Shown here: positions 1-64,000 of the stretch, one piece after another | Numbering within the stretch: the first letter of the stretch is position 1 | Layout: every line of letters starts with the position of its first letter | NCBI GenBank assembly: GCA_903813345.2 | Contig: CAIIXF020000003.1 | Coordinates: forward strand, 2,012,109-2,076,108 | Direction: 5' to 3' | Source: Owenia fusiformis | Lineage: Eukaryota; Annelida; Polychaeta; Sabellida; Oweniidae | DNA length: 64,000 nt | The notes under the pieces: generated by a model | Databases searched by the model: none | What the model saw: only the letters and a program-made list of their open reading frames with translations | What the model was told of the DNA's origin: nothing | Program-made: the position numbers and the translations under genes

Positions 1-2079
1 ACAAGAATACAGTTAAACTATTTTTTTTCAAAATCTGGCTTTGTCAATATTAACCTAATAAGCAAGTCAACTCAAAAATGTAATGACACATTAGTAATAC
101 TAACATTAATAATTTTTCTGATTTTCATTTCATTTTCAGGATGTTTTAAAATCAAGTGTTGTATTATTGCATTAAATTGTTTTGTTTTCCCGTCACAATG
201 GTAGCATTGGAAGCCTACACACCTGAAAGTAAACAAGACATCCATTCCACGTATTTTCCATATATTCTGTGGGAATCAGAGCCGCGTTTTTTCCAGAAAA
301 TAAATTTAATCTCGTCTCAGGGACGTAAATTACTTCTTGTATTAGAAAAATAATGGTGATATGACATTCCCTGGTTCATAAACTATCATATCGCCAAATA
401 TCAATGCATTTGAAACAGAGTATCTACCATTTTTTCGAAAATAATCAAAAAAAAATATTGCGGTTATTTACAAAAATATATTATTTCAATTCGTATTCAT
501 TTCGTTTCTTAGTATTAAACAGGCAATGCGCCTATTTTTGAAGGAAAAGGGACAAAATATTATTTGAGACTTGTCACTCACACAGTCAATCAAATATGAT
601 AAAAACTTTTATTTGGGATAATACTGATGTGAAAAAAAAATTACTTGCATAGAAAAACACCATTTGAAGTTCAGAGATTGAAAAAAGTGAATTACCACTT
701 TTCACAAAGTGTATGTTTTAAATAACTCTTGGATTAAAAGATGGCGTATGCTTGAAAATCTTATCAAAAATGAATGGATAATTAATGCAAACAACAATGC
801 CATTTTTCTATCGCATTGCTAAAAACTTGACATATAAAAATTGATAGATCAAAAATATTTTTTCATGATCTAGTGTCAATTCCGATGTGGTCTGTTAGAG
901 CTGTTTTTGGTGTCAAATGAAAGATCAGGTACTTATTTATCCATTGGAAATACTATGAAGATTTAAAGTGAGACTTCATTTACGCACCTTATCCCTTTAA
1001 TCGTTACAATATTATATATAGAGAGGTGGATATGTCTTGGATCAATGTACCGAGTTTGAACATGTCAGGTGGCCAAGAAAGGGTATAATTTAAAGAAATA
1101 AACTCACCCCTGCTCTGCCATGTTTATTTTTAGGAAGATCGTTTTTTCCTAAATCAGAGCCACTTGTTTTGACCTTATCACTTCGTCCAGGGTGAATACC
1201 TCCTTTCCCCCACCATTCAAGAATCAATATCACAATCCAAGACCAGAAGACCAAAGGACATTTCATTCATACTGAAGCCATTATAAATAGATGAACCCAA
1301 AAATTATGATTCAATATATCGTGATTAATTTATTGATAATGAACAAATATTTAGCTATATAGAGGTAAATACCCATGTATCTTTCACAAGTGATATTCCA
1401 AGAAACCCAGAGAACTAGTGGAATATCATCTTGTGAAAGTATCATTAATATAGTTAAATTAAATTAAGATCAATCTCGAGATCGAAGCTGGATAAGAAGC
1501 TGAGTAGGGTAGCTGAATAAGTAGTTGACTAGGTAGCTGAGTAAGTAGGTTTCGAGACTTGAAAACTTAATAAAATACCGAGTAAAAAGGATGTTATTAA
1601 AAATAATTATGATCAGCCAAGTGTGAGAGTTTACCATGTGAATTCTAATAATACTTTATACTTCGCATTTCTGAGTGTTTGGATTCGCATGTTATTATTG
1701 TCCAAAACCTTATAAACCACTTAATAGTCGGAACATCATACTTTGTCCAAGTTTTATTATTTTGTCATAAATTGATTGAGGAGTTTAATGGATGAGATAT
1801 CATCTTATACGGCCTACATTATCCACTTTTTATGAACTATGTAAATAGAACCCTGACAGCCAAGCTCTTACTTGATTCTCAAGGTTTATGTTTCTCCAAC
1901 TTGGAATTCGAAAGTCTACCACATAAGTTAGGGGTGTGATTAAATAGACGAATGATATTGTGCATATTAAACCAAACTGTTAAGCGAGTATGTTTGACAA
2001 TACCACATTCTAAATACAATAGAGGAAGTGAGAGGAACATCGTAAAAATCGATCACATGTACGAAAATTGGTCAAACTA
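1..2079. other. AT-rich sequence with no recognised gene
   Basis: I see no exon, RNA gene or transposon with defined ends here. If the receptor gene at 4293-18119 starts to the left, this may be one of its introns. The one clear structure is a short hairpin: 1381-1400 pairs with 1419-1440 across an 18-nt loop. The small open frames are not supported by splice sites or similarity. Confidence 0.5.
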
Positions 2080-3188
2080 ATATATAGCACCCAGGACAGG
2101 TTGAATGATGCAGTCGTGTTTTTACTCTATATTAGCAATGGAACAACCATTCTTATTATAATTCTCAAGATTTATTTTAGAGACAATTTCCAACATAGAA
2201 AATAAATATTTCATCAAAATTTCTAATTTTATGATTTTGACAGGCTTTTTCAAAAATGCTTCAATAAAATACAGGTATTTGCTTCAACAATTGAACTTAT
2301 AACGTCATTTCAAATATTGCCTGGCTATTGGATTTTCGTCCGCCTAAAGTCTTTCCAGATATATTTGTTGCCATATTAATTAATTATGGCTGATTACTGT
2401 TATTCACTTTCGTCATATTCAGTATTATTACAGTGCATTAGACCAATAAAAAACTTGTTGCTCTGGGTATCATTTTGTGAAGCGTACTCTAGATTAAGCC
2501 CAGATAGAGGAGGTCAATCTTCTTGTCAACAGACACAAGTTCAACCAGGTCGAACTGTTCAATACTGTCCAAAATGAGGTAAAACATTACGAATGTCTAA
2601 CTTCAAGTATTTCCGGCATTAGATCCTTCAAAGATGTTAATATAGCTGTGTCACATTCTATCATTATATTGTTTGACATATTCAAAGCATGGTTGGTACA
2701 ATTTACGTGCCACATGGTTGCATGCTGAGTGACGGCGGTGGAAAACCCCAGTGGCGAAAAAAGGTGCGTTATCAGAGGAAACGTGACCCAGAGTGACAAG
2801 TTATTCATTGGCCTAATGCACCGTAATAATATCACTGAATATGACAAAAATGAATAACAATAATCAGCCATGATTAATATGGCATCAAATACATCTGGAA
2901 AGACTTTAAGCGCCAAAAAATTCAATAGCTTGACAATCTTTGAAATTACGTTAAAAGTTCAATTGTTCAAGCAAAAACCTGTATTTTAATGACAGTGGCG
3001 TTTTTTTAAAAAGAGCCTATTAAAATCATAAAATAAGGAATTTCGTTAACATAATTTTTTCTTATGTTGGAAATTGTCTCCGGAATAAAATATGAAAATT
3101 GCAATAAGAATGGTTGTTTTTTTGAAATATAGAGTAAAAACACGACTGCATCATCAAACCTGTCCAGGGTACTACTTATATATATATA
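2080..3188. mobile_element. Palindromic (fold-back) element, about 1.1 kb
   Basis: The left half (about 2080-2480) reappears in reverse complement in the right half (about 2800-3188). Landmarks: CCAGGACAGGTT near 2091 against AACCTGTCCAGG near 3157; a matched block near 2120-2160 and 3100-3150; and a matched block near 2350-2440 and 2800-2910. Small open frames on either strand are mirror images of the same arm, not genes. No transposase is visible, so this is a non-autonomous DNA element. Confidence 0.7.
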
Positions 3189-3480
3189 TTTTAAAGCATG
3201 TAGGTGTTCTGGTGCCTCCAAACCCTTATGTAATCACCTGTAGCCTGTAATATAAACACAAATAAACCATTTAAAAATAACCGTTCATATATATATTTGA
3301 ATTTTTCGGATCTTGATGGTAACAATATAATTTGAAATAGATATGCATACTTTTATCTATATTGTTTTAAAAAACACACCAAACACTTGTTAATGAAATT
3401 GTTATTTTGGGGGGATTTTGTTTTAATTTTTGGAATACTTTTTTAAAATCAACCAAAAATTCCTTTTCATAACTTTTATA

Positions 3481-3640
3481 TTGAGAGGTCTAAAAACATG
3501 TTGTATATTCTATTTTGTTCCAACAAGGTTCGGAAAGACATTTCATTTCATTCTCAAGAATTGGTAGAAAGGAGCAAAAACAATTGCACTAAAAAACAAA
3601 AAATGTTAACAAAAACAGTTATATAAAATATTTCTAAATA
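3481..3640. repeat. Dispersed repeat, related copies at 8985-9115 and 9231-9325
   Basis: The block starting TTGAGAGGTCTA, with TTGTTCCAACAAGGTTCGG and a match to TTCTCAAGAATTGGTA, recurs in reverse complement at 8985-9115. A third, more diverged copy is at 9231-9325 in the same orientation as this one. It has no coding capacity. The copies in and near one gene suggest an old short interspersed or MITE-derived family. Confidence 0.6.
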
Positions 3641-3889
3641 ATTTTCGAATTAAATTGTTGTCAATTAGTCAACATTACATAAAATACCATGTTTTTTACA
3701 GAATGTTTTCAATGATTGGTTTAAGAGAAAAACATTGTTGAATTCAGTTCTCCATATCGATACCTATCCTTTCATCTAGTTCTTGACCTTTGACCTAGAC
3801 AAAATTAGACCCAATTTCCGAGTAGCCAAGGTACATTTACTAGTTTACCACTAAGTAACTTAAACTAAGCTCGTCTATTTAATGATCAA

Positions 3890-4195
3890 CTGGTTTATAT
3901 GAAGGTTAGAGAGAGTGTGTACCAAATGTAGCAGACTAGGAGATGAGTACCATTATATTTTAGAATGTAAACTTTTTGAAGATGACAGAAAAATACTTCT
4001 CGATAACTACTTCATTAGACAACCAAATATGTTAAAATTTAAAAGTTTGTTGTCAAATATTAAATATTCTGTGCAATTAAGTAAATTGATGAAGATTATT
4101 GGTGGTAGTGAATTAAACTAAACTGTATTATCATTGTATGTATATGTACTATTTTATGCTCACAAGTGTGGGTAGAAATAAAGAATAAAAAGAAG
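3890..4195 (+). mobile_element. 3' end of a non-LTR retrotransposon (LINE), truncated
   Basis: A 68-codon frame (3915-4121) starts with a CxxC, then Asp-Glu-Tyr-His-Tyr and a further Cys. This matches the CxxC...H...C zinc-knuckle tail found at the C-terminus of many LINE ORF2 proteins. After the stop comes a short A-rich 3' end (AATAAAGAATAAAAAG near 4178). No reverse transcriptase domain remains, so this is a dead 5'-truncated insertion. Confidence 0.6.
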
Positions 4196-4292
4196 AAAAA
4201 GCGGAGGGAAAGAAACATTAAGAAAAGAAATGGCGAAAGCAATCACTCTTGGCTTTAACAATTAATAACATTCATATTTGTTTTTATTAAAG

Positions 4293-7200
4293 GGGATTAG
4301 AATTATTGTGTCGTTTGTACTTCACACTTGGGATTTTGGAAAGATGCTGTGCAAGGTAATAAATACATTGATAAATTCCATGTCATAAAATAATATGTTT
4401 TTATTTTACACACAATTCGTGTCTAATGAAGAGTAAATGATATCGTTTTATTTATTAATGAAAGATGGATAAAGAAAAGTAAATTAAAATTTCAGATGAT
4501 AAAATCATTTCATACTTAACATGGTATCTTTAATATTGCAGTTCTGTATTTAATATATAATATTGCTAATCATAAAATCATTTCATACTTAACATGGTAT
4601 CTTTAATATTGCAGTTCTGTATTTAATATATAATATTGATAATCATAAAATCATTTCATACTTAACATGGTATCTTTAATATTGCAGTTCTGTATTTAAT
4701 ATATAATATTGATAATCATATTGCATTTAGCTTCATGAACTTGGACTTTATGGACGACATCACGTGTTATTTGCCTACTACAACCCTTTCGCAAGGCTAG
4801 ATCTCATAGATGAGTCCATTCACGGGTGCAACTCAAGTCAAGCTTGGAAGGTTCTCGAAGGAACAATAATATGCTCCGAATTTCTTTCGTCTATTTTTGG
4901 AATATATCCCGGTCACAGACATTTTTCAACGAACGAGGTAAACGGTTTGCAATTATAATTGAATAAAGTACATTTTCAGTCCATTGCAGCGCATGTTAAA
5001 CCAATGATATACACGTCGTTGTTATGACAGAATGCGTGTTGAATAAGATCAATATGATGTCCTATAAGTATATATACTCCTCAAAAAAGTTAAGGACCAG
5101 TCTTTTTCCTCATAGGTTTAAATGTTAAACCCAGTGTATGTTTGAACTCTTATTTTCAAAGCCTGAAAAGAAAGAAAAACTGATAATGTCAATGGATTTG
5201 TACCTTGACTCTATTTTCTATAATTTTCAATTTAATCTCTCCGTTACAATATGTCAAACATTTATGTCAAATCTGAGGAATTTAAAAAATGGCAGAACCC
5301 ATGTAAACCAGAAGGAAGTAGTTGGGTTGCTAAAAGTCATATAAGATCTAGGAAAATATCCATATATTCAATTGCTTTCAAAAATGAAATTTAAATAGAC
5401 AATTGGAATTGCTAACTTGTCTTAAAAAAATTGATTTGTTTCTCCAGGTTTTACAACGTTTTGAATCTACAAAGTAATAATCATTTCTCAATAAACCTCT
5501 CATTGAAATAACACAGGGGTCAAAATGAGTTGTCAAAAATACGTTGATACTCTTTATCTGTAATTCTCACACGAAAGTAAAACAATTCAATTGTCTAATC
5601 AGAAATTATTTTTAATAAATGTTTTACCGAATAGATATCCAAATATCTGATTTTCCACTAATCCACCATTTCCAATTGGTTAACATTGGTTCTGCCATTT
5701 TTTGAAATTCCTCAACTTTGACATCATTTTTTGACCTATTGTAATAAAGAGATTAAATTGAAAATTTCTTGAAATATAGAGAATAGAGTCAAGGTACATT
5801 TACATTATCAGGTTTTCTTTCTTTTCGGGCTTAGAAAATATATTTTAAAGATACATTGGGTTTAACAGGTAAACCTATGAGGAAAAAGACTGGTCCTTAA
5901 CTTTTTTTGAGGAGTATATTTGAATTAAATCAATCACTAGCGTTCTTCAACAGAACATAAAACTCAATCAAAAGTCAGATCAATCTGAATAAAACAGAGC
6001 CCCGGTAAAATTCCACACCGACACGCCCGATGATCGTACAAAATGAATGTAGGGGGGGGGGGGTAGATGATTTCTGCAAGAAAGTTCAACAAATTTGGAA
6101 GTTTTACTTTTTCAAGAGAAAATTACAACTGGCAAAATATTTGAGGTCGTATAGTATTTGTTTTGAACTGATACGCCTCTAAGAAATGAGATCTATTGAA
6201 AAAGGCGCAGCATCACTAACGTGCAAAAGTCAATGTTTTGCTATAAATAGGTAACATAGGTAACATGATGTTATGAACTATCAAAAAGCATGTAGATCTT
6301 TATAATTGTTATCTCATGTACATTTCTCTAAATCTCAATTTATATTCACGTAACATTCTGACGCGTTGGAATTGAATCCTTTGAATTTATAGACTCTCTT
6401 TTATAGACATATAAAGACTTGGAACGTATTCTCAAGCCGGGGATCCAGGTTGCAAAAAGCCTTTATTTTTCTGCAATCTATGACAATATTTGGGCAATAG
6501 GATTGGCGATTAATGAAACTCTGAAGAATTTTACAGTGGACGAAGTCAAGAATTATAAGCATAGTACTAACAAGAAGAAACCATTACTTGATTCACTTTA
6601 CAAAAACCTTCTTCAGGTAGATTTTGAAGGAGTGTCGGTAAGTTTTAAACAACATTTTTTTAACTGTCTTTACCACTTATTTCATTTCGTATAAAATCCG
6701 AAATCTAGGCATATACAAATCATACCACATCAGTAAATTGAAATACAGAATTTATCTCCAGCCATTTATCCACTCGGTCCTTTATGTTCAATCCAGAATG
6801 AAACAGCATCAGTGACAAAAAATAACAAGCCCGTCTAATATTTCTGAGTGAATCGTTTACTGCTTAGCTATTGGCTAATTCATTTTACTGTAACTTGTGT
6901 TTGGTGTTCATGGATCCATTTGGGTTATTAGTAATGGTTAAGTTATTTGTTTTTATTTGTCAGTTCTTTATTAATGGTTTATCGGATGACTGTTAGATGT
7001 TAATAAGGTGCTTTCAAAAATATACTCAACAATACAATAAGACAAACAGAGTATATCATGCATTTCTTGAGGTAAGGTATAGTAGAGTGTGATTGATTCT
7101 TCCACATTGTCAACACTAAAAACATGTTGCCGTTACCGTGTCACGTGCCCAGTTGCATTGGCCTCATGTTAGTTTTTTCCGTCTTTCAGGACTGAACTAT

Positions 7201-10200
7201 ATGACGTATAATAAATTTGCTATTTCAGGGTCGTTATTTTTATAACAAAACATCTGGGGCAAGACAGAAGGACTGTTATTTTGGTATATGGAACTGTAAG
7301 TTTATTGTATAGGCATTGTGTGAATTGTACAGATATAACAATGAATTTTATCAATAGGGGGAGGTTTGCGTTACTCACTTGACTCATTCGCGTTTCCCTC
7401 TTGCAATGTTTGTGAATTCTTTCAGCAAATAGGACGTTGCTCGAAATTGGTTTTTATGATACACAAGAAAGAAACCTGACTATGACACAACCTCCTGCCG
7501 TCCTATTAAAATCAAAAGGTACACATATGATTGAGCCATCATTGTCTTTTAGTTTTTTTTCATTCAGTATTGTTTTTTTGTGATAGGAAAGAAAAGGTAC
7601 AAATGTGTATTAACCATTGCTATTTCAATAAGATATAGAGCAATTTGACCATAACACAGTCCCCTGTCGTTAAATTGAAGTCAGGGTACAAATGTGATTT
7701 AGTCAGTATTGTTATCCAGCTGTTCAGTATTGTTTAAAATTGATTATTTGATAAGAAAGATAGCATCCTGACTACAACATAACACCCTGCCGTTATATGG
7801 AGGTCAAAAGGTACACATCACAAAGGTACTCCACTTGCGGATCTGGGGGGGGGGGGGGCAGGGGCCCACTTTTTGGTTTCTTCTCAAATCAGAAATTTGC
7901 CCCCTCTTGTTGGTTCCCAGATCCGCCCCTGTACTCCACCTTCATTTGTCTTGAAACTATGATACTTTTTTTGTTTAAAAACGACAGAATATAAGCAGCA
8001 TCGTCACCCTGCCCAATACGTTCGAAAGGCTTGATGATACATCAGTTTAAGACTGGTATTTGTGTAAAGATACTGAGGATATTCATATATGGGTGTTCAT
8101 AATCACCCCAAAGAACTACTTCAATGATACAGTAGTAACATATCTTGCCATTACTCTACTTTAGGGTTTCTCTAAATGAATAATATTTATTTTCTGTTTT
8201 TCTTGCATTCGTCAAGGTTTTGTTTCTTTAAATGTTCTACTTTTTAGGTGGTACAGCGCCATCCGACTCCGAAAAAGAACACGTTGTCCGTAGACGTATC
8301 AGCAAGACTGCGATTATTGTACTTTCTCTGTTTTCTGGTGTAGGAATACTAATAGCGTTGATATACATCATTTATGCGATTGTGCACAACAAACACGTGT
8401 TAGTATAATCATTGACGTATAAATTAGACTCCAATTATAGTAATATCTGTTTTTCCTGGTGTATACATCATTTATGCAGTTGTGCACAACAAACACGTGT
8501 TAGTATAATCATTGACGTATAAGTTAAAACTCCAATTATTGTGCTACCTGTTCTTGCTGGTGTAGGAATACTACTAGCGTTGATATACACCATTTATGCA
8601 TTTGAGCATAACAGGCACATGTTGGTGGAAACATGCCTTCTAGACTTCTAACAACTCGAATGTCACTTCTGCAGCGCCAACTAAGTTCCTTGCACTCGAA
8701 CCACGATTCTCACATTGTGAACGCAAAATCTTTAATCGCGCACCACCATTTCCTTGTTCCCGAAACAATTTCTCCACTCGTGCACAGAGATCCGTATCCC
8801 CAAACAACTTGTACATTATACATCCGGGAGTTCGGGATTACAATTTATATGCCAATATGCAGGAGGATGTCAACAGTCAACTTAGTGAAACAAGGAAACT
8901 AAACATTTTCGATCAGGGATGTGGTTTACGGATCTCTGTGCGCGAGTGGAGAAATATGTTCCGGAACACTTGTTTTGTGAACAATTTTTGCTTTTTAGTG
9001 CAACTGTATTTTGTTCCTTTTTTACCAATTCTTGAGAATGAAATAAAAGATCCTTTCGAACCTTTTTTGAACAAAATAACATATACAACATTTGCTTCGA
9101 CCTCTCAATAGTACAGTTACAATAAGCGGAGTTTAAATTCATTTAACAAAGTATGCGAAAAATAAAAAAACACTCAAAATAGATAAAAGCTGAATTAAAC
9201 CTTTTATTTTTTATTAACAAGATTTTTTAATATTGAGAGTCCTATACACGTTGTGTATATGTCATATTGTTCCAATGAGGTTCGGATAGATGTTCCATTT
9301 CTTTCAGAGCATGTGATACCGAAAACTAAAGAAATATCTGATGTGTTTTCTAAAACAATATAGCGAAGCGTATTTTTAGTTTTTTTCAAATTAAGTTGTT
9401 TCAATTCAAGGGGATGAGTCCATAAGCCTAGACAATGAATGCAATCATTATATCATTGAATGGTTGTATTAATAGCTAAAATTTAAATGTACATTATTTG
9501 TCACAAAAAAAAAAAAATTATCAAAAACAAAAATCAAAATTCCGACAGTGCATTACAAAAAGAAAAAAGATCAGCAATAGCCTGGCAATTGAACACACAT
9601 CACCTTACTGATTTAATATTTTAGAATGATAAAAGACGAATGGCCGATTATGACCAGTGTGGTTATTTTCGGATGTATTCTACTTGACGTCTATGTGTTG
9701 GTTCACATAGCTGACCTACAGACTGGTATAGAGCCAGAGCCTTTACTTAAAGATATATGTATGGTACGCAATGTACAGGGTAGACCAAAGAAACAATACT
9801 CAAGTTTAAAGATGCTGTTATTTTCGCCATGTCATTGTGCAACACAACATGTACGATAGATTCCTGGAAACAGATTCGAGCACGGTCGCTTATATATAGA
9901 GCAGTAATGAACGTTCATTATTGGCCATGTTGCATTCTGATTGGTTGAGAAATTCAATAACGGGGCTAATGTAAGAGGGATATATCTTCATATTTCGGCT
10001 GAATTTGATTCGATGCCTGATGGGCTACTATTGGGAAAATTGAAAATGTATGGTTTTGGCCGGAATATCCTGGAATTGATGAAATCATATTTACTAAACA
10101 GACAAGTGAAGGTGGTATTAGATGGTCGTGAGTCAAACTTATCTGAAAAGGGTAATATCAATTCTGGATTCACTCAAGGCTCTATCCTGGGGCTCCTCTT

Positions 10201-13200
10201 ATTTTTTATCCATATCAATGATTTACCTGACAATTTTAATTCAAAATGTTTTATTTACGCAGATGATACCTCGTTTACCAGTCTTTTACAGCTGAAACAG
10301 CAACTGAAATGAACAATGCCCTACAGGAGGATCTCAACCATATTTTTCAATGGTCAGAAGTGTGGAATCGAAATTTTAAAGTTACTGAAAGCAAAAAGTT
10401 GACCTTTTCCAATCCAAAGAAACGTGAAACTTTGACCATAGATCTTTCTCTTGGATATGAGATTATACCAAGAGTAAACAGCCATACCAACTTAATCCTA
10501 GACAGAAATCTCACTTTTGACAGAACTGAACTTGGCGCAAAAATAGACAAACGTATGAAACCTCTAAAAGCGCTCTGTCAGAAAATAAATGGAAAACATC
10601 TCGAAACAATCTTTCAATCTTTTATCCTGCCAATTTTTGACTATGGTGATATTTTATATTGCAAACACAACAAAATACAGTTATTAGATCGACTTTACTG
10701 TAAAGCCGCTTGCATTTGTTCAGGTGCTCTACATGGGATTTCGACAATTAAAGTGTTGAATAATTTAGATTTGCCAACATTAACAAAGATACGTTAATAT
10801 CACAGAAGTACTTTTATGTATAGGGCAAATAATAATATGCTGCCCTCGTATGTTCTTAACATATTTGAACCTCTCAAAAGAAATCATGCTGAGCTACACA
10901 ATTTCAAATAAATCCTCATATTCTAATAGATCTTGCATATCAAAAACACTTAATGGATGGAATAAGCTTTCACCTGAAATAAGAAATTAGCCTACCTTTA
11001 GTATATTCAAATCCAGGCTTAAAATAGATCTATTTAATGACGATGTTACAAAGTCATCAGAACTCTCCTCTCCGTTTCAAGAAAACAGTAATAATTTTCA
11101 ATAGAGTGCGTTGTGATCTCATGGTCAATTTTAAGGCTCGCCTCTACGCTCATAATTTCACTAATGTAAACTCCCACATCTGTCAGTGTGGAATGGATGG
11201 TGAAACAAACCAATCACGTAATTTGTCATTGTAATCTAAGTTCAACATTTTGGACAAAATTTGAAAATGAATTAAAATTATGAACAAAAAATATTCTACT
11301 AAATATAGATCACAACGAGACAAACTCTCCCTTATCCTCATTGGTGATAAAATAGTACCTAAAGGTGAAAACTTGAATATCCTCGAATGTATGTGTAGTG
11401 CCATGTTTTTTGAACGATGTAAAAATGACTAGGTTACCCAAACCACTGTAACCCTCCACAATTACAACCCCTATTTTAATGTCTGATTGAATACTGTTAT
11501 ATGATTTTCATCATATAACGTGGCTGATAATGCTGATGCCCAGCCACAAGCACATGTGCACTTGTTTTAATGCATTCTCTGTATAAATAAATAAAACAAT
11601 TTAATAAGAGCACAGTCATGTTTTAATAGGGAATATTGCACTCAACTTGAAGAACTGTACCTAGTCTAATTTTGAAGGTGCTAAAATAAAATTCCTCTCC
11701 GTTTCCATAATTTGGAAATCCACAGTGAATAATCTTTTTGTCGCCCATGATACCCCTGGTGTTAAGTACAGGATTTTCAATAGGATGGTGTCATATTGCT
11801 AATAATTTAGATGATGTACATGGCATGATTTGACATACCCTCTAAGAAGAAAAAAGGCAGGGGAGGATCTGGGAACCAACAAGGGGAGCCCAAAATTCTG
11901 GTCTAATAAAAAAAACGTCCGCATAAACCCAAAAATGGGCCCAAATTTTGAGGCCCATTTTCTTCAAAATTTGGCCTAAAATGAAAAAGTAAGGCCTTAG
12001 AAGGCCCATTTTTGACCAAAACGGCACACTTTTTGGGGCCTTAAGGCTTTTTGGCCCAATTTTTTTTCTTGGCCCACCCAGGGGAGGGGGGGGGTGTCCC
12101 CCAGATCTGCCAGTGAAAGGTGCTTGGTCAAATCAACATTTTAAATATTCTGCATAATTTTACTAAACTCTATGAGTCAAATGTTGTAAATAACTGGAGG
12201 AAATTAAATGAAAATATAATAAAGTTAGAAATGGTTAAAAAAGTGTCTCAAAAACTCACTCATGTGACGTTTTTTCTTTAAATGACGTCATAAATTACAA
12301 TTTGCGATTTTGATTATACACTTTAATACATTTTCCTCTATGGGAAGGTTATGATGTTAACTTTTTCATTCCATTGTAAACTGTTCATGACTGAGAGGTT
12401 TGAAAAAAAACATTAACACATTTGACAAAATGTCAAATACCCCGTAAATAGTAGTGGAATTATAGATGGGATTTAACCATTTTACTCCATAAACACATCT
12501 AAATTATCACCCGTCATGAATTGTCGTATGCATAAGCTAAGTTAAGGATATATCACATATTATGGGTGATATAGGAAGACTTAGGGTTATAATTATCTTA
12601 TTTCAAGATAATTGTTATAAATATCATCCCTACCCCTAATTTCGAACTGAGAAGAGACCTCTGAATTTGTAGAGTATAAGTCCTCAAGTTTAATCAAAAG
12701 ATGGTTCTATTAATCAGACTTTCATTTTGTTATCTGCCTTATCGTAACAATTGATTATCCGAAGTATAATGAGATTGAAAACTATTTAAAATGGCGTTGC
12801 CTTCTTAACGTCACAATTTCATTCCCACAGGATCTCCTTCTTTTGGCACATTGTTAGGTATTGGATTTTACATATTTATTACGTCAATTTATAGTAAATA
12901 GTCACACTCATGATGTTGTGACTTGTTCTTTTCAATCCTATCTACGAAAATCCTACATTTGGCCAAAGTGGACATACATTATATCTCTGAATGTTTGGTA
13001 TAATAACAATGAAAAAAGGTATGATTGATAAAGGACCGTGCAACTGTTTTTCTTTACAGAGGGTATGTTCTGTGATATTCATCTATTAACTTGGGTATTG
13101 TTTTTGGACAACCCTGAATTGAAAGAATCGACAGGAACTTTATTTTTTTAATCATTTAACAATCAGTTGTAACAATCAAATCATGAAAGAATTATATCAC

Positions 13201-16200
13201 TTCACATTTCACATATATCATTGATTTATTGTCATGGCAAAAACCGATTATACTTAAAAAGATCAAAAAGGTTTCATAGCTTTAATGGTATTTCAATAAT
13301 ATGTTTTTATACATCAGTTACATGCAGTAATGCCAATAATTAAACGGATTAGTAATTGCTCACCTTCTTTGGCCACAATTTGGTGAAGTATGTAACACGT
13401 CAATATTCATATTTTAGGTTTCTGCTGGACTTCTCATTTTTGGATTCACGTTCTTTTATGGAGGAATGGCTGTTAAATTATGGGGCGTGTATAAGTTATT
13501 TAGCCAGCAAGGAACGGTAAGTATACTAGTGAAAATGGTGTTTAGAATTTTAATTATAGATTTTCCCAAACTGTTTTTCATTCCAATAGTTCTGCCATTT
13601 TATACTTTAATTAGATCCCAAATGCAAATAACAGAATATCACATACACACTCCTAACTTTTATTAATCATAATGACATCCCAGGGATATCAATATTGATG
13701 CAAGTCCCGGATTAGATAATAAACACATTTATATTTTAGATATTATATTCCTATTTTCTTTGACCTGTACAATATTTTGTAAAAACTTAAAGACATTCGA
13801 ATCAGCATTTTGTTATTTTTTAATATAGGTTATATTTTTTAATATTATATTTTCTGGGTTTTCCTGAAAAATAGAAGTCATTAGTTTCGAAGTTTCAAGT
13901 TAACTACTTGTGATGTTGAATGATGTAGGAATTGTTTAAGAAATTGGCACTGAACTCATTTTTCCACTGGACAGCTTTTGAGGTGTACCTCAGTCTTGGA
14001 TCATGCATTTCGGCTATGACATTGATGGTTAAGAAATAGAGATCGAATCCAGCCATTGTAATCTCAAGATGATCATTTTGAAACATTGTATTTTTATTGA
14101 TAATGGCATTGCTTTACTGATGATTGTGGACCCTTTTATATGTGTATGGACTGGGAGAAATAAGATTTTGTCCGTCCCACATCAGTTTGATACTGGCTGC
14201 TATTGTGTACATTCTATAGTATCTACATGTTTATTTTTGTTGATGTTTTTAGTATAAGCTATCAATTATAAATTTTTCTTTAACATGTATTGTAATGGAT
14301 TCAATGTTGATAAATTGCCCCTTGTTGTGATTGTCTTGCAATGTGATATTGAAACTTAAATGGTGGGGGGGGGGGGGTTAGACATTGTTTCTTCTCAAGT
14401 TCGATTATGATTCGGATAAATGGGGTTACGTGTCCTTATACTGATGAAGCTTTACACTTTTCTTGCTGTTTTTTAAAACTTTTTTGGTGCTGTCTGTTGG
14501 CACGTTCGCTTACCCTCTGTAAAGAATAGGTACATGGTCCTCTATCAGTCATAGCATTTTCAAAATTATGTATTATATAAGTAAACTCTTGGAGGCCCAT
14601 CAGGTAAATATTGTGAATAACTAGTGGACATTTGAAATGCATTGATAAAAATTAAAAAAAACTTAGCAATTGTTAAATACATTGTCTCACAAACTCGCTA
14701 AAGCCCGGTATACATTAATGGGGCAAAATCCCACTTGCCCCATCGAGTACCATCTTGCCCCATCGAATCCCAATTTGCCCCATCGAATCCCACGAAGTCC
14801 CATGGGACCTTGATGACTTTGCCCCATCGTGCCCCATGGAGTCCCATCAAGCCCCATGGAGTCCCATCAAATCCCACCGTGCCCCATTGGTGTATGCCGG
14901 GCTTCACACAACACGTCATATGATCGAAAATCCCACGATGCCCCATTAAAAGAATGAACATGTTCATTCTCGATGGGACTCCATGGGACTTCGTGGGATT
15001 TTGCCCCATCTTGCCCCATCGAGTCCCACCGAGTCCCACGTGGGACTTCATGGGACCTCATGGGACTCGATGGGGCAAGATGGGGCAAAATCCGACGGAG
15101 TCCCATGGAGTCCCACGGACTTCATGAGGCAAAATCCCAAAAGGTCCCACGAGGTCCCACGCAATGTTAAGTCTATGGAGGTCCTAGCGTGCCCCATTGG
15201 TGTATACCGGGCTTAATGTGACTTTTACCATAAAATTACGTCATAAATTACAATTTGCTATTAAACAGTATAGTTCATTTTTCTCTATATTATATTCTTC
15301 ATACCATTGTAAAGCTCAGCCCAAAGTGGTCATTACAGATTTGAAATTAACACTGACACACTTACAAAAAATTATGGAAGTGCCAAAACCCGCCTAAAAT
15401 ATGTTTTTTAGACAATTTTACGTCTCAAATAGCAGTGAAATTAGAGATAGGATGTTACCATTTTGCTTAATAAACACATTTAGATTTCACATCTGACATA
15501 AATTTTGATATGCAGTGTAGTGTATAGGATGTATAACATATTTATGGGTCATTGAAAAGGATTAATGGTTATAATTATCTTACAATTTCCGAATTATTGT
15601 AACATATATTCAATCCTTTCTAACTTGTTACCATATTTAAGAAATTCTCTTAAATTTTCTCTGTTCGGCCAAAGTATACATACATTATGATAAGAAATAA
15701 GAAAAATACGATTTATAAAACACAATGCACTTTTTTCTTTACAGAGGGTACATGTTTATAATTTTAGGAGTCCATCAAGGAAGGACGCTTGGTTATCATG
15801 ATTTCCCTGCTGGTTGTCACTGATGTCGTTATAATTGCTGTTTGGTTTGGCATTGATCCGTTGCATCCAATCACAACAGAATTGAGTTCAACCGTAAGAA
15901 TAATGTTTATATTTTGCAGCGGTTGGTATTTTTATAACTCATTGCGGATGTTCCTTATCAATATATGACACATTTGTAGTGGCGTACTTCCTTTTCATTT
16001 CAAATACAGGCAGCATGTATTTGATTATCAATGGGTTCTCTTAACCAGAGAAATACACTATCCTGGAACAAGTTTGCCTTCATTAAGGTATGGTTAATAT
16101 TTAATATTATCGTATGATCTGTAGAACGAAGCCCTTTGATTAATCAGTCATTTTGCTTTACCAATCTGTTTTGCTAGTTTCAGAGACTACAGAATATTTC

Positions 16201-18119
16201 CTAGCGTTTATCTCCTGAGTAAAATGTATTGGCCTAAGATCGCAATGTAGGATATATTCTGCTCTACTTCGAGATTCGGGTCGTGTCAATACACACTTTT
16301 TCGAGCAGATTATATCCTGTATTGAACTTCAAATCGGTCAATAACTTATTATGTATATGAATTAAATATTTGAAGATGCTGCGTTTCTCTATAGCCTGAC
16401 GATTATACTTCGATAAGGACAATAACTATAATGATTGAATGTGAATCTACATACAAGAACTACTTTCTGATTGCCACACTATGTTAAAAAGGCATTCATA
16501 CATGTATATATTGCATTTCTCCATAGCTTGACGATAATACTTCGATAAGGACGATAACCATAATGATTGAATGTGAATCTACATACAAGAACTACTTTCT
16601 AATTGCCACACTATGCTACAAGGGCATTGTGTTATTGCTGGGTGGATTCATAGTTTGGCCAGCACTGTAAGTGATATATATAGTTGGTAAAATATATCTC
16701 TTGAATTTTTGAAATTTTGAGGTAATTTAGTTTTTGTCCCCATTTGAATAAAGCTACATCGACATATAAAATTATAATTAAATTTTATTTTCAAGGTATA
16801 TGTCAATGAAGAAAGGATTTTCTCACTTTTCCGGTTTTACGTTAGCTGTCTTTATGAGTATTTTGTCCAGCATTGTAATGGCTATCATCTCGTTCTTGAT
16901 CCCAACTGAACCGAATGCCTTGTTCGCCATAACTGGATGTCTGATATTATTCACAACAATTCTGACCACTCTACTGATTTATATCTCAAAGGTAGCATAA
17001 TGCCGTTCAAAATTGTATAGATTCTACATAATTTATAAAGAAAAATGATGCAGCGGAGACATATACACGTTTATGTATTATGTATAATAGACTATAATTA
17101 CTAAATTAACTGTCATTTCTAATGAAAGTTAAATTCAGGATGTTAAAAACGGAAACCCTGTCGCCATTTTCCTCATATCTTTGTCATTTTAGGAAATTAA
17201 TTCCTGATTTTTAGCACATTGGTACATCTTTCAATCTTCTACCGACCTACAATATTTTATGACCATCAAATTGATAGTCATAACGTTAAAGCACTTTAAA
17301 CAACATGCTCCAGTGGAAAATATTGCACTTTCGTCAAACCTTCACCCATCATCCAAAATGTCCCTACCTAATTTCAACCTGTGATGATACACCAAAGAGT
17401 GTATGAGAAAAATCACAGAACAACTGCAGCCTTCAAAAGGAGATAATTCATGTCATTCGGGCCATACCTGCTGAAAAATGTAGTCAGATCATTAACAACC
17501 TGTTCAGATTTGCCAATAGCGCGATGGTGGTCACAGTGGGGTATCTTGTTCAAAGTGTTGTATCATTGTGACTATCAATCTGATGGTCATGAAATATGGT
17601 TAGCTGGTAGGAAACTGAATGTTGCACAGTACAAATGTGTAAAATATTAGGGATTAATTATTTAAAATGACAAGGATAAGATGAAAATGCAGGGTTTCAA
17701 TTTTTTAACCACATTGTATCATGAAAGGCCGTTGTTTAAAAAACATTTAGAAAGAATAAAACTATGTTTCCATTTTGAATCGACGTACAACGATGCAATG
17801 ATATAACCTGAAAATGCATTAGTATTTTGGAATTATTCTACCGGTTTTAATACCTTTATTTTAGATCATTGTCATTGCAAAGGGAGGAGATCCACTTTCC
17901 ATGAAGTTCTTTTCCCCAATCGGTGCAGCATTTGGTTTCTTGGACAACGTCGCGGGAGAAGGCCAAATGCCAGAATTGGGTGCGGATAACTCGGTCAACA
18001 TGCCTGAAGTTGCTCTTACTGCCGAGAAGACTGAACTAAGTGACAACAAGTCTGTTTTGCATGATGCTGACCACAACCACGACAAGATCGGCCTTGCTAA
18101 TCTCGGTGGTCTGAAATGA
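4293..18119 (+). CDS. GABA-B-receptor-like class C GPCR, 3' twelve exons
   Basis: Exons: 4293-4355, 4731-4937, 6407-6637, 7229-7295, 7426-7518, 8248-8398, 9625-9763, 13418-13516, 15768-15893, 16527-16666, 16796-16991, 17865-18119. All phases agree and give 588 residues to the TGA. The first three exons are the second half of the Venus-flytrap domain (GIRIIV..., LHELGLYGRHHV..., YDNIWAIGLAINETL), as in GABBR1/2. Exons 6-12 hold seven membrane helices: TM1 in 8248-8398, TM2 and the conserved extracellular Cys (DICM) in 9625-9763, TM3 in 13418-13516, TM4 in 15768-15893, TM5 in 16527-16666 and its junction, TM6 and TM7 in 16796-16991 and the start of 17865. The tail is about 80 residues, acidic and without an evident coiled coil. 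Donors are canonical GT; the weakest is GTTAGT after 8398, chosen because only it keeps phase. N-terminal signal peptide and first lobe are not seen. It is probably a lineage-specific paralogue; ligand and G protein are unknown. Confidence 0.9.
4498..4722. repeat. 73-bp tandem repeat, about 3 copies, abutting a receptor exon
   Basis: A 73-bp unit is repeated at exact spacing (marker CATTTCATAC at 4506, 4579 and 4652). Each unit carries a splice-acceptor-like TTTAATATTGCAG ending at 4541, 4614 and 4687. The array stops just before the genuine acceptor at 4730 of the receptor exon 4731-4937. Confidence 0.9.
5077..5914. mobile_element. Tc1/mariner-type MITE with long TIRs, TA target duplication
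   Basis: This lies in the intron between receptor exons 4731-4937 and 6407-6637. It begins CTCCTCAAAAAAGTTAAGG and ends with the reverse complement, flanked by TA on each side (5075-5076 and 5915-5916). The arms run about 250 bp inward (for example GGCAGAACC near 5292 against GGTTCTGCC near 5689). The TA duplication and TIR style are those of the IS630-Tc1-mariner superfamily. There is no transposase. Confidence 0.85.
6000..6160. mobile_element. Half copy of the 48884-49847 fold-back family
   Basis: ACACGCCCGATGATC, a G-rich run, then AAAGTTCAACAAATTTGGAAG and TTTTTCAAGAGAAAATTACAA parallel the left arm of the palindrome at 48884-49847. The inverted partner is missing here, so only one arm remains. 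Confidence 0.6.
7540..8045 (+). pseudogene. Degenerate tandem copies of receptor exon 7426-7518
   Basis: The 3' part of exon 7426-7518 (encoding TQERNLTMTQPPAVLLKSKG) and its donor are repeated in decayed form. Recognisable copies are at about 7628-7698 and 7745-7818, with shorter remnants near 7575-7605 and 7985-8040. Shared words include CCTGACTA, ACACCCTGCCGT and GTCAAAAGGTACACAT. Frames are shifted or stopped and no copy has a full acceptor-exon-donor set, so they are probably not used. The 7745 copy keeps the AGGTACAC donor context. Confidence 0.7.
7825..7936. mobile_element. Remnant of a hAT-like element (GCGGATCTGG family)
   Basis: TTGCGGATCTGGGGG at the left and CAGATCCGCCCCTG at the right form an inverted pair around a G-rich and C-rich core. 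Related elements are at 11840-12117 and 35996-36235. The GGCGGATC terminal sequence is widespread among hAT non-autonomous elements in animals. Confidence 0.55.
8440..8640 (+). pseudogene. Two extra copies of the receptor TM1 exon segment
   Basis: The segment encoding the TM1 end and its donor (GTTGATATACATCATTTATG then CACAACAAACACGTG) occurs three times: in the real exon (8248-8398), at about 8445-8525 (internal deletion) and at about 8535-8626. The third copy stays open (VLAGVGILLALIYTIYAF) but has no clear acceptor. The repeated piece includes intron sequence after the donor, so this is local DNA duplication, not retroposition. Confidence 0.8.
8640..9120. repeat. Inverted repeat in the receptor intron
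   Basis: 8752-8800 (containing TTTCTCCACTCGTGCACAGA) is mirrored at 8930-8972 (containing TCTGTGCGCGAGTGGAGAAA). The right flank (8985-9115) is an inverted copy of the repeat at 3481-3640. Open frames across this stretch lack splice sites and similarity and are treated as non-coding. Confidence 0.6.
9930..11600 (+). mobile_element. LINE (non-LTR retrotransposon) ORF2 fragment, decayed
   Basis: Two overlapping frames (9941-10312 and 10309-10797) give the reverse transcriptase middle and C-terminal parts: FDSMPDGLLLGKLKMYGF, GFTQGSILG and the catalytic YADD box (CFIYADDTSF). The first-to-second frame change and further stops after 10797 show it is dead. Further downstream, 11085-11430 keeps a C-terminal segment with ICQCG and a following His/Cys cluster, then a (TAAA)-rich tail near 11584. 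It resembles Jockey/CR1-like LINEs. It sits in the receptor intron 9764-13417, in sense orientation, and lacks the endonuclease. Confidence 0.85.
11840..12117. mobile_element. hAT-like non-autonomous element, GGATCTGG ends
   Basis: GGGGAGGATCTGGGAACC at the left and CCCCCAGATCTGCCAGTG at the right flank a core rich in GGCCCA/TGGGCC words. The core and ends match 35996-36235 in kind. The element is non-coding. Confidence 0.65.
12250..13080. repeat. Diverged duplicate of intron sequence, partner at 15215-15770
   Basis: Words occur in the same order and orientation in both stretches: ATGACGTCATAAATTACAAT (partner near 15237), CCATTTTACTCCATAAACACAT (partner near 15460), GGTTATAATTATCTTA (partner near 15569), and TTTTTCTTTACAGAGGGTA (12-13 kb copy near 13049, partner near 15732). 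They lie in different introns of the same gene. The last word looks like a splice acceptor, but neither copy continues into a credible exon. This is either a segmental duplication or two copies of one interspersed repeat. Confidence 0.6.
14701..15214. mobile_element. TIR element built of TCCCA/GGGGCA short repeats
   Basis: The ends are AAGCCCGGTATACA (14701) and TGTATACCGGGCTT (ending 15214). Between them almost every base belongs to a degenerate 7-10-bp motif (GCCCCAT, GAGTCCCA, GGGACTTC) in both orientations. A further internal end-like sequence, GTGTATGCCGGGCTT, closes at about 14903, so two copies may be nested or joined. Long frames on both strands arise from this low complexity and are not genes. 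The intron is 13517-15767 of the receptor gene. Confidence 0.75.
16391..16500 (+). pseudogene. Broken upstream copy of receptor TM5 exon
   Basis: It starts after its own acceptor (TTTCTCTATAG) and repeats the first about 100 bases of exon 16527-16666 at 132-bp spacing with few changes. It encodes YTSIRTITIMIECESTYKNY and runs into a TAA stop where the real exon has a Cys-Tyr-Lys. It has no donor. If the acceptor were used, the receptor would be cut off in TM5. Confidence 0.9.
17136..17718. mobile_element. Old mariner-like element, relative of 62843-63403
   Basis: The left arm (AAAACGGAAACCCTG, TTCCTCATATCTTTGTCATT) and right arm (TGACTATCAATCTGATGGTCATGA reversed against 17261-17290, then AAATGCAGGGTTTC) match the sharper copy at 62843-63403. 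The terminal CAGGGTGG has decayed. It lies in the last receptor intron. Confidence 0.7.
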
Positions 18120-18317
18120 ATCGACTGATGATGTTTGAATTGACCAAGCCCCTGCTTATGCATGGATACACTGTTAAAAATGTTCATAACTAAATTCACC
18201 AAACTCACTGGTCCCCACCCTGTTATAAAGAGGTGGAAGAACTTCCGGCGGCCGAGTTTTCCTTTTCTCCCCAAGAAAGTTGTCGATTTGTATTCAAATA
18301 TTTTACCTATATGTTAA

Positions 18318-18767
18318 TAGTAACATCCGATTACTGAAAAACTAATCATTCACGAACAAATATACCCATCAGCTCCAATAATCGAGTGAGAAAATACTTT
18401 AGCAACCAGGACGTTATCTTGGGAATTTAATAACGTCTTGGGTGCTATGTGGTTGCTGAAGTGAGGAATTCTGACTCGATTACCCGAGCCCTTGGATACT
18501 CGCATAAACCCCCATAACCAAGAAAAACAAAACCATGGGAAATCAGAAGAAAATAGCTTTAAAATACTTTTTATTTGAAACTTCTAGCTCAATTTTGAAG
18601 GAAGTTGCCTCAATTTTTGTAAAATTCAAAAGAAATCTTATTTTATCGCTTGTTTATGGCAAAATCGCACCCCTAACTGAAAACCTAATTTTTGGGGGGT
18701 CCCATCCCCTGACTCAAAGCTGGCTACGCTCGTGACTAATTCGCTATTCAGTAACCGGATGCTACTA
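18318..18767. mobile_element. MITE in the receptor 3' region
   Basis: AGTAACATCCGATTACTGAA at the left and TTCAGTAACCGGATGCTACT at the right form imperfect terminal inverted repeats. It follows the receptor stop codon by about 200 bp, so it would lie in the 3' UTR. An internal 66-codon frame has no recognisable content. Confidence 0.7.
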
Positions 18768-19155
18768 TTACATAAATGTAAATATTTGGATATAAATTGA
18801 CCTCCTTAGTGCAAATGATGAAAATGAAAATTTCCTTCTCGTCTCTATAACTAGGTGGAGACCAGTGTAACAATTTGTTAAAACCACATAGTTGTATTTA
18901 CAAATGTTGGTAATATTTCAGAACAATTAATACTTGAACAAATGGAGTAAGATGCAACTGATAACACGACTAATAGATATTGGTTAACTATATGTTTTTA
19001 AACAAAGCTTTTGTGATGGGTATTATGAATTGATGCATATTGATCATATTATTGCATATTATTGATGCTATTGATCAGGTAAGACCAAAATTGTGGGCTA
19101 TAATTGTTCAGAATGGTTGACATATTGAATGTCTGTTTATGTAAATAAGGTTGAC

Positions 19156-19161
19156 AATAAA
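19156..19161 (+). terminator. Candidate poly(A) signal of the receptor gene
   Basis: AATAAA, followed within about 15 bases by a T/G-rich stretch (TTGGTTTTAGCAAGTTTTG). It lies about 1.04 kb after the receptor stop codon and is the first canonical signal I noticed after it. Confidence 0.4.
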
Positions 19162-19169
19162 ACTTGGTT

Positions 19170-19774
19170 TTAGCAAGTTTTGAAAATGACGTCATTTATA
19201 TTATGGACGCTTGTTGACAGACATTATATTAAGTTTGAGCTTATGATATACCAAATCAAAAATGTTCTATCCTCTGGTATATAATATGACATGTTTTCAA
19301 CAAGTAAATTAACATTTATCTTTGAAATATGAGTGTCCCATTTTTGGACCACCACCTTGTATACATAGGATTATGGTAAGTATGTACAAATAGCCATACC
19401 TTAATGGAAATTCATTATCTTGTACACATAGAATACAGTAAATAAAAAATGTTAATAAACCTTGCTTAAACACTGTCATAGATTGATTAATGCTAAAACT
19501 AAAGATTTATCAGATCTTCCATGGCCCAACTTCTAACATAAGCTCATTGTTCGCCAGTACACAACTAATCCTAATTACATCGAAAAGAATCGAAAATGAC
19601 CTCCCCTAAAGTGCACTGCATTAGTCTCATAAAACTACGACCTGCATTAAGCTGTTCCTAAGCTGAGGATGAGAACCAAATAATCTGATTGGTTTAACTT
19701 TGTTGCACATTCACTCAGGAGAAAAACTTACCCTCAGCCAACGAATCAAGACTTTTCTATCCCGGGCAGACATG
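19170..19774. other. No gene seen
   Basis: AT-rich intergenic sequence between the receptor 3' end and the minisatellite. I see no repeat ends, exon or RNA gene. Confidence 0.5.
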
Positions 19775-21430
19775 TTGACAACCTCTGTCTACATCTGTCA
19801 TGTTCACAACCTCTGACTACATTTGTCATGTTAACAACCTCTGACTACATCTGACATGTTCAAAACCTCTGACTACATCTGCCATGTTAACAATACCTGG
19901 ATCTTCCATGTTGACAACCTCTAACTACATCTGTCATGTTCACAACCTCTGACTACATCTGCCATGTTAACAATACCTGGATCTTCCATGTTGACAACCT
20001 CTAACTACATCTGTCATGTTCACAACCTCTGACTATATCTGACATGTTAACAATACCTGGATTTTCCATGTTGACAACCTCTGACTACATCTGACATGTT
20101 CACAACCTCTGACTACATCTGCCATGTTAACAATACCTGGATCTTCCATGTTGACAACCTCTGACTACATCTGACATGTTCAAAACCTCTGACTACATCT
20201 GCCATGTTAACAATACCTGGATTTTCCATGTTGACAACCTCTAACTACATCTGACATGTTCACAACCTCTGACTACATCTGCCATGTTAACAATACCTGA
20301 ATCTTCCATGTTGACAACCTCTGACTACATCTGACATGTTCAAAACCTCTGACTACATCTGCCATGTTAACAATACCTGGATCTTCCATGTTGACAACCT
20401 CTGACTACATCTGACATGTTCAAAACCTCTGACTACATCTGCCATGTTAACAATACCTGGATCTTCCATGTTGACAACCTCTAACTACATCTGTCATGTT
20501 CACAACCTCTGACTACATCTGCCATGTTAACAATACCTGGATCTTCCATGTTGACAACCTCTAACTACATCTGTCATGTTCACAACCTCTGACTACATCT
20601 GCCATGTTAACAATACCTGGATCTTCCATGTTGACAACCTCTGACTACATTTGTCAAGTTAACAACCTCTGACTACATCTGTCAAGTTGACAACCTCTGA
20701 CTACATCTGTCATGCTAACAACCTCTGACTACATCTGTCAAGTTGACAACCTCTGACTACATCTGTCATGTTAGCAACCTCTGACTACATCTGTCAAGTT
20801 GACAACCTCTGACTACATCTGTCATGTTAACAACCTCTGACTACATCTGTCATGCTAACAACCTCTGACTACATCTGTCAAGTTGACAACCTCTGACTAC
20901 ATCTGTCACTTTAGCAACCTCTGACTACATCTGTCAAGTTAACAACCTCTGACTACATCTGTCATGTTAGCAACCTCTGACTACATCTGTCAAGTTGACA
21001 ACCTCTGACTACATCTGTCATGTTAACAACCTCTGACTACAACTGTCATGCTAACAACCTCTGACTACATCTGTCAAGTTGACAACCTCTGACTACATCT
21101 GTCACTTTAGCAACCTCTGACTACATCTGTCAAGTTAACAACCTCTGACTACATCTGTCATGTTAGCAACCTCTGACTACATCTGTCAAGTTGACAACCT
21201 CTGACTACATCTGTCATGTTAACAACCTCTGACTACATCTGACATGTTGACAACCTCTGACTACATCTGTCATGCTAACAACCTTTGACAACATCTGACA
21301 TGCTAACAACCTTTGACTACATCTTACATGTTCACAACCTCTGACTTCATCTGTCATGTTAACAACCTTTGACTACATCTGTCATGTTAACAACCTTTGA
21401 CTACATCTGTCATGTTAACAACCTCTGATT
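19775..21430. repeat. Higher-order minisatellite (28-bp unit; 80-bp and 196-bp orders)
   Basis: The basic unit is 28 bp, ACAACCTCTGACTACATCTG plus TCATGTTA. In 19.89-20.62 kb the array is organised as an exact 80-bp higher-order unit (marker CAATACCTGG at 19891, 19971, 20051, 20131, 20211, 20291, 20371, 20451, 20531, 20611). After about 20640 it becomes simple 28-bp units, with a 196-bp (7 x 28) order shown by GTCACTTTAG at 20905 and 21101. It decays at 21280-21430. There is no coding. Confidence 0.97.
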
Positions 21431-21782
21431 TTCAATGACTTTGTGAACGTTTCTAAAAGAAGTGTTGGCCAGTTCTCCCTTTATTCAATTTTAGAATTCT
21501 TTTAATTTATTCAATTTATTCGTTCAAAAAACAAAATTTTCATGATTAATCACATTAACAGGGTAATCTCATATTATGTCATTCGAGCTTTTGACAAATT
21601 CAACCAACAATATTGATAAATCATATAATCGAGTGACTATTGCAAATTTTAACCATTGGCACCTATTGCAACCTGGCCAAAATCAAACGAGTGCTGACAC
21701 CTATTTACTCAGTTTTACATAATATAGAAACTACGTTGTCAAATTGATTAGCAGTGATATGTATAGTCATGTAGCAGCTGAG

Positions 21783-22677
21783 TGACGTGTCGCAAAAAGC
21801 TCGTGCACGCATTGTTACACATTTTGTGGCGTAATCCAAAATATCCTCGCACTTTTAACATGATAGAATGTGACGTTTTTGAGAAAAATGTACACACATG
21901 AAAATCCTTTCGTCCTCCACATTTACCTCTATATCTCAAAACATTTTAGACGAATAACTCTGATATCATATATATATATTGTTAATGGGCTAGGAGCATC
22001 ATAAAACACGAATCAATTGATATTTTAGGTGAAATAAATATACGTGTTGCTGTGCTTGAAAATAGGCAAATGGCGTAAATTAGCCCTATTTTAATGAATT
22101 TTGAAAACCTTTCGTCCTCCACTTTTCCACATACAACAGAAAACACATACTTTTCTGAACAAAATCAACTATTTATTAATAAGCTACAGTTTAGGAGCAA
22201 AATAATCATGTATGATTTATTAAAAATTGATCTCGTATTATTTGTTTAATGTACACCTGAAAAGTTGAAGGTACCAAAAAATGAGCAAAAAAGGTCGCTG
22301 TCAACAGATTCTATTTTTCAGACTCTATGACGTCACAATATGGGACGCTTACTAAAATTCATCCTTTGAAATAAAACTTCCATCTACCTTTATCAAGACG
22401 AAAAATAAGTATAATAGTCATATATTGTTTGAGTTATGAGCGTTTAAAGACGAAAAATAATTCAAAATGTAACGTGTCAACATGGGATATTTGCCAGATG
22501 TTAAAAACGAACGCGCAAAAAATGTGAACGGAGTGTAGTTGATCTAAAATCTTCATCGAAACAGCTTTCAAATGATATATAACTTTAATTAGAATATTAT
22601 CTTATAATCCGGGGAATCAAAGTTACATTCACGCGATACCCTTAAAAACAAATGCGCCACCTTTTTGCGACACGTCA
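21783..22677. mobile_element. TIR element, ends TGACGTGTCGCAAAAAG
   Basis: TGACGTGTCGCAAAAAG opens it and CTTTTTGCGACACGTCA closes it. Inside, CCTTTCGTCCTCCA occurs at about 21906 and 22110, showing an internal repeat of roughly 205 bp. A 63-codon reverse frame at the left end is not recognisable. Non-autonomous; superfamily not assigned. Confidence 0.75.
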
Positions 22678-24416
22678 GTGCAATGCAAATGTACACATAG
22701 CCATTTCCCTTTACAAATGACATCGCCATGTCTTGTCTTCGGAATTCATATCGCCGAGTAGTAAACATTCATTTTGCATTGGATATAAATTACTGGAGAC
22801 CGCCTTGTTGCACAAATATGAAGAAGTAAAACACTATGGTGTTAAAACTGTATCAAAATTGGACATCTTATATTTATATCTCGAACACATAGAATAGCGT
22901 TTAGCAGAATGCATACACAATCCGTGTGATTTCATACACGGTTTGTTCGAGTTTGCACACTTTATGTTTGTAAAATCACACTTGTACATGCGTATTTGTG
23001 TATACATTGTTTAAAAATGACATCGAACAGGGTACACAAGTCGAACAAATGCTTATGCAACTCGCACAAACGTTTTCCCTTCACAAACCATGATGTGCCG
23101 ATCACACACCTTGATGTACAGGTACCGATCACACACCTTGATGTAACATAAATTGCTTTCTAGAGATGTTCGAGATTTTGTTCTAAATCTCGCGTTACTT
23201 TTGCACTGAACGAAATAACACATCAGCGCGGCAAAAAGATAAAAAGATCTAGTTTGTAGTTTCTCAATAAATTGCCACTGTACGTCTCCCTAGCCTAGGG
23301 CATAGGTACTTTTTGCTGTAGAGGGGGGGGGGGGTTGCCGTTGTTTTTTGACAGTCTATATATATATATATATAGTATCTAATACCAGTCGATGGATTTG
23401 TTTGTTTGGTTCAAATTTTAAATGCTGATACCCGTGGACAAAAGAAATATGTTCAGAATAAGATGGTCGCCAGCAGGTTGCCATTTATCAAAACTTCGTG
23501 GGATTAATTGCTACTCGGAAGTGCTGGTTTCTAGTTGTTAGTAAGAAATACGAAACTTTGCGTTTAGAGGACTCGTCATACTCGTACTCGCGCGTGACAT
23601 ATATAAAGCTCATAACTAAACTCTTATCAAGCTACATTTTAGTATACAAATGCACCAATTATCAGTATGTCAAGGATTCTAAGGATTAACAAAATTGTTA
23701 AAGCATTATACTTTATCAATTTATAAATGATGTGAAAATGATATTTTTCGTAATTATAGGACAATTAATATTTCACAAATCATTGTAAATACCATTATGT
23801 GGCACCTAATACTCCCTCTTTGGGGTCATAGCCACTACAACCTGTAAATATGTTACATTGATTTTAATAAAAAAATTAGAAATATATATTAATTTATTTT
23901 CTTCTGATACAAGAAAGTTAGAAAGTTTAAAATTTTGATGTTCTAAATTAGAAAAATATGTTGTAAATAAGATTGTACAAATAGCCTAAGCAAAACCTGT
24001 GTAAATCATAGCTTGCATAACTCTGCCAGTTGGAGAATAGAGTAGGGTATATTTTCAATTTCCCACATTATTATCCACATTCAAGTTTGGTTGTTTAATT
24101 GTAAAATGTGTTCGCATTGCTATGACTCGGATTTTGTTCAAAGAGAATAATTTACATGAGGAGTTTGTGATATTACCAATAATAGTATTAATTGATTAGG
24201 TAAAACGACATCTTTGTTTATTGAACAAATTGAATAAATGGTTTAACTCGAGGCTTGCAAAAACCCAACCAATACTAGTAATTTATATGTTTTGAAGCTT
24301 TTATGTGAATAAAACAATACATATGGTGTACACTGTGTATATCAGCTACATTACCAGATGATAATTGATGATGCAATGTATAAATGAATACAATATTTAA
24401 ATAAGATTTATTAAGT
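22678..24416. other. Intergenic, no gene seen
   Basis: It contains a 23-24-bp tandem duplication (GATCACACACCTTGATGTA near 23100 and 23125), a 13-G run near 23322 and a (TA)n run near 23358. Otherwise it is AT-rich sequence with no supported exon. Confidence 0.5.
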
Positions 24417-24422
24417 TCGTGT
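24417..24422 (-). terminator. Candidate poly(A) signal for the SLC10 gene
   Basis: TTTATT on the plus strand, that is AATAAA on the minus strand, 128 bp after the SLC10 stop codon. Confidence 0.45.
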
Positions 24423-24549
24423 TCTATATAATTATAATATATTGTATATCGGCTCGAGTGCCATCTTTGTAATTACAAATAAAAAATACTGACTTAGGTA
24501 TTTATATACTTGTCAAATCTACGTCTTGCTAGTTTAAAAAGAAACAAAG

Positions 24550-26981
24550 TTATCTTGTATGTAAATATTCGCCTGGAATAACAGTACCGAGAGAATCATC
24601 TTTAGATTTATTTTTGATATATTCTATATCCTGTTTAACCATTGCATCAAGATCGTAAGCGTCTCCTTTAAGCAACAGTCTCTTCCTGACACAGTTCCAA
24701 ACGATTTTGACAGCACCTATTATCACCCACGGTATGATTCCTACCAAAGTGTACATCATTGGCATTGTTGTCGCCATGTCGGATTCAGGTTGTGATAAGC
24801 TGATCCCGATCATCACTAGTGCCAACTGAAGATTCTGCATGCCCGTCTCTAAAGATATTGTCGTGATCTTTGGTAGCTCTTGCTTAAATATGGCCGCGAC
24901 TGTCGCCCCGATAATACTACCTAGTACCGGGGTTAGGAAACAAGCCAGAAAGATTTGCCAAGTGACGAGAGTGAAAATGTAGTGAAAGGCGAGTGGCACT
25001 AGTGTTGCGAAAGCAATGGCGATCAGAGCGATCCATGGACGAACAAGTTTTACAATAATTGCGCCAACATTTGGCTTGAAGTGATTGACGATCACTCCAA
25101 CGGCAACGGGGAGTACTACAACAGCTACCGATGCGAGTACGTTGACGATGGGAATATGGACACGGACGTCTGCGACGTAGAGTCTGCTGAACACCCACAT
25201 CCAAAATGGTGTCATACCTAGATCACAAAATAGTAATTAGTAAGAAAGAATGTTTGTTTAAATGTAACTCCTTATCCGGTCTGATTCAGACCACGCCCGT
25301 AGCCAGGGGGGGTTCGCAGGGTTCGGGCGAACCCCCCCCTGGCCAAAAATTCTTTCAAAATCATGCAGTTTTCACCATTTTGAGCACTTGTCAAGTGATT
25401 TTGTCCATATTTGAGCCAAAATTGTCAAATGTGAACCCCCCCTGGAAATTTTTGAAAAATGAACCCCCCTTGGCAAATCCTGGCTACGGGCCTGCAGACT
25501 ATCTATTGATAGTTGATACCATAGTCTTCCCTTGCTTAACAATGGGATGCATTATACACTGGTATTACATAAAGCAATACATTGTGAAATAGTGAAACGG
25601 ATTGTCAGTATACCTACATGATACCAGTATGTATACCTGCATGTAAAAAAGGATGCATGCATAAATCATATCGAAAGCTAGCTTACTTAATGCAAGTCCT
25701 TGCTTAATGTAAATGTCGAGGAACACTTTTACTTACACAGACTATCGTCTTGGATACCATAGCAAGAATATTGATCTAGGCTTACGACCTGCTTTCAATT
25801 CCAATAGGTATTTAATTGTTTCAAAAGGTAAACCATGCATAATGAAACTTACCAAGCGCTCCAACTGTACTTATAAATGTCATGGCTATGCTAAGGTCAA
25901 GGTCGGCATCGAGTAAAAAGGCGAAAATATTGCTTGCTCCGCCACCGGCACTACTTCCTATAGCAAGTAGTCCAATACTCATCACGTTGTCAAGTCTGAG
26001 CAGTTGAGATATACCAACAGATAACTAGAAATACAAGAACATGCGTTTGTAAAACACCCTCCACAAAATTGTCCCATATTAATATGTTGACCTATGTTAC
26101 TTCTATTTCGGATATTGCCAGTTTGGTTTACTCATGATATAGTTAAAATGGAGGTAGGAGGGACAATTAATTATTGTGTTTTCTCGTATTTATCAAATAA
26201 AGCGATGAAATGTATATAAACTGAGCAATTGTGAATGATCCAAAACACCACAGGCAAACTGTACGAGTACTAGTATAGGCCGATAAAATTCAACAGGGTG
26301 AATTTCTGAAGCTACAATTAAAAATAGTTTCATTACCGGTGCCATGCACAAAAACTGGCAGCAAAATCCTATAGCAGGCGCAACTGGACGCCTTAAAATC
26401 TCCTTGATGGCATTTAGTTGGATCTTGCAACCGAAACCAAAGTTTTGAACCAAAATCATCGTTCCAAGAACGACTGCGAATATGATATCAATAGCACCTC
26501 GTTTGCGAACCACCAAAACAGTGTAACTGCTCGGTAAGGATATGTTTTCATGTTTTATGGTGTCTCCGATGCGTTCTATATTCAAGGTGGTCCTACCCAG
26601 TCGTCGTCCAACAACGGTGACATTCGCTGAAGGTTCTGTATCAGACAGAACGATCGAATCAGCATCTTTAACAACTGCTATGACGTCATTCCGTGACGTT
26701 ATACGTACATGCAAATTAACGGAACCATCTAAATCCGTTACAGTGTCCTCGGTTTTGAAATTGTATTTGTTCTCGTAATCATCACTAATATCAAACGTAG
26801 TCGAACAAGTAAGGTTGAGAAATAAATTCCTCGACGTACCCTCTGTTAGGTCTGTCATACGCAAGGGTTCGTACACCACGACACATCCCCCGTATGCCTC
26901 CTCATTGAACAATGACAGGGTCCATGTTAAAACGACTAGGTCAGTAAATCTCATTCTAGGTTGAGTTCCACAAAGAAGCAT
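24550..26981 (-). CDS. SLC10A3/A5-like: SLC10-family Na+/bile-acid-type transporter, SLC10A3/A5-like
   Basis: Three exons: 26981-26337, 26024-25853, 25217-24550. Phases agree (0, then 1) and give 494 residues if the first ATG is used; an ATG ten codons in (MRFTDLVVLTWTLSL) starts a likely signal peptide. Residues about 25-165 form an extracellular beta-rich, N-glycosylatable domain (VVGRRLGRTTLNIERIG), as in vertebrate P3/SLC10A3 and SLC10A5. The membrane part follows: GAIDIIFAVVLGTMILVQNF, then exon 2 with the GSSAGGGASNIF signature, then exon 3 with GMTPFWMWVF and the ETGMQN motif typical of SLC10 transporters. The C-tail is charged, about 40 residues. Length fits the family (SLC10A3 is about 480). 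Human SLC10A3/A5 substrates are not established, so substrate is left open. It is divergent from the gene at 29611, 2.6 kb away. The intron after exon 2 holds a MITE (25291-25494). Confidence 0.93.
25291..25494. mobile_element. MITE, ends GCCCGTAGCCAGG
   Basis: GCCCGTAGCCAGG at the left and CCTGGCTACGGGC at the right. The core holds GGTTCG and GAACCCCCC words and an ATGCAGTTTTCACCATTTTG segment. Shorter copies are at 38594-38764 and 59481-59635. It lies in the SLC10 intron; a plus-strand frame across it is an artefact. Confidence 0.85.
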
Positions 26982-27786
26982 ATACTCCTTTTTAAACCCT
27001 TAACTCATACATGTATATATATTATCTCTTATCTGGAGACAAATACCCAGGTGTTAAATATTTACAAGTTAATAATAAACTGTTCATGTACTGTATTTCT
27101 CTAAACGGGTATACTCTTGATAATCGCGTACAGTTTAACCTAGCTGAATAGAAAGATACACAAAAATATACAATTCATGAGCGGGTCACACTTTCAAAAC
27201 TATATATTTCCAACAAAGGGTTTACAATAAAGGTCGTATGTTGTCATTCCTTTTTAAAGTGCACGTGTCGTGCAGTTGTCGACGTGGACGAGTAATAAGC
27301 AAGTAGTAAAATAGAATTCAAATTTTTAAACTACAGTACCTAAATACAATTCAACACACAAAGTCTACAATGGTAGACCTAATGAGATAAACAATATAAT
27401 GTCAGAGTAAACTCGGATGTTTTGGCATTTTATGTAATATTGAATGACGATTCAAAATACGTGTCTCAAAATTTCTTTGGTAAATTGTCAAGAAATTTTC
27501 GCTTAAAGTATATGATTTCCAATATAGAATGCACACGTATCGATGACAGGGGACTACAACATTTTAACAATGTTTCATACAAATTAAATTAAAAATGAAC
27601 TTTTCTGATTCATGGGAAAAGACTCAGTTTAATGTGATCAGCAAATCGATTGTACAAAATACGACTTTTGATGTTACGTAATTGTTTTATTTTGACATAA
27701 ATCTTGCTTTGTTTAAGATTAAAATTTAAAAATACGCCAAGGTAACGCTCGAATTTCATGTCACAATAACCTTACATTATTTGAGA
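26982..27786. other. Upstream region of the SLC10 gene, no other gene
   Basis: It should contain the SLC10 promoter (minus strand). An E-box-bearing segment GCACGTGTCGTGCAGTTG is at about 27261. No TATA box in a convincing position and no exon are seen. Confidence 0.4.
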
Positions 27787-28187
27787 TTTAAAGGACGATT
27801 CTCGGTTTGGAGAACGAAGTTCTTCAATCTAAATGAGCATTATCCCTGTTTCGGACAAATTTGATTTTTTTACATAATATAGATTTGAATGTCTTCTTTT
27901 GAATAGTCATAATTTAATTTGGGTAATATTTTTAGATTTTTCGCAAAAAAATATTAGCGCAGTAGACTGATGAACTTCTTTCCCCAAAATCAAGACTTGT
28001 ATTTTATTGAATCAGTCTAATTGAGCATTATCCCTGCTTCAGACCAATTTGTTATTTTTACATCTTGTAGATTTAAATGTCCTTTTTTGAATATTCATAG
28101 TTTAATTTGGGTAATATTTCTATATTTTTCATGAAAAAAATTATTAGCCCAGGAGACTGTTCTCCAAACCGAGAATCGTCCTTTAAA
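27787..28187. mobile_element. MITE, ends AAAGGACGATTCTCGG (copy 1)
   Basis: TTTAAAGGACGATTCTCGG opens and CCGAGAATCGTCCTTTAAA closes it. Internally it is a second palindrome: two halves each containing GAGCATTATCCCTG and GGGTAATATTT. Copy 2, inverted, is at 40630-41008. Confidence 0.9.
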
Positions 28188-29229
28188 ATATTTATAACAA
28201 CGTATTGATCAATGCGTCATTGTAAATCGTTACCAGACACCCTACGTGTAACTGTGTTAGTGTTACATTCCGAAACCCTGGTTAAGGGATAAGCAACATT
28301 TGATGCATTCATTCTTCCAAATATATGGTCAGCAAATGATTTTTTAGAGATTTAAAAAATTCTCCCCAGTTTGTACTGTTTTATATACTTCACCAATTTA
28401 TTTCATATATGTACAATGGGTCTTTTGTTTTGATAGATACTAATATTGTAAAAGATCAAAAAAATTTCTGTAGTCAAAGTTAATGAGTAAATGAGCCTTG
28501 TTACAATACTATATCAATCAATTAATATAATTCAAAATAGCTTAAAATGGTTGATGACTTAATAATCAATATTGTATAGTAGGTATGATCAAGTTGTGTC
28601 ATGACTTGTTGTATTTAGCAAAATATAACAGTTTTTTATATAATTAAAAATAGATTAAACTTGTTGCATTGATGGCTTAACATAACTACTTAGATCCCTG
28701 ACCAAGACCAAAAATCACGAACGACCAGTATTTCATGGTTAATATTTACATACCATGGAAAATTCCATTTTTTATCAATGAAATATCTGTAATTACCATG
28801 GAATATTTCATGGTTTTAAATGGTTATTTCCATGGAATATCAGTATTTACATGATTTACCATAGGATACTAGTATAGGTACATGTAATTCCCATGGTAAT
28901 CCATGGAAAGCATGTTTTTTTTCTTAAGGGCAATCTTAAAGGAACATTTTAAAATGATATACAAACCTTTTACATTATGTAACCTTTATATGTAAATGTG
29001 TAAATTATATCGTATATATCTTTTGATTTGAAATATATTATTTTATTGAAAAGAGTATGAAATTGTAGAACTGAATCGAAATTAAGAGATTACATGATAT
29101 CACATGATACTATAGATTATTTTCATAGGGTTTGAAACATGTATAATTTTGCGATATGCATTAGGTATACATGTTTTGGGCCCATTTATCGCAATGTGTT
29201 CTTTTAGGAGCATAGTTAACTAATAATTT
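28188..29229. other. Intergenic; CCATGG-rich stretch
   Basis: No exon seen. Between about 28705 and 28915 the words CCATGG and TTCCATGG/CCATGGAA recur five times in both orientations, giving a weakly palindromic stretch, probably an old repeat. The rest is AT-rich. Confidence 0.45.
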
Positions 29230-29610
29230 AGTATTTGACGTGGAGGCGAAGAGGACACATCAACCAAACAAGCGGACATCAAATTCAAATTTTGAAAGGT
29301 AAGGATAAAATTTGATATATCATAAGTATTATCATTATAAATCTTAGAAAATGCTTAATGCATTGATATTCAAATACAATTAATATAGTTTATACTTGAA
29401 TTTGCAACATTCTGGTGAAAGATCAAAGATGCTGTTTGAAATATATCTATATGGTCGTTCAGAGGAAAATAAATTATTTTGAATTTAAATCAGAACTGGG
29501 ACGATTGATAATATTCTGGAATACCAAACTTATTAATCTTATATTGCACTCACTCACGCAATACTAGCAATAGTCATTTCCTCTTTGATCTTCCTTCAGT
29601 AGAAGTCAAA

Positions 29611-32600
29611 ATGAAATTGCTCGCAGTGATATTGCTGTCGGTTTTGATTGACCCCTGTAACTGCTATTGGGGTCGTAGCGGGAGCAGGGGCGGCGACCGG
29701 AGCCGTTCTAGGTCATGTAATGTTAAAGGCAGTGATGAAGCAGGTAAGGGCACGGTTAATTTCTTACTTAAAAGTGCTCTGGGATAAAAATCACATTAAA
29801 TAGAATCAAAACAAAAACTCAAACCAAATAATCCTCTAGTATGTGATAAAGGGTAATTGACGAAGCCAGGATTTCAATTAAATGAGGCACAAGTTAGACT
29901 CGTTGAGGGATATTTAGGCTAAGGAAGGTGTACACGTTACTACCTTTGAACATTTAGCTGAAGACACATCTGAAAATATATTTCTGTAAAGTTTTTATTA
30001 AGGCAATTGCATCCCTATCGTCGATATAGGAATTTAAACTTAGACTTTGATGTAACAACTGTTAATATCGGGTGTCCCAAAAAAGTGAATCGCTTTTTGA
30101 CAAGCATTTTCCGATATATAGTACATCTTGGCATAACGCATTTGTATTTTATTCAGATAATTATCGATACCCCTTGTTCTAGAATTTGAACATTCAAAAC
30201 TATAGGTTTTAATAATATAAAATACGTGCATGTCTTACGTTGGGATGATTTAACACAATAAAATGCAATTAGTAAAATATAACATGATAATAAATGCGAA
30301 AAACGTTGATATTCCAGTCAAGTCGAGTAACTAAGTCAATATTCGAAAATAAAAATCTCAAAAATCGTACTTCTTTGATTTAAAAATAATTTGTCAGGTG
30401 GTTATTAAGATGATAATACACATTTAACCGTATTAATTTTGAATACATCTCGAATCCATTCACAACAAAGCGGTCTCGAAATAAGTATTCGAAATATTTG
30501 AGTTCGGGATGATAAAAGTAAGTTAAGATATACCGCTTCTCAAGTAAATATCTTCGTTTTAAATAATTTTGTAAACGTTGTTCTCTACAGGTGCCATTTT
30601 TTATAATTGAAAAACAAAATTAAACATTTTGCATTTCTAAATTGAAAGTTTCTTGGAATACAATATAACTGTTAACAATCTAAGTCATTATTACCACCTT
30701 GCCGGCCCTCGGTCCAATATTTAGAGGTTATGTCACTATCGTGGCATATATGCCCGAGGTGTCAGTGATATATGGCCCGACCTTGGGAGGGACATTGATC
30801 TCTGAGAACCGAGGGCATATGTGCCACGATAGTGACATAAACGATTTATAACATACCTATGATGATGTAGACTGGTCAGAGAGTACCGTTTTCTTATAGA
30901 ATTGACAAACAAATTGTTTGAAAATGATTGAAATGAGTTTAGAAAAATTGCTCGCGCAGTTTTATCTTCGATTGATTGGTTATGACGTCAGCGCCTTGAC
31001 CAATCAGAAAGTTAGCGGGCGCGGGCTTTTCAAAACTTATATTGGCCCGCTGTCTTGTGTACACTTTGCACTATACATCATCATAGGTATGTTATAATTC
31101 ACTATATTGCCCTTAGAAATGACGTTATTGTACTATTAATAATATTTCCCTTAGTGATCCAATGCTAAATAGACAGTAACTGGGTCAATGTTTTATCTTC
31201 AACCTTGTTTTCATGATTTTTAAACATGAGTCGACAATTTTGTAGGAAATTTCAATTCCAAATGTAAGCGTGTCAACTCGTGTTTTTGCACAATATTTAG
31301 CCTTTTATAATGCACCCTATGCAGACAGAGCCTGTGGGAAATATTGGGTGCGGCGCAAATGAGCGGAGGGTGCGGAGCTAACGGTCATTTTTGAATTTAA
31401 AATTGGGGTATTTCTGAAACTAAGCCGTTTTGGAACTTCAAATATACCAAGATATGTGTATTTGACACCAAATATCAATAAAATTGTGAAAATAGTAGTG
31501 CAATTCATTTTATAGCGACGCAGTATGCCTTAAACATTTCCCAGACCTATATATTTTGAGACTATCCTTTTAATACTGCGTCCCCAGCATTCATAAAAAA
31601 TGGTGTTCAAGATACACTACCCATGCAAATTATTTTTGCATCTTGGAAGCCAGGCAGTATCTGTGTGATTTTATAAAAATTCGGAAATGTTCTTCAGATA
31701 TGAGCCCCCTCTAAATATTGGGTGCGGAGCTACGTTTATGGAGCTGCTCCGCACCCAATATTTAGAGGGGGCTCATATCTGAAAAACATTTCCGAATTTT
31801 TATAAAATCACACTGATACTGCCTGGCTTCCAAGATGCAAAAATAATTTGTATAGATAGTGTACCTTGAACACCATTTTTTTATGAATGCTGGGGACTCA
31901 GTATTAAAAGGATAATTTCAAAATATATAGGTCTGGGAAAGGTTTAAGGCACACTGCGTCGCTATAGAATGAATTGCGCTACTATTTTCACAATTGTATT
32001 GGTATTTGGTGTCAAATACACATATCTTGGTATATTTGAAGTCCCAAAACGGCTTAGTTCCAGAAATATCCCAAATTTAAATTCAAAAATGACCGTTAGC
32101 TCCGCACCCTCCGCTCATTTGCTCCCCACCCAATATTTCCCACAGGCTCTGTCTGCATAGGGTGTAATGGTAGATCGCCAAAATCTGCATGTACCTCTCA
32201 ATGAGGTGATATGTTTTTAAATCTATAGATGTAAGCTATAAACAAAAATTCCAACCACCCGCTATTATTTCGATTCGTACAAGACGATATTTACACTCCC
32301 GGGGAGCCGTTTCGAGCATTGATGATTTGAGTTAACTGTGGATATTTATATAGATGTAAGTCGACATGTATTCGACAGTCAATGTACGCATATGAAGTAT
32401 GCCATGGCATCAACGTTTGACTTAAATCTCGATTCGTGACTATTATATTTGGCTTTCAAAAATTAAGTTGGAAGTTACAGTGGTAGGTGATTAACAAAAT
32501 TCACAAAAAAATCACAAATATCAACAATTTTCATTGAGTAGGAGATTACATTCGAAATCACAACTTTCAATTTGTTTTAACCAAGAATTCTAAGAACTTG

Positions 32601-35600
32601 AAACATGTTGTTCGTTTTTCAAACCGTATATCCTCATTACGTTCTTTGACAAGGATGAATCCATTTGAAAGCATGGATTTTCTTGATTATTCTTCAAAAC
32701 TACCCTTGAAATATAAGTATGTAGGATATTACAGTGTAAATTGATACGGATTTGTTTGCTCCATATCATGAAAAAATAAATGCAGTACCATCTTTCAATA
32801 GTTGAAAACGGAAAGTTCATTCTGTATGTAAACAAGAAAAAATACATTTATGCTTGGTTCATAATGAAAAATGACAAATAGCATACATCTTTTAAAGTAG
32901 GGGTATACAGAAACATAGTGGAAATTTAGAAATTTAGGCCATATCCCCAAGATTGCTTTACCAATATGTAACAGAACATCAACATTATCATTTACACGTT
33001 TGCTGATAGGTTTATTGAAAATAATTAACCAGGGGTTTACTTCAATTGAGGCACCATTCTTAGTAAATATTGATGAACATACGAATATCGAATGTTGACT
33101 AAGTTACTTGACTTGACCGATACACGTCGTCCCAGCACAGTTTGTGCAACACGGTTGATCAGTTAAAAAGTTATATTCCACATTTCTTTTATTTTGATAA
33201 ATTAATAACCTTATCACGCTTACACCCCAGTCACATTTCCTACGGCGACCTTGCGGTCTATCATTTCTGCGGCCAGTAACATTTCTACGCTCACCGTGGA
33301 ATTTCTGCGTTCTCATACTTTTGCAGTCACATTTCCCACGGCAGCCGCACGGTGAATTTTAAATTTCTGTTGATAAATAATACTTTTTTTCATTTTATTT
33401 ACATCAGGACAATTTATAAATGTTATTAATAGTGCTAGGATGTAATATCAAAAGAAAAGTGATCGTGAAACATTGAAAAATAATGATTCAATCTTGTTGA
33501 GCCAGTTGATTTCTACGGGGACCTCAGAAATGAACAAATATTATAACTCCGCGTTATAATTTCTACGGCGACCATGCGGCCTGTAAAAAACTGGATACGC
33601 CGTACGGAGGCCGCAAGGCGAGCGTAGTTTTTCTACGCTCGCCGCAGAAATTCACTGATTTAATTGATCTGCGGTCGACGCACGGCCTCCGTACGACAAA
33701 TGTGACTGGGGTGTTAATCTTTATATTTAATGTTTCAGTCTTAGCTGAGTTAAATGAGTTCATGCGTCTGTACAAGGACGATTTGATTGATCCTAATTTG
33801 TGTGCTTCTCCCACTGCTCCTGATTGCAGCTCTCTTGCTGCGAGATATACAGACGACTGTGTGATCCTAGCTTCATCATTTTGGAGAACTTTTGAAGGAA
33901 GAGAAGGTATGAGTTGAGACTTCCCTTGAAACTGTCTTATTTTTCATGCAGACTTGCCAACCTCCCGTTTTTTTACGGGAATCTTCCGTAAATTTTTTGT
34001 TTTTCCGTAAAAAATACCAAACTCCCGTACCGTTTTCTCCCGTAAAAACTCCCGTAAACTCCCGTACCGTATTTCTACTAAAATCTCCCGTAATTTTTTT
34101 TAGAAATATGGCCGTAAAATCTCCCGTATTTTTGCTGAAATCTCCCGTAAAAAATCTCGTATTCTGGTATAACTCCCGTAAAATCCCCCGTATTCTGGTA
34201 TAACTCCCGTAAAATCTCCGTTTTTTGCTGTCGAAATCTACCGTATTTAAAAGGAATTTGACAAATTTGTGACCTTGATTATTGCAGGCACGCTTCTTTC
34301 TTTTACTCCAAGAAGGATTGGCTCCCATGGTTCACTATCGATACTTTCATAAATAACTTAAAAGTACTTCATTCCCATGACTCAAATTGCTTTTCTGCGA
34401 TCAGTTCGGTAAAAGTTTGCACACCAAATGTCCACAAACGGGGGCCAGTTCATATTCTGTCATACTTCTGTCGGGAGAATACATTTTGTTTTTATATGGC
34501 GCTAAACAAAATATTCCCGCAATCATGGCAATATAAGGCGCATTTTGGGTAGGGACTGCTGTGAAATAATGAACGTAAGTGACATCTATCTTAGATTATA
34601 AGTTCTGATTAATTTATTAAATGCGCATGCGTCATAATAATTTCAACCAATTAAATTGCTTGATTTAATGCTCATGCGCGAAAAACCGAACCTAAAAATG
34701 GAACCTCATGCATTTTACTTAGCTTTGATCAATTCGTTTCCAAAGTAATAAAATGTTGTATCTATAATCTAAACTCCCGTTTTTCATAAATTTACCGTAA
34801 AAACTCCCGTTTTTTCAGAAACCTACCGTAAGAACTCCCGTTTTTCCGAAATCTACCGTAAAAACTCCCCTCTTTCAAAATCTACCGTAAAAATTTCCGT
34901 TTTTTCGAAATTTAAAGTAAAAACTCCCGTTTTTTCAAAAATCAAATTACCGCGAAAATTACCTTTTTTAAAAAATCTTCCGTAATAGCTCCCGTTTTTT
35001 TAAAATCTCCCGTAAAAACTATCGTTTTTTTCAAAAATCTCCCGTAAAAACTCCCGCTTTTTTCAAAAAACTCCCGCAAAAACTACCGGATTTTAAAAAA
35101 AAATCCCTTAAAAGTACCGCAACTTTTTTTTAAATCTCCCGAAAAATTTTCATTTTAGGTTGGCAAGTCTGTCATGTCAGGGAATGATGCGAGCCAAAAG
35201 TATTTAGAAAATTGAAAAATCTTTATTTAATTTTTAAGAATTTTAGACCTACCGGGTGTTTGAAAATCAAGGATTGCGATTCTCACATGTCTCATACTGC
35301 ACCGTGTTCCCCGTTTTAGCGACGTTTGGGTCCCCAGCTGTGAGAAGCGCTTCTCACAGCCGGCGAACCAAACGGCGCTAAGAGGAGGGACTCTGTAAAA
35401 GAGTTTAGTGTACCAACAGAAAGGCATATCTTTCTTTTGCTTTTAATGGAACAAGTTTGAAGAAAAAACGACGCAGTATGAGAATCGTACTCCTAGATTT
35501 TCAAACATCTGGTAAGCAGGGTAAGTCTAAAATTAAAATTAAAGGTTGTAGTTGGCACTCCGTGACTCAAAGAAATTGTGCAATTTGCAAACTTTATAAT

Positions 35601-36913
35601 AGCTTAATACTCATTTGTTCTACTCATTTTTACCATATAGAGTACAGAACTTAATAGATGTTTATAAAATTTTCTATATTCATGAATGGTAGGGAGGAAG
35701 TCTGTTTTGTAATCCCTTTACCGCATGCGCTTTCACTATCATATGCCCTTACATTTTAATCACAAGAAGTGAGTAGCTCACATAATTCCATGGTATTACT
35801 CAGGGGCTTCCCTTAACTTTCCTTTATGGTACCAAGTACGAGCCTTATATTATGAATCTATCACAAAGCATTCAAAATGACAGACAACAGTAGGTTAGAT
35901 CCGTATACGATCGATCTATAAGTCTTATATGGATCTATCACATGGGTATCACGTGTCCCAATACCAACTCTGAAATTTGGGAAACCCCTCTCCCTCACTG
36001 GCGGATCCAGAAGTTAGCAAGGGGAGGGGGCCCATATTTCAAATTTGAAAAAATTGGGCCCCTAAATCCCCCCCAAAAATTCAAATCAAGGTATATTTTT
36101 GATAATACGGTCTAAAAAGGCCAAGTACATGTAATGCCCAAAATGGCCCACTTATTGAGGCCCTTCTAAATTTTTGGGCCAAACATTTTTTTCTGGGCCC
36201 ACCCTAGAGGCCACAGCCCTCTAGATCCGCCAGTGCCTATGCATCTTTATTTGATTTATTTTGTTTATTAGATGTCCTAAGCTTTCTTGAAAATATACTA
36301 AAGGCTCAGGACCCTACGTCATATATCGATGTTGTTTTTGACAAAGTTAGCGTGGACAAAAGAAGTGCTACCGGCTACGGTCAGGGAATTCTATATTCCA
36401 TAAATGATCAAGGCGAGACGGTGGTGTTTGATGTAATGCGGTAAATATTCTTTATACAGTTTTTGATAAGATTGATAACAATACTGATGGACCATTAACA
36501 GGTTCAGAAGAATTTCAATGTATATCATTAAATGTTAGAGATTCGATACTGCAGAAAACAATAACAAACTAACAAAATAAAGTACTTATGTAAAAGTAAA
36601 ATTTCTAGCATTTTCTAATTAACAGTTGATGTTCCAAAAATTGTTCCATGAGGTTCTTTCAGCATTTGTCTACTGAACTTTGAATATGACAGTTGTAGCA
36701 TGACAGTTGTAAATGTATAATAAAAATGTTATTTTACTACACTGGACGAAATGAATACAAGGCAGTGAATTGGTTTATTTTCAAATAATGTACTCATTGA
36801 TGACTTACGTTCTTTTCAGCGTCATGATCCACTTCGTTCGGGTCAAAGAAGGAAGAAATTGTGTTTGGAAAATCAAGTTCTGGCTCGAGAACAAAGAGTT
36901 CGATGCTAAATAA
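29611..36913 (+). CDS. Small secreted protein with NTF2-like (SnoaL/DUF4440-type) fold
   Basis: Exons: 29611-29743, 33739-33906, 36272-36440, 36820-36913; phases 1, 1 and 2 agree and give 187 residues. Residues 1-19 are a signal peptide (MKLLAVILLSVLIDPCNCYW), followed by a Ser/Arg/Gly-rich linker. Exon 2 has the hallmark start of NTF2-like/SnoaL domains: an acidic helix (LAELNEFMRLYKDD), then AARYTDDCVILASSFWRTFEGREG, comparable with the Tyr-Thr-Asp-Asp...Gly-Arg-Glu pattern of DUF4440 proteins. Exons 3 and 4 supply the strands (VVFDKVSVDKRSATGYGQG, CVWKIKFWLENKEFD). Four cysteines in the domain fit an extracellular protein. A 5' UTR exon probably ends at 29298 (AAAG|GTAAGG) with an acceptor at 29599. 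An AATAAA signal lies near 36945. Intron 1 (4 kb) and intron 2 (2.4 kb) are full of inverted-repeat elements. Substrate or enzymatic role is unknown; catalytic residues cannot be assigned. Confidence 0.88.
30728..31098. mobile_element. Double-hairpin repeat in intron 1
   Basis: TATGTCACTATCGTGGCATA (about 30729) pairs with TGCCACGATAGTGACATA (about 30823). Then TTATAACATACCTATGATGA (about 30846) pairs with TCATCATAGGTATGTTATAA near 31079. The second pair encloses a GC-rich stretch with AAGTTAGCGGGCGCGGGC. Probably two related MITEs or one compound one. Confidence 0.65.
31310..32168. mobile_element. Near-perfect 859-bp hairpin (fold-back element)
   Basis: TGCACCCTATGCAGACAGAG at the left end and CTCTGTCTGCATAGGGTGTA at the right end are the tips of about 420-bp arms. 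They meet around a loop of about 12-16 nt at 31732-31743 (between GGGTGCGGAGC and GCTCCGCACCC). The arms differ at only scattered bases, so it is young or under gene conversion. The same 63-codon frame appears on the minus strand of one arm and the plus strand of the other. Confidence 0.95.
32169..33221. other. Intron 1 sequence without recognised features
   Basis: AT-rich intron of the NTF2-like gene. No exon or bounded repeat seen. Confidence 0.45.
33222..33714. mobile_element. MITE, ends ACACCCCAGTCACATTT
   Basis: ACACCCCAGTCACATTT opens and AAATGTGACTGGGGTGT closes it. The interior carries GC-rich inverted blocks (ACGGCGACC, TTTCTACGCTCGCCG, GGCCTCCGTACG). Its right end is only 24 bp before exon 33739-33906, so the exon's branch point must lie in the remaining 24 bp or in the element itself. 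Confidence 0.85.
33949..35171. mobile_element. TIR element made of CCCGTAAAA repeats, 5-bp target duplication
   Basis: CAGACTTGCCAACCT opens and AGGTTGGCAAGTCTG closes it. TCATG is duplicated directly on both sides (33944-33948 and 35172-35176). Both subterminal zones (about 33960-34240 and 34770-35150) consist of degenerate ACTCCCGTAAAA/CTCCCGTTTTTT units of roughly 20-30 bp. The middle (34260-34760) is unique. The TGDF-rich reverse frame of 150 codons is this repeat read through and is not a gene. No transposase. Confidence 0.88.
35239..35535. mobile_element. Short palindromic element
   Basis: AATTTTAGACCTACC...GTGTTTGAAAATC at the left is mirrored by GATTTTCAAACATCTGG...TAAGTCTAAAATT at the right, with a GC-rich central inverted pair (GAGAAGCGCTTCTC at about 35341). 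Confidence 0.7.
35996..36235. mobile_element. hAT-like MITE, ends CACTGGCGGATC
   Basis: CACTGGCGGATCCAGA opens and CTAGATCCGCCAGTG closes it; the core has GGGCCC and GGCCCA words as in 11840-12117. It ends 36 bp before exon 36272-36440 of the NTF2-like gene. Confidence 0.8.
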
Positions 36914-37285
36914 TAATTATAATGTGAAAATTAACGAGCATTAAAAAATAAAAGTTGCTAGCAACAATCTTTGTATTTTGTATAGTTCACTACAATTCGT
37001 TAGTTTTTGGTATTTCAAGATATATTCGTCTTTTTGTGATTCACAACCATTTTACCCTATCCGTGTATTGAAATTGAAATGCCCATTTGATATGCAGGAT
37101 CATGTCAATAAAAACAGGACACTTTGTATCATTCTTAGAAGTATTTAGATATGATTACAAAAATGTAGTAACAGGTTAGGTGTGTGGCTACACGTGAGCT
37201 TTATGAATAAGATCTCTGGTATTAACCTCTCATTTATATCTATGATACTACAAAGCTGTCTGATCTTTTCTACAAAATATTTACA

Positions 37286-37999
37286 CTAATCCGTCTCTTT
37301 TCCTTTGATACTAGTAAATATTGATTTGGATGTGTCCATATCACTTTCCTCTGAAACCTCTTTGGAACTTTCAACCGAATGTTTTGAAATTTTGCCTGAA
37401 TTTTCAGTGGTTTTAACTGAATCTGCAGAAGTCACATCATCATACTGTCTCTTTGTTTTCGTGGATTTTTTTGTCTCAACTTTGCGACGTTTTTCTTCAG
37501 TGGCATTTTCCACATCATCGTCATTTTTCTCATCATCATTTTTCTTATTGTCATCATTAGTCTTATCATCGTTTTTCCTATCATCATTATTCTTATTATT
37601 CTTATCATCATTAATTGTGAATTGTTTAAAGTCGATAACAGAAGTGTGGTGGCCCTGAACATTTACTCCAGACGCATCATGTTTCAATGAATCGTCAGTT
37701 TCGTTGTCTGTAATGAACGCCCGAACCATTTTTAGCTTTTTCATTGTTTTTCCCACATACTGGACAGACTTTTCCCCTTCCTCATCTTTAGTCTGTTCAA
37801 AAAACAAAGAAGTTCCAACAATATCCTCAAACTCGCCAACAAAGATATATTGGCCAAGCTGTAGAATAGGCTTTTCAGAGTCAATTCCAATGACCTTGAA
37901 CTGTTCTAATAGATCTGGTTTCAACCAATCACGGCCCATGACCCCTGAGAGTTCAACCGTGAGGTACATTTCATCTTCCTCAATGTCTTGTGCTGCCAT
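37286..37999 (-). CDS. GTF3C6: General transcription factor 3C subunit 6 (TFIIIC 35-kDa subunit)
   Basis: One uninterrupted 237-codon frame starting AAAGATGGCAGC (good start context). Residues about 10-100 match the TFIIIC subunit 6 domain: VELSGVMGRDWLKPD, then IGIDSEKPILQLGQYIFVGE, EDIVGTSLFFE and the TMKKLKM block; human GTF3C6 has the equivalent GIDTERPILQ, GEYEDTLGT and TMKKLSM. The product helps TFIIIC bind Pol III promoters (tRNA, 5S) in the nucleus. From about residue 125 it is low complexity, Asn/Asp/Lys-rich, then a Lys-rich basic stretch (EEKRRKVETKKSTKTKRQ, a likely NLS) and a Ser-rich acidic tail. The coding repeat is an ATC/ATT-type trinucleotide tract. The gene is intronless although its vertebrate counterpart has several introns. 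It is 275 bp downstream of the MED10 stop on the same strand. Confidence 0.93.
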   Translation of the reverse strand: MAAQDIEEDEMYLTVELSGVMGRDWLKPDLLEQFKVIGIDSEKPILQLGQYIFVGEFEDIVGTSLFFEQTKDEEGEKSVQYVGKTMKKLKMVRAFITDNETDDSLKHDASGVNVQGHHTSVIDFKQFTINDDKNNKNNDDRKNDDKTNDDNKKNDDEKNDDDVENATEEKRRKVETKKSTKTKRQYDDVTSADSVKTTENSGKISKHSVESSKEVSEESDMDTSKSIFTSIKGKETD

Positions 38000-38274
38000 C
38001 TTTCAATGGTGAGGATATTTGTTTTGTTTAGATTCACCTATCTTTTGTGTTTTACATCTAAGGTCTCACTTTAGTCAAATATAAATATAATTGCTTTACT
38101 TTGCAATAATGTCTTCTATTACGCTTTTTTGTCAGCTATCACGCTAGCTCATCTGTCAACTTTTTCTTAAGTCTGTTATCCAGTACACTTCTCTGCTATA
38201 AGAAACAGGACCCTAGTCTGTTATCAATTACGCTTATCTGATATCTATCACCCAGTACGTTAATCTGCTAAGCA

Positions 38275-41200
38275 TTACACCAATCTATCGTCACCACGAA
38301 CAGCTCTGTATTTTGCCATTTCATTCGGGAATGTTTTGCTGAGCTCTAAGATCAGGAGAACTTTGAATTTCTGGAAAATAAAGCAAGTAATTATGCAAAT
38401 GAATAAATATGCCTTGAATTCACAACCTCGCGGTTATGGCAACAGCGTCTAGCCCAGCATATTCAATACTCTTGCTCGGCAACCCCAAAAAGGGTGTTTC
38501 ATCAGTCAATCTGATTAGAGGGAACAAGTGTTAATGCTCCAATACAATTGAAGTGAATTCATGCATACATTCCCAGGCACAATTAGCTCAACTGCAGGCC
38601 CGAGACAGGATTTGCAAAGATGGGTGTTCAGTTTTCAAAATTTTCCAGGGGGGGTTCACACTTGACAATTTTGGCCCAAATATGACTAAAATCACTTGAG
38701 AAGTGCTAAAAATGGTGAAAAACTGCATGATTTTGAAAGAATTTTTGGCCAGGGGCTACGGGCCTAAATGTCCTTAAGAACCCAGAGCAGATGATAACCT
38801 CTGCAACTAAAACCTCAGAGAGTGATTCATGAATGAATAATGAATGAACAAAAGCAATGGGGTTCATACGTCCCGAACTCACAACCGCATGATTATGACA
38901 TCAGCGCCTAGACCGGTCGGCCAACTTGACAACTCAAAAAGGTTGTTTCATCAGTCAATCTGATCAGAGGGAACATTAGTGTTAACGATCAAACTGCACA
39001 CAGAGGTAACTTTCATACACACATTCACAAGATACATTCACACAAACAAGATACATTCTCACAAACAAGATACATGTACATTCTCTCACACCATAATTAG
39101 ATCAAATGTCCTTCAGATGTTTTTGAAGGAATATGAAACAAAAAAGAAAACAAAAGAGAGTATGATATCTTGATTCTAAATTAAGAGATGCTTACAAGTA
39201 CAGGGTGGTCCAAAAAAAGTGAACCCCTGCAACAGGCTATATTTTTCTTAATACATGCATGAATTGGCTCATATTATCACATGTTGTAGAGAAAGGTCTA
39301 AAATTTTGGTTGATGCCATAATTTATTCTCAGTCTTAAATTTTGAAGAAATTACAAGCGTTTATCAAACATGCCTGGAAATTAGATATTGTACAAAATTT
39401 TACAAATGTGATTCAAGGAAATCGTTGAAACACATTGGATGATCTTAAACAGCTTTCAGTTAGAGATACAAATTTAAAACCCTACCATATGACAAAAGGG
39501 ACACTGTTCAAGCAGAAAACACATTTCACACTTTCATTGATCATTTTGAAGCATTTTTAACTGTTCAACAGTTTCAGGGGTATGTTACCTACACCAACAG
39601 TTAGAGGGGGCCTCTTATGGAAGGGAGTTGCCCCCTGTGACCAGGAATCTGATAACCCCTTTATCAAATATCTTTAAAAAATCAAAACAAAATCCAATAT
39701 CCAATGTTTTGAGCCATAAATCATTAGAATTGGTCCATGATTTGAAGATATTGACATTTCAAGATCATATAGGGGTATGTTCATGATTTCACTGGAAAAT
39801 GTTTTCGTCTGTGGAAGCTTAGCACATCTCTTTGGATCACAATAACTTTGCAACTAACAAATGTAGGATGCTAGTTTTAAGCCATAATGTGCAGAATTTA
39901 AAATTGAACAAAGTCAGAAAATATTAGTTCTTTAAAGGGTGACGCATATCGTTTAGCAAATCGAACGCTCGTTTCTGGTGTTGCTCACCGTTTAGTATAA
40001 AAGGCCCGATCCCGGAATAATACTCAAGGGTTCACAGGTTCGAGGTCGTTGTGTCAACACCTCTAACTGTTATATAGCATAAGTATATTATAGATTGTCA
40101 CACATTTATAAAAGGGTGAATTTTATTTTGACATATCAATTCCACATTTATGGGTGAAGTTTCAGGATCTTCTATTTGTGTATAATAAGGAAAAATTGGC
40201 ATCTAAATTTCCCCATAACGTAATAGCACACAGCTTGGCATATGAAATATCCTACAAATGAAACAAAGCAAGACAAACTGGTTTCTAATACAAGAATTTA
40301 TATTGGCTGTTGTACGTGTATTATTTGAACGCAATCACTCTTTGGATAACGTTTTCAAAATCATTATAAACGGATTACTTTATCTCAAAGACAATTTCAA
40401 TAAACTGGATTTTACAGAACTCCCCTTATTTCTTAAAAATGGACTGATCCAGTTGATTCGCCTGGAGCCGCCATATTGTTTTTATACGGGATGCTAATCA
40501 AAACCCTTTAAGACTGCAGCTTATAAAATTCCCAGGGGGAAAGGTGTTAAAGGGTTGAAGAATCGCGGATATTGAAAATCACAATTTGTCCATTTTCAGT
40601 AATGTTTGGTTAGGGCTTATAATTTCTGCAAAGGACGATTCTCGGTTTGGAGAACAGTCTCCTGGGCTAATAATTTTTTTAATGAAAAATATAGAAATAT
40701 TACCCAAATTAAACTATGAATATTCAAAAGAGGACATTTAGATCTACAAGATGTAAAAATAACAAATTGGTCTGAAGCAGGGATAATGCTCGATTTGACC
40801 GATTCAATAAAATACAAGTCTCGATTTGGGGAAAGAAGTTCATCAGTGTACTGCGCTAATATTTTTTTGAGAAAAATCTAGAAATATTACCCAAATTAAA
40901 TTATGACTACAAATCTATATTATGTAAAAAAAATCAAATTTGTCCGAAGCAGGGATAATGCTCATTTAGATTGATGAACTTCGTTCTCCAAACCGAGAAT
41001 CGTCCTTTCAAGACTAAGAAAAATGTATGGCCCCAACATAAATTTTAGACCTTCCTCTACAACATGTGAAAATAAAAAAGAATTCCTGCAAGTAATAAGG
41101 GAAATATGGCCAGTTGCAGGGGTTCACTTTTTTTTGGACCACCCTGTATATTGTGCAGTTACATTATATTATTATTGAAAGGCACTTGAAGTTCTTTAGA

Positions 41201-44200
41201 AAAGGCTGTAAATTATCTATTTTATGGCTGCAAGAGGCAAAATTAGTTGACATTTTCCCAAGATGCACTGACATTGACATGCAAATTGTCACCACCTGCC
41301 ATTTGTTACAAACATCAAACCGTTGACCAATGAACACCAAACCCATCCAAAAAATGGAGACTATATCAATATGTCGCATTTGTGAATCAGAGGTTCATGT
41401 TTAGTGCTTATATTTGTACATGATTTGATGAAGTAATAGCTGTACAATTTTTAGTGCTTAAAGAATCTCAATGCGTACTTGAGAAGAAAAATGAACAAAA
41501 AATCATGGAAACTCAAATAGTCAAAATGAATAATGCGCACAACACCATTTGACACCCTGTACATTTATTTTGTTTTGAGCAAATATTAAGCAGAGGAAAA
41601 AATATTCTAAGAAAACAGCATAAATAGTACAGAGATCGGTATGGTGCATGTACTGTTTTCACAAACGTGTAATTTAATTCTATTTGGATGAATAGATGGC
41701 ATATTTGGTTGACATATTGACAAAAAATGAATGACTCATGTGAAAAAATTCTCTTTGCTGTAAAATAAAAATTTGTTTGGGGGATGAAAAGCAAGTATTT
41801 ACTTTTCAAATAAACATTGAAAAATATAAACAGAGTCACTTAAAGTGTAGTATTGGTTACCTTAAAACCATCTATTTTGCCTTTGACCGATTCATTCTTA
41901 GATAGAGCTTTTTCCATACAATCCTTGGTGTACAATTGGGGATTCTTGCCTTGATCTATATACCTGTAATAATTAATTAAATCAATTAAAATTAAATGCA
42001 AGTGTAAAGTTCATGAATTGTGTTCATAATTATGAAACATAATTACATGTATATGTATAAGGATACTTGATTATGAAACATGTATATGTCAAGAATACTT
42101 GATTATGAAACATGTATATGTCAAGAATACTTGATTAGGAAACATGTATATGTCAAGAATACTTGATTAGGAAACATGTATATGTCAAGAATACTTGATT
42201 ATGAAACATAATTACATGTATATGTCAAGAATACTTGATTATGAAACATAATTACATGTATATGTCAAGAATACTTGATTATGAAACATGTATATGTCAA
42301 GAATACTTGATTATGAAACATATTACATGTATATGTCAAGAATACTTGATTATGAAACATGTATGTGTCAAGAATACTTGATTATGAAACATGTATATGT
42401 CAAGAATACTTGATTATGAAACATAATTTCATGTATATGTCAAGAATACTTGATTATGAAACATAATTACATGTATATGTCAAGAGTACTTGATTATGAA
42501 ACATAATTACATGTATATGTCAAGAATACTTGATTATGAAACATGTATATGTCAAGAATACTTGATTATGAAACATAATTACATGTAAATGTCAAGAATA
42601 CTTGATTATGAAACATAATTACATGTATAAATGTCAAGAATACTTGATTATGAAACATAATTACATGTATTAATGTCAAGAATACTTGATTATGAAACAT
42701 AATTACATGTAAATGTCAAGAATACTTGATTATGAAACATAATTACATGTAAATGTCAAGAATACTTGATTATGAAACATAATTACCGTGTATTGACTCT
42801 CTTCGAGCACATTTAGTATGCGCCAAATCGCTTCCAAAGTGGCTTAGTTAGTCTAAACCGATGTTGAGGTAGATTACTAAGAAGTGGCCCATAGTCATTA
42901 TAGATTGGTTCATTGACTATTCATTTTCACTTGTCTGCAGTTAAAAAGGTGACACGAAAGGGCTAAACGGCTTGCCCCAAGGTGCAACCGTCAAAAATAT
43001 GAGTTTGAAAAAAATCATGTTTTTCAAATAATAGCAGTGACTATATGAAATAAGAGGCATATTTGATATTGATATGTATGATAGTCTATTTGGGTGTGGT
43101 CGTTTTTATCAAAAACAATAATGGTGAAGAATTATATATTGCTGACCTTGAAATGCCATTTTAATCCAAAAGTCACTGTTGCTAATCATAATATTCCTAT
43201 TTTACTTATACAATGTTATGTTAGTTTTTGGCAAAGTAAATAATTATAGGGGTCACACAAGGATCCACTTTATTTACAACTTTTTCATATTTAGTGATGT
43301 TTTGAAAAAATACTACGTTAAACACAATTTTATTTGTTAAATATTAAATGTAATGATGGTAGTGTTTGTTTCATTGTTTCAACTAAAAATTGCAATTCAT
43401 TGCTCTTGCTCTTACAGATGCAGATATACCAGTACAAAAAGTCTTCAATAAAGTTGATCCTTGTGTGAGCCCTATTATTATTTACTTTGCCGAAAATGAA
43501 TATAACAATTATTCAGATATATAAAAATCCTTTAATATGTTAAATAGGAATACAATGATTGACTTTTGAATAAAAAGGCATTATACATGTACATATATAT
43601 GTAGTTGTTGCAGTAAAATTACCGCACCAAAGTGGACTATCTTTCCATATTAATATCAAATGGGCCTTCTATTTGCATTTTACTGAAAATATTTGTAACA
43701 AACGTTTATTGTGATAAAGCAGGCAGTGATTTTGATACTTTTTATGTCCCCACCACATAGTGTGGGGCCATATTGTCGGCCTAGGCGCGTCCGTCTGTCC
43801 GTCTGTCCGTCTGTCTGTCCGTACGTCCGGCAGTTTTCTCCAAAACCGCTACAGATATCACCTTCAAATTTTCAGGGATAACTTATGAGTGCATACAGAT
43901 GTGGATGAAAAAAAATTAACTCGATACCTACTTCCTGTCGGCCATTTTGAAGTCAAATGCTAAAATCCTTGTCTGCAAACTTTAAGAAAAACTGCTTCAC
44001 AGTTGCTTTTAAAACTTTAACATCTTGTTCAACTCACTTCATTCTAGATCTGATTAGGTTTTGGACCTGCTAGCTCAGTCATGTCAGCCATTTTGAATGT
44101 CTTAAGAAAAGTTAGCGCGCGATAATACTTTGTATCATATTGAATGGTGTTTTTGAGTTTTCATACTTTAACTATTTAGTAGCTTTATAAATAATTTCAG

Positions 44201-47200
44201 ATGTACTTTGCTGTAAAAGCCTACTTTATTGTTAACAGTAGTTATATGTGATAATTTTGTAAAAAGAAATCAGCAAAAACTCATAAGGACTTTTTTATTG
44301 TCGGCCATTTTGGATTTTTCGGTCCTAAAATCTTGTCTGTGAAGTCTTGTCTGCGCGTTTTCAGGTGAACCGTTTGGTGGATCAATTTCAAATTTTCAGG
44401 GATGATTCTTAGTATAAAAATCTAGATCTCATTAGTTTTTTGGCATTCTGGGTAAATGTCAAGGCAGCCATTTTGGATTTTCCGTCCTAAAATCTTGTCT
44501 GTAAAGTCTTGTCTACTCGTTTTCAGGTGAACCGTTTCGTAGATCAATTTCAAATTTTCAGGAATGATTCTTAGTATGAAAATCTAGAACTGATTAGTTT
44601 TTTTGCATTCTGGGTAAATGTCAAGGCAGCCATTTTGGATTTTCCGTCTTAAAATCTTGCCTGTAAAGTCTTGTTTACGCGTTTTTAGGAGAACGGTTTG
44701 ATAGATCAATTTCAAATTTTCAGGGATGATTCTTTGTATGAAAATCTACATCTGATTACTTTTTTTGCATTCTGCGTAAATGTTAAGGCAGCCATTTTGG
44801 ATTTTCTGTCCTAAAATCTTGTCTGTAAAGTCTTGTCTACCCGTTTTCAGGTGAACCGTTTGGTAGATCAATTTCATATTTTCATGGATGATTCTTAGTA
44901 TGAAAATCTACAAACAGATTAGTTTTTTGACATTCTGGGTAAATGTCAAGGCAGCCATTTTGGATTTTCCATCCTGAAATCTTGTCTGTAAAGTCTTGTT
45001 TACATGTTTTCTGGTTAACTGTGTGACGGATCAATTTCAAATTTTCAGGGGTGGTTCTTAGTATGAAAATCTAGAACTGACTAAATTTTTGGCATTCTGG
45101 GTAAATTTTAAGGTGGCCACTTTGGATTTTGTGTCCTCAAATTGTGTTGGTAAAGTCTTGTCTACTCATTTTCAGGATAACCATTTCACGGGATCACCAC
45201 TTGGTGGGGACATTTTGTACACATTTGTGTTCTTGTTTTAGCTTGCAGACAGTGACCTAGTCGAGACAACATCTTGTAGTAAAAGGTGTAACAGTGATGA
45301 GGCAGGAATTGATTTTATAAATGCAACTTTTGACAATTCTAATATTGATGGTTTATCTAACAGTTAGCCATTTTGTCCAACATTCTGCGTGGACGCCAAA
45401 TTAAAAGATACCGATTTGCATCACATCAAGTTTGGTTTGTTCACCGATGTTTGTCAGAGTGATACCTGTAGCAGCTGCACTACACTGATATGCAACAAGA
45501 TATATGTGAGCTTTCATTGCAACATTTACATTTAGAACAGTTACAATTTTACTTAGTCTGATAGAAAATTATATAATTGAAGTATATTTCTTTGAGTTTA
45601 TTCAAAATCGAACATGACTTTTACAATACAGATACCTTTGTTTTGAAACATTTGCAGCAATTTTATTTTCAAACGGTCAGTTTTCAACTTTGAATGTTTC
45701 ATTTTTGTTCATAAAAAGTGTATTCTACAAAAGTCAAGGTCATTTCAAGGTACAATGTCAATATTTAGGTAGTTGGCTTTTTAAGACACCTGGCCGTTGA
45801 TTTGACCCTCAACAACCAATGATTAGGTGACCTGAAGTCAAGGTCTGAATGGATCAAGGAAATTTCAAGTTCAAATGTCAATATCTAGCAAGTTGACGTG
45901 AGAACAATTGTGACCTTTGGCGACCAATGATAAGGTGATTTCAAGGTAGTTTCAAGGTCAAAGGTCAAATATCTAGGTCATAGGTAGTTGGCTACTGTGT
46001 GTCTTCAGTAACATTTGATCACCAAAGATAAAGTGACCTACGGTCAATGTCACTGTTTATGGGTCAAGGTCATCTCACGGTCAGAGGTCAGTATCTGAAT
46101 ATTTGGCATTTTGGGGATGCTGCTTCATGTGAGGACCCACTGATATGTGATCTGAGGTCAAGGTCATTCCTACAAGGTCATTATCTCTGTATTTGGCATT
46201 TTGAGGCCCTGGGGGCTGCTATAACCCTTGGCAACTCAAGCTAAGGTGACATGAGGTCAAAGTCAATATCTATGGTTCAAAATTATAGTAAGGTCAAAGG
46301 TCAATATCTAAGTAGTTGGCTCGTTTGTGGCTACACTGACATTTGATCACCAATGATAAAGTGACCTGAGATCAGTGTCATTTTTATAGGTCAAGGCTAG
46401 AGATCAATATCTAAATATTTGGCGTTTTGGAGTGGCTGCTGCACTTGACTCCATTGAAACGTGACCTGAGGTCAAGGTCAATCTAAGGTCAAATTTCAAT
46501 ATCTTAGTGTTTGACGTTTTAAGGCCACATGGGCTGCTGTCGTGATGTGGCCCTTGGCGACTCATGATAAGGTGACATGAGGTCAGCCATCATTTAATGG
46601 TTTAATTCAAGATCATCTCAAGGTCGAGGTCAATATCTAGGTATTTGTGTTTCATGGCATTCGGGAGATGCTGTGACGCTTGGTGACCCATTACTAGGCG
46701 ACTTGGGGTCAAAGTCATTACTGATGGGTCATATCAATTCAAGGTCAAAAGTCAATATCTAGGTATTAAGCCTGTTAAGGCCTTTGGGCTCGTTCATGTC
46801 ATGCATCAGAAAAGGTCAAAAGTCAATAGCCAGGTATTTGGAATTATTTTTAAGGCCATGTGGGGCTGCTGTGACCGACTCGAACAGTAGATTGCTAGTA
46901 TTATAAAGATACACAAGAATATGGCGGGAGGGTGGCAAAATCATCTATTTACTTTAATATGCAAATATGGCACTCTGTAAGGACCCGCGGGTTCCTTCGG
47001 GGAGTTATATGGTAATGCTCTGTGTGGGAACCAAACCTAGTACCTTCTTATCTAGATTCTGATCCTCTACCGCCTTAACTAGACTAGCAGCCACGCTACA
47101 ATTATGGTACTTTGGTACTTCTGACTATATAATTCAAAAGTCAATTATATTATTCTTATTTTGACTTCAAATGATTTTCATATATCTGAATAACCATTAT

Positions 47201-50200
47201 ATTAGTTTTTGGCAAAGTAAATAATAGTAGGGATCACACAAGGATCAACTGTATTGAAGATTGGTCATACTGGTATATACCCTGCCGCTCTAAGATCAAG
47301 AGCAATGAATTGTCATTTTTCAGTTGAAACAACGAAACAAACACATAATCATTATTTTGTTTAACATTTAACAAATAATTTTCTGTTAAACGTAGTAATT
47401 TTTCAAAACATCACTAAATATAAAAAGTTGTAAATAAAGTGGATCCTTGTGTGAGCCCCATTATTATTTACTTTGCCAAAAATGAATATAATGGTAAGTG
47501 TAATATATAGAAAACATTAAATAGGTAAAATAGGAATATAATTTATAGCAACCGTGACTTTGCATTAAAATGGCATTTTAAGGTCAGAAATGTATAATTC
47601 TTCAATATTATTGATTTTAATAAAAATTACCACACCCAAATGGACTATCATACATATCAATATCAAACTTGCCTCCTATTTCATATACTCGCTGCTATTA
47701 TTTGAAAAAAAAGATTTTTGTCAAACTCATCTTTTTGACAGTTGCACCTTGGGGCAAGCCGTTTGACCCTTTCGTGTCACTTTTTTGAGTGCAGACAAGT
47801 AAAAATGAATAGTCAATGAACCAATCTATATTGACTATGGGTCAAATCATAGTAACCTACCTCAACATCAGTTAATGGGATTTTCTGGAGTTTTGGCGCA
47901 CACTAATTATGAAACTTAATCAGTTCAAATGGTGAATCTGTAGTGATTATTTTCATATAATTTTCATGATTATAATCACTGCTTTATTTATTTTTATATC
48001 TCTTTTTGATCGATTTTCTGAAGAAGAACATGAATTTCTTTTCGATCGAATCTCTGAAGGTAAAAAGATTAACTACTTACTCAAATACTTCTAGGGGGAC
48101 CTGAACGTCTTGGACTTGGTTTTTCAATTTGTCGATGTCTTGTAGACCTGCGATCATTCCTTGCCTAAAAACAAACAGAAGTAAAAATTCTTACTTGTGG
48201 CTTGGTGAGTCCAGAGGTTTCTCTTAAACCTAAAGGTTGCAGACATAGCTGGTTTTTAGAAGTCAAAAAGGGCAAACAATATTTTCAAAATAATACAAAT
48301 ACTGAGAATATGGTCAGTAAAAATCCTGCTACAGAACCAACTAGACAACAGCAACGCCAAATTAAAAGCGTAGCAAATCCCATCGAACAGCAAGCTGGCA
48401 TTTTTACAAGTAAAATATATAGCAAATATCGTAAATTAACATACATAAGAAATGCCACCATTTTCAAATTGGTTGCTCAGTAGCCAAATTGTCATTAGAG
48501 GGGGGGGTGTATAGAGATATTGTATATCGTATAAGAGGCTGAAAATTTATTGTATATTGTATAAGAGGGGGCAAAATTTATCGTATATGGTATAAGAGGT
48601 GTAAAAAATATGGTATATGGTATAATAGAAAATATATGGTATATAGTATCTAGAATTAAAGAAGGCCAATTATGAAGAAATTGTACCCTAAAGTTTCCCA
48701 TTGTACCAACTCTCTTACTGTAACCGTGTTGGAAACACATGAAAAAGTAGTCTCTCTAATTGGTTCCACATTCCAGGTCAATCAATACTGTAAGTTTAGA
48801 GAAAATCCTTCTCAAACTAAGAGTTTTGTGCCCTTCTCATTCAAATTTTCACAGGAGGTGTTAAATATAGTCTCAAATAAGAATCACGCCCGATGATCAG
48901 AAGAAATGAATGGAGGGGGAGTAGATCTAGCTGATTTTCGGTAGAAAATTCAACAAATCTTGAAGATTTATTTTTTCAAGAGAAAGTTTACAATTGAATG
49001 GCTAAATGAATAGACGCAGTGGATGGGGGAATATGTTACGTCTTCTTGGATTTTTTTTGAACTGTGGAGTTCTAAAATAAAAGATCCATTAAAAAAGTGC
49101 AGCGTCGCCAACGTGCAAATGCCAATGTTTTTGCTATAAATCAACCAACAGGGGTCTACACGACCTGTAATAAATACTTGTAAGTAAAGTAATTATCACA
49201 AAACTATTGTGATCATTGGTTTTGTAAAACACATACGTTATATAAAAAGTAATCGAAAGTTATTAAAATTGAACGGAGGGGGGAGTAATGTGTCTATAAG
49301 ACATATGGAAACTTCCATTAACTCCATATGTCCCCATTTTTCACTTTTCAGAGTTGTAACATCAAGTTACTGAGTAAGTGAGTTCATTTTTCCAGTACAC
49401 GAATTTGTGGAAATTTCTTCCACCTTAAAGACAGATGACTCAACCCCCCCCTCCGTTCACTCCCCCCCCTCCGTTCAATTTTAATTATTTTCGATTATTT
49501 TTTATCTATCATTTGGAAAATTATTTTTAAAAAACCGGCAAAGAATTTAGTGATAAAAACGTCGCTTATATATATTGATTACAGGTTGTGCAGACCATTG
49601 TTGCTTGATTTATAGCAAAAACATTGGCATTTGCACGTTGGCGACGTTGCGCCTTCTTTAATAAATCTTTTATCTTAGAACTCCATCAGTTCAAAAAAAA
49701 TCCAAGAAGACCTAACATATTTCCCTGTGCACTGCATCTATTCATTTAGCCATTCAATTGTAAACTTTTTCTTGAAAAAATAAATCTTCAACATTTGAAA
49801 ATCAGCTACTCCCCCCTCCGTTCATTTCATCAGATCACCGGGTGTGAGACTGCCAAAAGTCATTGACTCATCTTAATTTTGATGAAAAATATGGTCATTA
49901 TGGCTACTCGTGTTTCTGGGTATGTGGGATAAATCATTAAAATATTTGAGTATAAAGTGTTCATACAGCGCATGTTTTAATACAAGCATCACAATGCTAA
50001 TATAGCATAATATAGCAAAAGGTTTTTATTTGGTCTTCAAACTGTCATATGTTGGATTTCGGCTATTTATTGGGAATTTGAACAGGTGCATATGTTAAGC
50101 CAATGCATTAACACCAGATCAAGCACTCATCGAGGTAATACAATAATTTGGACTTTGAGACAGGGAAGGTTTTTCTGAAATGTTGTCCTGATTTTCAGCC

Positions 50201-53200
50201 CTTAAATTTCCACATATGTTTTTTCAATGTTTGATGCACCAATATGTTGCACTTTGAGACACAGTTAACCTCTAAAATATGATTTATTTGGGATGAAGTG
50301 GAAAACAGTACATGTATTTCCCATGTTATTTTCCCATAGGGAAAACTCATGTGATCCATTGTTTTCAGCTAAATTTTGGTCATTCAAATTGATATCTTTA
50401 AAATCCCTGCATGAATCATATTTTCATTTAAAACGCAACAGAGTGATCGATGCAACAAACATTGAAAAACAGGTGTGGAAAGGGCTGGAAATCAGGACAA
50501 CATTACAGAAAAAACATGTTGATGGGGTGCAAATTTGCACCTTCCCTGACATAAAGTCCAAATTATTTTATAATCTCTATGATTGCTTGTCCTGGAGTTA
50601 ATGCATTGGCCTTACATATGCACCTGTTCAAGTCCTCAGAAAATAGCCAAAATCCAATATATGACTGAAATCTGTTGGGATACCGTCTGTGGTCCTTTAA
50701 AAGAAAGTTACTTCCAGTTACATAGAGTAGTTTTCATTCTCATCAATACATCTTTGCATTGAAATCATTCGTGAAACATGTGGTTTGACCTTTATGGAAA
50801 TTTACTTAATTTTGACACACCTTTGTTTAACTTATACTGTCTTTAAGGCTGCCTTATCTGAAACCCTGATGTGTCTCTTGTTTCAAATGTTTAAACAATC
50901 AAGTCTCATCTTGCCTTTATTTCAAACTCTAATTTCCAGACTGGAGTCCAATCAAAAATGAATTATCTACATGGAAGTTTGTGAAGTCCTTTATTTCTGA
51001 AACTGTTGTCAATACTTAATATTTTCAGGTAACTGCTTTACAAAATTATTGTGCATTGTGAATCTTCATTACCTATCTGATACATATTTTCCTCAGCAAA
51101 CTTTATTTTCATAGAACACATGATGAATCTTTTATTCCACATTCTCAATTTTGCATCAATTATGTTTCAAGGGTTTTATTCCCTGGCTCACTATGAAGGA
51201 TTCCATTGACATTAAAATAAGTCATGGGAAAGTAGGTCATAAGAAAGAGGAACACTGAGTTCCACCCATTTCAATGATGCAGGTTTTGTGCTAATTTTGA
51301 ATATCTTTATGGTACTTTTACACTCGTAATGGGCTAATGGCTTTAGCAAATTGCAGAAATGTTAAAGTTAGTTTTTTGGTCAAAGTAGGTTGTGAAATCA
51401 CTAAAGATAAGTCATGAATCTTATATCATAAATGTGTTTTAAATCAACTTGTTTACCTGAAAATAAAATGTGGTCACAGCTTTTCTGAACAGTCTGGAGT
51501 CTATTTCCCTTATAATAATACATTTACTTTAGTACATGGATTCTCTCCTAATATTATTTCCTTATAAATATCCAAACTTTAATCAAAAGCAGTTTCAAAA
51601 TTATTGTATATTGTATTTCACCTAAAATATCGTATATGGTATAAGAGCTGTGAAAAATATTGTATATGGTATAAAAGGGGTGAAAAAATATTGTATATGG
51701 TATAAGAGAGCTGAAAAATATTGTATATGCATTTCCAAGACCCTCTATACACCCCCCCCCATTAGAAAAAGTAACATGTAATATGCTTTTAAGTAGCAGG
51801 CCGTCCAACTGTCCCGCAATTTGCGTATTTGTCACACATTTGCTGGAAAATTTGAAATAACACCAGTTCTTTTTTTGCGTAACAGAATATGTCACGCAAA
51901 TACGCATTTTACCTGATTATTGCCAAGTAAAAATATTTTTGTGGAAAACTTCAAAAAAGAATACTATAGTATTCACATACAAAATTTGAATGAAATCGCT
52001 CCACTACTTTTTAAGTTACAGCAAAAATCGTAAATTGGCGTGAAAAGGCAGCCATTTGTACAGATGTATGGATGGACGGACAGAGGGGTTCCCTATATCC
52101 CTCACAATTGAATGGTATGTCAATCAATTATATATATATGGTTGGCAGTTGAAATACTGGTTGAATATGTCCACTCAAAAGCAAAGGAGCATGTAGGTTA
52201 TCGCAAACAATTTCAGAAGGTTATATCTTGGATTATGACTATTTCTGGACAATGAAGACAGGTATATCTTTAAGATCAATTTATTGTCTCAAAAAAAGTA
52301 TATACAGTAATAATACAGTCAAACAAACTTGGAGATATTTAACTAGCAATCAACCCATCAACACACTTTTTCAAAGATGTTGACCCCTTTTTCACCAAAA
52401 ATGCAATCATTTTTTTACAATGTTTAATGCATTACTATTTTTTATTTTGATGTATCAAATAGTTCTTGAAAGAAAAACTTAATTGCTTTTAGACAAGTAT
52501 TCCACATGTTATTTCTCCATTGAAAAATCTTATGCTATCCATTGGTTTCAGTTCATTTTGGTCATCCAAATTCAGTATCTTTAAAGTCCCTAGAGCAATC
52601 AACTTTTCCTTTTAGAAAATCGAACATGTCTCGAAGCACATTCTAATTATGCATTCAACAATATAATAAAAGGTTCAACAATATAATAAAAGGTTGCATT
52701 TTTGGTGAAAATTATGTCAACATTTTTGAAAAAGTATGTTGATTGGTCCATTGCCCCTTCAATATCACTTAGGTCTGATTAACTAAATCATAATTTTATA
52801 TATTTTTCTTGAAGATAATGAATGGATCTAAAAGATACACCCATGTTCATGATCAGAAAATATTCATAATTCAAGTTAGAATCGTATGAAATTGTTTGCG
52901 ATAACCTACATGCTGCTTTACAGAAGCAAGATCCCTCTGCAGTTTGAGATTGCCACTTGGGGAGAACTTGGGAAACAAATGTAAGAATCTATTGAAACAG
53001 GTGTATGACTAGTGCCATGAATTATCAACTTTTGAAAAATGACATAGGGCTCAACCAGACCTCTGCGAAACTTCAGGGTTTTGTACTCTTCTGTACTCTT
53101 TTGTAGAAGTGCAGTACATTTACACAGGACTATAGTCTTGGAACTGGAGAAACAGCACTGATACTCCGGGTAAACAAACGTGTAAGTTTATCCCGTGCCA

Positions 53201-56200
53201 GGACTAAAGTCCTGAGAACATCTCAATCTTTTGCCTGTACAATTACAACATGGGAGAATTTTCTACAAAATAAAGTATGAAGGCATGTGTCAATTTCCTG
53301 AAAAAAGCAAGGAAATACACACATGCCTTCATACTTAATTTTGTACCAGAAAATAACATGTGCAGGTATAGAAATTTTTACCAAAATGTTACTTTCCAGC
53401 TGATCCGCCCGTAAGTGTAAGAGGCGTAGAAAATTCTCCTATGTTGTAATCGTACAGTCAAAAGATTGAGACGATCTCAGGACTATAGTCCTGGCACAGT
53501 ATAAGTGTGAGAAGGCTTAAAGATCTGATAGGGTCGTTCATATAAATTATATTCTTTGACTGACTAAAATCGTTTTTGAGGGATAAATGAATTGTCTAAA
53601 CCTGGTTAACTGTTAAAAATAATAAGAACATAACTTCGACATATGAGTGTTACCTGATGAATGGAACCCTCACGTGCCTTCCAAATGGTAGTAAACGAAC
53701 TCTAGTGTAACTGCATCAGCTTATCTTTCCGTCCGATCAACAATAAGTACAGTTAAGAAATGTAAACGAAGTGAAAATATTCCCCAAAATTTTCCGAAAG
53801 GCATGTCATTTCCGGAATTTATGATACGTTATATTACCGAACATGCGTGAAAATGGAACGTTTGTTCGTTCATTTTACGAGAGCTAAATAAAACGCGAAC
53901 ATCCAAGCATCGGGTATGACTCCATCATTGTTTGCCTAATACTACTTGCCATACAGCATATCAAACAAGGCCCATTTTCAATCAAACTTGGCCCAACTAC
54001 TATCAGGCGGATGTCCTTAAAAAATCAAATTGACATGATTACCAAAGCCTAATAGTTGCCATGGCAACCATAGAAATGGGCTTAAAAATGAGATCAAAAA
54101 GCACCCAAACCCACCATAATGGCACTAATTTATAAAATATTGTCGCGCCGGGCTGGGCCGATTCCCAGGAGTACCCTGTATGCAAACTTCAGGAAAGGCC
54201 AGGGACGATATAATACAGGGATTTTAAAATCTATTCCAACATAGAATAATGGTACAAATAATTTCAAAATGTCTATATAGAGCTTGAATGTCTCTGTAAT
54301 TGTTCACTTCAGCTTCTTCCAGTCTTCTCTCTCTTCTAATAACTCCTCTTCTCACAAATAATAACCTTCTTGAATAATTGTAGGAGGAGGAGGATCTGCT
54401 CCTCTGAACTATCTTCACCCTCTAGGAGGTCCTTCTGCTCCAACTGGTAAAATGGCCTGAGGAGGATCTGCTCCTCTGAAGCTTTCTTCACTCTAAACTG
54501 GAATTTAACCTCGGGGAGTTCCTTCTGCTCAAGGTATCGTCTCGTCTATATCACTGTTTCAATGTGATATCTATGGAGGAGGAACCACTCGGGAATGTCA
54601 ATCAATACTCTGAGATAAGACCCGAGATGTAACTGCTCCCAGTAAACGCACACCAATGTCCCTCAGAGTCTTCTCACCTCAGAGGAATCAGGGCTCCAGG
54701 AGTTTTGGTTCCGGAAGTGTAACCTCGTCTCTGGGAGTTCTCTTATCTCTGTTAAACTGTCTCGTGGAAGGGGTCCAGGCTCTGGGAGTATCTTCTGCTC
54801 GGGGAGTCGCCACTTCACAGGAGAAACCTCTTCTTTTGTACGAGACCCTAGCTATTGGAGTACCTTCCACTCCAGGAGTTGTCTCGTCTCAGGAAAAACC
54901 TCTGCTCCTGAACGCAACAATGGCTATTGGGAGTACCTTCCGCACCGGGAGTCTTCTCGTCTCTATAATAACTTCTGCTCAACCTCTCTCACACTGTCTC
55001 TTGGAAGGAGTCCAGACTCCGGGAGTATCCTCTGCTTAGGGAGTCACCACTTCACAGGAGAAACCTCTTCACCCTCTACAGAGAAATAACACCTCTGGAA
55101 TGTCAATCAGATGGTGAGATTAGACCAGAGCTGCTACTTCTCAATCGTGGAGTACCTTAGTTCCGGTGGAGTAACCTTGGCTCCAATGAGAGTAAACCTT
55201 GCAACACAGAAATACTTTGGTTCCGGTAGTGTAACCTCAGTATCTAGCTTCTGGAGGAGTCAAATCACCTCGGAGGGTACGTCAAGTTCAGCAACTTGTA
55301 TCAATTTCGGATCATCAATAACTCGGAGGAGAAGGAGCAACTCACGAATATCGATCATTAAACTGAGATTAGACGGAGCTGTATCCTCAACACTCGGAGC
55401 AAATTCCACTCTAGAATCGATGGAGGAGTGCGTGCTTTGAGCCAACAATCCTCAGAGCAGGTATGGCTCTCGAATATCAATCAAACTGAGATTAGACAAG
55501 AGCCTTAATTACTCGGAGCTGGCGATCCTCGGGGCAAATGGAGGAGTAATTGCTCGGAGCTGGGAATCCTCGGAGCAGATACAACTCTCGAATATCAATC
55601 ACAACTGAGATTAGACAGAGTTGTAACTACTCGGACCAAATATAACTCGGAGGAGATATAACATAATAATTGGAGGAGTAATAACTCGGAACAGTGACCT
55701 CTCGGAGCAGATACGACTCTCGAATATCAATCAAACTGAGATTAGACATGATATAACTACTCGGAAAAGGAATCACTCCTAAAAATGACGTCACTTCCGT
55801 AAAAATAAAGATGACCAACCGCTGGGAATTCTGGGAAGAAGAAATCAAAATGGCGGACAGCAATATGGCGTCAAACTCAATAATCAAATTGCCGACTCAC
55901 CCAAAACTGGCTGTTATCTTCTTGTATCTCGCACAGTCAAAAACGAATGCAAAACTGCAGCAAATACTGACAGCCAATAATCCAAATAACCTGTAGATTG
56001 TCTAATATAGTTCTCAATTCAAATCGATCACACTCCCACATAAAACGATACAAATTAACGAGGTCTTTCCTCTGCAAAGTATTGGTTTACTCTGATTTAC
56101 AAGTCACTTTCTCACGCTATTATCCCAGCCAGCTCCATTTGCATCATGGGAAAGTACAACTTAAATTGGCGGTAAATTTAAATAAAGACATCTGATTGGT

Positions 56201-58877
56201 GGAGCTCTGTTGCTGGGTGGTTAATTATGCTAATTTATTCCAAGGACGTCTGCTGATTCAGTAAACATCCAAGTGCCTACGTGAGATTCTGCATGTACAC
56301 ACTACTTAAGAAAATTCCAAATTACAGGGACGGAACATTGAATAAACATGAAATAACATAAAATCTTGTAAAATAAACGTTTATATGCCCTAGTTACTAC
56401 TCAGGGGGAATTAAAAAAATCCCACAATATTTCTAGATATACACATTTTCTTAAACTTTGATATCATCTAGAACACTTCTAGACAACAAAAATGTCAAAA
56501 ATTGGGGGTAGGTTTACCACTTCGATTTTTTTCTAGGCTTGGTCAAAGTAAAACTACGAAAAAGCACTAATTTTTACTTTTGAATCACCTATTATCGTCC
56601 AAATGGCTTCAGAATTATTCAATAGTATAAGGACTATTCTGTACTTTTTTCAAAAGTCTATACTTAAATGTTGTAAAAAGTTATAATCGAAAAACCATCT
56701 TTCGGAGTAAAGTCCGACTGCGCCGATTTCAATAACTTCGTACTTGATCAAAACTGGGTTCCAACAGAATTCCTACAAACTCATGAATGAAATAGCCATT
56801 GCATGGAATACTTACTTTTGTCAAAATCAAAGTAGAACTCTAGTTAAAAAATATATTGTGCTAAATTATTGCCATTTCTTAGTAAAATGTCGTTCTCCGG
56901 TACGTTGCCAAAATTATTCGATGGTACCCCGTGATAGTAGGAGGTTTAAGTGTATGTACTGTGGCCATTTGAGGTATGTATGTAAAGCTGAGGCCAAGTA
57001 CTTTCTAAGTGTGCCATTTTTAGAAAAAAATCTCAAGAATATGGTCCGTAAACAGGAACTACTTTATTTGTTTATTTTCATCAGTGAAGCAGGAATATGT
57101 TGGTGTAGTGATATTTAAAAATCGAGACGCAAACCCTGTGTTAAATATAGTGTCAAGATGAACGTTATGTATAGGGGATTGGAGAAATATAGTCATTGTA
57201 TGGGCTAATTCGTTCGAAAATGGCGATATGTACCCCAGCAGGTGTGAGTACCGTAATCCAACACCAAATTCGAAAATTCAGAACAATACTTTGCACTTAT
57301 GGCGTTCGTGATCAACTATAAAACGCTTACCCCCCCATAGTGTTATATATCAAAATGTACCTGTTCATATAGGGGTTCGATTGATCTACATCAAATTATA
57401 GGGAGTCAGGTTACATTTTGAGATATCAGCGTCCATTTATTGTAACTCGCGTTTGCTACCATTTCCTCAATTATGAGATGACGAGCAAACGCGTAGTAAA
57501 CATGCTCACGCCGGAACTATTTTGACCTACATCGCTATTTTCGTAATTCAAATGAAAGTTGAACTCCTCTTTATTCATACAAAATAGTGGCATACTAGGT
57601 ACCCTAGAAGCCAACTATGGTGTTATTTAGAACAAAACCACAACTTTTTTAAATGGACTCTATAGGGTCATACCTTTTGGCAGATGGATATGGAACCTCA
57701 CAACGGAACTTGAATTTTGTGATTTTTTTCAATATTTTTCAATGATTTACCGTAGTCACACCATAACGTATCATAACTTCCGGAATGACATGCCTTTCGG
57801 AAAATTTTTGGGAATATTTTCACTTCGTTTACATTTCTTGTATAACTGTACTTATTGTTGATCGGACGGAAAGATAAGCTGATGTAGTTACACTAGAGTT
57901 CGTTTACTACCATTTGGAAGGCACGTGAGGGTCCCATTCATCAGGTAACACTCATATGTCGAAGTTATGTTCTTATTATTTTTAACAGTTAACCAAGTTT
58001 AGATCAATATTTTCAATAAAATCAGGGACATCTAAAACGTTCTTCGAACGGGAATGATATCCCAAATTTGAAATCCCAATCTCCTTTCGCCAGAACATTC
58101 TCTCTGACTGTGAATAAAATGAGATGTCGAAAAACCATGGGCTTTCAATTAGAAGGGTATGCAACTCTGTGTAATAGCATGAGACCTTTAAAATGAGCAA
58201 TGCCATGCTTCCCATTTATGGTAATATTTCAAAAGGTATAAGATAATATGTATATGTTTTAGTATTAGTTTGAATAAAAATCAATTTTCAATATGATTTA
58301 AGCATAATATATATTCAATATCATGTAAAAGTAAACTAAAAAGACCAATAAGAATAAGAGGTATCAAAATGTTCTCTTCGAGTATTGCATTGTGGGTAAT
58401 TATTGAAGAACACATTCCAATAAAAACATAATTTGTGGGAGAATGTTCACTTTCTTTATTGCCATAATTATGATGAATTCCCTTTTTTATTAAATTATCA
58501 ATGTGTATGTAGATGATCATGTTTTTATTTTTGAGTTATCTCTTTAATCATCAATTAAAAGTACAAAATAAGATTTTTTTGGAATGTGTACATTCTCCAA
58601 TTTTGAAAACCAAGGCAATGCTTATGTATTAAATATGGGAAGTTGCCTACCCTTTTAGTTGAAAGCCCATGGAAAAACAAAAAAAGAAAGGTTTCAGATA
58701 TTTTCTGATATTTAGAAAAAGTCTGACAAAATAAACATTTGAATCAATGGCTTACAGTTTCTGGTTAAGTACGCTTTGTCCCTGGGGTTGGAAATCACTC
58801 ACAGTTATTCCAATTTGTCGTGTATTTTCAATAAACAATTCCAAATTTTGTTCAAGATTCTCAAACTTGTCCGCCAT
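38275..58877 (-). CDS. MED10: Mediator complex subunit 10
   Basis: Four exons: 58877-58756, 48164-48081, 41963-41861, 38370-38275. Phases 2, 2 and 0 agree and the product is 134 residues (human MED10 is 135). Exon 1: MADKFENLEQNLELFIENTR...SVLNQKL. Exon 2: GLQDIDKLKNQ and VPLEVFE. Exon 3: YIDQGKNPQLYTKDC, then NESVKGKIDGFK. Exon 4: KFKVLLILELSKTFP, MAKYR and a short tail. Identity to the known family is high across the whole length, so the model is secure. MED10 is a middle-module subunit of Mediator, bridging activators and RNA polymerase II in the nucleus. The 405-nt coding sequence is spread over 20.6 kb because introns 1 (9.6-10.6 kb), 2 (6.1 kb) and 3 (3.5 kb) are filled with TIR elements and minisatellites. 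It is transcribed from the shared region 58878-59246, head to head with LPCAT. Confidence 0.96.
38404..38560 (-). mobile_element. SINE-like repeat, possibly tRNA-derived, copy 1
   Basis: On the minus strand it reads like a decayed tRNA-Leu head (GGGCTAGACGCTGTTGCC, then GAGGTTGTGAATTC). The same sequence recurs at 38862-39000, with GTTTCATCAGTCAATCTGAT in both. Confidence 0.5.
38594..38764. mobile_element. Shortened copy of the GCCCGTAGCCAGG MITE
   Basis: GCAGGCCCGAGACAGGATTTGC at left and GGGGCTACGGGCC at right, with the ATGCAGTTTTTCACCATTTT core in reverse relative to 25291-25494. Confidence 0.8.
38862..39000 (-). mobile_element. SINE-like repeat, possibly tRNA-derived, copy 2
   Basis: The minus strand has TTGGCCGACCGGTCTAGGCG, close to the A-box region of tRNA-Leu, and about 30 bases on GTGAGTTCGGGACG as a B box. 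Anticodon arm and acceptor pairing are not intact, so it is a SINE or relic, not a tRNA gene. Confidence 0.55.
40258..40497 (+). other. Unrecognised 79-codon frame inside the mariner-like element
   Basis: The frame has a normal amino-acid mix (VFKIIINGLLYLKDNF, LDFTELPLFLKNGLIQL) and ends at TAA. I do not recognise it. It could be a captured gene fragment or a decayed transposon frame; nothing shows that it is expressed. Confidence 0.25.
40630..41008. mobile_element. MITE, ends AAAGGACGATTCTCGG (copy 2, inverted)
   Basis: Same ends and same internal GAGACTTGTATTTTATTGAATC-type core as 27787-28187, in opposite orientation. It is nested in the mariner-like element 39201-41146, so it arrived later than that element. 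Confidence 0.9.
42030..42786. repeat. Minisatellite, alternating 32- and 40-bp units
   Basis: The unit is TGTCAAGAATACTTGATTAT plus GAAACATGTATA; a longer form adds an extra AATTACAT. About 20 units run head to tail in MED10 intron 2, about 65 bp upstream (minus-strand sense) of exon 41963-41861. Sequence change between units is low. Confidence 0.95.
43744..45213. mobile_element. Nested element ATGTCCCCACC with five 162-bp internal repeats
   Basis: ATGTCCCCACCAC opens and GGTGGGGACAT closes it. After a CCGTCTGTCCGTCTG run, about five 162-bp units follow (marker CATTCTG at 44444, 44606, 44768, 44931, 45093), each containing GGCAGCCATTTTGGATTTT and TCAATTTCAAATTTTCAGG. The terminal GTCCCCACC plus CCGTCTGTC head is a repeat type I have seen in many invertebrate genomes. 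Confidence 0.85.
45242..45505 (+). pseudogene. Cys-rich pseudo-exon with splice-like borders
   Basis: An 88-codon stretch follows CTTGTTTTAG and ends at GTGAGC. It is open except for one TAG at 45365-45367. It encodes ADSDLVETTSCSKRCNSDEAG before the stop and PFCPTFCVDAKLKDTDLHH, then FTDVCQSDTCSSCTTLICNK after it. Nine cysteines and balanced composition look like part of an extracellular domain. It lies inside the fold-back compound element, on the strand opposite to MED10. I cannot name the family. Confidence 0.45.
45770..46870. repeat. Diverged minisatellite rich in AGGTCA
   Basis: Irregular units of about 60-110 bp share CAAGGTCA, AGGTCAATATCTAGGTA and GTTGGC/TTTGGCATTTT words. AGGTCA or GGGTCA occurs dozens of times. 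Two perfect direct repeats spaced by one base (AGGTCAAAGGTCA) are at 45955-45967 and 46291-46303. These are textbook nuclear-receptor DR1 sites, whether or not they act as such. Plus-strand frames over it are artefacts. Confidence 0.85.
47017..47099 (-). mobile_element. tRNA-like SINE head
   Basis: The minus strand gives GCGTGGCTGCTAGTCTAGTTAAGGCGGTAGA, then about 30 bases, then TAGGTTTGGTTCCCACACAG, i.e. A-box-like and B-box-like blocks at tRNA spacing. Stems are not fully paired. It resembles tRNA-Leu/Ser type II layout and is read as a SINE. Confidence 0.45.
48884..49847. mobile_element. Palindromic element, ends TCACGCCCGATGATC
   Basis: TCACGCCCGATGATC at left and GATCACCGGGTGTGA at right. 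Arms of about 290 bp share GAATGGAGGGGG/CCCCCTCCGTTC, CAATTGAATGGCTAAATGAA and TTGGCGACGTT blocks. Nested in 48500-51760; a half copy is at 6000-6160. Confidence 0.85.
50030..50680. mobile_element. Palindromic element
   Basis: TTTCGGCTATTTATTGGGAA, AACAGGTGCATATGTTAAGC and GGACTTTGAGACAGGGAAGG at the left are mirrored by CCTTCCCTGACATAAAGTCC, TTACATATGCACCTGTTCAA and ATAGCCAAAATCCAATATAT at the right. The 102-codon frame over it has no similarity I recognise. Confidence 0.75.
52185..52918. mobile_element. Palindromic element, ends GCATGTAGGTTATCGCAAAC
   Basis: GCATGTAGGTTATCGCAAAC at left and GTTTGCGATAACCTACATGC at right. Arms decay inward (TATTTCTGGACAATGAA against the region near 52850). 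It lies in MED10 intron 1. Confidence 0.8.
53130..53510. mobile_element. Palindromic element around CAGGACTATAGTCCTG
   Basis: GTGCCAGGACTAAAGTCCTG at 53196 is mirrored at about 53478-53500. ACAACATGGGAGAATTTTCT pairs with AGAAAATTCTCCTATGTTGT. The centre has the hairpin AAGTATGAAGGCATGTGT / ACACATGCCTTCATACTT. Confidence 0.8.
54400..55780. repeat. Degenerate minisatellite, GGAGT/CTCGGAG type
   Basis: The first part (to about 55040) repeats GGGAGTATCTTCTGCTC and CTTCACAGGAGAAACCTCTT; the second (55250-55780) repeats ACTCTCGAATATCAATCA, AACTGAGATTAGAC and ACTACTCGGA at roughly 110-130-bp spacing. Frames of 100-127 codons over it arise from the repeat and are not annotated as genes. Confidence 0.7.
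55786..55799. promoter_or_regulatory. CRE + ETS composite site inside the 4.4-kb element
   Basis: TGACGTCACTTCCG combines a full palindromic CRE (TGACGTCA) with an overlapping ETS core (CTTCCG). About 50 bp on comes AAAATGGCGGACAG, a YY1-like and start-codon-like sequence. This is the layout of a TATA-less housekeeping-type promoter. Confidence 0.5.
55850..55996 (+). CDS. Possible 48-codon ORF in the 4.4-kb element
   Basis: ATG in strong context (AAAATGGCGG), 51 bp after the CRE/ETS site. The product starts MADSNMASNSIIKLP and contains a hydrophobic LAVIFLYLAQ segment. I do not recognise it. In-frame extension upstream to an ATG at 55811 is also open. It could be the first exon of a captured gene, a short transposon protein, or chance. 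Confidence 0.25.
   Translation: MADSNMASNSIIKLPTHPKLAVIFLYLAQSKTNAKLQQILTANNPNNL
56744..57118 (+). other. Unrecognised 124-codon frame in the 4.4-kb element
   Basis: Open frame with one CxxC pair (FKCMYCGHLRYVCKAE) and scattered cysteines. It is not enough to call a zinc finger. It sits between the minisatellite and the right arm, where a transposon protein could be. Confidence 0.2.
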
Positions 58878-59246
58878 GTTTTATGGGAGCATTTCTTGCT
58901 GGTCAGTCAAAATCAATCAAGATGTATTTAGAACACTGAACAAACAAAGTGATACCTATATCAAATTTATTTTCATCATGTAGTCTATCTTAATCAATGT
59001 ATTAGAGATATCGTATTGTAATGTCTCAACTCTTGATATGCATTTTCAAATGTCACAGAAATGAAATAACAAACGATCATACTTCGCGCATGCGCAATAT
59101 AGAAAATTAAAAATATTGAAAAAATTTTATAATTATTATTTCCTCTGAAAAATATGTGATCTTATACGTGTATTATCGATTTAATCTTTCAAAACGTAGT
59201 ACAGACGTGATAATGCTTACATAAGGAGACGTATTATACCGTAAAG
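58878..59246. promoter_or_regulatory. Bidirectional promoter of MED10 and LPCAT, with NRF1-type palindrome
   Basis: Only 369 bp separate the MED10 start codon (minus) and the LPCAT start codon (plus). CGCGCATGCGCA at 59085-59096 is a perfect match to the NRF1 consensus YGCGCAYGCGCR, in an otherwise AT-rich stretch. No TATA box in a fixed position is evident for either gene. NRF1 sites are common in vertebrate bidirectional housekeeping promoters; function here is inferred. Confidence 0.7.
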
Positions 59247-62200
59247 ATGAGCCGTATAAGGCTTCCACGTCAGAAGTCACTCATAATGCCAGAGGTGAAA
59301 AATCCATTTGTGCACAAAATCCACCTCACATGGCTAGACAAAATCAGGGTAGGTTTCGTGTTAATGATTTTCTAAAGTTTGTAATTTTTAATAGGGATAA
59401 ACTGGGAGATACCTAGATGTGCATGCTATTAGACAAATCTTCTTGATCATTTCTTCGGGTCCGTGTTTCAAGATAGCTTACAGGCCTGTAGCCAGGATTT
59501 GCAAAGGGGGGTTCACATTTTGGAAAATTCCAAGGGGGTTCACTTTTGACAATTTTGGTCTAAAAATGGCCAAAATCACTTAAAAAGTGCTCAGAATGGT
59601 GAAAAACTGCATGATTTTGAGAATTTTTGGCCAGCAATTCAAGTTGTGATGTGGAAAAATGGCGAACATTCGATTTGAAATTTTATGATTATGACATGAC
59701 CCCTATACAGCAGTAAAAAACATGCAGGGATTTATCTTTGGACGAAGGCCACGACATAGTGGCCTATAGAAGAAGGTAAATCCTAACACTTACCTGAGTC
59801 TCTAGCCAATTCTTGGCTAGAAGTAATTCCATCTGGAACACTGTGAATTATTGTAATGTTTCTAGCCGGGGTTCAATAAATTTAAGTAATATTCTAAAAA
59901 CCGTCATGTTAATATTTCATGAAATGAAATGGTAACAGCTTCTCTTGTTGATGAGATATTGAACATTTTCATTTAAAATAGAAGTAATCCCATTTTTTCT
60001 GTTCTCAATAAGCTTACATATAGAGGGCAGCCTAGTAGACAGGAAAATCTGAGAAATTTTATTTCATTATGAAAAAGAATAAGTATCATGGGAGGTAGAC
60101 GATTCTATGGACTGTGTGTAAAGATCAATGAAGGTGAGGTTTCTATGTTTACATCAATTAAAATATCCCGGCCGGGCAATTTAAAACAACAAAGAGTTAG
60201 TGGCTATAGAAAATGGCAACCTTAAACATTCCTCCACAGAAATTGCCCTGATCTTTCTGGTGATCTCCCTCTTCAGGTCAACTATGGGGTTAAGGGTTTG
60301 TTTCATACAATGATCTTTCTAGTACCTCAGAGATAAAATTTTGAGGGTTCATGTCAGACGAATGTGGTACCCATTCAGTTGCGGACTTTGCCCGTAGAAT
60401 CCAGGTGTGCCTATTAAGGAATGGACAACATTCAGAGTGCATCATGTAACACTCATAAAAGTGTATCTAGTTGAGCTAGTCGTCTGAAACTTATTGTCGA
60501 GTCTTGTTAGGCCATAAGAAGTAGACTCTCTGTTTTGCGTCCTGGCAAAATCCAAATCATACACGGGTACAGGGAAAACAAACACAAACTCAAGATAAAA
60601 CACAAACTAGTGTTTGCTGAGGAACGTATACATTTTAATGGGCATAAAAAGGGATGACATACCAATTTGCAGTGATTACAAACACATATCTATACATTTT
60701 ATACAATATATTTAAACATAGCTATTATTCAGGGCAAGAATAAGAAAATTCACAATGTATGACAAAGTAATCAACAACACTGTCAATTTTGACGCACATC
60801 AAATTATCCACCATTTCGCCTGATTCTGATTGAACGAAATGTGACCAGGTACTGTCAGACCCTTGTAATTGTTATTTGGATGTGTTTTTTTTTCTGATTT
60901 ACTCAAAATCGTGCAAGCTAGGGGACACAAAACAAAGAATCGTAACTTTTATGGCCTTACAGACTTATGCAACATTATGTGGTTGGCATATTCTGTGTGA
61001 CCCTATAGATAACAATGATGCATGTTGGTTTTTAGATTGCACTGATGACAGTAACTGTGTTTCCGATACGTGTGATACTAATAGTTTTACTGCTATTGCT
61101 CGCTTGGCCATTGGCAGCTGTTGCGATTGCATGTCGCAATCAAGAAGGGAAAAAAGAGCCTATGGCCGGTTGGAGGAGGTAAGAGACCCCTTTAGTTAAT
61201 TGCCAGCATATTTCTTTTTGAAGTCAGAGACCCTTTGAATACATTACAAATCATATTTCATTCAAGGGTAAGAGTCACATTAAATACATTTACCTTTGGA
61301 GGTTAAAACTCCTTACAAAATAACGTATCATATTTGAAATCACCAGTTATATTTCTTTATTGCATATTATGCCATTGCCTATTACTAATCAGTTCAATTA
61401 AATACCTGTTTTTGGACATATTTTTGCACATAATTTTTTGATAACGTTGATACATGACTTGAAACTTATTGCTTGCCTTGCATTTTCTAATTCAATTATC
61501 TTTAATGCACTAAGAAATGGTTGCTTCATTAGGAAATATTTAGTCATAATTAGTATTTTCAATGGATTTGTATGAGATGCATTTTTCTTATTTTCTAGGC
61601 CATTTATAATTGAACTTTATTCCACATATCATATTTACTTTTTCCTTCCTTTTCAGTATTTTAACACTTACAATCGTCACAGTTTGGCGATTGGTGTTCT
61701 TTGTAGGGGGGTTCCATTGGATATCTCTGACGGGAAAATTGGCACCATTGGAAGAAGCACCCGTTTTAATTGCAGGGCCACATAGTTCGTATTTTGATGC
61801 CCTGCCGCTAGTTATATGCGGTGGCCCTAGCATCGTCACTAAGTCCTCCAATATTAGCATTCCAGTGTTCGGAAGTATGTTTTTCAGCAATGTTGGACGT
61901 TCATTTCTCTATGCTATGTTGCATGTTGAAAACTTTTCTGGCAGTGGAAATTATTTCGTTTGATTTCTTTGGCTAATATATATTTTTTGCTAACTTGTTT
62001 AGTGAAGTGGAAAAACTTTTCAGTTCAGTTCAGTTTAATATACTCCATCCATACAGTATACTCCATATTAATAAGAACTGGCCAGATACGGTAATTTATT
62101 TTCATTTGAATTTCACAATTATTATAGCATTTTCTGAAAGTTGAGAAAATAAAGTAGTCTATGTATGCTCACTATCTTGGTTGGCGCACCTTATAGTCTA

Positions 62201-64000
62201 ACATATTTTTGAATTAGTATTTTGCATTATACTCTCGTTAAAATCACTGTTTTTATAAAATTATAGCGTTGAAAGAGCTAGAAAAATACACTGTTTATTT
62301 ACTGCATTAGTATTTATTCTTATTCCACACAATATCATAGAATGTACATCATCAAATTTACTTAATTTTCTCTGCCAGAATCGGAATGCATGTAAATGTA
62401 GCTTTAGTCCCATATGAGATGTATACTGTACTTATTTATTATGTGTACCAATTTTACAACTGAAATGTGAGAACAATTTTACCAAGATTCATAATCAACA
62501 CAATGTTTCTCAAAAAAATAATTTAGAACACAGTTTTATCCTTCCTGAAAATCCTTTCTTTGTCATGATTTCTCTGATTTTTCTTGACAAGTCAAACAAT
62601 TACTTCACATTTCTGTTTTGTTATTGGTGCACACAATCCCCCTGGGCTTATAATGGAATGATTATTAAATATTGTTAATATTATTTTTTCTTCAATTTTC
62701 TTTAGTTTTAGGTGTCACCAATAGGTGGGTGACTCACCTGGTGTATTTGATATCCATGTTTAGGGCCATTTATGAATATATATGTGTCATGTTTAATAGT
62801 AGAATGTACATGTATGTAGAAGTGTATACCATGTTGATCATACAGGGTGGTAAAAAAAACGGAAACCCTGCATTTTCCTCATATCTTTGTCATTTTAAGA
62901 AATTACTCCCTGATATTTCACACATTTGTAAATCATTCAATTTCCTACTACCCTACCATATTTCATGACCATCAGACTGATAGTCACAATTTTACAGCAC
63001 TTTGAACAACATGCTTCAGGTTTGGCCATCATCGCGCTGGAGGCTAACCTGCACAGTTGTCAATGATCCAAATGCATTTCTCAGCAGGTTTGGCCTGAAT
63101 GATACAGATGATCTCACTTTTGATGTCTGCAATTGTCCTAAGGTCTTATACACTCTATCTCTGCCATATTCCAATAGGTAGGGACATTTTGGATGACATG
63201 TGCAGGTTGGTCTACAGCGCAATAGTGGCCACTGGGAATGTTCTTTAAAGTGCTGTAACACTGTGACTATCAATCTGATGATCATGAAATAGGGTAGGCA
63301 AATAGGAAATTGAGTGATGTACAAATGTGCAAAGTTATTTCTTAAAATGACAAAGATATTAGGAAAACGGTGTTAAGGTTTCCAGTTTTTTTTGACCACC
63401 CTGTACTTAAAATTGAAAGAAAATTCAATGAAATGAAGTATTTATTGGACATTTTAGAGAAAACATCTATGATATAAACATGGCACTCATATACGACCCT
63501 AGAATAAAATACATGTTCAGGGCCAACCACAAAATGGTGGAACAGAAAGGAATGAAGTCAAAATTTGGTCATCAGAATTAGAGAAATCTAGTTTTATTGA
63601 GCCAATTGGTGAATTTCTAGATTTTATTTGAAATTACAAAGATGATGCTTTAATTTTTTTGTTAAAATCTCTTTTCCAAATACTCTGCAACTTTATTTGG
63701 TAATTTCTCACTAATGACATTCTGTTTGCGACCAGCCCTCATTCGAATTCCAATGACCTTATTTGGATTAAGTGAATATATATGCTCCTAACAACTTGCT
63801 TGCTTTGCATCAAATGTTGTATGACATACGTAGCTATTAGTGCACATTTTTTATTAGAGCCATGCGTGTTCCGTTGCGATTCATGGGCCGAACTATGTTT
63901 TTCATCTTTGGATTCCACTGGGTGCGGGTCAAAGGCATCCAAGCTAGCGCAAAAGAGGCACAAATCCTGATCAGCGCCCCTCATTCGTCGTTCATGGATG
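59247..64000 (+). CDS. LPCAT1/2-like: Lysophosphatidylcholine acyltransferase (LPCAT1/2-type), 5' exons
   Basis: Exons: 59247-59348, 61036-61178, 61657-61874 (3a), and an alternative 63858-64000+ (3b). Phases 0 and 2 agree. Exon 1 encodes MSRIRLPRQK and the conserved NPFVHKIHLTWLDKIR (human LPCAT1 has NPFVHELRL). Exon 2 encodes the membrane anchor, IALMTVTVFPIRV then LLLLLAWPLAAVAIA. Exon 3a encodes VFFVGGFHWISLTGK and the catalytic HX4D motif as PHSSYFDALP. The enzyme transfers acyl groups from acyl-CoA to lysophospholipids in the ER and at lipid droplets. The later blocks (EGT motif, EF-hands) lie beyond the window. Exon 3a ends in phase 1 at a GTATGT donor. No exon 4 was found before 64000. 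Confidence 0.93.
59481..59635. mobile_element. Truncated copy of the GCCCGTAGCCAGG MITE
   Basis: CAGGCCTGTAGCCAGG at left, then GGGGGGTTCACATTTTGG and GGTGAAAAACTGCATGATTT as in 38594-38764. The right terminal repeat is missing. LPCAT intron 1; the remainder of this intron (59640-61030) shows nothing else I can support. Confidence 0.8.
61179..61656. other. LPCAT intron 2, no features
   Basis: AT-rich intron with a GTAAGA donor and TTTCCTTCCTTTTCAG acceptor; nothing else seen. Confidence 0.6.
62843..63403. mobile_element. Mariner-like element with transposase remnant, TA flanks
   Basis: CAGGGTGGTAAAAAAAACGG opens it and a TTTTTTTTGACCACCCTG mirror closes it, flanked by TA (62841-62842, 63404-63405). 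Arms of about 190 bp pair. The core, read on the minus strand, contains RDRVYKTLGQLQTSKVRSSV then LLRNAFGSLTTVQ, resembling the last 45 residues of mariner transposases (Asp-Arg-Val-Tyr...Leu...Ile). The catalytic part is gone. Older copy at 17136-17718. Confidence 0.8.
63858..64000 (+). CDS. Second LPCAT catalytic exon (3b), cut by the window end
   Basis: After TTTTTTATTAG, the frame in phase 2 gives AMRVPLRFMGRTMFFIFGFH, then WVRVKGIQASAKEAQILISA and PHSSFMD, open to the last base. This parallels exon 3a (VFFVGGFHW...PHSSYFD) and human LPCAT1 (RTMWFAGGFHRVAVKG...APHSSYFD). The HX4D catalytic pair (His, Asp) is kept. It enters in the same phase as exon 3a, so it could replace 3a after exon 2. 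Alternatives: first visible exon of a tandem LPCAT paralogue, or the true exon 3 with 3a as a duplicate. Confidence 0.88.

What the first reader, a model, noticed from the sequence alone, without database searches (positions are those of the whole stretch)
61657..64000. Duplicated LPCAT catalytic exon: candidate mutually exclusive exons 3a and 3b
Two intact exons 2 kb apart encode alternative versions of the same acyltransferase block, each with an HX4D motif (HSSYFD in 3a, HSSFMD in 3b). Both take the same entry phase (2). They differ strongly in sequence, and 3b is closer to the human LPCAT1 pattern around RTM-F-GFH and VKG-QA. Swapping the active-site segment could change acyl-CoA or lysolipid choice from one gene. 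I know of no described LPCAT with this arrangement. Tandem paralogy is the main alternative.
Basis: partly seen in the sequence, partly recalled or inferred. Interest (0 to 1): 0.78.

Follow-up and report, generated by a model that had tools for sequence, protein, structure and literature searches.

The report
Twin catalytic exons in one LPCAT gene
An animal gene for a membrane-lipid enzyme carries two different versions of the exon that encodes its active site, and the reading frame allows only one of them per working message, so one gene may make two enzyme variants; this still has to be seen in RNA.

Summary
Confirmed as DNA anatomy. The window holds the 5' part of one LPCAT-type lysophospholipid acyltransferase gene: exon 1 (59247-59348), exon 2 (61036-61178), exon 3a (61657-61874) and a second exon 3b (63858 to the window end, cut). 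3a and 3b align without a gap over 48 residues (18 identical; 0 of 20000 shuffles reach the score). Both enter in phase 2 and keep motif I (HX4D). Codon positions 1 and 2 are conserved between them, position 3 is at chance level: an old duplication under protein-level selection. Joining 3a to 3b shifts the frame and hits a stop. No further exon 2, 3 or 4 was found between them, which speaks against a tandem gene; one weak exon-1-like stretch at 62526-62591 is disclosed, without in-frame ATG or matching donor. Best explanation: mutually exclusive exons that swap the catalytic segment. This is inferred, not shown: no transcripts, genome or relatives were at hand, and 3b's end and exon 4 lie outside. 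Such exons are known in other lipid enzymes (ACSL6); my literature searches listed no LPCAT case.

The parts
59247..59348 (+). Exon 1, coding part: 34 codons from ATG to ...LDKIR, with NPFV; ends in phase 0 at a GTAGGT donor
   Evidence: frame and GT donor; NPFV lines up with recalled human LPCAT1/2/4 (tblastn E 0.46 for LPCAT1, 0.099 for LPCAT4, not listed for LPCAT2). The start codon is inferred.
61036..61178 (+). Exon 2: hydrophobic N-terminal segment ending ...AGWR plus two bases; enters in phase 0, ends in phase 2
   Evidence: AG and GTAAGA sites; tblastn with recalled LPCAT1/2/4 E 6.9e-9, 4.0e-9, 5.1e-7. Next-best match of exon 2 in the window is a low-complexity repeat at 37550-37612, E 0.009.
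61657..61874 (+). Exon 3a: catalytic segment with HX4D (HSSYFD) and a lysine aligned with PlsC K105; enters in phase 2, ends in phase 1
   Evidence: tblastn with recalled LPCAT1/2/4 E 1.6e-11, 2.9e-11, 1.2e-13.
61875..63857 (+). Intron between 3a and 3b (1983 nt); no exon 2, 3 or 4 copy found; holds a MITE-like element
   Evidence: tblastn of the window; exon 1, 2 and recalled exon 4 queries against 500 dinucleotide shuffles, + strand.
62843..63403 (.). Dispersed MITE-like element with long inverted repeats, TA on both sides, lying in the 3a-3b intron
   Evidence: three pairs of inverted arms 82-94% complementary; second copy at 17145-17706, 76% identical over 565 columns. End read from the sequence.
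63858..64000 (+). Exon 3b, cut by the window end: alternative catalytic segment with HX4D (HSSFMD); enters in phase 2
   Evidence: tblastn with recalled LPCAT1/2/4 E 1.4e-7, 1.9e-7, 1.7e-7.
62526..62591 (+). Weak exon-1-like stretch (EHSFILPENPFFVMISLIFLDK), judged not a functional exon
   Evidence: 22.3 bits, 0 of 500 shuffles of the intron reach it, whole-window E 0.017; no in-frame ATG upstream within its open frame and no phase-0 donor at its end.

Best explanation
One LPCAT1/2/4-type gene carries a tandem duplicate of its third coding exon, and the two copies are used as mutually exclusive alternatives: exon 2 is spliced to 3a or to 3b, and then to a shared exon 4 beyond the window. By homology exon 3 encodes the start of the acyltransferase alpha-beta domain: a probable helix, the stretch that leads to motif I, the catalytic His and Asp, and (seen in 3a) the lysine that aligns with the acceptor-phosphate lysine of bacterial PlsC. 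Each isoform would have its own catalytic dyad and part of its own substrate pocket, with shared membrane anchor and shared motifs II-IV. Frame enforces the choice: 3a turns entry phase 2 into exit phase 1, so a 2-3a-3b message is frame-shifted and stops inside 3b. Shown: duplication, shared entry phase, splice-site dinucleotides where visible, old protein-level constraint, frameshift on joint inclusion, no second exon 2 or exon 4 found in the gap. Inferred: that both exons are spliced in, that 3b ends in phase 1 and joins the same exon 4, and that the isoforms differ in substrate choice.
For: Ungapped 48-residue alignment with 18 identities, score 106 against a maximum of 50 in 20000 shuffles. 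Codon-position identity 22/48, 30/47, 10/48 for positions 1, 2, 3, with 12.1, 13.5, 11.1 expected from composition (Fisher p 1.5e-4 for positions 1+2 against 3). Same entry phase. Joint inclusion gives a stop in 3b. Exon 2 and three recalled exon 4 queries score no better than shuffles in the gap (255, 462, 379 and 161 of 500 shuffles reach the observed score). 3a fits recalled LPCATs nearly end to end (best E 1.2e-13) and ends at a GT. The profile matches PlsC 5kym at E 2.1e-9; by my count along that alignment H124, D129 and K144 of the 1-2-3a protein fall on H84, D89 and K105. Exon 3 of mouse Lpcat1 also holds motif I: the rd11 insertion c.420-421 is in exon 3 (PMC7949107 passage) and mouse motif I starts at H135 (PMC4280512 passage), so D140 ends at nucleotide 420.
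Against: No transcript could be examined, no genome is held and the two scans for relatives found none. 3b is cut, so its length, donor and exit phase are unknown. 3b's acceptor is weak: 12 of 18 pyrimidines and only 15 AG-free bases before it, against 17 of 18 and 56 for 3a; the exon 2 acceptor is also modest, 11 of 18 and 25. The weak exon-1-like stretch in the gap is what a decayed second gene start might look like. Pfam gave no hit to either 1-2-3 protein, though a recalled LPCAT2 fragment cut at the same place gave none either and LPCAT4's stayed below the cut-off.
Confidence: 0.62

Rival explanations
1. Two tandem LPCAT genes, or a partial gene duplicate of exons 1-3, or two loci joined by misassembly: 3a and 3b belong to different transcription units.
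For: Tandem gene copies are a known false positive for exon-pair predictions (PMC3228551 passage). An exon-1-like stretch lies in the gap at 62526-62591 with 22.3 bits, reached by 0 of 500 shuffles.
Against: Only one exon 1 and one exon 2 that could work were found in 64 kb, and no exon 4 of a first copy in the gap. The exon-1-like stretch has no in-frame ATG, no phase-0 donor, and a whole-window E of 0.017 with several queries tried. The window has no N.
Confidence: 0.15
2. One copy is no longer used: 3a or 3b is a recently silenced exon or is included only as an error.
For: 3b's acceptor is weak. No expression data.
Against: Both frames are open as far as visible, both keep HX4D, splice dinucleotides and family residues, and codon positions 1-2 against 3 show long protein-level constraint. 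Seventy-two open codons at intron composition: 111 of 20000. Recent loss is not excluded.
Confidence: 0.12
3. Alternative ends rather than mutual exclusion: 3a leads to a short isoform by intronic polyadenylation, or 3b starts from an internal promoter.
For: Read-through of 3a stops about 29 codons on and an AATAAA lies at 62148. 3b has an in-frame ATG near its start.
Against: 3a has a GT donor right after the family's PxxG, although the tblastn rows run 5 to 17 nt past it. A truncated form would lack motifs II-IV. 3b has an acceptor in the same phase as 3a.
Confidence: 0.11

Closest known systems
ACSL6 and ACSL1 fatty-acid gate-domain exons (PMC1543647, abstract and outline seen)
   Same: A lipid-metabolism enzyme in which a mutually exclusive exon pair swaps a short substrate-gating segment.
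   Different: A ligase, not an acyltransferase; the swapped gate motif differs only slightly between the two exons, whereas here the segment with the catalytic His and Asp is duplicated and identity is 18 of 48.
LPCAT1/LPCAT2/LPCAT4 (LPLAT8/9/10) of mammals (PMC8753187, PMC4280512, passages seen)
   Same: NPFV start and N-terminal hydrophobic segment (against recalled sequences); motif I in exon 3 (mouse Lpcat1).
   Different: Mammals have three genes. The words splice and alternative splicing have 0 occurrences in the main text of the LPLAT review. Here one gene carries two exon 3 versions about as far apart (local score 106) as the recalled human paralogues are from each other (88, 103, 118).
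Mutually exclusive exon clusters as defined for WebScipio and in the human survey (PMC3228551, PMC5740500, passages seen)
   Same: Neighbouring homologous exons, same entry phase, exon length not divisible by three so that joint inclusion shifts the frame.
   Different: No transcript support here; 3b's length and donor are not visible.
Thermotoga PlsC, 5kym
   Same: Profile match E 2.1e-9; by my count H84, D89 and K105 align with residues encoded by exon 3a.
   Different: Bacterial LPA acyltransferase; used only as a structural guide.

Membership tests
Mutually exclusive exon pair | Sequence homology between neighbouring exons | tested here: met
   18 of 48 identical; score 106 against at most 50 in 20000 shuffles
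Mutually exclusive exon pair | Same reading frame at entry, compatible acceptor | tested here: met
   Both phase 2, both after AG
Mutually exclusive exon pair | Similar length, donor and same exit phase | tested here: inconclusive
   3a is 218 nt with a GT donor; 3b is cut after 143 nt at the window end
Mutually exclusive exon pair | Joint inclusion is non-productive | tested here: met
   2-3a-3b shifts frame and stops in 3b
Mutually exclusive exon pair | Not part of tandem gene copies | tested here: inconclusive
   No exon 2, 3 or 4 copy found in the gap, but one weak exon-1-like stretch and no view past 64000
Mutually exclusive exon pair | Junction reads for each exon, none productive for both | not testable with these tools
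   No RNA data on hand
LPCAT1/2/4-type acyltransferase | Motif I HX4D | tested here: met
   HSSYFD in 3a, HSSFMD in 3b
LPCAT1/2/4-type acyltransferase | NPFV start and N-terminal hydrophobic segment in exons 1-2 | tested here: met
   against recalled human sequences; that these define the family is also recalled
LPCAT1/2/4-type acyltransferase | Motifs II-IV and EF-hands | not testable with these tools
   They would lie beyond the window end; none found inside it
LPCAT1/2/4-type acyltransferase | Pfam acyltransferase domain (PF01553) | tested here: inconclusive
   No hit; the same cut of recalled LPCAT2 also gave none and LPCAT4 gave 12.9 bits against a cut-off of 23

The most novel reading that the evidence does not exclude
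An LPCAT gene that swaps its catalytic dyad and acceptor-phosphate region by mutually exclusive splicing, with the two versions as far apart in sequence as the vertebrate LPCAT1, LPCAT2 and LPCAT4 paralogues, so that exon duplication does within one gene what gene duplication did in vertebrates.
Probability: 0.38. Interest if true: 0.66.

Novelty: new member of a known kind. Interest (0 to 1): 0.52.

Why it matters
If both exons are used, one gene makes two acyltransferases with different active-site segments on the same membrane anchor. That would be a natural domain-swap experiment for which residues near motif I set acyl-CoA and lysolipid choice, and a link between splicing control and membrane phospholipid make-up.

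Tried and rejected
Whole-genome look-up: none held. Relatives of the 1-2-3b protein in genome contigs: 94 pattern stretches, none confirmed. Relatives of the 1-2-3a protein in viral contigs: 14 stretches, none confirmed. These collections hold prokaryotes and viruses, so the nulls say little about animals; I left the other 7 viral scans and the second genome scan unused. PDB by single sequence: 0 matches for each of the two proteins. Pfam on single exons and on the two 1-2-3 proteins: nothing; one search gave exon 2 one base out of frame, so its null for that exon means nothing. Structure prediction of 3a with 3b as its only partner: mean pLDDT 49.4, pTM 0.29, a helix at residues 2-24 and little else, not used for a fold search. 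A five-sequence tree of the exon 3 segment is unresolved, supports 51 and 52, so I do not say whether 3a and 3b are sisters. Rfam and tRNA scans of the window: 0 hits each.

Considered and rejected: 3a as a poison exon, because it keeps a reading frame and catalytic residues. The exon-1-like stretch as a second first exon, because it has no in-frame ATG and no phase-0 donor; its codon-position identity is 14, 16 and 3 of 22, but such a bias is expected for any stretch picked by protein similarity, so it proves nothing. The same caution applies in part to 3a/3b, whose score however is far outside the shuffles. Competing RNA structures were not tested: the intron after 3b is outside the window and there are no relatives. 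Literature: 10 of 10 searches. bear on LPCAT or acyltransferase isoforms; none of their listed titles or abstract starts describes mutually exclusive LPCAT exons. The three papers that held both terms were seen as listings only. Searches showed 10 of 24 and 10 of 182. The library holds open-licence papers only.
Full report
What is there. The end of the window holds the 5' part of an LPCAT-type gene on the + strand. Exon 1 (coding part 59247-59348) gives 34 residues with NPFV and ends in phase 0. Exon 2 (61036-61178) gives the hydrophobic N-terminal segment and ends in phase 2 before GTAAGA. Exon 3a (61657-61874, 218 nt) enters in phase 2 and leaves in phase 1 before GTATGT. Exon 3b (63858-64000, cut by the window end) also enters in phase 2. 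Start codon and exon limits are my reading of frame and splice dinucleotides, not annotation.

Is it more than chance. 3a and 3b align without a gap over 48 residues with 18 identities. The best local score is 106; the highest of 20000 shuffles was 50. In tblastn against the whole window each finds the other at E 5.5e-10 and 1.9e-10 and nothing else below E 0.1. Between the two, codon position 1 is identical in 22 of 48, position 2 in 30 of 47, position 3 in 10 of 48; composition alone predicts 12.1, 13.5 and 11.1 (Fisher p 1.5e-4 for positions 1+2 against 3). Silent sites are therefore saturated while the protein is kept, which marks an old duplication under protein-level selection. Some bias of this kind follows from choosing a pair by protein similarity, so I rest mainly on the score.

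Which family. With human LPCAT1, LPCAT2 and LPCAT4 as recalled from memory (none full-length, LPCAT4 cut the shortest), tblastn places exon 2 at E 6.9e-9, 4.0e-9 and 5.1e-7, exon 3a at 1.6e-11, 2.9e-11 and 1.2e-13, and exon 3b (cut) at 1.4e-7, 1.9e-7 and 1.7e-7. Exon 1 is weak (0.46 for LPCAT1, 0.099 for LPCAT4, not listed for LPCAT2), but its NPFV lines up. At E 1 or below no row shows exon 4 or later, save that two weak antisense rows (E 0.80 and 0.39) touch the end of exon 3 and, in one case, the start of exon 4. The next-best match of the window's exon 2 is a low-complexity repeat at 37550-37612, E 0.009. Pfam gave nothing for the two 1-2-3 proteins; as a control, a recalled LPCAT2 fragment of the same span gave nothing and LPCAT4's 12.9 bits, below the cut-off of 23, while a longer LPCAT2 piece reached 53.3 bits. 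So that null reflects the cut.

What the exon does. A profile of five sequences (two from the window, three recalled) finds the PlsC structure 5kym at E 2.1e-9; the other 6 of 7 rows have E 0.62-0.99 and I treat them as chance. By my count along the printed alignment, H84, D89 and K105 of PlsC fall on H124, D129 and K144 of the 1-2-3a protein. K105 was suggested to contact the acceptor's phosphate (PMC6688108 passage), and motif I His and Asp are needed for activity in mouse LPCAT1 (PMC4280512 passage). The four AGPAT motifs surround the modelled acyl-CoA pocket of LPCAT1 and LPCAT2, and hydrophobic tunnels of PlsC act as rulers for chain length (PMC8753187 passages). A swap of this exon would thus replace the catalytic dyad and part of the pocket. 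That it changes substrate choice is inference. In 3b the region of K105 lies outside the window.

One gene or two. A pair of tandem genes needs exons 4 onward of the first and exons 1-2 of the second in the 1983-nt gap. Exon 2 and three recalled exon 4 queries score no better there, on the + strand, than in dinucleotide shuffles (255, 462, 379 and 161 of 500 reach the observed score). Against my reading, an exon-1-like stretch at 62526-62591 scores 22.3 bits, which 0 of 500 shuffles reach and which has E 0.017 in the whole window. Its open frame has no ATG before it and there is no phase-0 donor at its end, so it cannot serve as exon 1 as it stands. It may be chance or a remnant; if a remnant, the duplicated block was larger, and 3b could still be used only by splicing from the one exon 2 that was found.

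Why one or the other. 3a turns phase 2 into phase 1, so 2-3a-3b is read out of frame and stops inside 3b. In the human survey 377 mutually exclusive clusters (60%) contain exons not divisible by three (PMC5740500 passage). The criteria of WebScipio are similar length, conserved splice sites and frame, and homology (PMC3228551 passages); only 90 of 16180 non-exclusive exons of the fly X chromosome shared these features. Here homology, entry phase and acceptor are met; length, donor and exit phase of 3b cannot be seen. The intron between them is 1983 nt and holds a MITE-like element (62843-63403; second copy 17145-17706), which makes steric interference between the two exons unlikely. The 3a acceptor is strong (17 of 18 pyrimidines, 56 AG-free bases) and the 3b acceptor weak (12 of 18, 15 bases), which suggests 3a as the default and 3b as the regulated choice; that is a guess.

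Age. The 3a-3b local score (106) is in the range of the recalled human LPCAT1, 2 and 4 among themselves (88, 103 and 118); identities counted without gaps tell the same (18 of 48 against 16, 17 and 20), though these undercount LPCAT2, which needs a one-residue gap. The tree of this segment is unresolved. Either the exon pair is very old or one copy evolved fast.

Novelty. Mutually exclusive exons are a known kind, also in lipid enzymes: ACSL6 and ACSL1 swap a gate domain (PMC1543647, abstract). Of my ten literature searches, six bear on this point and listed no LPCAT with such a pair; the library lacks most subscription journals, and genome annotations of animals could not be searched. I rate it a new member of a known kind. 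The organism was not identified; that it is an animal is inferred from the gene structure and the LPCAT match.

Noticed in passing
window 62843-63403 and 17145-17706: MITE-like element of about 560 bp with long inverted repeats and TA on both sides of the first copy; two copies about 76% identical. A 26-nt match to its end lies at 39196-39221.
   Followed up: partly
window 24553-25236 and 26196-26999, - strand: Open frames with the sodium/bile acid symporter domain (PF01758, E 2.1e-9 and 0.0029, the second below the Pfam cut-off).
   Followed up: no
window 37289-38002, - strand: Open frame with the TFIIIC subunit 6 domain (PF10419, E 6.1e-19).
   Followed up: no
window 9941-10309, + strand: Reverse-transcriptase fragment (PF00078, E 8.7e-6, below the Pfam cut-off), probably a retroelement remnant.
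   Followed up: no
window 19771-21428: Tandem array of about 20 copies of an 80-bp unit, 92% matches.
   Followed up: no
window 62526-62591: Exon-1-like stretch between 3a and 3b, above all 500 shuffles of the intron but without start codon or donor.
   Followed up: partly
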